Below are positions 1 to 64,000 of a stretch of DNA of 64,000 nt, piece by piece (the stretch's first letter is position 1; every line of letters starts with the position of its first letter). A model generated the notes under the pieces. That model worked only from the letters and a program-made list of their open reading frames with translations. It was not told where the DNA came from and did no database searches. Origin of the DNA: Marasmius tenuissimus. Its lineage: Eukaryota; Basidiomycota; Agaricomycetes; Agaricales; Marasmiaceae. The stretch spans positions 744,001 through 808,000 of the forward strand of contig JAQOTA010000057.1 of assembly GCA_029532415.1 (NCBI GenBank), written 5' to 3'. The translations under genes and the position numbers were made by a program.

Positions 1-1847
1 GGAGTGGAAAGAGATGGGTAGAGGTCGGGAAAGGCTGAGGGCTTCTAGCGTGTAACGTTAGGCTCGATCGTGGGCGTAAGGGGGAGAAAAGTAGCGTCTA
101 TTTCTTTACATCGTGCGCAATGTTAAGTAATTAGTTGGAAACAGGAACTGTCAATGTAAAACAGAAAATGAAACGTGTATGTAAGTGACCGTTTGAAAAC
201 TAAAAGGGGTTTGTCAATCTCCTTATTCTTTGGTTTTCTCTTCGACTTCTGGGAGACCATCGCACGCTTCAGATCCTCAGAGGTGGGCTAAGCCTCGTAT
301 CGGAACCGTAGCAATTCGAGGGAGGGACTCGAACGCGACTGGTGGGGAGCACACCAGTGTCTCTCCTGGCGCCATCGAAGGTAGGACCGTGAAACGCGGA
401 GGTGACGGATAGGTACGAAAGGAAAGAGGGGAATGGACTCGGGAATGCTAAGTCAAGTTGGGAAAATTATAAATGAAACGTTCGGATCAAAATAAAAGGA
501 GTGAGGCAACGGGATCAAGGATAGAGAGGAGACCAAAACGGGAAAATCAAAGTCTAAATCGGGAAACGAGTGGCGCAGGCGGATATGGAGTGCGGGAGTA
601 GTTGAGTGATGTGCAAGGGCGTGGCCGTGAGACATGGGTCTCTTCCACAACGGGGGTCATCGAGATCGTTCATTTCACACAATGTTTCGAATGGGTGTTG
701 CGGATTGGTAGAGAAGCAACCCATAGTCATTGGAGATGTACTGGCGCCGAGCGGTCGTCGAAATCTGTGCATTGCGTGGTGGAAGGGGCCTGGCGAGCCC
801 CGTATGGTGACCTGCAGCTCTCAGTACTTCTTTTAGACTTGCGTAGGTGAGACGAGAGACGAGATGGACGAGTTGTCAGTCGTGTAAATTCTTCTCCTGT
901 GCGAATATCTTGATTTCTTCTTCCCCACTTCCTTGCTATTGGCTTCAAATGAGATCATTAGACCGCTTGACAGACTCAAAGCAACGAGAGAGGACGATTG
1001 ACGCACTGACGGGCTCCGGGACCTTCTTTCCCCGCTTTCCTCGATTTCCCTTTCTCCACCAGACTCGTCCCCTAACACGCAAGCTCCAAGTTCGAACCTT
1101 CATTTACGAGCTGCCGGTAAGTCTTGGACCATCTAGAGCAATCAGAGCTAACATCCCGCACCTTTTACAGATCGACGTTCAACTCCTATCCCGTATCTTG
1201 TCGTAGAGGCTGTTTTGCGCAAAGAAACGAAGGGAAAACGCAGTGAAAGTACGTTCGTCGAGCAGAAGATGAGGTCATGGCAAGTGTTGCTGCGCGTTAG
1301 TCGATAAAGCAGGCGATGGAGATGGTCAAACGCAAGGCGCTTACACGCGTTGGTTGTGACAAGAAGTGACGCATCGTCACCGCAAGTGGGTGGACGCGAA
1401 GACGCCTCATCGACGCAAGTGCATCAGTGAAAAGACACACCTGCATCATATCCGTAGTTCAGATATATGAAACATCTGGACATTTATCCGGAGTCCGGAT
1501 GCGTTTTCCATCTGGACCCACATACGTACACCTATCCAAACTACGGATCTACTTCCTTTCGGGGCATCTTTCGGCTACCTTGATGTATAACCTTTCCGGA
1601 TGCCCGGATACAACACCTTTTTGTCATTATTTCAGTAGTACGTATGTGTATTTTATCTGTATACATATCGTAGCTACGGATATACCTCCAAATAGATGCA
1701 AGATCCGTACGATTTTCTGGATTTCTGACATATAAGCTATACGGAATAAATTCTGGAGTACAAACAAGGCATCTTTTTGGTCCTCTATCTGATCGTCATT
1801 CCGCTCAGGGGAAAAACTGGTCTATTTGGTGTGAGTACCAAGTTAGC
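1..1847. other. No confident gene
   Basis: I see no supportable coding gene here. A good intron-like segment (GTAAGT at about 1117 to TTTTACAG at about 1170) lies inside an open stretch at 847-1206, but the predicted peptide has no recognisable domain and no convincing continuation. It could be a 5' leader or a truncated gene. The last 400 bp hold a repeated ATCCG motif, listed separately. Confidence 0.5.
1440..1745. repeat. Cluster of ATCCGGA/ATCCGTA motifs
   Basis: About eight copies of a short motif (ATCCGGA, ATCCGTA or reverse complements such as TCCGGAT and TACGGAT) fall within 300 bp, near 1448, 1484, 1493, 1541, 1591, 1603, 1673, 1702 and 1739. Arrays of short motifs beside the ends are typical of CACTA transposons, and this cluster lies left of the Tnp2 element. 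The link to that element is inferred; no terminal CACTA is visible here. Confidence 0.35.
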
Positions 1848-2607
1848 TTACTGATGACTGTTTTCCGAACATACATAACGCTTACGGCTTGCCATAGATA
1901 GTGGCGCTTCCTGCAATTGCTGAATAGGGGCGCGTCCACCAGTTTCTAAAGTGTCGTATAACACTGAAGTAAGTGCCCGCCTGTCGATTTCGAGTGGACT
2001 TGGACTCACGTGGCTGGTCGCTTTGCTGTGGGCCATTCTCTGGCACGGTTGCCCTCCTTGCTTGGGCGCTATCATCTATAGGTGTGTTATTTGAGGGTGT
2101 TTTAAATCTCATAGTCATACACTCACTATTGTCCCCCTCGTCATCATCCTCAGGTCCTCCAACATCATCTTATTGTAGATCAGTGTTTATGCTTTGTGAT
2201 AAAACACCGTAACGATACCTGGTACGTTGACCTGATCTTCGGGATGTGATGGCGAGTTATGAGCAGCACCGCCAGATGGAGGTGTTTGTGAACGACGTGC
2301 GGTCTCTGCTACATCCCCCGCAACATCCGAAAAAAATAATTAAAGTGAGTGTTTACCAAGAGCATTCTATCGTGTATGGCTTACCTTCCAGGGCTGCCAG
2401 TCGTGCCCTCAGCATAGCATTTTCTTTGTCCATTTCAGCTAGTTTTTCGTCCTTGGTATTTTTTCTCTTCTTTTTGGCGGCAGGCTTTGCTGGCGCGTCA
2501 CCTGAATCAGATTCGCCAGCCCTTTTGCGGGTAGGCCTTGGTCTGGTTGGCTCTGTGTTGCTGCTACCGTTGTGCTGAGCAGTGCTGTCGTTGAGAGGTG
2601 CAGTCAT
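1848..2607 (-). CDS. Small spliced gene with basic/zipper-like N-terminus, divergent from Tnp2 transposase
   Basis: A five-exon model closes in frame: 2607-2385, 2308-2219, 2168-2127, 2075-2010 and 1963-1848. All four introns (76, 50, 51 and 46 nt) have GT-AG ends and split codons at phase 1. It encodes about 178 aa. Residues 25-55 are rich in Lys/Arg (KKKRK), and residues 56-74 carry a short heptad-like stretch (LAEMDKENAMLRARLAALE), so a small coiled coil or DNA-binding role is possible. The rest is low-complexity and hydrophilic. The start lies 155 bp from the transposase ATG in head-to-head orientation, so a shared promoter is likely. I do not recognise the family. It may be an accessory gene of the transposon. 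An alternative in-frame acceptor exists for the last exon. Confidence 0.6.
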
Positions 2608-2761
2608 ATCTGTGAAGTGGGGAGTGGGACGGAAGAGAGTGTGTCGGGCTTATTTTTTTTGCCCCGACGTCTGGTTGGTCCCGTGACTTCACTACGCTCC
2701 TTTCCCCCACCTACTTCACGTCAAATATTTCACTCTTATCTTGTTCGTACCTATTCTCTGA

Positions 2762-5700
2762 ATGCCAGCGTTTGACAAAGTTTATTGCACCCATTGCGAG
2801 AGGAATGTATCAAGAAAGACAGAGCTTCGCCACCGTCGGCTTGTCTCTTCTGCACCATACACAACTGGTCCAAGACAAGGCACGACTTCTCAAGAGCCTT
2901 ACCTGATTCCTGAGAATGGCACCAGCAGCACCGAAACGGATACAGACACAGAAGCCTTGATCTCTGATGGAGCCAATGATTTTGAGATGCTCAGATATTC
3001 AAACCATGATTCTGGGCTGCTGGATGATTCGGTCGATAACAGGCAGGTGTGTTACTCATCTGGCAACTTAGTTGACCCTGTGCTTATGCAAATCATTCAG
3101 CATGCCATCGAAGATGATACTCGCATAGATGAGGGCCAAGCAGCAGCTACCGGGAGTTTTGAATCCACTCTCGAAGCCGCCGAAAATCCTGACTCAATTG
3201 ACTACAACCACCTCTTGATCCGAGATAGAATGTTCCTTCATGGCGCTCTGTGGACATCCTCTGGAGAATTCTCAGAAGATGATGATGATGCTAGCGACAT
3301 TGAAGATGTGGATGATGATGAAGAAGACCTCGTGAATCTATTCATGAATGTGGATTGGGGGAAAAATCAAAGTGGTTTACCTGCACAGGCCATGCTCGGA
3401 GAGCAGTTTGATTGCTGGGTGGCAAGCTTGGGTACGTGCTACAATGCTTGCTACTATTTCAATGCCGTACTAAAAGCTCACCATAGAAAAGAGGCTCTCA
3501 AATTACGACCTGAGTATATGCCTTGCCTTCGCATTCAAGATACGGTCGCACATAACCGACAAAGGGTTCAATATGACCCCTTATGCATTTCCTCAGGACC
3601 CGCCGCGCCCAAAGCTGCGAGAGATTTTGCGTAGAGTCGCAGAGCTTTCGGATATCAAACCCGAGATCTACGACTGCTGCATAAACTCATGTCAGCTCTA
3701 TGTTGGTATCTACGAGAAGGATCATCAATGCTCCTTCTGTAAGGAACCCTGTTTAGGTGCGAATGGACGACCACGGAAACGGTTCACATACATCCCTATC
3801 ATCCCGCGTCTTGTCGCTCTCGCTTCCAATCGCACAATGGCCGAAAAGATGACCTACCGCCGGGATTTCCAGTACACACGCGGGAAGACTGAGGATGTCT
3901 TCTCTGGTCAGCTCTATCGTAAACTCTGCAAGCTTAAAGTTACGTTTGACAGCCAACAATTTGACCGGTGATACTTTGAGGATGGTCGCGATGTTGCCTT
4001 GGGCCTTGCTACTGATGGAGTGGGTCCGTTCAAGCGACGCAACAAGACATGTTGGCCCATCATTCTATTCAACTACAATCTCCCTCCTGATGTGCGGTTC
4101 CTCCTCGAATATGCCCTTGTCCTCGGAGTCGTCCCTGGGCCAAAAAAACCAAAGGATATGTGCAGTTTTATGTGGCCATTTGTTCGAGAGGCGGGAAAGC
4201 TTGCACGAGGGGAAGTTGTTGCCTTTGACATCCTATCAATGTCACGATTTCCCCTACATGCCTATCCAATCTTGGGTTTTGGCAACATTCCCGCTGTTGC
4301 CATGATCATGCGGATGAAGGGACACAATGGGTACTCGCCCTGCCGGATGTGTAACATTACAGGCCTCAGGGTACTGGACTCCAATGCCACCACTCACTAT
4401 GTTCCCCTCGACTGCTCCCGGCACCCCGCAGTCTGCAACGACATCTCGCAGACCAAGGTTTATGACCCGAGAAACCTACCAATGCGAACCCATGAAGAGT
4501 TTCGTGCTCAAGCCACGGAAGTGGAGTCCTGTTCCACCGTAACTGCTGCAGAAAACCTCTCTCGGCAATATGGAATAAAGGGGCTTCCGATCCTCATGTA
4601 TATCACCTCTCTATTCTTCCCTACGTCCTTTCCCTACGACTTCATGCATTTGATATGGGAAAACTTAATCAAGAATCTCATCCTTCTCTGGACAGGTGAC
4701 TTCAAAGGCCTCGACGAAGGCTCAGGTTCATATGTCATCCCCAAAACAGTGTGGTCAGCTATCGGCGCCGCCACTGCAGCCTCTGGATTGGAAATCCCGT
4801 CAGCGTATGGTGCTAGAGTCCCCGATTTCACACAGGATGGTGCGTCACCCTCTGCAGAGATGTGGTCCTTTTGGACGCTCTATTTGGGACCTGTCCTTCT
4901 CCGCCGCCGCTTCCGATCAGCAAAATATTACGATCATTTTGTTGTACTTGTTCGGCTCTTGAATATGTGTCTTCAGTTCGAGATCACGGACAACGAGATT
5001 GATGAGTTAGAGGACGGTTTCATCAATTGGGTCCAAGACTACGAAAAGTGAGTGACAAGCGCACCCCTGCAAACCTTTGTCTTATTCCCCACACGAATAC
5101 TTCAGGCTCTATTATCAATATCAACCAAGTCGTCTGTCGATGTGTCCAGTGGCAGTGCATGCACTGTTACACATCGCTCAAAGCATACGGGATTGTGGCC
5201 CAGTTTGGTGCTACTGGGCATTTCCAGTAGAGCGCTTCTGTGGGACCTTACCCCCAGCAATTCGAAGTCGGCGCTTCCCGTGGGCATCCCTGGACCGACA
5301 CATAGTTGAGCATTCGCGACTCAGCCAAATCGGAGTCATTTACGACAAGGTCGAAGCTCTCAGCCTCAAACCCCCTCGTACTTCGGAAATACAAGGGTCG
5401 TTCAAGACAAAAGAATGCAAGTTAAGACAATGTCACAAGCTGGTACTGCACCTCTGACGATACTTCTATAGATCCGACTTGCCGTCTTCTTCCGCCTTGC
5501 ATCAAAGAGCGACCACTGGACGGCCAGTTAGCCCCTTTGGTAGGGGCTTTGGCTACGCGTTTCGGAAAGTCAGTCGGGGTGGTGAAGCGATATCTGAAGG
5601 ACGCCATAATCGAAGAATGGGGTGCTGTGCAACGGATCGATTCCGAAGCGGGTGATACGATGAGAGCGTCTTCCCAGGCAAAGGATCGTGAAGACCGACG

Positions 5701-6134
5701 TGATGCCACTTATGTTCGTGTACGTCCGCTTGCCTTAGTGTCCTCTGCCAAACTGCTGCTGATAGAACCTTGAGTATGCCATGATCATGGATATCCACGA
5801 GAATCGTCGAACCCGTGCCCCAGAATACGAACTACAGTCCTTTTACGGGCAGCTTCAGCATATATATGTCGTAAAATTCACCAGTAGCTGTCCAGAACTG
5901 GGTGTGACAGCGGCCGAAACAATAATCATGGCTGCAATTCGGAACTGCAAGCTGACGGAGGAGGAGATCACGGGCCTCGACATGCGGTTCTACAGAGATG
6001 AGGGCCCGATGCATGTTGTGGATGTGAAGAACCTGCAGTGTCTAGTAGGGAGGGTCAGAGATCGGAACGAATGGGCAATCATTGATAGAAGTGGGGCACT
6101 GGCACAGGCAGAAATGGCAGAGGATGACGAGTAG
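2762..6134 (+). pseudogene. Tnp2 (CACTA/Plavaka-type) transposase, broken
   Basis: DDE-type transposase of the fungal Tnp2 family, which cuts and pastes CACTA-like elements. The N-terminus has a zinc-ribbon-like CTHCERN...ELRHR and an acidic stretch (residues 170-200). The diagnostic core follows: YDCCINSC, a CxxC around 3730, ATDGVGPFKRR at about 4010, CWPIILFNYNLPP, and MRMKGHNG...CRMC. Two clear introns are seen, 5048-5105 (58 nt) and 5720-5765 (46 nt), and both restore the frame. The last exon ends at 6134. Damage: a one-base frame change near 3560, a TGA at 3969-3971 inside the conserved core (a C-to-T or G-to-A change would explain it), and an unresolved junction near 5410-5470. It is therefore probably inactive. 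The family call is strong and the exact exon joins are less so. Confidence 0.85.
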
Positions 6135-6215
6135 CGAGCATACCTGTTCGTGCCATCTGCCGCCATATTCAATAGTATACACCATATAAGTAAGGAACAC
6201 GCTTTGGAATTACTA

Positions 6216-7311
6216 TCATTGACATCTGAGAAGGTCTGAGAAGGGAGGAATATATTGCATGATGCTGACTACAGTACTCGGACTACTCGTGAATATGATG
6301 TGTATGAGGTGCCAGACTCTCGGGTTCAGCTCCTCTGCCTTTTTCTCGGTGACTGGATAACGTCGTGCTGGAGTATATGAATAAGTTGAACAAAGTGCAG
6401 AGACAGAAGACATATATCCACGTACATTTTCCCTGTCTTCACCCGTTGCTGCGCTCTCGGTATGGCCACGCTGCAGTCCTAAATGCTTGAGGTTGATGGA
6501 GTTGCAGCCAGTCTTCACAGGTGTCAAAGGTATGCGGTTTTCTACAAAGAAGATTCAACATCGATCCGAATGAAAGCAGAATACTCGAGAAACATACCCT
6601 GACTAGAATTATCAGTTGGGCGAGCATCCATCATACCCTGATTTTCGGGATAGGTCGAATCCTGTGACTGTGTCCATGTTTTGACGCGGACATGCTTCTC
6701 TGCCCTGTCGCAGTGATATGAGTACATAGCACAATAATGCACAGGGGGAGCTTACTGTAAGAGAGCGAACGCCGGCCCAGTATGATGGTCTTCGGGAACG
6801 ATGGTTGTATCGTGATCTGTTTCTGATTCGGGCTCTGTTACAGAGGTGGCCCCAGGAGAATTAGAATTGAGGAGACGACGATTCGCCCATTCATGAATTG
6901 GCGTTGAAGGTTCAGTTACGGAGTCCGCGGGCTCGACTGCTGGTGGAGGTGTTGGAATACCTGGTACAGGGGAGCCTTCCGATTGGACAAAGTTGGTGGA
7001 CTGCAGCTGGCGTTGAGTGGGTAGCGGAAAGTGACCACTCTCCTGGTTGTAGTCGAGACAAGTCAAGCGGACAGTCTACCAAAAAGGCCAAAATGATCTT
7101 GCGGGTGAGAATGGGAGAAAAAGAGAAAGATACGCACAATGGGCCCCATACTATCCAGCTGACTTTTATCTAAGGCAAGGTGAAAAAGCGGCGGCGAGGC
7201 CATATTCGGATCGAGGGTTATTGGACCGTTATTTGACGACACAATGAGATCGACACAATTTGGAGACTGGTGGACGATGTGGATGATATTGAAAGCCGAG
7301 GGCGCAGGCAT
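6216..7311 (-). CDS. Spliced gene of unknown function next to Tnp2 transposase
   Basis: A four-exon model closes in phase: 7311-7138, 7075-6756, 6704-6598 and 6541-6216. Introns are GTGCGT...TAG, GTAAGC...CAG and GTATGT...TAG (62, 51 and 56 nt). The product is about 308 aa. The N-terminal ~85 residues look folded and hydrophobic-rich (HLALDKSQLDSMGPITVRLT). A Pro/Thr/Ser-rich region follows, then a hydrophilic C-terminus. I recognise no domain. It is convergent with the transposase, with about 80 bp between the two stops, and sits between it and a possible element terminus at 7618, so an accessory role in the transposon is plausible but inferred. A further intron in the last exon cannot be excluded. 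Confidence 0.55.
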
Positions 7312-7374
7312 AGTGAGAGCGAATCAATGCTGGTATGATGTATAGGTGTATTTGTATATCAGTTGACGTTCGCG

Positions 7375-7618
7375 ACCTTCAACATATTGATGGGGACACA
7401 GTAGGTTGAACATGGTGTTCAACCTACATGGAACAGGTCGAGAGGAATGAAGTATTATGCTGAACGCGGGTACTGATAATCCGTCAAATTTTGGTTGATT
7501 CGGATAGATTGAATTTCCACCAAATCCTACTAAATCTAGCTGATTCAACCAAAAATAGGTTGACTGTGAATTTCACCCGAAAGTTGGTTGAAATTCAACC
7601 TCGCGGACTTTCATAGTG
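7375..7618. repeat. GGTTGAA repeats ending in CACTATG: possible CACTA element end
   Basis: The minus strand reads CACTATGAAAGTCCGCGAGG from 7618 inward. GGTTGAA/TTCAACC units follow, including the palindrome GGTTGAATTTCAACC near 7585-7600 and GGTTGAACAC...GTTCAACC near 7403-7423. A CACTA-type end followed by subterminal repeats is what a Plavaka/EnSpm element should show. I did not find a matching inverted copy on the left side, so the boundary is tentative. Confidence 0.4.
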
Positions 7619-8524
7619 TTTATAGTCGTCGAATACCACGTAGTTCCGCCTTGTTATTACTCAAGTATGAATGAAGCTTGGCCTGACCGACGTCGTAGTC
7701 AAGTTTGTTTTTTGGACTCGGTTATCTCTTGTTTTGGAAGGATCGGGCAGCATTTACTAATACTAGCATCCCAAAGATATTCACGCCGACTATTCACTGG
7801 GGTGCATCAAGTACCCTCCATCGCGATATCGAAAATGACTAACAAGCTTTCATCGACCTTTTACTCTGTCCAGTGTCGACTGTCGGGTGTTGAAGGGCGA
7901 ATTCGAGATGGGGATTCTACGAGGTCACCGACCAAACATATTGCGAGAGGAGTGGATGGTGCCGTGTAGAGACTCGGTGTCCCTTGAAGCACTTGCATTA
8001 TTGAGTGCGCTGATCGACCACCGACTGATCAACTTACCATGATTATCTTTGGCCCTTTTAAGTGCTGTAGAGATGGGATCCTAATCAATCGTTCTTGCTC
8101 TCTGACTTCGTGCGGCCTTTAGAGGACTTAATAGCTCAAGTTATAGCTATTACGTATCTTGGTCTGACTCATGTACTTCAGAACATTTGTGATCTGGACT
8201 GTTTTTAGGTCCACGGTAACTAAATATCGTCCGAGATGTTGAACGTTGGACAGCGAGCGGAAAATGCGGTTGATGTCCCGGTCGAGTCAACGAAGGACTC
8301 CTGTAGGGAGTTACTCCTGTTCGATTGGCTCGAACTTGCGGAGCTGGGTACCTGTGTTCATCGGTATTGGTGTGCGACTGCTCTGCGTATATTACAGTAC
8401 GAAGCGGGAATGATTGAACACTGCCTAGAGGCCGAGACCCGTTTCAGCTCAGTTCTCTATCTACAACATGACATTTATCACAAACAATACACGAATCCAG
8501 ACTCCAGAGTCTTCGAAACAGCCA
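7619..8524. other. Intergenic, no gene seen
   Basis: Only short open stretches are present. The plus-strand frame at 8236-8643 is unrecognisable and runs antisense into the F-box gene, so I do not call it. Confidence 0.5.
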
Positions 8525-9920
8525 CTAAACTTTACACACTTCGATCCACCGACCAAGTTCCTCCACAAGCTCTGGTATTTTATCCCAAAGCTTCCGATAG
8601 AACTCAATCCGTAGGACTTTCAAGTCGGGCACCAAAATCGTAGCCACACCAACAGGAACCACATCCCTCCTAAGCTCCTCAAAGAAATACTTCGTAAATA
8701 TCGGGGCCGTAGGCTCCTTAAGCACCATCGGTCCATACCCAATCCACTCCCCAATCTTAACCTCCCTAACCCCCGGAATCACTTCCAACACATCCAAAAC
8801 CTGCCAATCCTTCATCCTGAACCCCACAAGAACGAAACTCTCAAGTCGAGCAGACAGCTTCGAGCGGGATACGAAATCCGCGAATGTCGCCGTCGCAAGG
8901 TGCCGTTTCTCCTCCTGTTCGGGTGTAAAGTCTGGATGATGGAAGATTCGAGAACGCAACTCCAACGAAGTGAGGGAAGGACATTCCAGACGTTCGAGCA
9001 TTTCGTTTTGCACTGTATCCCATGGATGTGATGGGGCCTTGCATTCTATGATGTTGCCCAATGGCCGTCAACTCCGTCAACCGATCGAATATTATCATCG
9101 ATTTCGGTGGACATCCTCCTCGTTTGGTGGTGGGTGGGACCTCCAAGGTGAGCGATACAAGACTTCCTCCGAGATGTGTCACGGATTCCAAGGTGATGCT
9201 GAAATCCCGTGCGCATATACGCAGATGAGTGAGACCCGTGTGAAGTAGTCGATGCCGGTGGGCGATGTGGATGCTAGAAATATCAGGGTTGCCACTCGGG
9301 AGAATCAACGTTCGAGCTCGGAAGATAGGGTTCAACTCCAAGATCTCCACCTCTTGAAGAGGATGCAGGAACCCACTGTCGTGAATTGAGAACTCCTTCG
9401 GATCTAGATGTCGCACTGTGGCACGGTATCAAGGACGACTAACCAAGAGCTCGAGAAGCGGTTTGAAATGATACATCCATGAAACTGCACGTTCATCCTC
9501 CCCCTCCCCCTCTATCACCCTCTCAACAAATCGATGAAACTCAATCACGACCTCTAACTGAACCTTCCCGGACCGCTCAAGCAAAGCCTCGAGGTAGCGC
9601 TTAGCCTTCTGCAATTTCCTCTCTTCCAAACGTTTCGGTGGGAAATACAACGTGATTCGTGCCCAGATCCCTGGTAGACTAAGCGCTGCGGTGCGCCATT
9701 TGACACAAACGGAGGATAAAGAGATAGCCCCGAGTCTTCGAACACCGCGACGACCGAGAACGACGTTGGTGTCGACGGCCAGAGAGAATATCTCGAAGAG
9801 AATTTCTAGGGGTAGAGCTCCGGCGGGGGACTGGGTTCGACTCGGTTCTCCCACTGTTGGTCGTGTAGCACGAGTAAATCCAAAGTTTTCAAGAAAGAAC
9901 GACCTTGAAATACTCACCAT
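8525..9920 (-). pseudogene. F-box protein, frameshifted
   Basis: The first exon (9920 to about 9430) carries an F-box: LPLEILFEIFSLA...SVCVKWRTAALSLPGIWARI at residues 37-90. F-box proteins are substrate adaptors of SCF ubiquitin ligases. Exon 2 (from about 9416) continues with leucine-rich, beta-like segments. At about 9055-9065 the frame shifts by one base (in GGCCATTGGGC) and continues open in the frame ending at 8525, with sensible sequence on both sides, so it is either a broken gene or a sequencing error. The exon 1-2 junction (GTTAGT...CCACAG, near 9420-9445) does not close in phase as read, which is a second sign of damage. The first codons overlap a GTGAGT, so the true start may lie upstream. 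Confidence 0.65.
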
Positions 9921-10783
9921 CGACCGTTGTCAGTATATTCTGCTCTGTATGGGCTTTCGAGTCGTCTACCATTGAAAGGTGGGGGGGAAGTCGAGTGGTG
10001 GTAGTGGTGGTGGTTGCACAAAAGTGGGTCTCAGATGCGGTGTGTCGTGTTCTAACTTACCCCCAACAGCCCCTAATCTTGGCCTCCCCTATTGCAGCCT
10101 AGGTAGGTTAGGGCCGGGCGTGCCCTTACCCAATAACTTCCACTGTCCAGTCGGGGGCCAAGCTCAATTTCTTCACAGTATGTAATTTTGCACACTGGAA
10201 GTTAGTCTATATGTCTGGTCCCACAGTTGTACTGTATAGTGAACCTTGCTTGGACGAGATTGGGCGGGAAACCTCGTCGAAGGGCAAGAAAGACAGCCTT
10301 TGGGCTGAATAATAGCATTGTTACTAAACCAGAGGACTCGATAGTTCTCGCTCAAAGTCCCGAGTAGTTTAGTCGTACGTTACTGCCAGGCCGAGGGCCG
10401 GCAACGTGAGTAAAATCCAATATCCTTTGCGTTCAATATCTATGTGTACAGTTTCCAGGATGTCTACGCCACGATTCCGTTCTCACACCACATAGGCCCC
10501 CTCGTTCGGCCTGCCAGCAATTTGTTCTATCCCATCACTCGCTCCTCTGGTTCCCAGCTGCGGGATCGAGCGTTATCACTCAAGCTGGCTCTCCTTTGAG
10601 AACTCCTGGATCCATAATCAACTAGTCGAGTGTCACCGGTTCCTCGATAAAATCAGTCCTGGCCGATGAGCGTGACCCTGATATCAGACATCAAATAACC
10701 CGAAACCATGCGTGGTGTACCACATCCAAACTCTGCCTTCTTCGCATGCGACACCTTGAGAGTCGAAGCTCAAAACGTCGGAC
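9921..10783. other. Intergenic, no gene seen
   Basis: No supportable coding region. The part after 10617 resembles 14313-14630 at moderate identity because both derive from 3' ends and flanks of the same membrane-protein family. Confidence 0.5.
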
Positions 10784-11872
10784 CTATACTACATCAGTGG
10801 CAATCACTTCTAGATCCAGCCTGCCAACTATACCACTTATAGTAGGCCGAGTTCCTAACTGCTGCCTGAGTCGAAGGGTGTCCAGATAACTTTTGGTCTT
10901 TTGCAACGAATTGCCGATCCCGACCCGTACAATGATCAACGAAGGTACGATTCCCTACAAAACGAACATTCTCGGACCAGCAATTGATCGAGACGGGAAT
11001 CATGACTCACTACAATATGATGCAACAAGAACGATACAGCGTCGTCCTTGCTTCCTGGGATTGCTAATGAGATGATAATAGCAATGGGATACATGATTCC
11101 GGATTCGACACTATCAGGCAAGTGATGGTGAGTCGCTGATACATTGTGGCTGAAGTAGTCGGAGAGTACGCACATGATCACCACGACAGACGTGTACCGA
11201 TTATGGACACGGCTCCCCAAAAGGCTTTCCGTCTCACGCATTACCGAGAAGATTTTCCACGCTGGAAATGCGGGTTGAATTTTGAGCACTCGTACGTTCA
11301 CAGAAACGGTACTCACCGATCATCGATGTGAACGCAAAGTTGATGACTGCAATCGTTACACAGAACGCCATGTTTATAGCAAAGGGTGCACCTGCACGAA
11401 ATGAGTGATCCGATGAAGTCGGGGTCTCTCTCAAGGCCAATAATGAGGACCAGTCCGAGCGCTGATGGGGAGTAGGCCAGAATGACTTGCTAGAGTATAC
11501 TAAGGGAGGGTGGGAACTCAATTTGACTTACCATTACAAGCAATACAGGAGACAATCGGCGCAAAAACGACCTTTCAGTCGTGGTTCCAGATGAGGTATA
11601 TCCGGGAAATCTTGAATGGTCAAGTGTTCATTAGGCTCGGCTTTGAGGTATAGGTGGGTGAGTAGGACTCACAAAGATCCCATCCGTGATAAGACTTTGT
11701 GTCGTACGACTCAGTTCTCCAGTCTTTGCGTGCGTTACATAAAAAGGGGGATATTGACTTGGATATCAAGAATATAACCCAACAAACTCGTCTGGGGGAA
11801 TAAAAGATCTGCCAGCTTCGAAATTCGAGAGAGAGCCACTTACACGAGATCAACCACTACCGGACTATCCAT
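10784..11872 (-). pseudogene. Seven-helix membrane protein paralogue, inactivated
   Basis: Related to the intact gene at 15176-16839, on the opposite strand. Recognisable blocks in order: start MDSPVVVDL at 11872; RIYLIWNHD near 11600 (cf. RCYIVWGS in the intact copy); a helix around LAYSPSALGLVLIIGLE; AFCVTIAVINFAF; VMRETESLLGSRVHNRY (cf. ISREARRHMG); ESGIMYPIAIIISL; and GIVPSLIIVRVGIGNSLQ. Several GT-AG introns fit. Damage: TGA at 11577-11575, where a Trp codon (TGG) fits the block, and a frame change near 11400. The stop codon TAG is at 10786-10784. The family (Agaricomycete multi-pass proteins of unknown function) is known to me only as hypothetical proteins; a receptor role is unproven. 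Confidence 0.65.
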
Positions 11873-11884
11873 CTTGCGCTCCAC

Positions 11885-13314
11885 CAGCCCCACAAACCGA
11901 GGAAAGCCCCGTTTTTTGGCCGTAGCCGAAGATTTACGGCCAAAGGGGGGCTTTTTGGTGGGGAGACTGCGCAACGCCGATGATAGCTGTGGCCATGCAG
12001 CGCAACGTCAATTTCGGCCATGGCCGTTTTGCGCAAGCAGTCTATCTCTTCGCAAACCCTCGAGATGGATATCCATGGTCATCGCAATAAGAACTTGTGT
12101 TCGTGCCTTTTATCCTCCAAAGGGGCGCTCATTGTGGTCTCGCTTTGATAACTCAGAAGAATGATTCAAGGGGGAGGGAGGTAGAGACCCTGGCGTAACT
12201 TGTCGCCATTCTGACACGGCAGACTCTGGCTTTTTCGGACGGCGTTTACACCAGAATCTCGTAATTACGGGTTTACTCAGGGTTATGAACAGCAGTAGAT
12301 CACTGAATATTAAGCGGTCTGCATATGCAGCTGCTAACTATAACATGGATAGTGATTATCCGGTACTAAGTATCTATAGGCTGCTTATGCTTAGGTCTCA
12401 GACTTGTCCTTTCGTGGTTTGTTGTAGGCTATGCCTAGTAAAGCCGGAGGTCAAAGCCCTAGGGCTGGGCCTGAGCCCGGGCTTATACAAACCTCGTATA
12501 TTGTCACTGTAAGGAAAATAGAGCATCTCAAGAAGTGTAGTAACTATCTCGGGTGCCTTCTCGCCATTGTCTGTCAAGCATGTTGGTCCAGAAAGGTGCA
12601 GTCAACACGTCTTCCACAACTGGTACTAGCCTGGATTCAGCAAGTAGTGACCTCAATTTCGGCTGTGAAAACCAAATGAATCACTTACCATATAGTATTG
12701 TGTTGATACGGGGACTAACAATGCTTGGAGGACTGGAATATATGAAGTATATCTTGATTCTTGCCAGTTGAGAATGGGAGAGGGCTTGGGCTTACAAAAT
12801 GTCGAGTCTGAGCCCTAAGCCTCCCAAAGCCCTCCACCAGGGCTGAGCTGGGCTTTTCAAGCCCCGGGCTCGGCTTGGGCTCACCAGCGCTCAAGCCCGA
12901 GCCCGCACATCACTGATGCCTACAGCCCTGCGTAGTGACGCATCTGATTCCCTTTTCCGCCACTTCCCATGATCTAAATGATCGACTCGCATGTACTCCC
13001 TCGTCGTCGGCCGGGTACATGTAGCGTGATTGCACCATGGTAGTCCACAGGTTGAGCGAAATTAGAGGGGAGTCGGGGGGTTTTACGGCTATCTCTGGCT
13101 TTAATCACTTCTACTAGGGTTCGTTGTCTGTTGCACCTCACAGTCGTGATGCGGTCAGCACGTCCGGTCGCCCTTCCAGACATTGAAAGGTAACGGCCGT
13201 CAATGTCGCTTGACTCACCTCATTGCCTGAGCACCGGTTGATTCTCCGCCCCCCATCAAATGGAGACTTGAAAACTCCGTATAAGATGAGTTTTGCCAAG
13301 GCGGCAACCAAATC
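11885..13314. other. Intergenic, repeat-like GC-rich palindromic DNA
   Basis: No gene seen. 11900-11960 has an inverted pair around GGCCGTA/TACGGCC, and GCGCAA recurs to 12050. 12440-12910 is rich in GGGCT/AGCCC blocks in both orientations (GGGCTGGGCCTGAGCCCGGG near 12462 and more at 12840-12905), as in subterminal regions of hAT-like MITEs. Clear termini were not found. Confidence 0.4.
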
Positions 13315-13860
13315 ATGAAAAACAGCCCCAGTGGATCCGAATACCTATTCGACATTCTGCGACTCATACTCATTGAGTCGTTGATTGACATTGCAGTGCA
13401 TACGCCTGTCATTTTTAGTGAACTCGAGCACATTTCATTTCCCACAGATCCCTTGGCTATTCTATGGTAACGTTTCCTGCACTCTGATTCCCTGGCCTCG
13501 ACCTCACTGTGCGTTCTAGGAATATACTCAGTCCTATTCACCACCGGGATCGTCATCCTCAAGAAACGAAAGACACAGAACTACGTGTGGTATATCTTCG
13601 TGATGATTGCACTGTTTAGCCTCGCCACGGCGGCATCGTGGTTGAATTTATTTGTGGTTATCATCCAGGGATTGAATACGTTTCAGTTTCGACTTCGAGC
13701 AGGAGGGAAGTCCAGCGACGTGGGATGGGAGACAGAGATGAATAATCCGGCTCTGATTCATCTCTTGTGAGTCCGTGGAGTCTTTGGCGCTAGTAACATA
13801 TTTATCTCGTTTGCAGACGAGCTTGTTGAGCCTCTTTCCCGATCTCCAAGTAAGTACATT
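13315..13860 (+). pseudogene. 5' part of a seven-helix membrane protein paralogue
   Basis: Three exons match the architecture of the intact gene at 15176: exon 1 from ATG 13315 (MKNSPSGSEYLFDILRLILI), a 19-nt exon encoding IPWLFYG, and a long exon (IYSVLFTTGIVILKKRK, then VWYIFVMIALFSLATAASWL) ending about 13768. The introns are GT-AG, and the tiny second exon with a split Gly codon is the same as in the intact gene, which supports homology. After the third exon the expected later blocks (RCY/RIY, REARRHMG, APTLIIVRV) are not found in order, so the gene appears truncated or scrambled beyond about 13860. Confidence 0.55.
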
Positions 13861-14212
13861 CTCTGTTCTGGTTCGGTTGATGAGCGGGGTTATATTTCGG
13901 TGCGGCGTGAAGTTTGATCCACTAACAGCGGGACAGTAAATTCCACTGTCGACCATGGGGCAGCGATTTGTGGCGGTTCGACGTATCCAACCTGGATATA
14001 CTATCATCGCTAGATCATTTGATATTGCGCCCGTGGGTGGCGTTAAATTTGGAGACGGCTCGATGCTGTAAGCATCCCACAGCTGCTTGGTCTTTCTACA
14101 CGCCACAGAGCTCGCCAGACGGGTTGTAAATTTGATTTCCCGTCCCGAATAGAGTACTGTGCCCACTTGAGTATTTTGATTGCATCTTATGATGCAGAAG
14201 ATGGTTGGTTAG

Positions 14213-14276
14213 GCCTTGATAGCACACCCAGATAGTTGACATGGTGTCTGGCACACCGAGTGCTATCATTCAAGGC
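14213..14276. repeat. Short inverted repeat
   Basis: GCCTTGATAGCAC at 14213-14225 faces GTGCTATCA plus CAAGGC at 14260-14276, giving a hairpin of about 64 nt with a two-base bulge. It is probably the core of a small foldback MITE. No target duplication was identified. Confidence 0.45.
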
Positions 14277-14312
14277 GGCTCTCCTCTTCTAACCCCGGGT
14301 CTGTAAGTCACT

Positions 14313-14640
14313 GAGCGTCACCGGTTCCTTGATGTATATCAGTCCCAGCTGATGAGCGAGACGCTGATGTCAAACTCAAAATAACTAATACCATGACCTG
14401 TGTAATTCGAACTCTGCCTCCTTTGCATGCGACACTTGTAAGCTCGCAGAATTGAACCTATATCACACTGACGGTCACTTTTAGATCCAGCCTGCCAAAT
14501 CCATAACTCATACTCGGCTGAGTTTCTAACTGCTGCCTGAGCCGAACAGTGTCCTGATGATTTTGAGTGTTTTGCAATGAATTGCTAATCCCGACTTGTA
14601 CATTGATCATGGAAGCTGTGGTTTCCTACAAGAGTTAATG
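14313..14640 (-). pseudogene. 3'-end relic of a seven-helix membrane protein paralogue
   Basis: Aligns by eye over about 330 bp with 10617-10963, the last exon and 3' flank of the paralogue at 10784-11872, in the same orientation (for example CTAACTGCTGCCTGAG is shared). The frame is broken and the rest of the gene is missing, so this is a decayed fragment. Confidence 0.5.
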
Positions 14641-14751
14641 ACAGTTTGTTGTGGGACTCCTATCTCAGTCAGTATCAAACAACAAACATCTTTGATTATT
14701 TGTAACTGCTGAACTCAATGATCACCTTGATCTAACTGGGGGTGTAATATA

Positions 14752-15017
14752 CTGTACCATTTCGAGATATTCGTCAGGGGGTGTGACCTGTGACCGAAAG
14801 TTTCACTTTTTGGTTTCGACAGGAAGGTTGGTCCGCCGTGACCGACCGGGAAATTTTCCGAAATTCGTCGTTTTTGGGCAATTTATGGGCCAAATTTGGG
14901 TCTCAACCTCGGAAAATTTTCGACAGTCAGGCCCGGGACGTGTGACAGGGTGTGACATTTCCCCATTTTTGGGTCCCCTGTGACGCGTGACCTGACGATC
15001 ATCTCGAAATGGTACAG
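14752..15017. mobile_element. Tc1/mariner-type MITE, 266 bp
   Basis: Terminal inverted repeats of about 27 bp begin CTGTACCATTTCGAGAT on both strands, with a few mismatches, and TA dinucleotides flank both ends (14750-14751 and 15018-15019). It has no coding capacity. The interior has repeated GTGAC/GTCAC words (GTGTGACCTGTGAC, GTGACGCGTGACC). TA target duplication and size fit a Tc1/mariner-derived MITE. The TIR differs from that of the Tc1 element at 25059. Confidence 0.8.
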
Positions 15018-15175
15018 TATTTGGCCTCATTCAAGGCAGATCCCACCTGGTTGTCCATGACCTATTCTAGATTTAGGTGTGATCAGCCTCACTGATGACT
15101 GTTTTCTATAAGATATGAATACCCAATCTCCACATAAAACTAATTCCCATCAATCTACAGTGCCCAAGAACCACC

Positions 15176-16839
15176 ATGTCTTCAGATGAGATTGAAGCAG
15201 TTGTGGAACCCTTTCTTTCTGTCCAGAGTGTCATCATAAAACCAATTGCCACACTTTCAGTGAGTAAAATTCTAGGACCTGCTATAAGCTTATTGTGTGA
15301 ATGACTTATATGTCTTACAGTCTATATTTCTTGTCTATGGTGAGCACCTGTTTCATTGATGCTACTGCCGGTTACTGACTGCCTTATACAATAGGCATAT
15401 ATATTATTGCCTTTGGGCTCTGCACAAACATCCTATATCATCGAAAAGCACCATCATTTGGATTATACATGACATGCACTATATGCCTCTTCATCCTTGC
15501 AACTACATGCATTGCAATTGAAACATTTGTGGTAGTATCCCAGGCTCTTCTGGTCTTCCATGCATCAAAAACACGAGATTTTGGACCCCTATTGAAATAC
15601 TTGCAACATGATGATGGAGAGATTGCTGCTGGGTAAGCCCACATATCCATCTTTCTATCTTATTTTCTGTACTCAGGCCCCTCTGTATTCTCACCTCGTC
15701 TTTATGGATTTCAAATAACAGATCTGTGTACACCATTGCATCCACAACAGTGAAGTATGCCTGTCCCTGGTGCTGCATATAGTTCCTGGGCTGAATTTGT
15801 TCCTGAAAGTGCTGTTGCAGATATCATGCTTGTGAGTTGGTAGTACATTTGTTTACAATGGTTCACATCTATAATCATTTTCCTGACATAGATACACCGG
15901 TGTTACATTGTGTGGGGATCAAACAAAATCCTGTTATACACCTTATCAAGTGTGGCTTTTGTTCTGAATGGTATTCAATTCTAACTAGTCCAACCTTGAA
16001 TCTTGACTATAGATGGTTTACTGATACCGTTTTTTCTCTGTTGCTCTAGGTATCCAGCTAGCAACAGGCATCATCTACCCTATAGGGCTGTCCAGTCCTT
16101 CCATGAATTTTCTTAGCCCTACGTCTGACAAAATTGCCAATGGAAACCAAATTGCAATTGCAATATTCAATGCCCTACTGTCTCTTTTAACTGGTAAGTT
16201 GACCCACTACCTCTATGTGTTCAATCTTAAGGGGTTTTGATTTTGGGACTGTTAGCCTCCAGAATCTGGTGGATCAGTCGTGAAGCACGACGGCACATGG
16301 GGACACCAACACATGCCAGGTACAAAGCAATTGTTGCTGCCATGTATGCTTATTTCTAGAGCTAGTGGTCAGACCTGAATGAGTTTATTGACATTGCTTT
16401 GTAGACTGGAGTCTGGGTCCTTGTTTCCAGTAACACTTCTAGTGTCAAGCATTATGCCTTTGATATTGGATCCAACTGCCCAAGGGTTGATACCTATTGA
16501 CCTTACTGCTGTTTCAATATTAATTTCGGTGAGCTTTCCACAAGCTGGCAATGTCTTCAGATAGCAACTACTGCTCAAACTTTGCTGGCTTCACAGGGAT
16601 TAGCACCCACACTAATTATTGTGCGTGTTGCATATGGTGTATCAGTGGAAAGTGTACAACAGGTGGTCTCCATGCACTTCACAGAAGCCCAGCAACAGCA
16701 TAGTACAAGTGGCATTCAAGCCACAGAAGCTGTTTGTTCACATCATGAAGCTCAGTTGTCCAAAGCTAGAAATGCAGGTGCAGTCATACCAGAGGAGAAT
16801 GTGCCAGCTTCAGACAGCATAGGGCTCCCATCCAGTTGA
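15176..16839 (+). CDS. Seven-helix integral membrane protein (Agaricomycete orphan family), apparently intact
   Basis: Nine exons close perfectly in phase: 15176-15259, 15321-15339, 15395-15632, 15756-15831, 15892-15970, 16050-16193, 16256-16343, 16405-16528 and 16597-16839, giving 364 aa. Hydrophobic helices are seen around residues 28-45, 55-85, 130-145, 155-170, 190-215, 245-265 and 275-295. Family hallmarks are PVPGAAYSSWAEFVPESAVA, RCYIVWGS, ISREARRHMG, ESGSLFPVTLLVSSI and GLAPTLIIVRVAYG. The tail is hydrophilic, with a Gln/His/Ser-rich stretch. Such proteins are common in mushroom genomes but have no assigned function. The reading frame and all splice sites are intact although the surrounding DNA is strikingly poor in CpG. 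Decayed paralogues flank it on both sides. Confidence 0.85.
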
Positions 16840-17259
16840 CACCTTTGAGTTGTTACAGCACTCCAAACCTAATACTAAATTCTGGACATCAGTGGTTGAG
16901 GACAAGAGACTTCTGGGGAAGAAGGCAGGATTATACCTGTATCAGAACTCTGATAGACATGTACCTGTTTTGGATACAACTGGGGGGATGGCCACAGGCA
17001 GTGCAAGCCAAATCTCAGGGTAGCTTATATCTAAAGGTTGCAGTAAATCCACCTCAGCCTGCACACTTTTTGGGTCAATGTCAAGCAGAGGACCTGAACT
17101 CTTCAAAAAGCCCTGCTCATCCCTGGCTCCTTGAATGGCTCCTTGCAGGGCCTGTTAGCTGGGCTGGTGGCTAGCCAGTTATTGCCCCAATTAGGACCAT
17201 GGGAGCAAGGTTGAAAACACAACACATTCCTGTAAGAGGCCAAACCTAAAGGTTCAGAA

Positions 17260-17366
17260 GAGTTTAACCCAACAAACTCATCTGGGAAAATAGTCAGGAA
17301 ATCTCCCAGCTTTGGAGTTCTTGAGAGAGCTACTTACACAAAATCAACTACTACCAGGCTATCCAT
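17260..17366 (-). pseudogene. 5' fragment of a seven-helix paralogue
   Basis: Starts MDSLVVVDF at ATG 17366-17364 and matches 11773-11872 in sequence, including the intron with GTAAGT. In exon 2 the codon equivalent to CGA of the other copy is TGA, and similarity stops near 17260. It is a truncated relic. Confidence 0.5.
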
Positions 17367-19814
17367 CTCCTTCTCCCATGCTTCATCCACTCCTTCCCCA
17401 AACTCAGCTCAAAGTCAAAATGTATACAGCCCCCTGATAATAACCACAAGGAAGCTTAATCACAGCACTGCCGTGGCCAGAAGGAATAGCCTGATCATCA
17501 TAATGATGTACTACACATAGTTTTTTGTCTTCTGTTTTTTGAGAATGATGACTCCCACAGTGAGGAACACTGAGTATATTCCTGATTGGAAATGAGAGAG
17601 GTTAGTGAGAGGTTGGAGTCAGAGGCACAGAAGGAGAAAGAAGGAGAGAACACACCTCAAAAAAGCTGGGGGATCTGGTTGTGGATGGAAGTCAGTGATA
17701 AGACCACTGTGCAGACAAAATTTCATAAACACATCCCAATGTTGATTAACAACTCAATGAAGGTAGGCCATAGAATGTAAATTAGCTCTGTTCTTCTGGA
17801 TTTGGTTTCCATTACCAAGAAGACCACGTGAACGATCTCCGTCCACTCACCTTGAGGCTTACTGATACAGTTTGCTTTTTTAGTGCTGTCTTCATCATCA
17901 CAGTGAGAGTGGTGAGGGCTCGGATTGGGTTCTTGGATGAGTGGATATTGATGAGACTGCTTGTGGATGTCAGTCCTTTGAGGTGTTGAGGTGGGGTTCG
18001 TATATAGTCTTTTTTATTCGGGGTATACAGCATGTCACCCAGAGATGATGTGTGTCACAAAGTGCTGAGCGTCTATCGGAGACGGCAGAGGCGGAAAGCG
18101 GTGATAGCAAGCTTGGAGAGGAGCAGCGGGCTTGACTCAGACAGAGGTAAGGCAGAAACTGGTCCCAACGACAAGTTAGATCTATTGTAGAGAAGGAAAG
18201 AAAAGGAAACTGTACTACTCACCTGGTCCCAACGACAAGAGGTCAAGATGAGGGACCAGGTGAAGACTAGCTAGCTTATATACCTATCCTATGGTCAGAG
18301 CTGGAGTCGGAGTGGCTACCTATGAGTTGTGTATGAGTAAGTATGAGTCAAGGATGAATAAGGAATGAGTCAATATGAGATAATGGGATGGCTGCACAAT
18401 GTGGGTTAAAGCTGCGCGATGGTGGGTTAAGAAAGGGAATCGTGAGAAATAAGGATGTATAGTAAGTGACTGTGAGAAAAGAACATGTGATAATCATGTG
18501 AGTAAATGGTGAAGGGAAAAGTGGCGTCTTCATGACAATATGGAGGTAACGCGAAATCTACTGCCTAAGTAAAGTTGGCTGGTAATTGTGATTGTCCAGC
18601 GTTGATGTCTGAAGGCACGACTGGACTTGAGTCTTGAACACAGAGGACATGGGGATCCTGTACATGATGAGAATAGCATGGAAGGTGGGAGGTGAGTTTT
18701 TGAGGGAGTTCTTGGAACCACTTTGCTCTTGTGTACTGTTGTTGAGTATTGTGATACTTGGTTTTCCTATAATTACTAATAACTGTGATGCTGCGCAAAT
18801 ACCACCCAGGTCTGAAAGTTCTGGGCCCTATTCTATGACTTATAAAATCTGCAAGTCTATGGAATATCATCAACTTATCCCACAACCGCACAGTGACCAC
18901 TGTTATATATAAGTTAATTTTGGGGCAGGCAGAGAACATTGGCCAGCTTTGGGCAGAAGAAGAAAGGACATATTAGGTATGTTGAGCTATAGGTTTAGGT
19001 CATCTGTAATCTGCACAGGATATTCAAACATATGAGGACAGTTATTTAGAAGCCGCCCAATTCCATCTTACTCTGCCTCCGTCACTCAAATTTCTTTAAT
19101 GCTGAGTTTTTTTGGAACAAAAGTAGGTGTCAAAAAATGGCAATAAAATGCCAGATACAATATTGACAGCTTCCGTGCAAGAGTCATCCAATACCAACAT
19201 TGTGTCGTGATAACCAGCGTCGCTCACATCTTCTGCGAATAGATGGATCAGCTGAGCTTTCATTAAATGTGCGATGTTGAGGGAGGTGAGGAAAACAATA
19301 AAAGGGTTTTGAGGCTGACAAAGAAAGTCATATCACATACCCAATGCTTTAAAGTTTAGGCTCCCTTGGTCCTTTGCACTGCCCAACGTCTATATTTTGA
19401 CTTGCTGTTAATCTCTCATCAACAACCGCTATTCTCTTCCAGATGAAGGCGCCACAACGGTTGAGGAGCTCGGAGAGAGATGAAGGAACGGGCGGACATG
19501 CTTAAAGTGACTGCATGCTCAAAACAAGAGTCAGCAAAACAGCTGAGATGAAGCGGCCTTGGGACAAATTACCTGATAATCCATAGCTTTTCTCTGAGAA
19601 TCTTGACGACTTGAGCTTCGATTCGAAGGGCAGAATAGCCACATTATTCTCTCTGCTTATCGAGCCTTTTACTCTCCCTTCGCGAACAGTGAAAAACATG
19701 ACCAGCGCAGAGGTAAATTGTTGCTGGTGGCAGTGAGCGAAAACAAACGGTGTCATTAGGGTTAGGGCAGGTGTGAGCCAACAACCTGAGGCGATCACAA
19801 ATGGAATGTGAGCC
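17367..19814. other. Long stretch without a supportable gene
   Basis: No family is recognised on either strand. The DNA is CpG-poor and AT-leaning. The minus-strand frame 18033-17812 is short and unplaced. A short GGTCCCAACGACAAG repeat occurs twice, near 18164 and 18224. Confidence 0.4.
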
Positions 19815-19936
19815 GTTCAGAGTAGCGTAGTATGGAGCGTAGTGCGCACTGTAGTACAGCCATAGTATGTCATGTGTAATGCTTTTTGCTGGTACCACAG
19901 TACGTACTATGGTTGTACTATGCTACTACTCTGAAC
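19815..19936. repeat. Foldback element, about 122 bp
   Basis: GTTCAGAGTAG at 19815-19825 is the inverse of CTACTCTGAAC at 19926-19936. The arms continue as imperfect inverted TAGTATGG / CATAGTAC / ACTGTAGTAC-like words for about 40 bp each, so most of the segment can fold on itself. It has no coding capacity. It is a likely miniature inverted-repeat element. Confidence 0.6.
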
Positions 19937-20089
19937 ATCCCTATTATTCAGACTTGAAAGGCACAACGCAGGGGGTTGATTGACAAGAAGGACAGACATT
20001 GACAAGCCAGACTGACCACAGTAAAGACAAACAGCTTTTTTGGGTGATATGATTGCGATGTATGAAATTGATGAGATCTGACACTCACT

Positions 20090-20186
20090 TGTAGTACTCG
20101 TGGATGAGTTGCACTGATCACTGATGACTAAGTGACTCACCAGCAATGACCCCAAACCAAGTCCAATAATTTGCAACTAGGTCCAT
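20090..20186 (-). pseudogene. Truncated copy of the small gene at 44272-45050
   Basis: Exon 1 (20186-20141, MDLVANYWTWFGVIAG) and its donor GTGAGT are intact. The intron then jumps directly to the last codons of exon 2 (ACGAGTACTACAA/GTGAGT near 20090-20101), so a large internal deletion removed most of exon 2. The later exons are not found. Confidence 0.6.
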
Positions 20187-20981
20187 ACAGGATGCGTCTT
20201 TGAGGCTCCAAAGATGTGTTTTGCACTTACGAGGTTGCGGGAGGGAAGGAAGGGCTTTGGTTGACAATTCTGCAGGATCTTTGGGTTTTAGCGCGGGATC
20301 ACTGTGAGAGGGTGGCGTTGCTTGATTATTGTTTCTATGTTTCGGTAGGCCAGAATACTATTCTGTCACATGATCTGCAATGGGGGGGATATGCAAAATT
20401 TTCTGAACGAAGGTGTTCTTGCCGTTCCCTCGTCTTGGGAATTTTTTCCAAGCAAATTATAGTACTCAAGGGCTTGCTATTACCTCTGCTAGCTCAGAGG
20501 TCAAAGGGAGGAGGAATGAGGCCCAAAAAACATCGGAATTTTAGACATGATAGAGATGTAACAGCTCAGGAACAGTCGTTAATCGCACCAAATACACAGT
20601 AACAAGTACATAGTCATTTGAAGGTATACTATCAGTGTCTATGCACCAAACTTTTGGGTGGGAGGGGGCAAGGAGCGAGCTTGATGGAGCAAATGAAACT
20701 GACAGAGAATTGGTGGGTGATGTACATGAGCCTTTGATTCCATCACCTGGTCAGTCTGCCAAGGGCCACCAGTTGTGACAAACCGTGACCCAAAGGAGTC
20801 GCAATTCTTGTTCCCTTCTCGGACATTGCCGAAACAATGTGGGGAGAAGGGAAAAATCCTAGAAAATCAGGTTAAGCATTCTCTAGTATATAAAATGTTT
20901 CTATCATGAAGAAATTGCGATAGGTACAGTGTAGGAGCGAGGGAGGAAAATTTCACAAAAAGTCGCAATTCCCCCTCCCAG

Positions 20982-21077
20982 AATAGTGGGTGAGGTGGTT
21001 ACAGCGTCCGACTGTTATGGTCTCAACTTTTGTTATATTTCAATTGGAAGGTCGTGAGTTCAAGCCTTACTGGGGCA
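20982..21077 (+). pseudogene. tRNA-Asn relic
   Basis: Matches the tRNA-Asn(GTT) genes at 47366 and 50632 (ACAGCGTCCGACTGTTA, intron, then GGAAGGTCGTGAGTT), but the 5' acceptor strand is altered (TAGTGGGTGAGG instead of CCCATGGCTGAG) and the T arm has changes. The acceptor stem cannot form, so it is a pseudogene. Confidence 0.65.
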
Positions 21078-21588
21078 GCCAGTCGATTAATTTCCTAATT
21101 TTTACCCCCCATGAATTGTGCTGTCCTGATTGTCTACCGGGCACTAACAGTACGTCCCCCACAGTCCACCCAAGCAGAGTTTGGTCATGTAGTTAAAAAA
21201 AGGACCTCCGAACGTGGTCATTGAACTTTATACCTGATGAATGGTGTTGTTCATTGTGTCTTTTTTTGTCTCGAATCTACGGTCAGTCTTCAATCCTGAC
21301 CCCAAGACACTCAAACACTTTCATTCATACTTGGGTTTTGTGACTTGTCAATGTCACACTGGGACGGAATCAAATAGGTTACCAACTATATTGATGCTTC
21401 TTTAGGTCCACGTGGGTTCTCCAAGGAACAGCTTGCTTCTCCAAACCTCACATTTGAGAGGGATTCACATTGACCCCTCCCCCACAGGCAAGATAAAACC
21501 CTGTTCTCCGAGGCCCAAACTAGAGAAATGGTGGTATGATTTCAATATGTTATTGGGATGTGTGTGTACAATGATATAGGGCTGAAAC

Positions 21589-22112
21589 TTTGAACATGTG
21601 GTTACCATGTGATACACTTTATTGATGTGTTGTTTACACGTCTATTATTTATAGACTCTTTCACTACGACACTTGCACTCATATGAAAGATCCTGTACTT
21701 ACTCAGACGGACTCTGTAGTTAGTCAGTACTCACACCTTATCTCTATGGTTTATAACAAGGTTCAGCTTTGCACCCAATAGCATTCAAAGCTGACTGAGC
21801 TTTCTCTCTAGATTACTTAGATAGAAAGCTAGTATGATTATGCCTACTTACTCACTCTGCTCTTTGAGCACTTATACTTACTGATATGCAATATGTACCA
21901 TATGCTATATTCTCACTTACCTATGTTCTATGACTTGTAGATGAACAAGGACTCTTGTATAAAAGCTGGAGACTTTGTGTCTCAAATCTTTAGGACAATC
22001 TACTCGATTATCACCTCTAGCAAGCATCTACTAGAACACAAGAATTCTCTTGTAGTCAATATGTGAGGTTTTAGTTTCATCTCACTGTGCATTTAACTAT
22101 GCTGGCTCAATA
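21589..22112. mobile_element. Solo LTR-like insertion, copy 1 (524 bp)
   Basis: Nearly identical to 38298-38822. Flanked by the 5-bp duplication GAAAC (21584-21588 and 22113-22117). The ends are short and imperfectly inverted (TTTGAAC... / ...GGCTCAATA). It contains a TATAAAAG box in CTTGTATAAAAGCTGGAG near 21955-21972, as expected of an LTR promoter. No internal retrotransposon sequence is attached, so I read it as a solo LTR. Confidence 0.75.
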
Positions 22113-23359
22113 GAAACAGGTTTTAGCGTGGTCACCATGATTCTTGGACCCGTCCTTGGAAGGAGATGACATGATGAGCAGCGAGGGGGAATTGATATAC
22201 TCATACAGGGATTCAGTTGGAAAAGCAGGAGGTAGCGCCATTTGACACTATAGTCTCCCCATTCATGAGCTTAATCTCTTCAAACCCATTTGGTCAATAG
22301 TTTTTTCCGTTCAGTGTTTTGACAGGCAAAAACAAGGTGATGAGTCCACTCCCACGGCTGTTGAGTTGGGGTAGCTTATCACTATTCGAACCTCCCCACC
22401 AGGAATTTAACCCGACCTCCCCCGGCGAGACAACCACGAACGAATTGGCCAAGGTAATAGTTATCGTCGAGAAAACCAACTCTTGACAGTAAAATACCAT
22501 AAGTACCCAAAACCATCAGCGGAATAAGACCATGTCCTGCATAGTTCTCACTACAAACTGGAATCAGGTGTGCAGTGGTAAGGAGGTGTAGCAACATACA
22601 TTACACGGGTCTGCTCACCCATCTTATTTATTTTGTGAAGAGAACACCTGTCATGGACGAGATGTGGCAAGAAACAGGGGGATTTGGTCAAACCCATCTA
22701 CGAGTAGTACCATTGTTCAAACTTTGAGTGATTCTCCTGTTTGTGTCTACAGCTGTCATGAGACAGATGTAAAAGAGGGGAGACCGAATATAACTACCTA
22801 TCAGCCATAGGTTTCTCCACTCCAGGGCCCAAAGGATAGGCCCAGCTCCGTATCATTCAACTCCATGTTTTTGCCGTTTGGTAGGGAAGCAATATAACCT
22901 GTGCATCTCTTTCCCCCGTTACATCCCCCAGTCAAGTCTCCTGCTGTGGATTTCAATCTGTTTTCCTCTACAGTGTGTGTGTGTACTACACACACACCCT
23001 CATCGTACACACTGGGTATGATGAGAGCAGAAAATGAGTTTTAGCATACGCGATACTCATTGTAGGTTTTAGACCGTTGCCATAATCCTCCAAGAGAACA
23101 CTGGTTTGAGAAGAGGTGACATGACAAGGGTAATTGATATATTTACTACATACAGGAACTGAACCCAGTAAACCAGCAGGTCTACCATGACACCATATTC
23201 TCCCCTCACTCTCAGATTTGAAGGGGGAGAAGAAGCCCAAGACGGATCAAACCACCAGCCATAGAACTACTTCTTACTGCTCAACCCCATGTTTTCACCA
23301 TTTGGTAGGTCTGGACTTGTGAAATGATATACCCCACGACTTTCATTCCTTCATTACGT

Positions 23360-23457
23360 GCCCCATGGCTGAGTTGGTTACAGGGTCCAACTGTTATGTC
23401 CCAGTTCACCCTAGATATTTCAATTGGAAGGTTGTGAGTTTGAGCCACACTGGGGCA
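23360..23457 (+). pseudogene. Decayed tRNA-Asn in duplication copy A
   Basis: Counterpart of the intact tRNA-Asn at 47366-47461. The acceptor strand GCCCCATGG and GGGGCA are kept. CGTCCGAC became GGTCCAAC, TCGGAAGGTCGTGAGTTCGAG became TTGGAAGGTTGTGAGTTTGAG, and CTCAC became CACAC. Most differences are CG to TG or CA, and they break the anticodon stem and the B box. Confidence 0.7.
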
Positions 23458-23953
23458 GCTAAGAGTCACTGTCTGCACTTTTCTGTATCTCTCCCATACT
23501 TGTTCATATCATATTCAAAACAACTTGGGCTTGGTGGCCTGTCACATACAAAGTATGTACTAGTTGAACAAAAAGACTTCCTGGCATTTTCGACGCATTA
23601 CAGCGGTAATAATAATTGTAAACATGTTTTCATCTTTTCTCATTCTGTGCCTTTATCTATACCAAACACCCTGATTTGGAAGGAGTAGAGACATGTGTCA
23701 TTCAAGGCAGTGGCTCCGCCTCACTGGGGAAGGGCCAAGGAGTACTTTTCTTCATATCATTGGGAAAGAGGGGTACAAACACCTAGTATCCAAGTGTGAA
23801 ATTTAGTCCCCTCAAGCCGAACACCAAAATTTGAGTCCTGTACCTTTGCGTGTCGTTTAGGCGTTGGGCCCACCCAGTCCAAATTGGGGTAAATTGTGTT
23901 TGGTATAAATAATGGCACGGAATGAGAAAAAATGAGAAAGCATCTACAATAAT

Positions 23954-24049
23954 GGCTGTAAGAGGGAATCGAACCCCCGGCGGGTCGAGTCCCAGATATT
24001 GACTATTGCCCTATGGCAACAACCCAGGTTACCATTACCCCATTAATGC
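23954..24049 (-). pseudogene. Decayed tRNA-Gly in duplication copy A
   Basis: Counterpart of the intact tRNA-Gly(GCC) at 48105-48199. The B box and 5' acceptor GCATTAA are present, but the 3' acceptor strand reads TTACAGCC, so the stem no longer pairs. The anticodon stem carries a G-to-A/C-to-T type change (GGGTTG for GGGTCG). Confidence 0.65.
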
Positions 24050-24219
24050 TTCTTTGCGTGTACGTGTATATAGATATCATGTATCAACTTGAGTATGGAA
24101 GCAAATGACATATGAAGGTCAGTCTGAGTGAGTATTCGAGTGTAGATTTTATATGTTTCCGAAAGAGCTAGTAGACAAGGAGATGAGAAAAAAGATAAGC
24201 TTTCACTGAAAACTCCATC

Positions 24220-24320
24220 TGCCCCAGTGAAGCTCAAGCTCATGACCTTCTGATTGATAATCTGCACTGCGTTTTCCTAGTGATAACAGTCAGACGCTGT
24301 AACCAACTCAGCCATGGGGC
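24220..24320 (-). pseudogene. Decayed tRNA-Asn in duplication copy A (minus strand)
   Basis: Counterpart of 48372-48464. The acceptor stem is intact. The T arm reads CATGAGCTTGAGCTTCACTGG instead of the intact TTCGAGCCTCAC form, and the anticodon stem has lost pairing (CTGAC/ATCAG). It carries a longer intron. Confidence 0.65.
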
Positions 24321-25058
24321 ATGTACCAGTTCAGAAAATTGAGGCAATGAAGTATTGCCCTCTTATTTCAGATCTGTAGTTCGAACAGATGATAAAACAG
24401 GCAAGAGAATTCTGATTATTCAGTACATACGCTGGCCTATTTATACAGAAAGAGTACCAGGCAGCCAAGTCTGTTGCTACAGTGTCTGGTGGATACGCTA
24501 CAAGAGATAAATACTAAACTACACTGTCTGGTGGATACTACAAGTCTGTCTGAGTCAAAGTCAGTCTGTATGTGGAGAGAAGTGGGGAGAGCACCGGTTG
24601 ATGTTCTCGGCCAGGTACCAGTATTAAGGATGTGGAAGGGAGCATATGGCCCGCAGGTCCGGGGAAACATACAAGTCCAAACACCAGGATAACAGCAATA
24701 TAACACCACAAGTGGAATTGGAATAATGGTGTCATTGTCGTCATCTGCAGGATAGGTTTATTTCCGACTCACTTCTCCCAATCTGAGTCAACTTGTCCAC
24801 AAACCTCCACCTCGGGTTCCCCACAGCCCCTTTTTGATGTTCCTTGGGGGTATCGGTATTGTCATCAACAACAGTAACAGTGAATGGGATATGGTCCAAT
24901 CCAAGAGCTCCGCACCACACAATTGCTAACAGTTATGCGGGGAGCCAGTCTTTGGTTTCTAACTACCACCATCACAATGAGTCCATGAAGACATTGACAA
25001 ACTGGAACAACATGACTATCACGGCCTAGAAATATGGACAGCGCAACTCAGAATGGTA

Positions 25059-26693
25059 CAGTCGCTCAAAAAACTGGCCAAATGTTGGGGTACCCCATAA
25101 AGAATGGCCCATATCTCCATCATGAAGCATGATTACCTAATACTCTAGATACACAAAATGGACCCTGAAAGCATTACTTTCAGGTGCAGTTTACCCCATT
25201 GGATCAGCTCCCAGTGTGGAGATATTCCACATTCAAGTCAAAATTGCATTTGGCCAGTTTTTTGACCGGGGGGTCAAAATCAGTAATGTTGAGGAGTAAT
25301 TCGATTGTGTTGTAAGATATGACATCAGTATGACTTCAGACTTTTGACAGCATCATCTATGATGTCTTGAGTGACATCATGTACTCCACTGGACATTATA
25401 AAAGGCTTGAGCATCTTTGAGATGGGGCACCAACATGCGCCCCCTCTCTAAAGCTAAACAAAAGCTTATCCTGGAACTTGCTGCAGATCCCAGCCTTTCT
25501 GCCAGGGATATTGCAGCCAAAGTGCATTGTAGCAAGACCACAGTCACCAACTACATCAACAAACTGCTCCCTGACAAGGAGAACCCTTGTGGTGGCCGTC
25601 CCAAGAAACTCAACCCCTGTGATGAACACCATATTCTGACACAAATCTGCACTGGTGCTTCCAAGGATGCCTCTCACATGACCCAAACACTCAACACTGT
25701 CCTGGACTCCCCTATCACTCCACAAACCACCAGAAATCTCCTTCACAAGCATCATATGTATGCCACAAAACAGAAAAAGAAACCACTACTCAAGCCATAC
25801 CACAAGTGGGGCAGATTGGCATGGGCACGGAAGCACATGAACTGGACAGTGGAAGACTGGAAAAGGCTTCTATTCACAGATGAGTCCAAGGTGAACCAAT
25901 ATGAGTCAGATGGGAGGTCATATGTGTGGAAAACAAAGGGAGATCCACTACTCGAGCAGGAGGTGAAGGAAACTGTGAAGTTTGGGGGAGGGAATATAAT
26001 GGTTTGGGGATGTATGAGCTGGAATGGTGTGGGGCAGTTGGTGGAGGTTGAAGGGAGGATGGATGCACAGCAGTATGTGGACATTTTGGAGGAGCATTTG
26101 CCAATTAGCAGGGAAAAATCTCAATCTTTCTTCTGACGAATTCATCTTTCAACAAGATAATGACCCCAAACACACATCAAAATTGGCCTCCAAGTGGTTC
26201 AAAGACAATGAAATTGAGGTTATGGAGTGGCCTTCCCAGTCTCCTGACCTCAACCCCATTGAGAACCTTTGGAAACACCTTAAAAGTCGACTTACAGGCT
26301 ATGATGCACCCCCTTCTGGAGTTTATGAATTGTGGGACAGGGCAGCAGAGGAGTGGGTGAAGATTGAGGTGGAAGTGTGTCAGAAGCTGATAGAAAGTAT
26401 GCATAGACGGTGTGCTGCAGTCATCAAGGCCAAGGGAGGCCATACAAAGTACTAGAATGTAAAATCCACTGATTTTAACCCCCCAGTCAAAAAACTGGCC
26501 AAATGCAATTTTGACTTGAATGTGGAATATCTCCACACTGGGAGCTGATCCAATGGGGTAAACTGCACCTGAAAGTAATGCTTTCAGGGTCCATTTTGTG
26601 TATCTAGAGTATTAGGTAATCATGCTTCATGATGGAGATATGGGCCATTCTTTATGGGGTACCCCAACATTTGGCCAGTTTTTTGGGCGACTG
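25059..26693 (+). mobile_element. Tc1/mariner element, 1635 bp, long TIRs
   Basis: Both ends read CAGTCGC(T/C)CAAAAAACTGG inward and are flanked by TA (25057-25058 and 26694-26695). The inverted repeats run about 210-240 bp each (for example CACACTGGGAGCTGATCC on the right is the inverse of 25206-25223). It contains one transposase reading frame. The pre-insertion sequence is preserved at 48880-48890 in copy B, which confirms the boundaries. Confidence 0.92.
25435..26455 (+). pseudogene. Tc1-family DD34E transposase, one frameshift
   Basis: N-terminal helix-turn-helix (LSKAKQKLILELAADPSLSA, then SKTTVTNYINKLL) and a GRP(K) hook, followed by the DDE core: LLFTDESKVNQYE (first Asp), FIFQQDNDPKHTSK (second Asp) and QSPDLNPIENLW (Glu). 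Thirty-four residues separate the second Asp from the Glu, so it is DD34E, as in Tc1. At 26105-26115 (CATTTGCCAATTAGCAG) the frame shifts by one base; no splice sites explain it. The catalytic residues survive on both sides, so inactivation looks recent. The first ATG in frame is used as start. Confidence 0.88.
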
Positions 26694-26880
26694 TACATTT
26701 CTTATTGCTGGCGTCAGCATAGCGATATTTCTGATGGTTTTTGGCTCGTTTTTCGATACCCAACAGCAAGCACAGGCTTTGAGAACCTGATGGTAGATTT
26801 TATAGCGGGGACTATCGGCATATGGACACGTTTGGCCTGGTCATTTTCATTTGCAGGCTAACAAACCCATTCGTTGTAAA

Positions 26881-29460
26881 GCGCCACTCGCGGTGTATAA
26901 TAAAATCTAACTCGTAGGTCAAATCCTCCCAACACTCAAGAGTGTAGCTGAAGGGTGCGGGAATCGGGGATCGGCGTTGATCGTAGGTTCCGCTCTTAGC
27001 CAGACTGCAATAGTAGGCTGAAGGAAATCTGACTCAAGAAACTATCCAACTAAGGTAGCTTCGCCTCTGAAACCAGTTCGGAGGTCAAAAGTGGGGTTCG
27101 GAAGAGAGGTTTATAGGTTGTTTCGGGGAGTGTAGAGTTTGTTTGGTGCTTCGGAAGTGCGTTCTTAGGCTTCAACTAGCTTCAGAACCACTCGAACAGC
27201 GAGGGGCAACAAGACAATCAAATCAAACAATGGCAATAAGACTCCAATCAAGTCTGTCAATGACCGAAGACCAACTGTCAACGGCGAACAATATCCTCAG
27301 CTCAATTAGCTTCGGAGGTTCAACAATAGCTCAGCCAGTCAAGTCAGTGTCGCAGACAAACAATGCAAAGTCAAGGTCAAGCAAGTGTTCAATGGATTTT
27401 CTAGGTTTGGGCAAACAAAGTTCTATTCCGTTCTAATGTCTCTCCAGAAGCGCTCCCGAGTCAACTGACTACCCAACAAGTGGAATAGCTTCGTATCCTC
27501 TGAATACTAATCGTACGGATTGCTTGGGGATTCTTGATGAAAACCCCACTGTTTATATACTCTAGGATGCTCTAATTCTACCAAATTGTACAAATATCGA
27601 ATAAACCATGCCTCGGAGGCATAAACTACCTACTTTGGAATATACTTGGAGAGTTTTGTGTTTAATCTACGCTTTTGAACCCCAAAGTCAAAACCAATAA
27701 TTTGTTTCGGAAGTATCATCAGCCTTGAACATTCTCTAACATTCTTTTCTTCCGGGTCTCTCCTATCAATGGTTCCGTTCTGCCTATCTGCCTCCGCAGC
27801 ATTGATTCTCCGGTTCTAGACCCTTCAATAGTCATAGGTCATCCTGTTCTGTCTGCCTCCGAAGCATATACTCCCTTTATCTGAAGCAAAGTACGTGCCT
27901 CCGAAGTGCTACTAGATGCCTATATTCATGGAGTTACCCAGCCGTTCTTAGACAGGTCGATGTCCTTCCATAGCTCGGATAATTCTGACGTCCTGCCATC
28001 CATATGGCCGCCCCACTATATCCAATCTTGGTGCCTTGGATACCGGGTAATAGTTCAATGGTTCAGCCAGAACTCCTACTCGATTCTTTGGTACACCATT
28101 CCTTTCTTTCTAGTCCCTTGCCTCCCAGTGCAGTTGAGCACTGTGTTTTGCCACCAGCACCAACTATGCCCTTAGTACAGTCAATATCTCCATGTACGAG
28201 TACAAGGGAGGTACCTTGACGGTGCAACCCCTTCGATCACTTCTCGATCATTGTTTAGCGCCCAGTGCCTGGTTCGGATCCACGCCTCCGAAGCGCTAAT
28301 TTCCTAGTTTCCGAAGTAAAATTTCCATTTCAGCGGCCAGTCCAGAGGTCAGTAAAAGCAAGTGCTAGGTTGTCCCAATTCCTTGCTTACTTTTCCCCGA
28401 GCGTACTATGGCACGCTTGCATAACATTGAAGACCACTTTCGCAACTTACTCTATAGTAAGCCTTTCTACTTTTCTAGATTCCGAGGCGGCCTTCTGACT
28501 TCCTCTCCAGAGTTGTATAAGCTCTGGTGGTATCCAGAAGATTACTCTGATAAGATCAAGGAGCGCCGCATCATCCTACCCATTCCACTCGACGCAGAAC
28601 GAGAAGCTATCCTCGGAATCATCTTCCAGCAGTTCTTCCTCAGTTGCCACAGATCCGTCTACTGGGGCTACGTGATTCTTACGACATGATCCAGGACGAA
28701 ATCTATCTCTGCAAGGACACCTTTGACCACTTCATTCCTCACGACGCCAGGTCTGTCATCAACATGGTCGCCGAGTCCATTGCTCGAGTTGGTTTCCTTG
28801 ACTTCAAAACCGCTCGCACTCCTGGAGCCGTCAACGCTTGGATCGACGCCGTCGTCAGCTGTGCTGAGTGCCCAGCGCCTCCGAAGCTTGACTATACCAA
28901 GCTCTCGTTCTTCAAGTACTCCCCTGTCATGGGTCGTTGGCTCTCTCAATCCTTTTCTTTCTATAATCCTATTTTATGCGATCCATTCTATACCGATTAT
29001 CTAGATCATGGAACCTTCATTGATTCTTATTATCCTGAAGATTCCGACGTAGATAATTACTTCGGTTGGGATGAGGTAGCTCTAGCCAATATGGATGACT
29101 AGCGTAACCTGTAGTATACCTAGTATACTTGAATCAATCATGCTTCCAAAGCAAGGCCTCGACCTTATACCAAGCTTCTGAGGCTCGACTTAGTCTCGCT
29201 TTCCAACCATCCATGCTTCCGCGGTGACCTCCTCTGTCTATCCATACTAGTACGGGTCTTCGTTAAGTCTGATTCTGTTATTCTAATCCTTAGTACGATG
29301 CCTCCGAGCCACTGGAGATATTCCCTTGTTATGACTACAGGTCCTAGTCGTGCCTCCGAAGTGATACTTTCGTCAGTTATACGACTCCTACAGTTTTCAG
29401 AGATAAGGAGAGACGCCTCCGAGGCGCTATTCTCTCCTTATGCTAGGATCTGAGCCTTTT
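26881..29460. repeat. Palindrome-studded segment, unclassified element
   Basis: The motif GCCTCCGAAGC and its variants (GCTTCGGAAGTGC, ATGCCTCGGAGGCAT, ACGCCTCCGAGGCGC) recur about twenty times, for example at 27148-27160, 27309-27320, 27608-27622, 27853-27867, 27895-27909, 28282-28297, 28875-28889, 29350-29364 and 29413-29427. The segment starts where similarity to copy B of the duplication stops (26878). It ends near a hairpin whose 11-bp arms (ATAAGGAGAGA / TCTCTCCTTAT, 29403-29441) enclose one palindrome. An orphan reading frame lies at 28408-29102. Terminal repeats were not identified, so the element class is unknown. Confidence 0.6.
28408..29102 (+). pseudogene. Orphan protein inside the palindrome segment (one frame change)
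   Basis: Frame 1 from ATG 28408 (MARLHNIEDHFRNLLYSK, then ELYKLWWYPEDYSDKIKERR) and frame 3 to the stop at 29102 join smoothly if one base is gained or lost near 28636-28645 (…FQQFFL / LPQIRLLGL…). The combined product is about 230 aa. It is acidic at the C-terminus (YYPEDSDVDNYFGWDEVALA), rich in Tyr/Phe, without membrane helices or a motif I recognise. The codons look coding-like. It could be a retroelement gag-like protein or the product of an unknown DNA element. Function unknown. Confidence 0.4.
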
Positions 29461-30173
29461 ACTAGCCGCTCGGGACTCGCTCTAGTACTCGTATTACCTA
29501 GTCATTTTCATTTTCTTTTCCTCCCATACCTTCTTTGTCCGACGCTACTGTGCCCAACGAGATGCCTTCTATCTCAATCCATTGGAGGAGTCCTAGTCGA
29601 ATCCAGACTGGATTACAGATGCCCAGGTTTGCGAGCTGTCCGAATCCAGGGGCCAGCAGACTGTTCCCTTTCGTTGGTTCCATCCAGGCCTTTTCTACAA
29701 CATGCCATAGCCACCTGATATGTCATCATGATGATTGAGATTTCCTTTGAGCTGTTTTGTCCAACCCTATGCAATGCTAAAGCGTCTGAAGAAGAATCAG
29801 GCTCAAATGTCCAAGTGATGGGGAAGGCCACTGTAGAGAAGAAACAGCACGGTGCCCCTTTGACAGGCAGCCTGAATGGTGATCAGTCCCACGCGTTGAT
29901 TTGTCTCATGTTTCTGTCCCAAATACCTAGACACTCCATCCAGAGCCAGTACTGATCCCCAGTGAAACCCGGTGACAAGTCCAATTGGGTAGGACAAAGT
30001 TTGATGGCTCTGGATGTTAGACAGAGAGTTCAGACAAGATGTATGACTTGCATAGAATTTTTCGATATCTTGAAAGATCAGCTGGCTGAAACAAAAAAAA
30101 ACAATGCCAAGTTGAAGGCGCCAATGGGAATGAACTTCAACTTGAACAAATCTCAACAATCCCCCCTGACGTC
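29461..30173. other. Left flank of gypsy element, no gene seen
   Basis: Several open stretches occur on both strands, but none has a recognisable domain or a splice model that closes. The 5-bp ATCAA at 30174-30178 is the left target duplication of the gypsy element. Confidence 0.45.
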
Positions 30174-30178
30174 ATCAA

Positions 30179-30404
30179 TGTAAACATACGCTGTGCTTGT
30201 TTATGCATTGTTGTTCTCTGTTTACATGCCAACTATATATAGTCGGCTTCTTGACACGTACTTACTTACTTCTTTTCTTACTTTTGTACTCTCATCATCT
30301 CGCCTGTCCATAGCTTCTCATCACTTACAGAACACGGCTTGGTCCTCTCTAGCTTTCCTCTGTGTGATCCTGACGTTGAGGTGAGAACAGTGTGTTCTCT
30401 TCCA
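30179..30404 (+). repeat. 5' LTR of gypsy element
   Basis: 226 bp, TG...CA. Contains a CTATATATAG box near 30233, a likely TATA element, in a sequence otherwise nearly identical to the 3' LTR. A handful of substitutions separate the two LTRs (CATGCC/TGCGCC, CATCTCG/CATCTTG, GACGTTGAGGTG/GATGTTGAGGGG). Confidence 0.95.
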
Positions 30405-33400
30405 CTTTTTTTTAGATTTGACTTGAGCTTGTTGTCTTTCATTTCTTACACTGTCTTGTTGTTGTTGTCTCACCCTTACATTTTTCCTCACTTTCTTTCA
30501 TTTACTCGTTCAGTTTCCTTTTTTCTTGTCGTGACCTTTCTATTCTTCTACTTTCCGCCTTGGTTACCGCTTTCGCAACCCCTGTTCGTCTTTGTACCCG
30601 TTTCTGTGCGCATATATGCGTGTTTTTCTCTTTTAATTCTCTCAGTTTACGTGTTATCTGCTGTTTCCATTTGTTTTTTGTCCCCGCCATTGAGGTTTGC
30701 CTCTAATTTCATTGTCATTTGCCTGTTTTCTCCGTTGCTGCCTGTTCCACTTTACCTGTGCCTTCGCTGTCCTCATTAGTCTCTTTTCTTTTCTTTTCTC
30801 GCCTGTTGCTGTCTGCCGTTGTTCTCTGCGCTGACACATTTTCTGCAGTCTCCTTGAGCGGGATTCACAAACTGGCTTCTCGTACTGGTACTTGATCCAA
30901 GGACAAAACCACCACAACCTCGGGTTCCTCCTCATCTTCTACTCCTTCCACGAGTGGTCCGAAAACCTCTATGCGTTCTTTATTACAGAAACAGAGCTCC
31001 ACATCGCTCTTGTCCTCCGTTACTCCTACTTCCGCCTCTCCTGGTTCAGCCTCTAGACCAACTCACCCTCCTCTCATCACTCCCCAGGCTTCAAATCGTC
31101 TCTCTCCTGTTCCACAATCTCCTTCTCCTCTCACTCCTATCGACTCGTCCTCTTCTGATTCTTCAGACTCCGATTCAGACTCCCCTACATATACAATGCC
31201 TTCCTCTTCTTCTCTTACCTCTTCTTTGGTCATCACTTCTCAGGGCCCTTGACGTGCCCCTCTCATCTCAGCTCATTGTCTCGCATATAACGACTTCAAG
31301 CTCACCCTTCGCTGCGTTGATTCACATTTCAAGTGCAAGTCTATCACGGACAATGCTGAGAAGAAGTTTATTCTCTCTCGTTGTTTCCAAACTCATGACT
31401 CTTCATTGCCAATGAGGTGGCACATGCTCCTCTCTCTTATGGCGAATTCGTGGCTGCTATTATGCCAGAGATCGTGGGTGCCCAGTGGCAGCGCGACCTC
31501 GCCCTGGAATTGCGCTCTTCAAGGATGCTCTCTCAGCAGTCGGCGGCGTTCAAGAACCTTTGGAACAAGGCGGTTGTCATCAACGCTGACCTGAAAGGTT
31601 CAGTTTATCATTCTACCGACGAGTAGATCCAGGAGAGGGTGCACTCTAACCTCATGCCCTCTTTCAAGTATCATGTTGAAGAGAAGGGTTTCGATGAGCG
31701 CTCGGAGTTCAAGAAATGGCTTGAAGGTCTTACCGTGTTGGCCGAGAAGTATCCCAAGTGGCTCTCAGTTCACCGTGATCAGTGGACAAAGAAGGATGAG
31801 GCCCATTTTTATTTGGCCTGCCCCGCCGCTGCCGTTGCTAATCCTACCCCTCCTCCTCCCCCTCCTCCTCAACTGTCTGCTTCCAACTCCAATTCCTCTC
31901 ATTCCCGCTCTACCCCTGGTGCTCGTGCACCTAACTGATACTTGTTGGTGATCAATCGGTCTTTGGATTGCTCGGATCTGGCCACTGCTTCTGCCATAGC
32001 AAATGGTCTCATTCAGTTCCGTATTCCGGGTATGACCCCAGAGGAATGCCAGGTTTACCAGGACCATAACACCTGCTTCAAGTGTCGGTGCTTCTATGCC
32101 GACCATCATGCTGACAAGTGCAGGGACAACACTCCATTGACAGTGGACTACCAAACTATGACTCCAGCTCTCGCTTCCATTGCAGCTGAGGCACATTGTC
32201 AGACAGGTGCTCCAATTTCATTGGACGCCGTCCTCAAACATGCCCTCAAAAAGCCTGCGGTGTCTACAGTTACCACTTCCTCTGCTGTTCGGGATCTCTC
32301 GTCCATCATGGACAGTCCTCCCGCCCCTGTTGTGGCCCCTCAGCCAGTTGCTGCCATCTTTGGTTCTTCCGTTATGCATGTTGATGCTGGTCCCTCCGTT
32401 TACTCTTTCATGTGTTGCACGGTTTCTCAGCCTGCCTTGGTCGGAACCTCGCATGCTGTTGCTGCTGTGATGGAGGAAATTGTTGATGATGATGACGAGG
32501 ATGACAATTATGAGCCTAGCAGCTTGAGCTCTCGTTCTTCATCCCCTGTTTGTGCTGCGAGCGCTGGTGCTGCCCCCGTGGATGATTGTTCCCGCTTCCT
32601 ATCTCCTTCGCCTGCAGGCAAGGGTAAGGGTCATGCCCGCTCTGAGACTGCCAATGCTGCCGCAAATGTTGATCATGCCTTGAAGAAGCCTCGCCCATCT
32701 GATGTGAGTGGTTCACAACCTGTCCCTGACAAACCCCCTGTTTCTGTTGATCATCTATTCTGGACGGCGGCCCTTACAGGGCCTCATGTTGATTTTCCCT
32801 GCTCTTTCTCATGTCTGGTTGACAGCGGTGCTCATATAAACTTGATTAGTCTTGAAGTCGTCTGGAAATTGGGACTACAATCTCTCAAGTTGCCTGAACC
32901 ATTTTTTGTTGGAGGTTTTGACTCTTCTTCTTTGTCTCCTGCTTCTCGTTTGGATTCCTTTGTTTGACTGAAATTTTCTGACCCTTCATGGAAATGGACC
33001 TCACGTACTGTTAAGCTTGTTGTCTCTCCAACCCTCTGTTCTCCTGTTGTACTCGGTCTCCCCTTCTTCCATCATAATTCCCTGTTCATTGACCCTCGCT
33101 GCCGTGGGGTTGTCCATTCAGTTACTGGTTTTGACCTCTTGCACTCTGAATTGTACGACTTCCCTCGTGTACCTGTACCTCCTGTAGCTCCACCTGTGAT
33201 TCACCGTTCAAATAGAGATGCTCAGCGTCATTTTGATCAGCTTTGTCGTGTGTCGGCTGCTGAGGTTCGCTCTCGATTTTGCGAGGTGCTTTCTCAACTT
33301 AAGGCTAGGTTACGCATGCGGAAGGAACGTGGTCTATGTGGCTCTGATGTGGTCCAGCCTCTCAATGTTGTGGCTTCGGTACGTGCTAGGTTGGAAGACT

Positions 33401-36012
33401 TGGCTCATCAGGTTTCCTTGCAGGAGAAGGCTGCCGCTATGGTTCATGACTTTGCAGACGTCTTTGGTGATATTCCACACACAGATACCTTGCCCACGGA
33501 TATTGTTTGCGAGGTCAAGTTTAAGGACAGGCATTGGTCTGTCCGCACTTGTTCTTATGCTTCTCCCAAGAAATTCAAGTCAGCTTGGACAACATTGCTT
33601 CAGAAACAACTTGATTTGGGCCGCATGCACCCTTCCTCTTCTCCATATGCTTCTCTGGCCTTTTTGGTTCCCAAGAAGGATCCCAGTGCCTTACCTCGTT
33701 GGGTTAATGATTACCAGACTCTGAATTCCAACACTGTTCCTGATTGTCACCCGCTTCCTCGTATTGATGATATCTTGGTGGATTGTGCTAAAGGAAAGAT
33801 CTGGGCCAAGATGGATATGACAGACAGCTTTTTTCAGACTCGCTTGCATCCTGACTTGATTCCCCTGCTTGCAGTGAATACTCCATTGGGCTTGTACGAA
33901 TGGACTATCATGCCTCAGGGCTTTCGTAATGCACCGGCAGTTCAACAGTGTTGTGTCACTGCTGCACTGCGTCTGTTTATTGGAAAATTCTGTCATGTTT
34001 ATCTCGATGACATTGTTATTTGGTCAGATTCACCAGAAGAACACGCGTCTCACATCTCCCTGATTCTGCAGGCTCTTCGTGATTCCCGGTTGTTTTGCAA
34101 TCCCAAGAAATGTGCCTTTTTTCAGTTGGATCTGGAGTTTCTGGGTCACTGTATCTCTGGTTGTGGCATTGAGGCTGATCCACTGAAGGTTGAGGCCATT
34201 CGTGCCTTCCCCCGTCCTAAGTCCTCCAAGGAGACTTGTCGTTTCTTGGGGATGGTTCGTTTTCTTGCTGGTTACTTGCCAAACCTTGCAGACTTCACTT
34301 GTGTTCTTACCCCGCTGACTCGCAGTGTGATTGCTCCTTCCCCTCCTGGACTGATGAACACGAGGAGGCCTTTTCTCAGGGTCAAGGAGCTGTTACTCTC
34401 TCGGGAGGTGCTTACCTCCATTGACCATGACTCCCCTGGGGATAACAAGATTTTTTTGGTTTGTGATGCTAGTAACTGGTGCACTGGTGCTGTTCTCATG
34501 TGGGGTCCTGACCTTGCAAATGCACGTCTGGTTGCCTTTGACTCGAAGCAGCTCAAGGGGGCTGAATTGCGGTATCCCGTGCATGAGAAGGAACTCCTGT
34601 CCATTGTTCATGCCTTGAAGAAGTGGTGCTCGGAGTGCTTTGGTATGACAGTTCATGTTCTCACTGACCATCACACTCTTGAGAATTTTGAGAATCAAAA
34701 AGATCTCAGTGCCCGTCAACTCCGCTGGCAGGAATTCATGTTGCAGTATGATCTCGTCATTGCATATATCAAGGGTGTGGATAACGCGGCTGCTGCTGCG
34801 CTTTCACGGATACCTGTTAATGAACTTCCGAGTGAGCATATTGCACGTGCTGTCAAGGCTGGTGCGGACTTTCAGCCTTTCCAGGGCTGGTCGCATGTCT
34901 GCCCGGTCTTGAATATCTCTGCAGACCATGAGTTTCTGGCAAATATCAAGAAGGGCTATCTCTCGGACGATCTTGTGGCAAAATTTTCTGCCCCTGGTGT
35001 TTCTGTTCCTGGTGTTGAGTGCTGTGACGGCCTGTGGTTTGTTGGTGGCCGTCTGTTGGTTCCAAAGTTTGGGTCGCTTCGCGAGAACCTGTATTGTCTG
35101 GCTCACAATAGTGCAGGTCACTAGGGTGCAGATAAGTGTTACGCAATGCTGAAGGACTCATATCTTTGGCCCAACATGCGCAGAGATCTGTACAATGTGT
35201 ACGTTCCTTCTTGTGCACAACAAGTCCCGTACTGAGGGTGCGAAGGGCCCTTTACATCCTCTGCCAGTGCCAGATCACTGTTTTGATTCTGTTGCTATTG
35301 ATTTTGTGGGTCCTTTACCTGATGATGATGGTTTTAACTGCATTGTTTTCATGACAGACCGTCTGGGCGCAGATATCCAAGTGGTTCCCTGCTGCACGGA
35401 CATCTCAGCTGAGGATTTTGCTGTGCTGTTCTTCAAGGAGTGGTATTGTGAGAACAGCCTGCCCCTGGATATTGTTTCCAACTGGGATGAACTTTTCATT
35501 TCCAAGTTTTGGCAATCCCTCAATGCTATGATTGGTGTTTCGCTCAAGATGTCCTTGGTTTATCACCCCAAGACCGACGGCTCTTCTGAACACACTAACA
35601 AGACACTTGGTCAGCAGATTCGTTTCCATGTTGAGCGTCAGCAGAAGGGTTGGGTTTGGGCACTGCCTCTTATTCGCTTTCATCTCATGCTCTCTGTCAA
35701 CGCTTCTACTGGGGTCTCAGGCTTTGAATTGAAAACCGGTCGCATTCCCAGGATGATTCCCCCCTTAGTGGATGCTGCCAGCCTGCCCCTGTCCCTCGCT
35801 GGTACTCAGTCAGCCATTAATGCAGCCTCACTATTGACTCAGATCCAGGAGGTTGAGTGCGAAGCTCATGACAGCCTCACCCTGGCCAAGGTCAATCAGT
35901 TGGTGGCCACTAATCGTCATCGCCACAGTGTGGACAAGTTTGAAGCCTTCACAGGCGGAAGGAATACATGAAAAAAGGTGAACACTGTGCCGCTAAATTC
36001 TTCCCCAGGTTC

Positions 36013-38201
36013 CATCAGGAAAATGGGCTCTGGCGCTGGGACAACCTGGGAAGGCGAACACCGGACCAGATTCCCCAGTGACTCTGGGGACACCAGGTTG
36101 GCCCAGGTTGACCCAAGCCAGCGCAAGTTGCCAGGTTTGCCTGGGAAAACCTGACAGAACTTAGAAAGTTGGCCATCAGAACGGATTCCCAGGACAGGCA
36201 AGGGCAAATTGAGAATAACCTGGGTTTCAATGCAAGTCATGCAAATTGCGGGACATCAGAAATCAAGCGGAGTTCAGTACAAATAATGCAATGATTATTA
36301 CAATCCACAGTCATAAGGGTTACATCTTCTCAACTCAGAGTATTATTTCCCCAATCCCATCTTTTCAGTTCTTTATTATTTGACTCTCCAATTAGTTTCC
36401 CATAATTCTGAGGTCCTTGAATATGTATACGAGTGCTTTAGATGACCAGAGGGCTTTACATGACTTGAAGTTACCTTGTATGAGAAACTTAGGAAATTGC
36501 ATATTATAATCTTTGTATCAATGTCCTTAGACCGTTGTCATGCCATGACACGGGCTGTGTCACCTGTGAGAAGCTGTAAGAATGAACTGTGCAGTTCTTA
36601 TCAGCAATTTCCGAAGCCACCTCTTTGGTCAACTCAACATGGTCCGGCTTTTCACTGCTCTTTTCACATTGATGGTCAATGGGACCTGCCTCACCTCTGT
36701 CTCTATTCACTGTCTGTCTTGGTTTGGTAGGCAACGGGCTATAGGTGTGTATGCTACTTTTTTTTTACTTGAGACTGCTCTGATCAGTTGTAATTTTTTC
36801 CAGTGTCCTAGAATTTTCGACCCAACATGGACACCATGATCCTTAAGAATTTAGCAAGGTCCTAACAAGGTTTTATACTTGCTACTTACACACCACATCC
36901 CCTGGGAATACATGATAGGAAGCCATCACACCCTCCACAGCCCTCACCAATGGTATGTGTAAGCACCATTCAACTGTCCTACAGCTCATCTCATGTCCTT
37001 TTGGGACTTGTTCTATCAGCATCTGGCACGTGAAAGCGACCTGGCACTTGACAGCCATCTCAAGGTGAGTTTTTTTTGAAGTGTCACTGCTCGTAACTAT
37101 GCTGAAGCTAACCGGTTTATGATAGGGAAGTTGCGCAAGCCATAATGAACAACCATTGTCGGCAGTGAGGGGTGGATGAAACTGAGAGGGTGCAAGGCCA
37201 ATGTACTATTCAATGACATGATGTAGGGTAGTTTCTCCTAGCCTGTAGTATATAGATATGAAATACAAGTTGTATTCACTCCTGTTTTTCTAAACTTTAA
37301 TTTCCATGGTGTACACTATTGCGCGCTGCTAGCAATAGCAATAATTGAGTTCTGCTCAAGGCTTATACTCAGACAACCTAGGCCTATCAGCATGTCACTT
37401 CATGTCACCTGCAGACACAAAAAAGATGCCCGAGGTTGGCTTGGGTTGGTCCCGGGATGACCCAGGTTTGGGGATGCGGGAAACTATTTCCTGGGATAGC
37501 CCGGCTAACTTGGTGTCTTTGAGTCTCTAGAACAACCTAGAGCGCCCAGGTTACCCCAGCCCCAGGTAGTGTTGCCAGTGGCTCGGCTCTAGCCGTGGCT
37601 TGAGCAGCTCGGAGCCGGACCGGGCCATAGCCGCTCCGGTAAAACGGTTCACCAAGAGCCATTTTACGAGAGCAGCTCAGAACCGGCTCAGAGCCGGCTC
37701 AGCCAGTTGGAGCCGCCACAATTTCTTTTTTTTTTTTTTATTCCCATCCTTAGACCATCAGAGCCTCTGAGAAATATATAGAATGTATAATAGCTCTCGT
37801 AGATCACAGAAAAATATAAATTTTAGTACAAACACAGTATTTACACCATTGGATACCCTGGCCTTGGCGTGGGAAAAGCGGCCCACCAGTGGGTTGTCAC
37901 GTGCAGGGACAGTTGGGCTGGCAACTGGACCCACAATCACCTCCCAAAATCAATACTTTCAATGAGAATTAGCCCAATTAAAGTTTATATACTTGTTTTT
38001 CAGTGCTTATAAGTCTGTCAATAAAATATTTTTTTGAACAGCTTGAGCCGCAGCTGAACCGGTCAAAGCAGCTCAAAGAGCCGAGCTGTTCCCTGTCAAT
38101 GGCTCCCGGAGCCATGGCTCGGTTGGAGCTGTGGCTCTTGAGCCGGAGCCAAGCCGAGCCGACCGTTGGCAACACTAGCGCCAGGACCCTTTTTCCTGAT
38201 G
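36013..38201. mobile_element. TIR element inserted in gypsy integrase tail (1.57 kb plus nested MITE)
   Basis: Imperfect 38-bp inverted repeats: the left end starts CATCAGGAAAATGGG and continues CTGGCGCTGGG...AACCTGGG; the right end is the inverse, ending CCCTTTTTCCTGATG at 38201. The gypsy frame (KFFPRF before, NGPYEV after) resumes directly, with TC duplicated at the junctions, so the target duplication is about 2 bp. No coding region is seen inside; it is AT-rich in the middle. The superfamily is unknown. It is probably a non-autonomous DNA transposon. Confidence 0.75.
37567..38177. mobile_element. hAT-type MITE, 611 bp, nested in the right TIR
   Basis: Ends TAGTGTTGCCA...TGGCAACACTA fit the hAT pattern. 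It is flanked by an 8-bp duplication with one mismatch (GCCCCAGG 37559-37566; GCGCCAGG 38178-38185). Both subterminal parts are packed with AGCCGG/GAGC words (CTCGGAGCCGG, AACCGGCTCAGAGCCGG, GAGCCGGAGCC). The middle is AT-rich, with a run of T at 37724-37739. No coding capacity. Confidence 0.88.
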
Positions 38202-38297
38202 TCAACGGCCCTTACGAGGTTATTTCCGCTCATCACGACTCCGACACATACACTCTCGAGCTGCCTAATCAGCCCAATGTCTTCCCGACCTTCTACA

Positions 38298-38822
38298 TGT
38301 TGAACATGTGACTACCATGTGATACACTTTATTGACGTGTTGTTTACGCGTCTATTATTTATAGACTCTTTCACTACGACACTTGCACTCATATGAAAGA
38401 TCCTGTACTTACTCAGACGGACTCTGTAGTTAGTCAGTACTCACACCTTATCTCTATGGTTTATAACAAGGTTCAGCTTTGCACCCAATAGCATTCAAAG
38501 CTGACTGAGCTTTCTCTCTAGATTACTTAGATAGAAAGCTAGTATGACTATGCCTACTTACTCACTCTGCTCTTTGAGCACTTATGCTTACTGATATGCA
38601 ATATGTACCATATGCTATATTCTCACTTACCTATGTTCTATGACTTGTAGATAGACAAGGACTCTTGTATAAAAGCTAGAGACTTTGTGTCTCAAAGCTT
38701 TAGGACAATCTACCCGATTATCACCTCTAGCAAGCATCTGCAAGAACACAAGAATTCTCTTGTAGTCAATATGTGAGGTTTTAGTTTCATCTCACTGTGC
38801 ATTTAACTATGCTGGCTCAATA
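38298..38822. mobile_element. Solo LTR-like insertion, copy 2 (525 bp), in gypsy tail
   Basis: Near-identical to 21589-22112. The target duplication CTACA is at 38293-38297 and 38823-38827. It splits the gypsy frame exactly: …FPTFY before, ISELKCYV after. The sequence belongs to a different LTR family from the host element (525 bp vs 226 bp). Confidence 0.85.
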
Positions 38823-39341
38823 CTACATTTCCGAGCTCAAGTGTTATGTCCCAAACAATGACAAGTTGTTCCCTGGACGTGTCCTTGCCGCTCCCTCCCC
38901 GATAGTGGTTAATGGAGTGGAGGAATATATTGTCGACAAGGTGGTCGACTCACGACGCTGAGGTCGTGGATGGAGATTCCTTATCCAGCTCGCAGGTTAT
39001 GGTCCTAGGTTTGATCGTTGGGTCTCATACTCTTCTCTCAAGGGATGTTCAGCTTTGGATGATTGGCTCAAGGCTGGGAATGATGGTCCTTGTGTTGACC
39101 CGGTTCCTGCGGCCCCTCGGGTCCTTGGCTGGTCACCACCTCTGGTGCTCAGCTGGTCGCCTCCTCAAGATTCATTGGATTAGGGACGGAATTGGGTTTT
39201 GGGTTTTATTTTTTCTCCAGTCGATCGCCTGGGAGCAAGGCTCTTGGGGCGTGATTTACTTATGCTTTACCTTATAATGGTTGCTTTTGAGGGTTGTTTC
39301 TCATTCACCCCACCCCGGCTTTGCTTTTAGACGGGTGGGAG

Positions 39342-39567
39342 TGTAAACATACGCTGTGCTTGTTTACGCATTGTTGTTCTCTGTTTATGCGCCGACTATA
39401 TATAGTCGGCTTCTTGACACGTACTTACTTACTTCTTTTCTTACTTTTGTACTCTCATCATCTTGCCTGTCCGTAGCTTCTCATCACTTACAGAACACGG
39501 CTCGGTCCTCTCTAGCTTTCCTCTGTGTGATCCTGATGTTGAGGGGAGAACAGTGTGTTCTCTTCCA
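39342..39567 (+). repeat. 3' LTR of gypsy element
   Basis: 226 bp, same ends and length as the 5' LTR, with ATCAA directly following at 39568-39572. It differs from the 5' LTR at few sites, several of them CG vs TG/CA. Confidence 0.95.
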
Positions 39568-39572
39568 ATCAA

Positions 39573-40942
39573 TCCCGTAAAAGCAAGGACCGCGACATTC
39601 TCAGCGTGTCTGTGCCCTTCCCTCTTACCACCACCACATCGACGGGCTCTGACCCAAATCTGCAGTTCCCCCTTCGTCCATTGACTTTCTCTCACAAACA
39701 CCAGATGTCTAACATGCCTCGATAGTCACAAGCTTCATTTCCTAGTTCTGTTGGCATACCCCCTAAACACACTCAACACGACGAAGACGGCAAAGGTAAT
39801 TTGTCTCAGAGTCTGTGCAACAGTAAAAGGACCGATTTTCCGAGGTTGGGTTCCACAATCCTTTTAGAGACGCAATCAGTATGATTGAAACAATTCGTAC
39901 AAGTTGTCGCCTACCTTGAAATGAGAAGAAATCTGGCTGGGGTAAAAGGGGTAGAATGACACTGCTAGGCAAACATATGTGTCACTCAGCTTTTTATTCG
40001 ACATGATCTGATTCTTGTTGTTCATACAGTCACTGATATCATCCCTGCAGGCTGCAACAACCTGTTCTTAAGCACCGCTGAAGACTCGACAGCCATACCC
40101 TACACGCGAAACAACTCTCGACCCTCAATCTTGTATAGTCCCGTCTGCCCTTCAGTGTATCGGAAATAGTACGCCTGCCTGTTCTTTTCATTTCGGACCT
40201 GACTGATTTGGATCAGGAGGGCTCACGGTCATTTGCACGCTGTTTGGCAGGCCATGGGGGAGATTTCAAGGAGATTTGCATGGTATGTCTTTGCACGATT
40301 CTTTTCTGCCGTGGCACTAATTTGGGCGACATACTGGACCTTGAAATGCCTATTAATGAGCTGAGAGCAGTGGTGTACGCCTCTCGGTGCTATACCACCA
40401 ACAAGCCGCAGTCGGAGTGGTCCGATCTACCATGGGATAGCTGGAGGCAATTGAACGGTGCGTACGAGTATCAGTATCTAGACGGTGCCAGCAGCTTTTG
40501 GCAGTTCTCGTCTATTATGGTAACCACGATGCACCCTGTATTTTACAGTAGCTAGCGCTCTCCGAATTTCGTCGTCAAGTCTCGTCCACCCTCAAGAAAT
40601 CTGACGAACTGTAGCGGGAGCTCGTCAATAGTCAGGGTGCGGCTATTCTCATCTGAGCTCAGACGAGCCCGACGCCGGGTTTCACTGGGACTGATCTCAT
40701 TCAGGCTGTCTCGGGGACTACCTGATGCTCGTCAGAACATCTTGTTGTCTCGAAGATGGCGACACCATCGATAATCTCATCAGGTAAAAGCTGTGTTGAC
40801 AAGATCATTATATGGACTCTCGTTGGGAACGAAGAACTTTGATTCTTTCCTCCAAAGTTAACACAAACGCTCTCATTCTCACTGACGATGCAGCACAGAA
40901 CTATGTATGCCTCTCTCTCACTTGCGTGAAAAGCGTATACTG
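39573..40942. other. Right flank of gypsy; one unrecognised reading frame
   Basis: A plus-strand frame at 40208-40555 (LDLEMPINELRAVVYASRCY, then NKPQSEWSDLPWDSWRQLNG) looks more protein-like than the rest but has no start context or domain I know. It may be a gene fragment. Otherwise no gene is seen. Confidence 0.35.
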
Positions 40943-42376
40943 ATGGAATCGCCTTCGTTTCACCTCAGTTATCTGCTATCATTCTTTCTTTATCCGTATC
41001 TCTTGCCTCGGATTGTTGGAGCGACATTCTATTTTGGCCCTACCCCCACATTGCCCCAGGCTATTCCTATCTCGCAAACCATTACTGTGGGCTGGTCACA
41101 CGACACCTTTACAGAACCATTTAATATTGTCTTGGTCTATCTTGGAAATAATCGTCAACTGATCACGGCTACAACACTCGCTACAAGCGTTATAACCACT
41201 CGAGACGAAAGTCAGGTACAACATGGCACGATAACATTCGCGGCCACTGCCACCGGGTGGGTGGGTTTTGCATTGCTTGCTATTTGGAAGGTAACAGAAG
41301 ATATCGTGCTAGCGAGATTCAGATGTTGGCCGAATGGCAACCATCCACCTTCCCCGTAGCAATAATGTTCTCTACCCAATTACGAGTTGAGGAAGGTTTT
41401 GCTCCGTGGGCCTCAATTGAAGTCAGTTTGACGAGTCAAAGTGTGTATCAAGATCGTTTTGCAACGCTTGCAACTGAGCCATTACGTCCTCTTCCACTTG
41501 TCCAGTCACCGACAGTGGTCAATCTAGGTAAGAATTCTTACTCTTCGGGTTAGACTTAATACCAATCACTTGTCCCCTCTTATCGCATATAAGCGATTTT
41601 TCACCCTCCTCAACAGTTGTTCGTGGATCAGCTTCAAGTGTCATGTGCGTGATACTACTATCCATCTCGGGTATGATCTCACATCTCTTCCAAAGGCCAA
41701 GCGAGTCCAGTACCCAGAAGTAAAGTCCTCCCGTTCTTTTGGATAATGCGTGGATGAAATGTCTCCCCTTTCAGTGTCCATTCGGAGTCTCCCAATAAAT
41801 ATACAAATGTGGCTGGGGTTGCCGTGGGCGCTGTAGTTGGTGCCGTCGTACTCCTGATCATTGGCTTGATAGGGTTATCCAGGCGAAGGAGACGAACTTG
41901 TAAGCGGACACCTGATATTTAAGCCTTCACTCACTGACAGTAACACATATTCAGCCCGGAGCCTACCTCATCCGTATTCGCCATCTCTTTTGCCTACACT
42001 GACTAGGCCTAACAAGCCTCCCTTGACATCCCCATCCCATACCACAGCTGGGGCTGAGGCCGAACCTCAATTGTTCACTCATACCCCACCGCCGGCAAAT
42101 GCAGGACAAGAGCATGCTCTCCATCATTTTGTGACCCACGAGCAAGACAAACCTCCCGTCGGAAACGGGAGCCGGCAGCCACAGCCTGAACTGGATCCAC
42201 CCTCTTCAGAGGACTCATCATCAGATATTCCCGGTGAACTTGGACCCCCAGTAATCGAGGCAGAAGTTTTAGCTATCAGGGCAGAGTTGCTTACAGTGAG
42301 GCACAGGCTGGCAATGCTCGAGGCGGCTGAAAGCCCACCTGATTATACTTCAACATATACTCGTAGATCTGAATGA
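40943..42376 (+). CDS. Single-pass membrane protein with secretory signal, ectodomain and PPDY tail
   Basis: The start ATG 40943 gives a hydrophobic leader (SYLLSFFLYPYLLPRIVGA) followed by a Ser/Thr-rich beta-type ectodomain. Later exons are 41617-41644, 41775-41899 and 41955-42376, all with GT-AG introns closing in phase. A Ser-rich linker leads to one transmembrane helix (VGAVVGAVVLLIIGLIGL) stopped by SRRRRT, then a roughly 140-residue cytosolic tail rich in Pro, with a helical segment EAEVLAIRAELLTVRHRLAM and the common fungal ending ESPPDY. In exon 1 the frame must change by one base near 41255-41265 to join TITFAATATG with YLEGNRRYRASEI; no splice sites fit there, so this copy may be damaged or misread. 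This is a typical mushroom architecture of unknown function, possibly a cell-surface sensor. Confidence 0.6.
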
Positions 42377-43780
42377 TAACAATGACATGGGGAGTGCTTC
42401 AAGACTTGAGCACCGTGAAGTCTACTCACCGAAATTTACTGACGAATTTGCTGCACAGTGTGATTCAACCACTGATCATAGATTCATTGAGAAAAGCTAT
42501 CGACATTTGATGATGGCTGGCTTGGTCACAGCGTCCGACTACTATAGATGAAGCTCCAAATACCTCTTGACGGGCATGGTGGCGGAGACGAAGGGGAGAC
42601 TGAGGTTGACTTTGTCGTCAAAGAGCTGAACGAAGTAATAACTCATTGTCTGAGTCCGATGCGGAATTTCTGCGGGTAATAGCGTAGAGTTCGGACTGTA
42701 CTCAGATCTGCCACCACCTCGGACACAAGGGAGAGCGTCATTATTACTATATAAGAGAATCAGAAATTGAAGAATAGAGGTAGAACCCCAAGAAGTGGAC
42801 CTCAGTGTTGCTCAGGGACAGCAGTTTTTTTGGCCGGATCTGAAGGGTAAAAAGAGTCAGCTGTAAGGATTCCTAAGAAGACAAAAAGTGGGTACCATTC
42901 CGCGGCGTGGGTTTAAATCATAAAGGATGAAAAGGATGATAACTGTGAGAAGAACTTGACGCTGGGACCGTAATCGAGTGAAATCGGCGAAGCTTTTGAG
43001 AGGTTTGACACGGCCAGACCCACAATCAAGCTTTCTACGACGTCTGCGGTCAAAATGATCAGCAGGTTCCCATAGTACCTCAAGGATGAAATAAGGGTAT
43101 CAGGTCCTACGCACGTTATTTCATACGTTTACACGAAATACCCGACACAAATCTGGTGGAGAAGCTCCAGAATCCTGAGTAGAACTGGATGTATCATCAC
43201 TGAGACAGTGAGACTTGTGGCAGTCTCGTTATATCTTGCCAATTGCGTACCAAAGTGACTTTCACGCTCGATACCTGACAAAATCAAAAGGTCAAGCACA
43301 CATTAGACTGCTATCACGATCTTTGAACACACCAAAGTCTTGCATTCCCAAATATCACGGTATAGCCACTTGAAGTAAGTCAACGTCGAGAAGCCAAAGA
43401 CTCGTCACCCTGAACACAAAGGCTGGAACCACAAATCCAATCAACGCCGCTCCCAAGGTGTCGTGCATTTTCAGTCCACAAGCCATTTCGACCAAAATCT
43501 TTGCTCATACAACGAGACCCAATCCGCCTTTTTTTCGAAGCTACAGACGTGTTTCTTCTGTTATTTTCAAACCTAAAGATAGAGTCTGTCGTACGCTTTT
43601 TCCCCACTCTTGCACGGGGTTTACCCTCTAGACATGACGTACGAGTCGATCCAGCTTGCCCAAGCAAAAAGTTAATAAAATAACTCGCCGGCGGGGGAGC
43701 AGACTCGCACCCAGCTCAAGATCAAAAGGAAGGCGGTACGGATGTGATAAGATTCGGCATGAAAGAGGCGAACTTTCAAT
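42377..43780. other. Mostly non-coding; tRNA-Asn fragment and possible membrane-gene relic
   Basis: 42512-42550 matches the D arm and anticodon 5' half of the tRNA-Asn genes (CACAGCGTCCGACTACTA), a dead fragment. On the minus strand, ATG 43486 begins MACGLKMHDTLGAALIGFVV and continues with a helix and TSLWLL, resembling the N-terminus of the DUF6534-type membrane family, but I could not extend it into a consistent spliced gene. Confidence 0.3.
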
Positions 43781-44271
43781 ATTCGCACTTGAAAGGCAAG
43801 ACGCAGGAGGTTGATCGAGGAGAAGAGGGACACAAGCCGACGGGCCAGACTGAGCACGGTAAATAAAAACAACTTTTTATGGGTGACATTATAGATTGAT
43901 GGGGGTATTGAAAAGATGAGTAGGGAACTACATAGCACTTGAAGAGCAGGCAATCGAAAACAGCAAGCGGTAAGCAAGAAAGCGAGAGAAAGAGAGCAGT
44001 AAAGGAGAAGTGATGTGAGTACGTGATCATGGAAGCCGGAATCACATTGACTGCGCACAGTGCACTCGTAAGTATTCCATACAAGTCCTGTGTTCACGTC
44101 AGTCAGACGTGATACATGAACAGCTTTCAAGTTACACACCGTCTGATAAGAGAGATCGATTCAATAGCTTGGTAGGTAGCATTAGTCGACCCCGCCGTGC
44201 TGTTTACATCCGCGTAGAACGGGCATTAGAGACGACGGTCCTCTGGAGGGGTTCTCTAGTTAAAATTCCAG

Positions 44272-45050
44272 TCAATTGATCGAGCGTCGTGATCTCAGAT
44301 GTCCAATTGAAGGGAAGGACATACCTTCAGTGTTAGCCGCGAAGGTATGAGCACGACTGTCAACAGCAGAACAAAATGGGCTTTCATAGGCCGAAGTGCA
44401 ACTGTGTGGGACAACCTGAGACGGTTGTCTGATAGCCTGTCTCCGGTACCGTTCAGCCTCAAAACGACTTTGTTGGTCCTGCTCGTAAGCTTGCTTCAGA
44501 CGAGAGTAAAAGGAAGCATTAGCTCAAGCAAAGGCACCGTGAGTAGTAAGGACGCACAAGAATTCCCCGTTTCACATCTTCAGATCGCTCATACCAGCTT
44601 ATAATCTCTGGCATCAGTCCAGGATGGAACCCAACATATGTCCATAAAGCAGGTCCTAGGAGGTGCTTCTCAACTATCTTAGACGCCGCGATCTTCAATC
44701 TAGGTCATCGAGCTCAATGTGCCGTGTAAGGTTTTTGAGATCTGACACTCACTTGTAGTATTCATCGTCGAGTAGCGCTGATACGAGGTCGGCGTGTTTC
44801 GTATACACAATTTCGAGATGTTTCAAGGCGTCTTTCAGCTCCGAAAGCGTCACGCAGGGGTAAAAAAGCTTGCGAAGGTATTTGAAAGCAATAAGGAGCA
44901 GGCCTAGAGAAAGAGCAAGATGAGCAAAGAAAAAAACGTGTTGGAGAAGAGCAGTGCTGCATTAGGTCATCACGTCATCACTGATGAATGACTAAGTGAC
45001 TCACCAGCGACGACCCCCAACCACGTCCAATAATTCGCAATTAGTTCCAT
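44272..45050 (-). CDS. Small protein with N-terminal membrane anchor, unknown function
   Basis: Four exons close in phase: 45050-45005, 44903-44753, 44699-44558 and 44493-44272. Introns start GTGAGT, GTGAGT and GTGCGT and end CTAG, CTAG and GAAG. The product is about 186 aa. Residues 5-25 form a hydrophobic helix (WTWLGVVAGLLLIAFKYL) followed by basic residues. An alpha-helical region (LSELKDALKHLEIVYTKHAD) and a conserved-looking block (LLGPALWTYVGFHPGLMPEI) come next, then a Gln/Arg-rich tail. I do not recognise the family. A truncated copy at 20090-20186 supports exon 1 and its donor. An alternative last donor (GTATGT near 44320) could extend the gene. Confidence 0.6.
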
Positions 45051-45533
45051 GCAGGATGCGTTCTCGAGTCTTCAAGGATGTGTTTCGCGCTTCCGAGGTG
45101 GAGGGAGGGAGGGAGGGAAGGAAGGAAGGGCTTTGGTTGACAATTCTAGAGGACATTTGGTTTTGAGGATTCGACCGGCCCAATCAACGATATTTTCGTA
45201 TACTTCTCTGCGAAGAAAAATTGACGCCCAACGTTTCAGTGCACATTGTAGCTTGATATAGTCGAGCCCTGATTAATTTCCGCAGACACTGATGTGCGTT
45301 TCATCAATCCGACAGTACTTGATTTGGACGAATCTTCTCCCGTCAAGGCGTTTCCACGCAGAGACGAGGGGGTTGAGATGAATGGCGAAGCACAAGGGGT
45401 GGGCGGGCCTTCATCCCAGCATACCAAAACTCAGAATGAGTGTCTTGTTTGATGCACAACCTTCTATTTTGTACAAGCCGAGATTGGGTGTGCAGTGACC
45501 AGAAAATGTAAGAGGAGGTGTAGCATATGAGTC

Positions 45534-46655
45534 CAGTGTTGGACGGGCGGCGCCCCTCGGTGTCCTGCCCTTGTGCAAGGGCGGTGGCAGGGCACTGACT
45601 TTTCAGCTGAGTCGCTGCCTGGGTGCCCTTCGCCAGCCCGGCTATCTGTTAGCGTCAATGACGTCGCATGAGCGCTCAACTAGGCCACTTACGGCTTCTC
45701 GTTCAAAACCCTGAAGTTTTGCATACCTACTATCTTTATGAAGTCGCTATTGTCCAGTCAGTGTCAAGGGGGGGGAAAATAAAATTTATGCCCCACACTC
45801 GAATTTTTTTTTAAGGCAGGTTGAGGGGGGACTAACTAGCTACGTAATTTCCATATATGGTAAGACTTACCTTTTTTGGCTGCCCTTCCGGCAATCTCCG
45901 AGGTTTTTCACTGACCAGCCTACGCTGGCATCTCTGGAAGTGGCGGCCATGAGTTTGGAGGGTGCTTATCATCCTGTGAAGCTCCACCTGAGCCTGACCT
46001 AAACTGAAGTCGCGCCTGGGGTGGGGTATGCCCCATACCCACTTAAGCACCACTACAAGGGCTGCAGGTGGTGAAGATGGTGCTAAAAGGTAAGATTTAG
46101 GTTGATTTTCAGCGAGAACAAGCAATTTTCAAGGACACAGTCTGTTCTAGCTCCTTCCAATGCCTTCAAACGGCCTCATACATCAAAAAAAAATTGGCCT
46201 AAAAAATTTTTTAAGGACCCCCGAGGGGGGACTAACTACCCACCCGGGTGTCCGGGATCCACGGCCCGCCCCCCCCTTGGTCAGTGTGATGTCTTAATTA
46301 TTGTGATATATCATAAAGAATGCCAATTAAATGTGAGAATGAATGACATATCCCTACTTTCAAGAGGAAGCAGCTAAAAACCTAAAAGCAAGATTTGAAC
46401 CTTGAAAAGTTGACAGCAATTATAGCTATTGCTACTTCCATAATGAAACCAGAGGTTACTCTAGCAACTACAGTATCATACAGATTGAAGGTTGGACCTG
46501 GAAGTCAGCGCACCAGTCCATGATATATTACCAGAAGATCACGTGCGGGCACCAAACTGGGCAGCGACCCGCCGGCGCCAGTGCCCTTTACGTCGGGCAC
46601 CGCCCTACTGCCTTTTGACAGGGGCAGTGGAATTCCACTGCCCTCGACAATACTG
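45534..46655. mobile_element. Non-autonomous hAT element, 1122 bp
   Basis: Ends CAGTGTTG...CAATACTG and a perfect 8-bp duplication TATGAGTC at 45526-45533 and 46656-46663 identify hAT. It interrupts sequence that is continuous in copy A of the duplication (near 22600). No transposase is seen. The interior may hold a second, nested element: CAGTGTCAAGGGGGGGG near 45758 faces the inverse CCCCCCCCTTGGTCAGTG near 46270-46288. Confidence 0.8.
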
Positions 46656-47365
46656 TATGAGTCGGCTTGCCCATCTGATTTATATATATCTTTGTCAACG
46701 CCGACTCAAGCTTACAGGTTACGGGGAGATGTGGCGAGAAAAATCGATAACCGGCGGGGGATTTGGTCGAGCCCATTTGCAAGTAGCAGGGTTATTCTCC
46801 CATTCGTGTCTACAGCTATCATATAATAGATGTAGGAGGCGGGGAAAGCTGACTATATCTACCATAGGTTTCTCCGCTCCAGGGCCCGAAAGACAAGCCT
46901 AGTTTAGCCTCCGTATCGTTCAACTCCATGTTTTTGCCGTTTGATAGGGAAGCAATATAACCCGTGCGTCTCCCTCCGAGTCCCCCGTTACGTGCCCCGG
47001 TCGAGTCTCCTAGGTTCTGACTTCCTTTGTGTGTGTGTACGGTGAGGGCAGAAAAACGGGCTTGAGCGTACGCCGTACTCATTGTAATTTTCGAACCGTC
47101 GCCATGATCCTCCAAGCTCTAACACCGCTTCAAGAGGAGGCGACATGACGAGGGTAATTGATATACTAGGAACCGAACCCACGAACTGAATTTATTCTCT
47201 CATTCCGTTTCCGCTGCTATCAGATTTGAAAAAGGGAGAAGCCTGAGACGGATTAAACCACCAGCCAAAGAGCGACTACGTACCGCTCAACCCCAAGTTT
47301 CCGCCGTTTGGTAGGTCCGGACTCGTGAAACGATATAGCCCACAGCTTTCATTCATCCGTTACGT

Positions 47366-47461
47366 GCCCCATGGCTGAGTTGGTTACAGCGTCCGACTGT
47401 TATACTGATTCACTGTGGATACTTCAATCGGAAGGTCGTGAGTTCGAGCCTCACTGGGGCA
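47366..47461 (+). tRNA. tRNA-Asn(GTT) with intron
   Basis: The acceptor arm GCCCCAT pairs with TGGGGC (plus A). D arm GGCTGAGTTGGTTACAGC. Anticodon stem TCCGA/TCGGA with loop CTGTTAA and anticodon GTT at 47399-47401. An intron of about 24 nt follows position 37. T arm GTGAGTTCGAGCCTCAC. All stems pair and the A and B boxes are good. Confidence 0.92.
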
Positions 47462-47817
47462 GTCTCTAGTTCTCGCTTCGAATTTTTTTTTACCCCCCCC
47501 CCCCCCCCCCATGAATTGTTCAGTTTTTAATTATCTACCGGCTACGGTACGTACGAGCACAGTTTGGTTATTGTAGTTGAGCAAAAAAGACCTCCGAACG
47601 CAAGAGGGAATCAAACCGTATGCCCCATGGAATTTTGAATCGTGCTGTTCGGTGTCTTTTCTGAAAAGTCTTGAGGCATTCATACTTGGGGTTTACCGGC
47701 CCGTCAAGTATGTAGTCAAACAAAACGACGTTGCATTAAGAAGGAATCGAGTCCCGGCGGAATCATGCTGTTATCTACTCCTGGCTCGGCTACTCAGGCT
47801 CCCAAGTACTCGAAAAA

Positions 47818-47910
47818 GTAAGAGGGAATCCAACCCCCGGCGGGTCGAGCGAACTGTAGATCCCTACATGACAACAACCCAGGTTACAGTTCGAGCCTCA
47901 CTCGGGCAGC
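47818..47910. pseudogene. Chimera of tRNA-Gly and tRNA-Asn pieces
   Basis: The left part is a minus-strand tRNA-Gly from its 3' end (AAGAGGGAATCCAACCCCCG) to the D arm (ACAACCCAGGTTAC). It then joins directly to the 3' half of a plus-strand tRNA-Asn (AGTTCGAGCCTCACTCGGGC). The junction lies in the shared GTTAC(A)G word, suggesting microhomology or recombination between neighbouring tRNA genes. Confidence 0.65.
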
Positions 47911-48104
47911 TAAACTCTTCCATCTGCATAGCCTTTTTTTATCTCTCCCATACCGAACGTGCTGTTTCATGTGTGCTTTTTTTTCTATTCACTACTCGGG
48001 CTCCCGAACGCTCATTCATGTTATGACAAAACAACTGGGGTTTGGTGGCCCGTCGAGTACAAAGTATGTACTAGTTGAATAAAAAGTCTGCCTATCATTA
48101 TTCA

Positions 48105-48199
48105 TGCATTAAGAGGGAATCGAACCCCCGGCGGGTCGAGACAAATTGTGCGAAAGCCTCATATGGCAACGACCCAGGTTACCACTACCCCATTAATGC
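48105..48199 (-). tRNA. tRNA-Gly(GCC) with intron
   Basis: Read on the minus strand: GCATTAA acceptor, D arm TGGGGTAGTGGTAACC, anticodon stem GGGTCG...CGACCC with loop containing GCC preceded by T33, an intron of about 23 nt after position 37, T arm GGGGGTTCGATTCCC, and TTAATGC closing the acceptor stem. All stems pair. Confidence 0.88.
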
Positions 48200-48371
48200 T
48201 TCGTTGAATAGACGGGGGTTGTGTATATATAGGTATCATGTATCAACTTGAGCATGGAAGGACATGATAGTTTACAGGATATATAGGTCAGAAAATATCC
48301 GAGCACGATATGTGGAGGCCTAATACACAAGGGAACGACAAAAAAGATAAGCTTTCACCGAAAACTCTAGC

Positions 48372-48464
48372 TGCCCCAGTGAGGCTCGAACTCACGACCT
48401 TCCGATTGAATCCAGGGCAGGGAAATATAACAGTCGGACGCTGTAACCAACTCAGCCATGGGGC
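48372..48464 (-). tRNA. tRNA-Asn(GTT) with intron
   Basis: The same exon sequence as the gene at 47366, on the opposite strand: acceptor GCCCCAT/TGGGGC, anticodon loop CTGTTA, T arm GTGAGTTCGAGCCTCAC. The intron (about 22 nt) differs from the other copies in sequence, as is usual for tRNA introns. Confidence 0.92.
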
Positions 48465-48515
48465 ATGTATCAGTCTACAAAATTAAGGTAATATGACACC
48501 ACAAGAAGACTTGGA

Positions 48516-48830
48516 CTATGGCGTCATGTTTATTTCTGCCTTCGCTTCCCAGGACCTGGCAGCTGGCTTGTCCACATACTTCCACAACCTCCACTCGTAG
48601 TCATACCGAACATGTCCAGCTAATTCAATGTCTCTAGCCAAGTCGCTTATCGGGTTCTCCGCAGCCCCTTTTTGACGTTCCTCGGTAGTATCGGTATCGT
48701 CATCAACAACGGTAACGGGATATGGTCCGATCCGAGAGCTCCGCACCACACATTCGCTAACGGTTATGCGGGGGCCAGCCTTTGGTTTCTGACTACTACC
48801 ACCACGACGAGTCCATGAAGACATCGACAA
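48516..48830 (-). CDS. Possible 104-aa protein, head-to-head with carrier gene
   Basis: An open frame with Arg/Lys- and Asp/Glu-rich sequence (TVVDDDTDTTEERQKGA; then RDIELAGHVRYDYEWRLW). It begins 33 bp from the carrier ATG, which leaves little room for two promoters. The same stretch exists in copy A (24720-25000) with stops. It may be coding or a conserved 5' region of the carrier. No domain is recognised. Confidence 0.3.
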   Translation of the reverse strand: MSMSSWTRRGGSSQKPKAGPRITVSECVVRSSRIGPYPVTVVDDDTDTTEERQKGAAENPISDLARDIELAGHVRYDYEWRLWKYVDKPAARSWEAKAEINMTP

Positions 48831-48863
48831 ACTAGAACAACACGACTATCACGGCCTAGAAAT

Positions 48864-50438
48864 ATGGACAGCGCGACTCAGAATGGTATGTTCCTCGTTG
48901 CTGTCGGTCGGTATAGCGGTATTTCTGACGGTTTTTGGCTCGTGTTTAGATACCCAACAGCAAGCACAGGCTTTGAACCCGACGGTTGACTTTATAGCTG
49001 GGACTATCGGCGTATGTGACACGTTTGACCTTCTCAATTTCGTTCGTATCCTAACAAACCCTCATTCGTTATCGCCCATCCCCTCCAATATCTTATCGCA
49101 CCGCACCGCAACAACTCGGACGAACGCAAATAGGGCGTAGCAGGTCTCGTAGTCGGTTTTCCCTTCGACACCGGTGCGTTCCGTTCCGTATTTCGCTCAC
49201 TATATCATCATGTTCCCACTAACCTCACCTTGACCTCGTTAGTCAAAGTACGCCTCCAAACCGCCTCCACCTCAACCCGTACCTCACCTTCACCCTCAAC
49301 TCTCCACTTAATGCTCTCTATCGCTCGAGAAGACAAACGACTCGGAATATGGGGCTTATTTCGGGGTATATCCTCCCCCATCGCGACTGCTGCACCCTTA
49401 AACGGGTTGGTATTCGCCAGTTATCGGTTCTTGTTGGACTTTCAGAGACCTTCCGGGGAAGTACAGACGGAAGCGGAGTGGACGCCGACGTTGGGACAGA
49501 TCGCGTTGGCTGGGATGGGATGTGGTATTGTTGGCTCGTACGTCAGCTCTTTCTCTCTGTCTCTGTTCGTTTCTAACTATCGTTCGTTCGTTTGGTAGAG
49601 TGATAACAACCCCAACCGAACTAATCAAGATCCGACAACAAATGCCTTCTTCCTCCTCGTTCTTCAACTCATCCCCCTCCACCCTCCCAACAGCAAGACA
49701 AGTAGCAACCGACATATACAAACGACACGGTATCCGAGGTCTCTACCGCGGTATAACAGCTACCGCATTACGCGATTTAGGATTCGGATCCTACTTCTTC
49801 GCTTACGAAGCTACATGTCGGTACCTCCCCCCTCTTTGGGGGTCTCTTGGTTCTGGAGTGACGGAGAGGAGGAGAAGTGAGACTGGTGCGTTGGTTCATG
49901 AGATGGATCATAGAGAAGGGAGTGAGAGTGCGGGGTTGGGAACGTTGTTGGTTGCTGGGGGTGTTGCTGGGATCGGTGAGTCCCTCCTTTCGTTTTTGAG
50001 TGGAGTTGAGCTGACTCCTGACGTTGGATAGCTGGATGGATATTCACGTTCCCGATGGACGTGGTGAAGACGCGTGTGCAGAGTCATGATGGGGGGTATT
50101 ATCTCTCCTCAGCATCTACGGCTGTGGGTACACCGGCACCAACGGCGATTTCGTCTTCCGGGTCTTATGGGCACAGTCATTACCCTCATCCACAATACCA
50201 ACACCAACATTCATACCCCTTCGCGTTTTCTCGAGGTCTCCACCAAGGCCAAAGTCCCTCCGCACCAAAGAGAACTCTAAACCCGTACCGAACGACGTTA
50301 TCCACGTTCCTCCACTCGTTCCGTACCGAGGGGCACGCAGTGTTTTGGCGTGGACTGGGAGCTACGTTGTTAAGAGCTGTACCGGTGAATATGGCTACGT
50401 TTGGTGTGTTTGAAGGGGTCGTTTGGGTTGTTGGGTGA
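48864..50438 (+). CDS. Mitochondrial carrier (SLC25 family), complete
   Basis: Six exons close in phase: 48864-48885, 48950-49011, 49134-49173, 49243-49537, 49599-49975 and 50032-50438, giving 400 aa. It has three repeats with the carrier signature Px[DE]xx[KR]x[KR]xQ: PFDTVKVRLQ (residues 39-48), PTELIKIRQQ (repeat 2) and PMDVVKTRVQ (repeat 3). Each is followed by a GLFRG/GLYRG/VFWRG block. It exchanges metabolites across the inner mitochondrial membrane; the overall pattern is like the carnitine/amino-acid branch, but the substrate cannot be read safely. The second repeat ends with a charged Glu/Arg loop, and a His/Tyr/Pro/Gln-rich insertion of about 35 residues splits the matrix part of repeat 3. 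Its first two exons are duplicated at 25034-26820. Confidence 0.92.
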
Positions 50439-50631
50439 ACGTGGTGTGTGTGTGTGTTGGTTGGAGACTTGCATACCCTAGGACCAACATCTTACTAGCA
50501 TTTCATGTATCTTATTTATTCATCATCTCGTCGTGCATAGCTACACTTGTACTTACTACCACTGGATAAATATATACCATTATCTCGCGTTGACCGCTAT
50601 ATATCCACATGTTCGGAAGAGGAGGTATCCT

Positions 50632-50725
50632 GCCCCATGGCTGAGTTGGTTACAGCGTCCGACTGTTATCCAAAGTGCTCAAACATGGCAATCGGAAGGT
50701 CGTGAGTTCGAGCCTCACTGGGGCA
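50632..50725 (+). tRNA. tRNA-Asn(GTT) with intron
   Basis: The exon sequence is identical to that of 47366-47461; the intron (about 21 nt, CCAAAGTGCTCAAACATG core) is different. All stems and both internal promoter boxes are intact. It lies 190 bp after the carrier gene stop. Confidence 0.92.
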
Positions 50726-50944
50726 GATCACTTTGCACAGAGTTGATTTATTTTATTTTATTTTTGCTTTCCCTCTGTCGTTAGGTTTGATCTTCAACCC
50801 CTCCTCCCCTTTTTTGGTATTTAGCTACCTGTCGAGTGCAGGTATGTATGTCTCAACCTCGGTAGGGTGTTTGGTGAGTTTACAAGGAAAGGTGGGACTG
50901 AGTCGGTACCGTATATGTCATACGATTTCATATGAGAAAGAAAG

Positions 50945-51036
50945 GCATCAATGGGGTAGTGGTAACCTGGGTCGTTGCCATAGTAAGTAAATACGACAGC
51001 CTCGACCCGCCGGGGGTTCGATTCCCTCTTGATGCA
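50945..51036 (+). tRNA. tRNA-Gly(GCC) with intron
   Basis: Acceptor GCATCAA pairs with TTGATGC followed by A at 51036. D arm TGGGGTAGTGGTAACC. Anticodon GCC lies between GGGTCG and CGACCC. The intron is about 21 nt. The B box GGTTCGATTCC is present. All stems pair. Confidence 0.92.
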
Positions 51037-52259
51037 ATTCAAGGCGTTGATTGATTCAATTTTTCTTTCCGCTTGTTCTTCTTCTTTTTCTTTTTCTTTT
51101 CCTATTTACTGTGCCCAATCGAAGTGAACGATGAACTAGGGTGTTGGGATGCCTCGTCGTCGATACTCGGGAAGCTTCCCTAGGTTCCAACTTCTAGTCC
51201 AGCCAACCTCCCCCTCCCCTTTTTTTTTGAAGCTGAGGACTATGATTATGACGACGTACGGTATATGGTACACAGTTTTTTCGAAGCCGATTGATCTTAA
51301 TTTCTAGTGGCTCCTCCCCGAAAGAGTCTTCAGTGGAAAGAGCATCATACTGATTTATTCCTTTTATTCTTAGGTTATTCTGAGCCCCCGGCTCGTGATT
51401 GGGTTTCTTTCGATTCGTCGTGGGGCCCACTCAGCGCTAGCACTGGGGTAGTGGTAACCTGATTACTCGAGTTGAATTCCTTCTTAATGCCATCTCTTTT
51501 ACTTTATCTCCTTGACTGACTCGAGGCGTACGCCCGAAGTCCCGAGTACCGTCGCAGCGAACGTTATCTTTCATCAACCCCTTGCGTCATCGTATATCGG
51601 TCCATAACTCCCGTTAGTTAGGAACGCTGGGATGGCCGAGTCGTTAAGGCGAGTGATTTGTATGAGATCATTTTTCATCGGAAATTAGTATGCACTTGAC
51701 AGAAATACGTATGCACTAGTGTTCGGGCTTTGCGTTGTTGACGTCTGGCCTTGCGGTATTGGTCTTGAAAAACATGATGTCACGTCATTGTGTTGATCTT
51801 CACGAGCTCTCTGTCGCTCAGTCGCGCTTTGACAACGCGGGGTCCGTCATACGCCTTGCAGTTCTTTTGCATCGGTAGTCTATATTTGGATGGGTGAGAG
51901 GTACGGGCGGTCATGATTCCGTGTACGGCCCGACTTGTCGAGAGTCTGGCTGATACAGATATTGTACAACCAATAACAAGAGAGGGTGCGGGAAGTGTTC
52001 GTTCGCTCTTCGATGAAACACGTTTAGTGTGCAACAGAAATTGACCAAATGACAGCATGGTTTTGCAAGCTGCGATTTCCTATCTAATGCTCAACGATAC
52101 AATCCTCGCATTTCGACAATAAGAGCCCCGTCTGAGCCCCTTTCAAGAACAACAATCGCTACTATACTTCCCCTCATCATTGCTCCATTCTTACCAACTT
52201 TCATCATAAGTTCCGTTCCAAATCCACCAAGCCTTTGACGTTCTTTGCTCAAGAGAGAG
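51037..52259. other. tRNA fragments, otherwise no gene
   Basis: 51441-51489 holds the start (GGGGTAGTGGTAACCTG) and end (CTTCTTAATGC) of a tRNA-Gly with the centre deleted. 51626-51657 holds the 5' third of a Leu/Ser-type tRNA (GCTGGGATGGCCGAGT, A box) that stops abruptly. A pyrimidine-rich tract lies at 51060-51100. No protein-coding gene is seen. 52200-52259 is the probable 5' leader of the next gene. Confidence 0.55.
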
Positions 52260-55200
52260 ATGGCCGCTAATCAGCTTCCCTCCGAAACTCTCTCCCAACT
52301 CTATGCTTTCTTGCAGTCTCAGCCGGGATTCAGCTTCCCGGCAGGACCCTCTCAGGTCACATCCGCCCCCTCACAGCCAAATCCTACTCTAATATCGGGA
52401 CCGGTGGGGACTACGGTTGCATCAGCTGTTAATACCACTACGAATGCAGCACCTCAGGCACCTCCCTCTCAATCCACAGACACTTCGATTCTATCGGCCC
52501 CGCCACCACTTCTCTCTCTTACCACTTCAACAGCACCTTCCACATCATCCTCTTCCGCTCCTCCAATCTTATCCCAGGCTCCTGCTCCGATTGGTCCATA
52601 CTCTAGTGTCAGCATGCTCAATGCCGTCGCAGGTGGTTCCTTATCTGGATCAGAGTCTTCCTCGCCGGGCCGTCCTCGCATCACGACTCAACCTGGTTTT
52701 CCCGCTCTCACTATCGTTCAGCGCGTGAACGAAGCCAGGAGGGAGCATGCCAACGAATCGCTCCCCCGTAAACCTCGTGGGAAGGCCAAGAAGCCTCCGA
52801 GCCTGGTGTCACAGGAGAAAGGGCTGTCTCTTGACGACTGCCTTCGTGTAACCCCGGAGAAGAAGGTCCTCATGAATCTGGCGGTGAACGTTTACCCTCC
52901 CAGGCCCCCGAATGACATCTTAAACGTAAGCTTCTCTCTTGTCGTCATGGAAACGCATAGTGACACTGTTTCGCACAGGCATTTGGGATTCCTCGACATA
53001 TTGTCCTCTACATCAGACACGGCGATTCTTTCAATGCGGCCCTCAACAGGCTGCATCTCTATCACGAGTTCCATGAAGTTGACGTGAAGACACCAGTTGT
53101 AGATGTTCTTACCGCCGTTTGTGACGAGCTCAAGGCATATGGTTACGACTTGGATAACACGGCAACCCAATCTACCTTTGCTCCTCATGAGAGCCTTCCA
53201 TTGCAGCTGTTGGCATTCACAAACCTTGGACGGCCTAATGGCAGATCCAAGTCCTGCAAATTAGCCACTGGGGCTTTCAATGCCGACACAACCCTAGAGG
53301 ATATTCTTCGCAGACGTGAGTATGCGAATGCGAAGCTCTCAATTACGCAGCGTGGATTCTTTGAGCTCAACACTGGTATGGCCCGTTGATTTCTATCCTT
53401 TTATTTCTCTCATAAAACCTTTGTATCCAGTCATTCGGAAGTCCCATTACCCCCTTTCTATAGATAAGAGCCTTGCTGATCTCAGCCTGGGTGGTGATAC
53501 CGAGATCAAGACTCACCGGTGTATATCCAAACGTATCTATGGAATGTTTCGGGACGATGAGGACGTTGACGCCATGGCTAGGGAAGGGGACTTGGAACAC
53601 TCATGTGGGGAAGAGGAGGAGAGTGATGAGGAGGTGAGTCGAGCTCGGGATCTACCATAGGCTGAACTTATAATTGACCTTCCTTTAGGACGAGCAAACA
53701 GTGGTGAATATGCTTCTTTCCCGCCCGCCACTGACATTACGGCCCCTTTCTGGTCCCACTGTTGCTGTCCCTCCCCCGGCTCTTGCCCGAAGTGCTCCAG
53801 ACTTGACAGCCAATCAAACAGACCCTTCTGCACGGAGGGCTGTATCTAACCCCACACCTTCCACCTCGACTGGAACCGCCACAGCGCCACCCTCCACCCA
53901 GGGTGTTGCAGTTGCAAGTGTTGCTCGTCAAGCAAACCGAGAGGTAAGTCTAGCCCTGCCGTCGTGGTATCTTATTGCAACTCAGTTCGATTCTTCCATG
54001 TCAATATAGGCAGTCCCAGATGCTCCTGCGATCCTGTGGACTGTTGTCTGGGATGAGAAGCGGGAGCAGGATCTGATGACTATCTATGCATTCGAAAGGA
54101 CCCCAAGATTTTTTGAAGTTGTCTCAGAGACTTATGAGTCGACTCACGATGGAAGGACTTTACCAGGTCTATTTATTCGAGGGCGAACTCAACAGGAACT
54201 CAGTCAACGATTAAAGGGAGTAATAGTGGATTGTCTCGAGCGCCAAGACTTCACTCCCCTTTTGACTTCTGATCGTCTGTTTGCCCTGTAGGTCAATCTC
54301 TCTAACCTACCGATCAATAATAACAACTGAACAAATTCAGTGTAGATGCGAGTGGCGATCTGATCAGTAGTGGTGCTGGACTTGAACGAGAGGTCGTTCA
54401 AACCCTTTGCCACTCATACTTTATCAAGAGCGCCTCCACGTTCTTTATGCCTCTAGGACCCGAGTTCTCAACCCTTGCTGCTGTCAATGGTGCGTCAGCG
54501 CGTTGGATGTCCGAAGCGCAGAAGGTAGAGTGGGGCGTCCTTGGCACTTTGGTCGCACTCTCCCTGATCTATGGTTTCGACACCACTCCTCTCAACCCGT
54601 TGCTTTTGATCTACCTCATCAATGACTGTGATATCATTTCACTCCACTCTTTGCTGGTCCTTCGGTGGTTTCCCGAGCTCCATGCCACACTAAAGGCCTG
54701 GACCCAGTTGGGACACCAGGATGACATTACTCAATTTGCCGGACACTTTGCCTCGTATCATGATTGTGATGTCTGTCTATTACTCCTTCTCCCGCGCATG
54801 TTACATTGACATCCTTCCATAGGTTTCCGTGCTCCAGGTCAGAAGTGTCGAACAGCACCTAGCTCTCGCATGGGAGATGTTGCACAAGGGAATCATTGGC
54901 ACGGGAACCAGTGACCATCCCGCTTTTGTGTCTTTTTTGAAAGGTTTCAAGATGCCTTGTGATAAAGGCTATACGTTTACTCAGGTATGTCGCGATCTGG
55001 AGTATTCTCCGTCGGATACTTACCTCAGATTCGATAGATTGCTCGTTCTTTCCAAGGAGGTTCTGAGAACTTCGTAAACTTGGTGTATCAGAATCACATT
55101 TCCCACTATTCAGACCTCCTTCTTGATCATCGGTCGAGACTTGTGCCAGTGACGGAAACAAACCTGAGGGAAGCGCTTCACGCCAATCCATCTTTGGAGG

Positions 55201-55737
55201 TGGAAGACTTCGAAGACTTGTTCCGCGCATTTCTCGAAGGAACCGGATACCCCTCCCTTGGCCTGATGGAGGGAATGGATGGTCGCTTCAACACCATTGT
55301 TGACCTCAGCGACATACACGATGACACCTTCAGAATGTGAATGCTCTGCTGGGCTGCTACGGGTGCACCGTACATACTCCCAGATGGAGTGCCTACCAAG
55401 GCAGGTCACTCCTTATTCTACAAGGTCTGTTACCCAGAGCTAATGAACGACCGAACAACATGTCATACTTGTGGAGGACGACGATACTGAATATCGAGCA
55501 GGTCTAGACCATCTTCAGTCGACACGTCATCTCAATGCAGGGGTGTGCAAGTTTCGAACTTGTGCGCGTGAAGTTATGCTCCCTGCTTCGTTCCTCATTC
55601 GTCTTCTCGGCATTGATTATTCTTCCTCGAATGGTGATGTTGAATCTTCTGGTTCAGGTCTGACTGTCGAGGAGGCAATTCATCAATGGCTTTTAGTCGC
55701 AATTTTGGACAACATTGGCCAAAACAACTTGGCGTGA
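52260..55737 (+). pseudogene. Large multi-exon protein of an Agaricomycete family (HECT-like C-terminus suspected), late damage
   Basis: Exons 52260-52925, 52979-53375, 53431-53633, 53689-53943, 54010-54287, 54341-54770, 54823-54984 and from 55038 close in phase with GT-AG introns. The product has a Ser/Thr/Pro-rich N-terminus (residues 20-160), a basic patch (PRKPRGKAKK), a second Pro/Ser-rich linker in exon 4, and a folded C-terminal half. The C-terminal blocks (FLKGFKMPC...FQGGSENFVN; then FRM, CWAATGAPYILPDG, GVCKFRTCAREVMLPASFL) resemble a large mushroom family whose end looks like a HECT-type fold; I rate that as a guess. Damage: TGA at 55338-55340, where CGA fits (FRM-R-M), and a frame change near 55450. 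It may be a recent pseudogene, or a truncated but expressed protein of about 880 aa. Confidence 0.6.
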
Positions 55738-56903
55738 CATAGCTCATATCTCACGAGAACTTCTTGGTCATAAACATATATTATACTACGCCTAATACAA
55801 CAGTCTTTACTTCTCTTAATGTGTGTCCAAACTACCGTCCGTCTCTATGAGTGTGACAATCTTGAAACCCGTCGACTCCGCTCTGGATAGCTAATCAAAG
55901 TTGCGGAAAGAGAGAAGCTATTGGCCCGGGCCCTAATGAAATCCTGAAGGACTCAATAAGCGCCCACCGATGATGGGGTTTCGTTCAAACCACGACCACC
56001 ACAACGCTGGCATCCAAGTGCCAATGCCTCCTGGATACTACACTCACCGACAAGCCAAAGGAGACAATGAAACATGTTTAGTGTCTCGCTTCAAGATTAA
56101 AGAAGTTGTTGCGCTTGGGTACGACTTGAAAGGCAGGTTTTGCTTGCCATTGTTTATTCACATCGACGGAGGTCATCTCCATCGACGCGAATAAAGATAT
56201 ACAAATAAACCTTTGGTCAATCTCCGCAATTTCCGAAGTGCCGGAAATGCCGGTTCTTCCCTATCAAAGCCCTTTGCCCCGATCCACTGTCTAGCACCTC
56301 GGCGCTCGGCGCTCAGCGCTCAGCATTCTCCTCCTCCCTGGACTCCTCGTTTTTGAGCTCTCAACTCTCAACCTGCTGCACTACTCCACTCTAACAACAA
56401 CCCCGGAATGCCAGCCCATCATCCTCGCCTAAACTCTCTGCAGTGGAAAACTCGCCGCTCCTTGTCAGCCAAGATCAATAGGGAGAAAAACGTTCGAAGT
56501 TGGGATTGGGAATGGGACTGCGGACGAGACCAAGGATGTCGCCGCCTTGGAATCTACGTCGGGCGAGGTTCATCTGCAGACTGTGGGCGAGGCTAGTGAC
56601 GAGTGGTGGGCTAGGGTACAGCGCTTCTCTGCGTTTATCTCGTCCTCACCATCTGAACTAACTTCCTATCCTATTTGATCAGACCGCTTGTGAAACCCTA
56701 TGTTAGTTCCGTGACTTCTAAACCGTCCAACACGGTGCCTTCGAAGGAGGCAACATTCTTGTTCCCCAAAGGTCGACTCAACTCCCCTACAACTGTCTTG
56801 ACCGCTGGGCTTTCAAACACCCCAAAGACTGAAAAGTTATTATCTACGAAGCAGACAAACCTAACCAACACGAGCACATCTCCTAATCCAAACTCCTTAA
56901 CGA
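55738..56903. other. Intergenic, no gene seen
   Basis: Open stretches at 55970-56194 and 56675-56998 have no recognisable similarity. 56290-56320 has a short GGCGCTCGGCGCTCAGCGCTCAG repeat of unknown meaning. Confidence 0.45.
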
Positions 56904-57665
56904 GACTTGCGCATGTATCGGTGCTATCCATTCAGTCGTCTTTGCTGGGTTCTTCTCCGAATCGCTACGGGATCAGATCTTCGATGGTAAATGCATAGTC
57001 CTCATCAACTTGGACGAGGGTAAGCGTGGTGGGAAGAGTATCGCGACCAAGGCGAGTGTGGATGTTGCGTTGAATAGTCAAGAGTGTAAAGGGATCGAGG
57101 AGAAGGCGGCTGTGTTGAAGAGAATGGGGAATCAGGTTGATTTCGTGGAAGGTGGAGACCTTTGTTAGCATGAGGAGACTGCAAAGGTTTTGGCGCATTG
57201 TTCGCCTGAGACGATGAACTCTGAGAATTCGTTGTTCATGCTCAATGTGCGTCACCCCTTACTTTTTTGTTCTACTTTCGTGCTGACTGACGTATGACAT
57301 TCATCAGGCCTTTGGATTGACAGGCAAGCCCAAAGGCGTTGTTCATACGACTGGTGGACATCTCTGTGCAGCTTTGACTGTCGAAAATGTCTTCAACGTT
57401 CACCCCGACGACCAGTTCACCTGTATGGTCGATAATGGTTGGATCACTGGACACGTGGGTTCTCCTTCTCTTCTTTCGTTCATCATTTGACCCTCTCTCC
57501 CCTTATGCAGGCACATCGTCCACGGTCCTCGCCAACGGTGTAACCACCAGTGACCACGGTCTTCAAAAGCACGCCCGTCTACCCAAACCCCTCCCGCTAC
57601 TGGGAAACCGTTCAAAAACACAAACTGACCCAATTTACTCCGCCTCGACTATACAACTCGCCTTT
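56904..57665 (+). pseudogene. Acetyl-CoA synthetase fragment
   Basis: Acetyl-CoA synthetase (acetate + CoA + ATP to acetyl-CoA) middle part only: [20 protein letters not shown] near 56920-56975, [12 protein letters not shown] near 57025, MNSENSLFMLN ending about 57247, an intron near 57248-57308, then the AMP-binding [12 protein letters not shown] near 57325 and DNGWITGH near 57435, a second intron-like gap, and [20 protein letters not shown] near 57575-57640. Stop TAG at 57166 and a frame change near 57555. Both ends of the gene are missing. Introns are retained, so this is a DNA-level copy, not a retrocopy. Confidence 0.88.
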
Positions 57666-57778
57666 CACTGTTCTCCTCCTCCCTTGATTTGATTTTCATT
57701 CGCTCATGGTCCACATTTCCAATTCCTTCCTCTGGCGCGTTCGCATTAGCGCTCACGTTCATGATCCGCGGAACTAGA

Positions 57779-58075
57779 AGTAGGTGGACGCCAAGGACCG
57801 TCTTCTATTCTCGAAGGTGTAGGTGCTTGAATCCCACCGGAATGGTCGCAACCCCACCTTCTGGTGCTACATTGGCGTCTTTTACTTCCGGACCAATCAG
57901 TTCCGCGATGCTCTCGACGCTTACTCCCAAGCCATTGGAATTGACCCTTACACCCCCGAAGTCTGCTTTGACCTGGGCCCACTCTACGAGAGTTGCGACG
58001 ATCAAATCTCGGATACGACTGGTGCCTATGCTAGAATTTCGAAATTGAATCCCAGCAACGAAGTAATCAGTGGGA
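57779..58075 (+). pseudogene. SSN6/CYC8-type TPR corepressor fragment
   Basis: The frame reads RNGRNPTFWCYIGVFYF, FRDALDAYSQAIGIDPY, CFDLGPLYESCDDQISD and AYARISKLNP, i.e. two tetratricopeptide repeats with the distinctive sequence of the Ssn6/Cyc8 general corepressor (partner of Tup1). Only about 90 residues remain. A stop (TAG) precedes VLESHRNGRN near 57823. It lies about 110 bp after the acetyl-CoA synthetase fragment and abuts the PRP8 fragment. Confidence 0.8.
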
Positions 58076-58109
58076 GGTATTGCCCCATGGTGGGCCCCAG
58101 AACCTCACA

Positions 58110-60035
58110 GTCGTCGTTCGGGCCGGATGAGGCGCGCTCAGGATATACCTTTGGTCAAGAACTGGTATCTGGAACACTGCCCGCCCAACCAGCCAGTCAA
58201 GGTCCGAGTGTCGTACCAGAAGCTCCTCAAGTGCTATGTTCTGAACGAGCTCAAAACATGACTGGAGAAGGCGATGACAAAGAAGAATCCCTTCTGTCAA
58301 CTGAAGTCTACGAAGTTCTTCCAGACGACAAAGCTGGATTGGGTTGAAGCCGGTTTGCAAGTGTGCCGACAAGGTTATAACATGCTGAACCTGTTGATTC
58401 ACCGAAAGGTATGTGCCCCACGGATTACGGAAAGGAATTTCCTTCTGACGCCTTCCCGTTAGAACTTGAACTACCTTCACTTGGACTACAACCTCAATCT
58501 GAAACCCGTGAAGACTATGACTACCAAAGAACGAAAGAAGTCCCGTTTCGGAAATGCCTTCCATCTTTGTCGTGAAATCCTTTACCTGGCGAAACTGGTG
58601 GTCAATGCCAACGTCCAGTTCCGTCTCGGTAACGTTGATGCCTTCCAGCTTGCCGATGCTCTCCAGTACATCTTCGCACACATTGGTGCCCTCACCGGAA
58701 TGTATCGTTACAAGTACAAGGTGGGTTCCGAGCTTGTTCTTGCGTAAACTCAATGACTTATGACTCCATGCAGTTGACGAGACAGGTCCGAATGACGAAG
58801 GACTTGAAGCATCCGATCTACTAGCGCTTCAACACTGGTCCGGTTGGAAAGGGTCCTGGTAATGGATTCTGGGCACCCGGGTGGAGAGTGTGGTTGTTCT
58901 TGATGAGAGGTATTGTGCCTCTGGAGCGATGGTAATGTGTTTCCCGAATTATCAACGTGCTGTGGTTAACATAGTTTCAGGCTGGGCAACCTTCTTGCAC
59001 GTCAGTTCGAGGGGAGAAACAGTAAAGGAATCGCCAAAACTGTTACAAAGCAGCGTGTCGAATCTCACTATGACCTCGAATTGCGAGCCGCCGTTATGCA
59101 CGATATCCTCGACATGATGCCTGAATCCATCAAGCAAAACAAGGCAAAGACAATTCTGCAGCATCTGTCGGAAGCTTGGCAATGCTGGAAGGCGAACAGC
59201 AAGTTGATGCTTTCAGAACTCTTGAGATATGTTTCTCACGAGGTACATCAGTCCCTTGGAAGGTGCCCGGTATGCCGACTGCTATCGAAAACATCGTCCT
59301 TTGATACATCAAGAGCAAGGCCGACTGGTGGTGTTCCGTTGCTCACTACAACCGAGAGCGTATTAGGCGCGGTGCTTCTGTCGACAAGGCAGTCATGAAG
59401 AAGAACTTGGGTCGTCTCACTCGTAAGTGCCCTTGCAATGTCTTTGCCCATGGTGTCTGATGCTACCACAACTCCTTAGGGTTGTATCTTAAAGCGGAAC
59501 AAGAGAGGCAGCATGCCTACCTCAAGGATGGTCCTTATATCAGCGCCAAAGAAGCTGTCGCAATCTACACGGCGACAGTGCATTGGCTGGAAAGCAGGAA
59601 GTTTGCGTCGATCCCCTTCCCGTTAGTGAAGTTTTCACCGTCCCATGACTTGCGTCTCACGTTTTTGCTAGGCCCCTGTCCTACAAACATGACACGAAAC
59701 TGCTGGTTTTGGCACTCGAAAAACTGAAGGAGGCTTATTCGGTCAAGGGTGAGCTACCATACCCCGTGTATCTCATGAACCATAACTGAAAACGGCGTTT
59801 CAGGTCGTCTCAATCAATCTCAGAGAGAAGAACTCGCCCTTATCGAACAGGCTTACGACAACCCGCACGAATGTATGTGGCTTCATCATTTTTATCTCTT
59901 CCTCGCTCATCAGTGCCACAGGTCTATCTCGTATCAAGCGTCTGCTGTTGACGCAGCGTGCATTCAAGGAATCTGGAATCGAATTCTTTGACACGTATGA
60001 CAAACTGATTCCTTGCTACGATATCGAGCCTATCG
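58110..60035 (+). pseudogene. PRP8 splicing-factor fragment
   Basis: Highly recognisable U5 snRNP Prp8 N-terminal region: [18 protein letters not shown], then [100 protein letters not shown] and [17 protein letters not shown], ending near YDIEPIEK. Introns are retained, for example 58409-58462 (54 nt). One, near 59207, uses a GC donor (GCAAGT). Stops: TGA 58259, TAG near 58820, TGA near 59301. Prp8 is normally about 2,300 aa and single-copy; only about 550 codons are here, without the start. Confidence 0.93.
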
Positions 60036-60044
60036 AGAAAATGC

Positions 60045-60345
60045 CATTTCCTCTGAACATTCCACTCGCGTACCCCGTACCTCTGTTCGAATGGACTTTC
60101 GACGATCCTCGGGTTCTAGATCCTGATATCTATGTGAGGTTAACGTTGACCTCGATTCGAAACTCCTGGACTCACCATAACCCCCGCTTTATCTTTCCGG
60201 ATATTGTATTTCGCGTTCCGCCGACCCCACAACACACTGGTATCCAACTCCAGATTTCGTGTCGTGTTCCTTACTCCCGATTTACTTGCACAGCGGCGTT
60301 TACATCTTCTCAACAGTCACCGACGCTCAGGTGGTACCGCTGAGC
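60045..60345 (+). pseudogene. Unidentified gene fragment after PRP8 relic
   Basis: An open frame continues after the PRP8 similarity ends: [20 protein letters not shown], then [20 protein letters not shown]. It does not fit Prp8 at that point and looks like a piece of another protein. I do not recognise the source. Confidence 0.35.
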
Positions 60346-63300
60346 GAGTTTTTTGAGAGGCAAGTGGCAACAAAAATCTTTTGAGACAGCGCGTGTACCG
60401 TCCTAACGAACAGAGTCAATAGACATGTACTTGGCAATTATATACAGAACGTACGTACCTCGCGACTGATCTGCTCGGTCATTCTCATGGCAACTTCCCC
60501 TCGCCATAAAGCTAATCGCATATGCGATAGCTTCATAGAGTTTGTCGGCGTGGAGAACCTTGAGACGAATCGGAACAGGCCAAATTGTCATACTAGAGAT
60601 AACAAAGAGCCTCCTTCGGGTGACCACCCTCGCGGTCAACGTATCAGAGGTATAATGAGTGCACGTCCTGTACGGGGGTATACGGTATACCCAAAGAGTT
60701 GAGCTGCGTTTGTATTCGCAAAAGTAGATGGGAGAACGAGCTTCATATCCTCGACCGGACATTCCGATCACTCCAAGAACCGCACAAGAGACTCCACCGC
60801 AGCATCTTCACTCAACGGTGTGTTGAGCTTGGGCTTCAATCGCTGCAGGGAGGGGAGTACCAGCCAGTCAAGGAATGTCCAAGGGTGCTCCCCACCAAAC
60901 GTCAAGTCGAGTGAGCGAAGAAAAGGGTGGCCGTGATAATCTTTCGGATGTGGGTGTAGTGAGGAAAATCGATCGCGTTGATGACAATTCCAACTACTAC
61001 TCCGCCTGAGGTCCGGGAACACATGATCTTTTTCCCTAAGAGCGACTGGAGCAGGACAAGCTACGATAGAAGCTGGAACTGCGACGAGATCGAGTCGAAA
61101 CCTTGTGATTGTAAGACCTCATCCGAGTCGGCCATCTGCTGGTCCCATCCATTTCGAAGCCTGGGCAAACGTCACTATGAGTTCGTCGCTCACAAGAGTG
61201 ATCGAAAAATACCCTGTACGTCCCGCATTAACAGAATAGCCATCGCCTGAAAGTTGGCTTTGTGTTCCGTACGGGGAAGGGGGTACTTCTGGACCTGAAC
61301 ACAATTCAGACACTGCTCGGACACGGGCGAAGGTGGCCTACGTGAAACGACGTACCGATATTCCCGAAACCCTCCGAGTTGTTCGTGACAGCAGTCGCCT
61401 GAGAAGATGGTCTTGTAACACCTCCAAGTCCACCCAAACATCTCCCGACCCACATAAAACATCTCCGAAGCCCCATCAAACACCCTCAGAACCCCTACGA
61501 CCACCCTCTAACGCGCCTCTCCCTCGCCCAAACAACGTCCACCGGATAGGCAAAACCCGCCGTATGTATCTTTCGCAAGTTCACGGTGTAGTTTTCAAGC
61601 TAATACGCTTGTACGCCACACATCGTTTGCGGAGAGATTAAGGTGCATCGTCTAGCAATGAAAGACGTTCAGCATATAATATGGAGAATTCTGAGCGGCA
61701 CTCACGATGCTGTCGTTGGGTCTAGCCTCAACCAGCTTCCCCTCTTCCGACTTCGGAGTAAAAGTCAAGTTCTATGGATGCCTCCCGGCCATGAAACGAG
61801 TCACAAGCAAGCTCATTACCATCAGGATCCCGGGATTCTGACAACGCTTTCCCCCAACCTGAACGGGATTTCCATCGCTCCGAGCCCATAACAGCAACCG
61901 GATGGTGATTAAAATATTAGCCTCCCATCTCCAAATCTACGCGTACTTGGACCAGAAAGTGTCGTTGTTGAGACCGATAGCAACGTCGCCAGTCGCTAGT
62001 TTCGCCGGACGAGTCCACTAGGATGTATCGGCCACCCCACTCTAGATGTTTAGACCGTTCGGAAGGAGAACGAGGAACGAGGAAGTATCGTCCGAGTCCA
62101 TGACGAATGCTGCATCTAGGTAGTGTACACCTGGTTCTTCGATTCTGATATGTTTGTCTGCCCATTCATCTGTGACGAGGGAGGTATCTGGCCTGCCTTT
62201 CGTCGAAAGGTAGGAGGATGCCTCAAAAAACACAGCCAGTCAGTACGGAGGAGAATGCGACGACTGCCTCCAAAGTAACGTACGACCCAAGTAACCTCTC
62301 TTGAACTTCCAACTCCGTCTTCGAGACTTCGTTGGGTTGTTCTAACCATCGTTACTTTTTCGCCGTTTGTCCTTCTGGGCAACAGTGTTGGGAACAGGGC
62401 CCAGGCGCGCCGGATGCCTCGAAATTGGCTGAGGGAGATTCAAGCCGTGGTGGTTTCCACCTCTGCTGGCGGCAGAAGGAAATAATTTGCATAGAATGAC
62501 TTGTTTGGCAAAGAAGTCGGCTTGGATGATCGAATATAGCTCGTCGTGATGGTGGTTTCGGTTGGGGTTACGGGCGCCAATTGTCTTCACGTGCCTTGTC
62601 CGCGACAACCACTTTGACTCCCAAACTCAGAGCAGTGAGTCCAAGATGCTACAAATCAGAAACTGTGGGCTAGGTTACGGTATGTCCGTGAGTTGCCCAT
62701 TCGACACGTTACTGACGAGCGGCTAGTCACCCAGAGACACTCAGAGAACAACAAACAGAAGATCCAATGTGTTTGAATCCCACAAATAATCAATGACACT
62801 CATCCAGTCACTCGTCTGAGAGAACAGACGGCAGATACTTTGGTTGCTGTTAGGCTGACCTAGCTGTACGTCTCTTCCACGCCTTCTCCTCACCTTTCTA
62901 TCTCATTCGTCCGTCGTACTTGTCTTTTTTCCCTTACCATTGTCCTTTTTTCTCGCTAGCTGATCTCCCTTCTCCCTATAGGTATAGGTCAACGTTGTCA
63001 TCTTCTCACATCCAAAAACATTCGCGGTCCCTCTCTCGAAAGCACCAGTCGTTCCCGTCTCGGCTTCTCTCTCGACTTCCCGGTTCTCCAAACGAGAACC
63101 TGCGTCGGCGTCACAGCGTCATCCCATCCAGGCCAACTACAACTACAACTCGAATCGCGTCACTGTACCAAAATTTCGTGGCCTGCTCTCAACTCTCGGC
63201 CATCAACCTACGCCTCGATATCGGAGTGGAGCGTATAGACGATAGGGGCGCTGGGGATAAAGCTGAGCGGGCGCAAGAGACTGTTACGATTGGAAATAAC

Positions 63301-64000
63301 AACGAACTCGGACCATCAACTGCGGCCTCCCTTGCACGAATCATCCGAATCAGACGGCGCCCTATCCACAGCTGATCATACACCCCGTTTTTCTGCCAAC
63401 CTCTACCGTTGGACGCGTAGCCCCCACCGACATCTCGGCGTTCGCTGCACCACTATTTAGGACGTCAAGTCCAAGATACATTCCATTTCCGCGAGCACAG
63501 GCTCCCCCCTTAATCCCAAGAGATCAACCGTCACAGGAGGGAAGGGTGCGTAGATAGTAGATGCGCCGAGGATGGTCCAACTTGTTATGAAAAGCAGGAG
63601 AAGGGGGGGCCGCCGGGATAGACGAAGGAGTTGTTGTCGAAAAAAGTCGGCCAAGAGATCCCTCGCTGTGCTATGTCGACCTCTAGCGAGGGTCTGGTGG
63701 ACAAAGACCTCCCTTACCGTTACTTGATTGGTTTTTTTAAAAATTTCTTTTCATTATCAGCTACAGACTGGCATACCCTCATTCTGCGTCCTCACATCAC
63801 GGATCTGTAGCATCAAGTACATATTTCTTTTTACCTGTTTCCTCCGTCACCGCTTGTTGTCCCATTGCACCTGTAGTCTTTCTTCCTGGTCAATGCGCTA
63901 CTTCAGTCAACGCTGTCAACACACTTTACAACTCGATTATGAAGGTATATCTGTCCTTTCTGCCCATCTAGTTTGTGAGAACCTGCATACGATAACTTCC
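60346..64000. other. No supportable gene to the window end
   Basis: Both strands have only short frames. Some stretches look protein-like (plus strand near 61020, HMIFFPKSDWSRTSYDRSWN; minus strand near 62230-62050, ADKHIRIEEPGVHYLDAAFV) and may be further gene fragments, but I cannot name them. Pyrimidine-rich DNA at 62870-62970 resembles a 5' leader, and the frame that follows (62920-63375) has no known domain. Confidence 0.4.

Follow-up and report, generated by a model that had tools for sequence, protein, structure and literature searches.

Sireviruses are plant Ty1/Copia retrotransposons with repeated motifs that, in the section describing them (PMC2829016), number 8–32 short palindromes per element, most of them within the LTR's upper half; the palindromes have a CGG-CCG core in all but one element but otherwise differ in sequence between elements, and nine Sirevirus-type elements contain further copies in the interior. 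According to one review (PMC7264820), the region between pol and the 3′ LTR is where most extra ORFs of plant LTR elements are found, and those of Retand (TRP28), Grande (gene23) and RIRE2, all plant Ty3/Gypsy elements, are described there and elsewhere as antisense, conserved and suspected to be regulators, with TRP28 thought able to bind DNA (PMC11963269, PMC7264820). In the VANDAL elements of Arabidopsis, binding and demethylation by VANC are reported as shown by experiment, and the motifs as growing by tandem repetition (passages in PMC5735166 and PMC10398659). Among animal retroviruses, HTLV is described as having an antisense promoter in its LTR, with HBZ as its antisense protein. The LTR contains all or part of the coding sequence of the accessory proteins HTLV-1 HBZ and MMTV Sag, for HBZ in an antisense, spliced transcript and for Sag in the sense direction.

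The window analysed here is a stretch of 64,000 nucleotides on contig C39 of Marasmius tenuissimus, and a first-pass annotation had noted in it a palindrome-rich block around an orphan reading frame, possibly a mobile element with an uncharacterised protein and dispersed binding sites. Comparison with the genome (71.06 Mb in 70 contigs) shows that the block is a solo LTR, broken at one end, from a ~20-kb LTR retrotransposon. It spans 26875–29507, the minus strand being the retrotransposon sense, and lacks the final ~70 bp on the right (U3) side. The block does therefore belong to a mobile element, with termini and 4-bp target duplications, but the idea of a distinct system has to be abandoned for that of the LTR of a retrotransposon family, an outcome close to the one that the annotation itself had named as counting against the idea.

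A DNA search with a 2580-base query gives at least 44 genome matches (40 of 203 candidates scored), such that the block is without counterpart, as first described, only within the window. Among the matches listed, 40 are at least 1.9 kb long, the window's own included, and 37 cover practically all 2580 bases; 32 copies besides the window's have 97–98% identity over nearly the whole query, and in a comparison with 29 other copies the window LTR has 97.5–98.2% identity. The complete LTR is 2.70 kb long, from TGTAAAGCGCC to GGCGCTACA (ends TGTA..TACA), and it is this terminal ..GGCGCTACA that other copies reach ~70 bp past the break at 29507. A more diverged LTR family encoding the same protein was also considered, and the sole candidate fetched (L066) is the same LTR at 93%.

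The block begins where a segmental duplication ends, as first noted: positions 26705–26874 match 48898–49069 at 84%, and the paralogous flank ends in TCGT (49066–49069) and continues at the insertion point without the LTR, identifying the left end of the LTR as an insertion boundary. The TCGT at 26871–26874 is presumably the left half of a target-site duplication with the right half lost, and has the NCGN form found elsewhere. No counterpart of the right flank is found within 2.4 kb beyond the paralogue's insertion point, so the right side seems to have been lost or replaced. The 32 rows with both LTR ends include 15 with matched flanking 4-mers, 11 that adjoin internal sequence on at least one side and six that are unmatched (two of these, L004 and L058, being one copy). 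All 15 matched duplications are NCGN (CCGG six times, TCGG three times, ACGA twice and four others once each), and this CG core points to an integrase that strongly prefers CpG targets. One LTR copy (L047, G000:C21:287500–294014) is nested in another LTR, at TCGG within a palindrome-like site.

The duplicated segment (24000–26874 and 48162–49069) matches in pieces. Its first copy contains, left of the LTR, an element that by eye is Tc1/mariner-like (25050–26702) with 235-bp inverted repeats at 98%; at 48162–49069 both the LTR and the Tc1-like element are absent, and this copy represents the empty site. A Gypsy-like LTR element, also assigned by eye, lies at 30179–39567, with a pol frame at 32968–35124 and 226-bp direct repeats at 96%.

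At C7:1071022–1091158 two LTRs surround ~14.7 kb, with CCGC at both outer sides. On contig C5 (G000:C5:3500366–3517011) the organization is a tandem LTR-int-LTR-int-LTR, with copies 7033 bases apart, two identical 4.33-kb internal regions, and ACGG outside the first and last LTRs; the units are 100% identical in the parts compared, indicating that this array is recent. The element reads on the minus strand in the order LTR, PBS-like site, gag, pol, ~6.3 kb of post-pol sequence, purine tract and LTR, the interior of the C7 copy having been read except for about 5 kb. The PBS-like site TGGAGCCC.. (TCTGGAGCCC) is two bases from one LTR and the purine tract GGGGGAGA adjoins the other, both on the minus strand.

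These structures bear on the suggestion that the repeat is a stand-alone 2.7-kb DNA transposon with the orphan protein as its transposase, a reading that would account for the discrete ends and 4-bp duplications of single 2.7-kb copies. However, internal regions with a PBS-like site and a purine tract are enclosed by a pair and a triplet of the repeat; the target duplication is found beyond the outermost repeats, and the pair has the gag and pol frames between its members. The paired repeat structure refutes a stand-alone transposon, which we consider extremely improbable, and the repeat is an LTR.

The gag frame of 705 codons starts at a distance of ~105 bp from the edge of the LTR and encodes a CCHC zinc knuckle just under the Pfam cut-off; it has 20 genome matches, fragments included, five of which are full-length (705 residues) and free of stops. 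The pol frame is 1566 codons long in the C7, C20 and C40 copies, and its last 275 residues look by eye like an integrase end, for which Pfam and PDB give no support. In a search by Pfam family for reverse transcriptase, RNase H and the integrase core, this pol is not among the matches listed (150 places), and the pol end, when compared directly with the DNA of the window, matches nothing there. The retrotransposon is probably Ty3/Gypsy-like, a superfamily placement that we infer. The post-pol sequence (L061:4063–8393 and L030:1–1600) contains several open stretches antisense to gag-pol, one of them cysteine-rich, and two such frames that were scanned match no Pfam family over the cut-off. No published name or description of the family was found in open full-text papers.

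The palindrome GCYTCSGARGC has five exact occurrences in the window LTR (26875–29507); allowing one mismatch gives 14 and allowing two gives 22. The corresponding means of 200 dinucleotide shuffles are 0.00, 0.12 and 1.59, and the recurrent palindromic word of the first description is thus far above chance. The intervals on either side (20000–26870 and 29508–40000) contain none within one mismatch. The dyad consists of 5+1+5 bases. One further base pair is complementary in nine of 14 sites (p=0.002 against 0.25), and positions farther out are complementary in 2–4 of 14 sites, approximately as by chance. The flanking letters had been said to covary so as to extend the palindrome, and this holds for one base on each side and for the perfect palindrome GCCTCGGAGGC at 27610–27620, which lies within a 15-bp perfect dyad (ATGCC..GGCAT), but the longer extension is not general.

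The leftmost palindromes, at 27148 and 27309 (span 27148–27319), have G as the plus-strand centre base, and the four at 27790, 27855, 27897 and 28284 (span 27790–28294) have C. One palindrome (28478) is within the intron of the LTR gene described below and one (28877–28887) within its second exon; five more are located at 29142, 29174, 29300, 29352 and 29415 (span 29142–29425). No tandem array of palindromes is seen in 26800–29600. Sites 27897, 28284, 29352 and 29415 have a longer rightward word in common, roughly GCCTCCGARGYGMTA, and the true site may therefore exceed the dyad. Some pairs of sites have 19–22 bases in common, mostly on one flank (e.g. 27894 and 29349, 95% over 20), which is a likeness between sites and not symmetry. 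The doublet GCCTCCGAAGCCGCCTCCGAAGC has no place in the genome.

Counted within one mismatch, the complete LTR contains 16 palindromes where 0.14 are expected, the 4.33-kb internal region eight (0.39 expected), and a stretch across the pol end and post-pol sequence also eight (0.23 expected); a gag stretch contains two (0.12 expected), the same as its reversed control. None are present in the Gypsy-like element at 30179–39567 (0.35 expected), and the remainder of the window has four (2.0 expected). Both the LTR and two of the three internal stretches examined are thus enriched in palindromes, and some of the internal sites sit in open frames and encode Ala-Ser-Glu-Ala. Genome-wide, the exact palindrome occurs 607 times per strand, compared with 179 for a reversed control, and GCCTCCGAAGC at 267 places on both strands, compared with 45 for its control. 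Of the first 30 of these 267 places, 23 are in the LTR repeat, one (L030) is in the interior of a complete element and six are without a match to the LTR repeat. At 24 of these 30 places GCCTCCGAAGC thus lies in the element, in which the palindromes are concentrated.

The sites are oriented with respect to the LTR. The leftmost four of the 16 all have G at the centre, and the next 12 have C with the exception of one T; leaving out the T-centred site, the change from G to C occurs at a single point (4/4 versus 11/11, p=7e-4). This point falls between a TATA-like site on the minus strand at LTR position 684 and the start of the antisense gene at LTR position 1534. The TATA-like site, TATATAAA at 27552–27559, is a candidate retrotransposon promoter and has 14 of the 16 palindromes upstream. 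Since another TATA-like site, with all 16 upstream, is present at LTR position 241, the U3 boundary is uncertain.

Among copies, the palindromes are not more conserved than their surroundings: shared variants are present in 21 of 154 palindrome columns and 213 of 1796 other noncoding LTR columns, and variants of any kind in 46 of 154 and 408 of 1796, with 96% of shifted controls at or below 46. CpG columns are the most variable both inside and outside the palindromes, and 26 of the 30 within palindromes vary. This lack of extra conservation is what would be expected if the palindromes had no present function and were a by-product of the way in which the element's sequence came about. The internal sites that simply encode Ala-Ser-Glu-Ala fit the same account, as do the pairs that resemble each other over 19–22 bases in a manner suggestive of the copying of short stretches. 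It is a tenable but unlikely one, because it leaves a hundredfold excess in the LTR, with flanks shared in a few small families only, and the orientation switch of the centre base to be explained.

Dyad symmetry would also be expected of RNA hairpins acting in packaging, dimerisation or small-RNA production, and one of six folded segments, the minus strand of LTR 850–1550, is more stable than shuffled sequences (z −2.84). However, the other five have z values between −0.98 and +0.24, and an RNA hairpin would have to break its centre since the dyad has a single central base. A role as hairpins therefore appears quite improbable.

As the sense strand of the retrotransposon is the minus strand, the orphan frame, on the plus strand, is an antisense gene. 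The interval 28408–29102, initially taken for a single reading frame, is not open, with a stop at codon 94 of the first frame; the gene here has an intron, and its exon 2 is frameshifted. Exon 1 (MARLHNIEDHFRNLLY..) is at 28408–28456 on the plus strand, is the same in the annotated protein P0003 and similar in P0018 of Marasmius sp. AFHP31, and has its splice sites in the copies. The intron (28457–28510, GTAAGC..CAG) has the general form GTAAGY..CAG, with GTAAGT in six of 33 distinct copies, and its residues are absent from P0003, which joins the same exons; P0018 has a similar join. Exon 2 (28511–29102, plus strand, antisense to gag-pol) is frameshifted near 28.68 kb in the window copy, where the remainder is in another frame. 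The 33 distinct copies, drawn from the 40 better-matching loci, include 27 that are open over 213 codons, three over 205–212, and three, the window's among them, over 50–182.

Nine copies, picked mainly for divergence, give a pooled pN/pS of 0.24 in the true frame, with values of 0.12–0.70 for single pairs. The other two forward frames have 1.04 and 1.17, and the reverse frames 0.77, 1.37 and 0.32. In 31 copies, variants at codon positions 1, 2 and 3 number 16, 9 and 35 when shared and 32, 16 and 33 when singletons. The LTR thus contains, wholly within its length and antisense to gag-pol, a spliced gene under purifying selection, and the uncharacterised protein first suspected here is real and conserved, without a recognised domain or fold. 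An antisense intron would survive retrotransposition because the genomic RNA runs the opposite way, which fits the intron seen. A genome search with the LTR protein gives at least 150 matches (150 of 192 candidates scored), and 107 of the 150 listed, partial matches included, have no internal stop. The gene outnumbers the rest of the element (at least 150 protein matches as against 20 for gag) because solo LTRs keep it.

A homologue of the orphan frame is on record as PM082_008378 of M. tenuissimus, and two profile searches give 87 and 92 proteins at E ≤1. All relatives are from AFHP31 or M. tenuissimus apart from P0045 (ENA; first search only), and neither search names one outside Marasmius. 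AFHP31 is described as M. infestans, from cacao in Peru (PMC11053350). Its LTR proteins are of two types that differ in the tail (P0018 and P0014), which are adjacent in one case (P0004/P0040), and there are fusions (P0002 and P0006). The two members of each of the pairs P0004/P0040, P0031/P0059 and P0036/P0086 have adjacent locus tags and resemble P0018 to unequal degrees. Going by the neighbour and fusion members with sequences that were read (P0002, P0004, P0006 and P0040), the LTR gene may have undergone duplication in M. infestans AFHP31.

Five LTR protein sequences scanned match no Pfam family over the cut-off, no family is precomputed for the listed relatives, and no relative was found in the PDB. 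Two AlphaFold models have mean pLDDT of 42.3 and 57.7, and a Foldseek search with the second against PDB and viral models gives nothing significant (best E 2.6). The protein is acidic, with a pI of 4.4–5.7 in six members. Its being the factor that binds the palindromes is possible but unsupported, and is not favoured because it is acidic and lacks a known binding domain and because the palindromes are not specially conserved.

The reading that we consider probable, taken as a whole, is of a truncated solo LTR in which the palindromes are sites for a dimeric factor and the antisense protein is an accessory regulator. The palindromes, which would lie mainly in U3, may be bound by a dimeric and probably host-encoded transcription or chromatin factor, as their number, symmetry, orientation and likeness to those of Sireviruses suggest. 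Such a factor could drive or control both the genomic RNA (leftwards) and the antisense gene (rightwards). The antisense protein may in turn regulate the element's expression or silencing, without a requirement that it bind palindromes itself, a role that would parallel the one suspected for antisense extra proteins elsewhere.

A more specific proposal is modelled on VANC, the likeness being that of an element-encoded protein and dense, element-specific short motifs as the VANDAL accounts describe them: an LTR protein that recognises the palindromes and keeps chromatin open, with both components in every LTR, solo copies included. The protein is conserved, the palindromes are dense in and largely confined to the element in what was examined, and the element looks CpG-mutated: in CpG columns 187 of the 211 variant bases are transitions, and elsewhere 306 of 448. 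Nonetheless this proposal is unlikely given the acidity of the protein, its lack of a Pfam domain over the cut-off and of models that match any fold, and the absence of a tandem array, since VANC motifs grow as tandem repeats, although a few pairs of sites here do have 19–22 bases in common. The LTR protein is set beside VANC by description, without a Pfam family over the cut-off, and VANDAL is a DNA transposon whereas the Marasmius element is an LTR retrotransposon without a tandem palindrome array. The broader idea that each LTR is a self-recognition module, combining a spliced antisense gene for an anti-silencing or activating protein with element-wide palindromes through which that protein acts, is also decidedly unlikely; if true, even solo LTRs would keep broadcasting both the protein and its sites.

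We prefer the reading of host-factor sites plus an accessory antisense regulator, for which the nearest likeness on the side of the sites is that of Sireviruses. It consists in the many short palindromes of LTR and interior, with 16 per LTR in Marasmius, above the minimum of eight given for Sireviruses. The cores described there are, with one exception, CGG-CCG, whereas the Marasmius core is TCCGA with an odd centre; the Marasmius sites are located also in the pol end, the post-pol sequence and an intron; and the Sirevirus section (PMC2829016) mentions no LTR gene, whereas the Marasmius LTR has one. The host genome is fungal and not plant, so that the element is not a member of the Sireviruses and the comparison is one of working alike only. 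Sirevirus-like palindrome arrays in an unrelated host, together with an LTR gene, would provide a clear system for studying how the expression and silencing of LTR elements are controlled in mushrooms.

What stands out is a selected antisense LTR gene in an otherwise known kind of retrotransposon LTR. It is unusual for an intron-bearing protein gene under selection to lie wholly inside an LTR and antisense to gag-pol, and no description of an antisense ORF wholly inside a fungal LTR was found in open full-text papers. HBZ and Sag belong to animal retroviruses and are likened to the Marasmius gene by layout and not by sequence. TRP28, gene23 and the RIRE2 protein share with it the character of a conserved extra protein antisense to gag-pol. 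The TRP28 domain PF04195 is absent, at the Pfam cut-off, from the five LTR protein sequences and the two post-pol antisense frames scanned. The ORFs of these plant elements are placed between pol and the 3′ LTR in the accounts cited, whereas the Marasmius gene is wholly inside the LTR and is therefore present twice per element and in solo LTRs as well.
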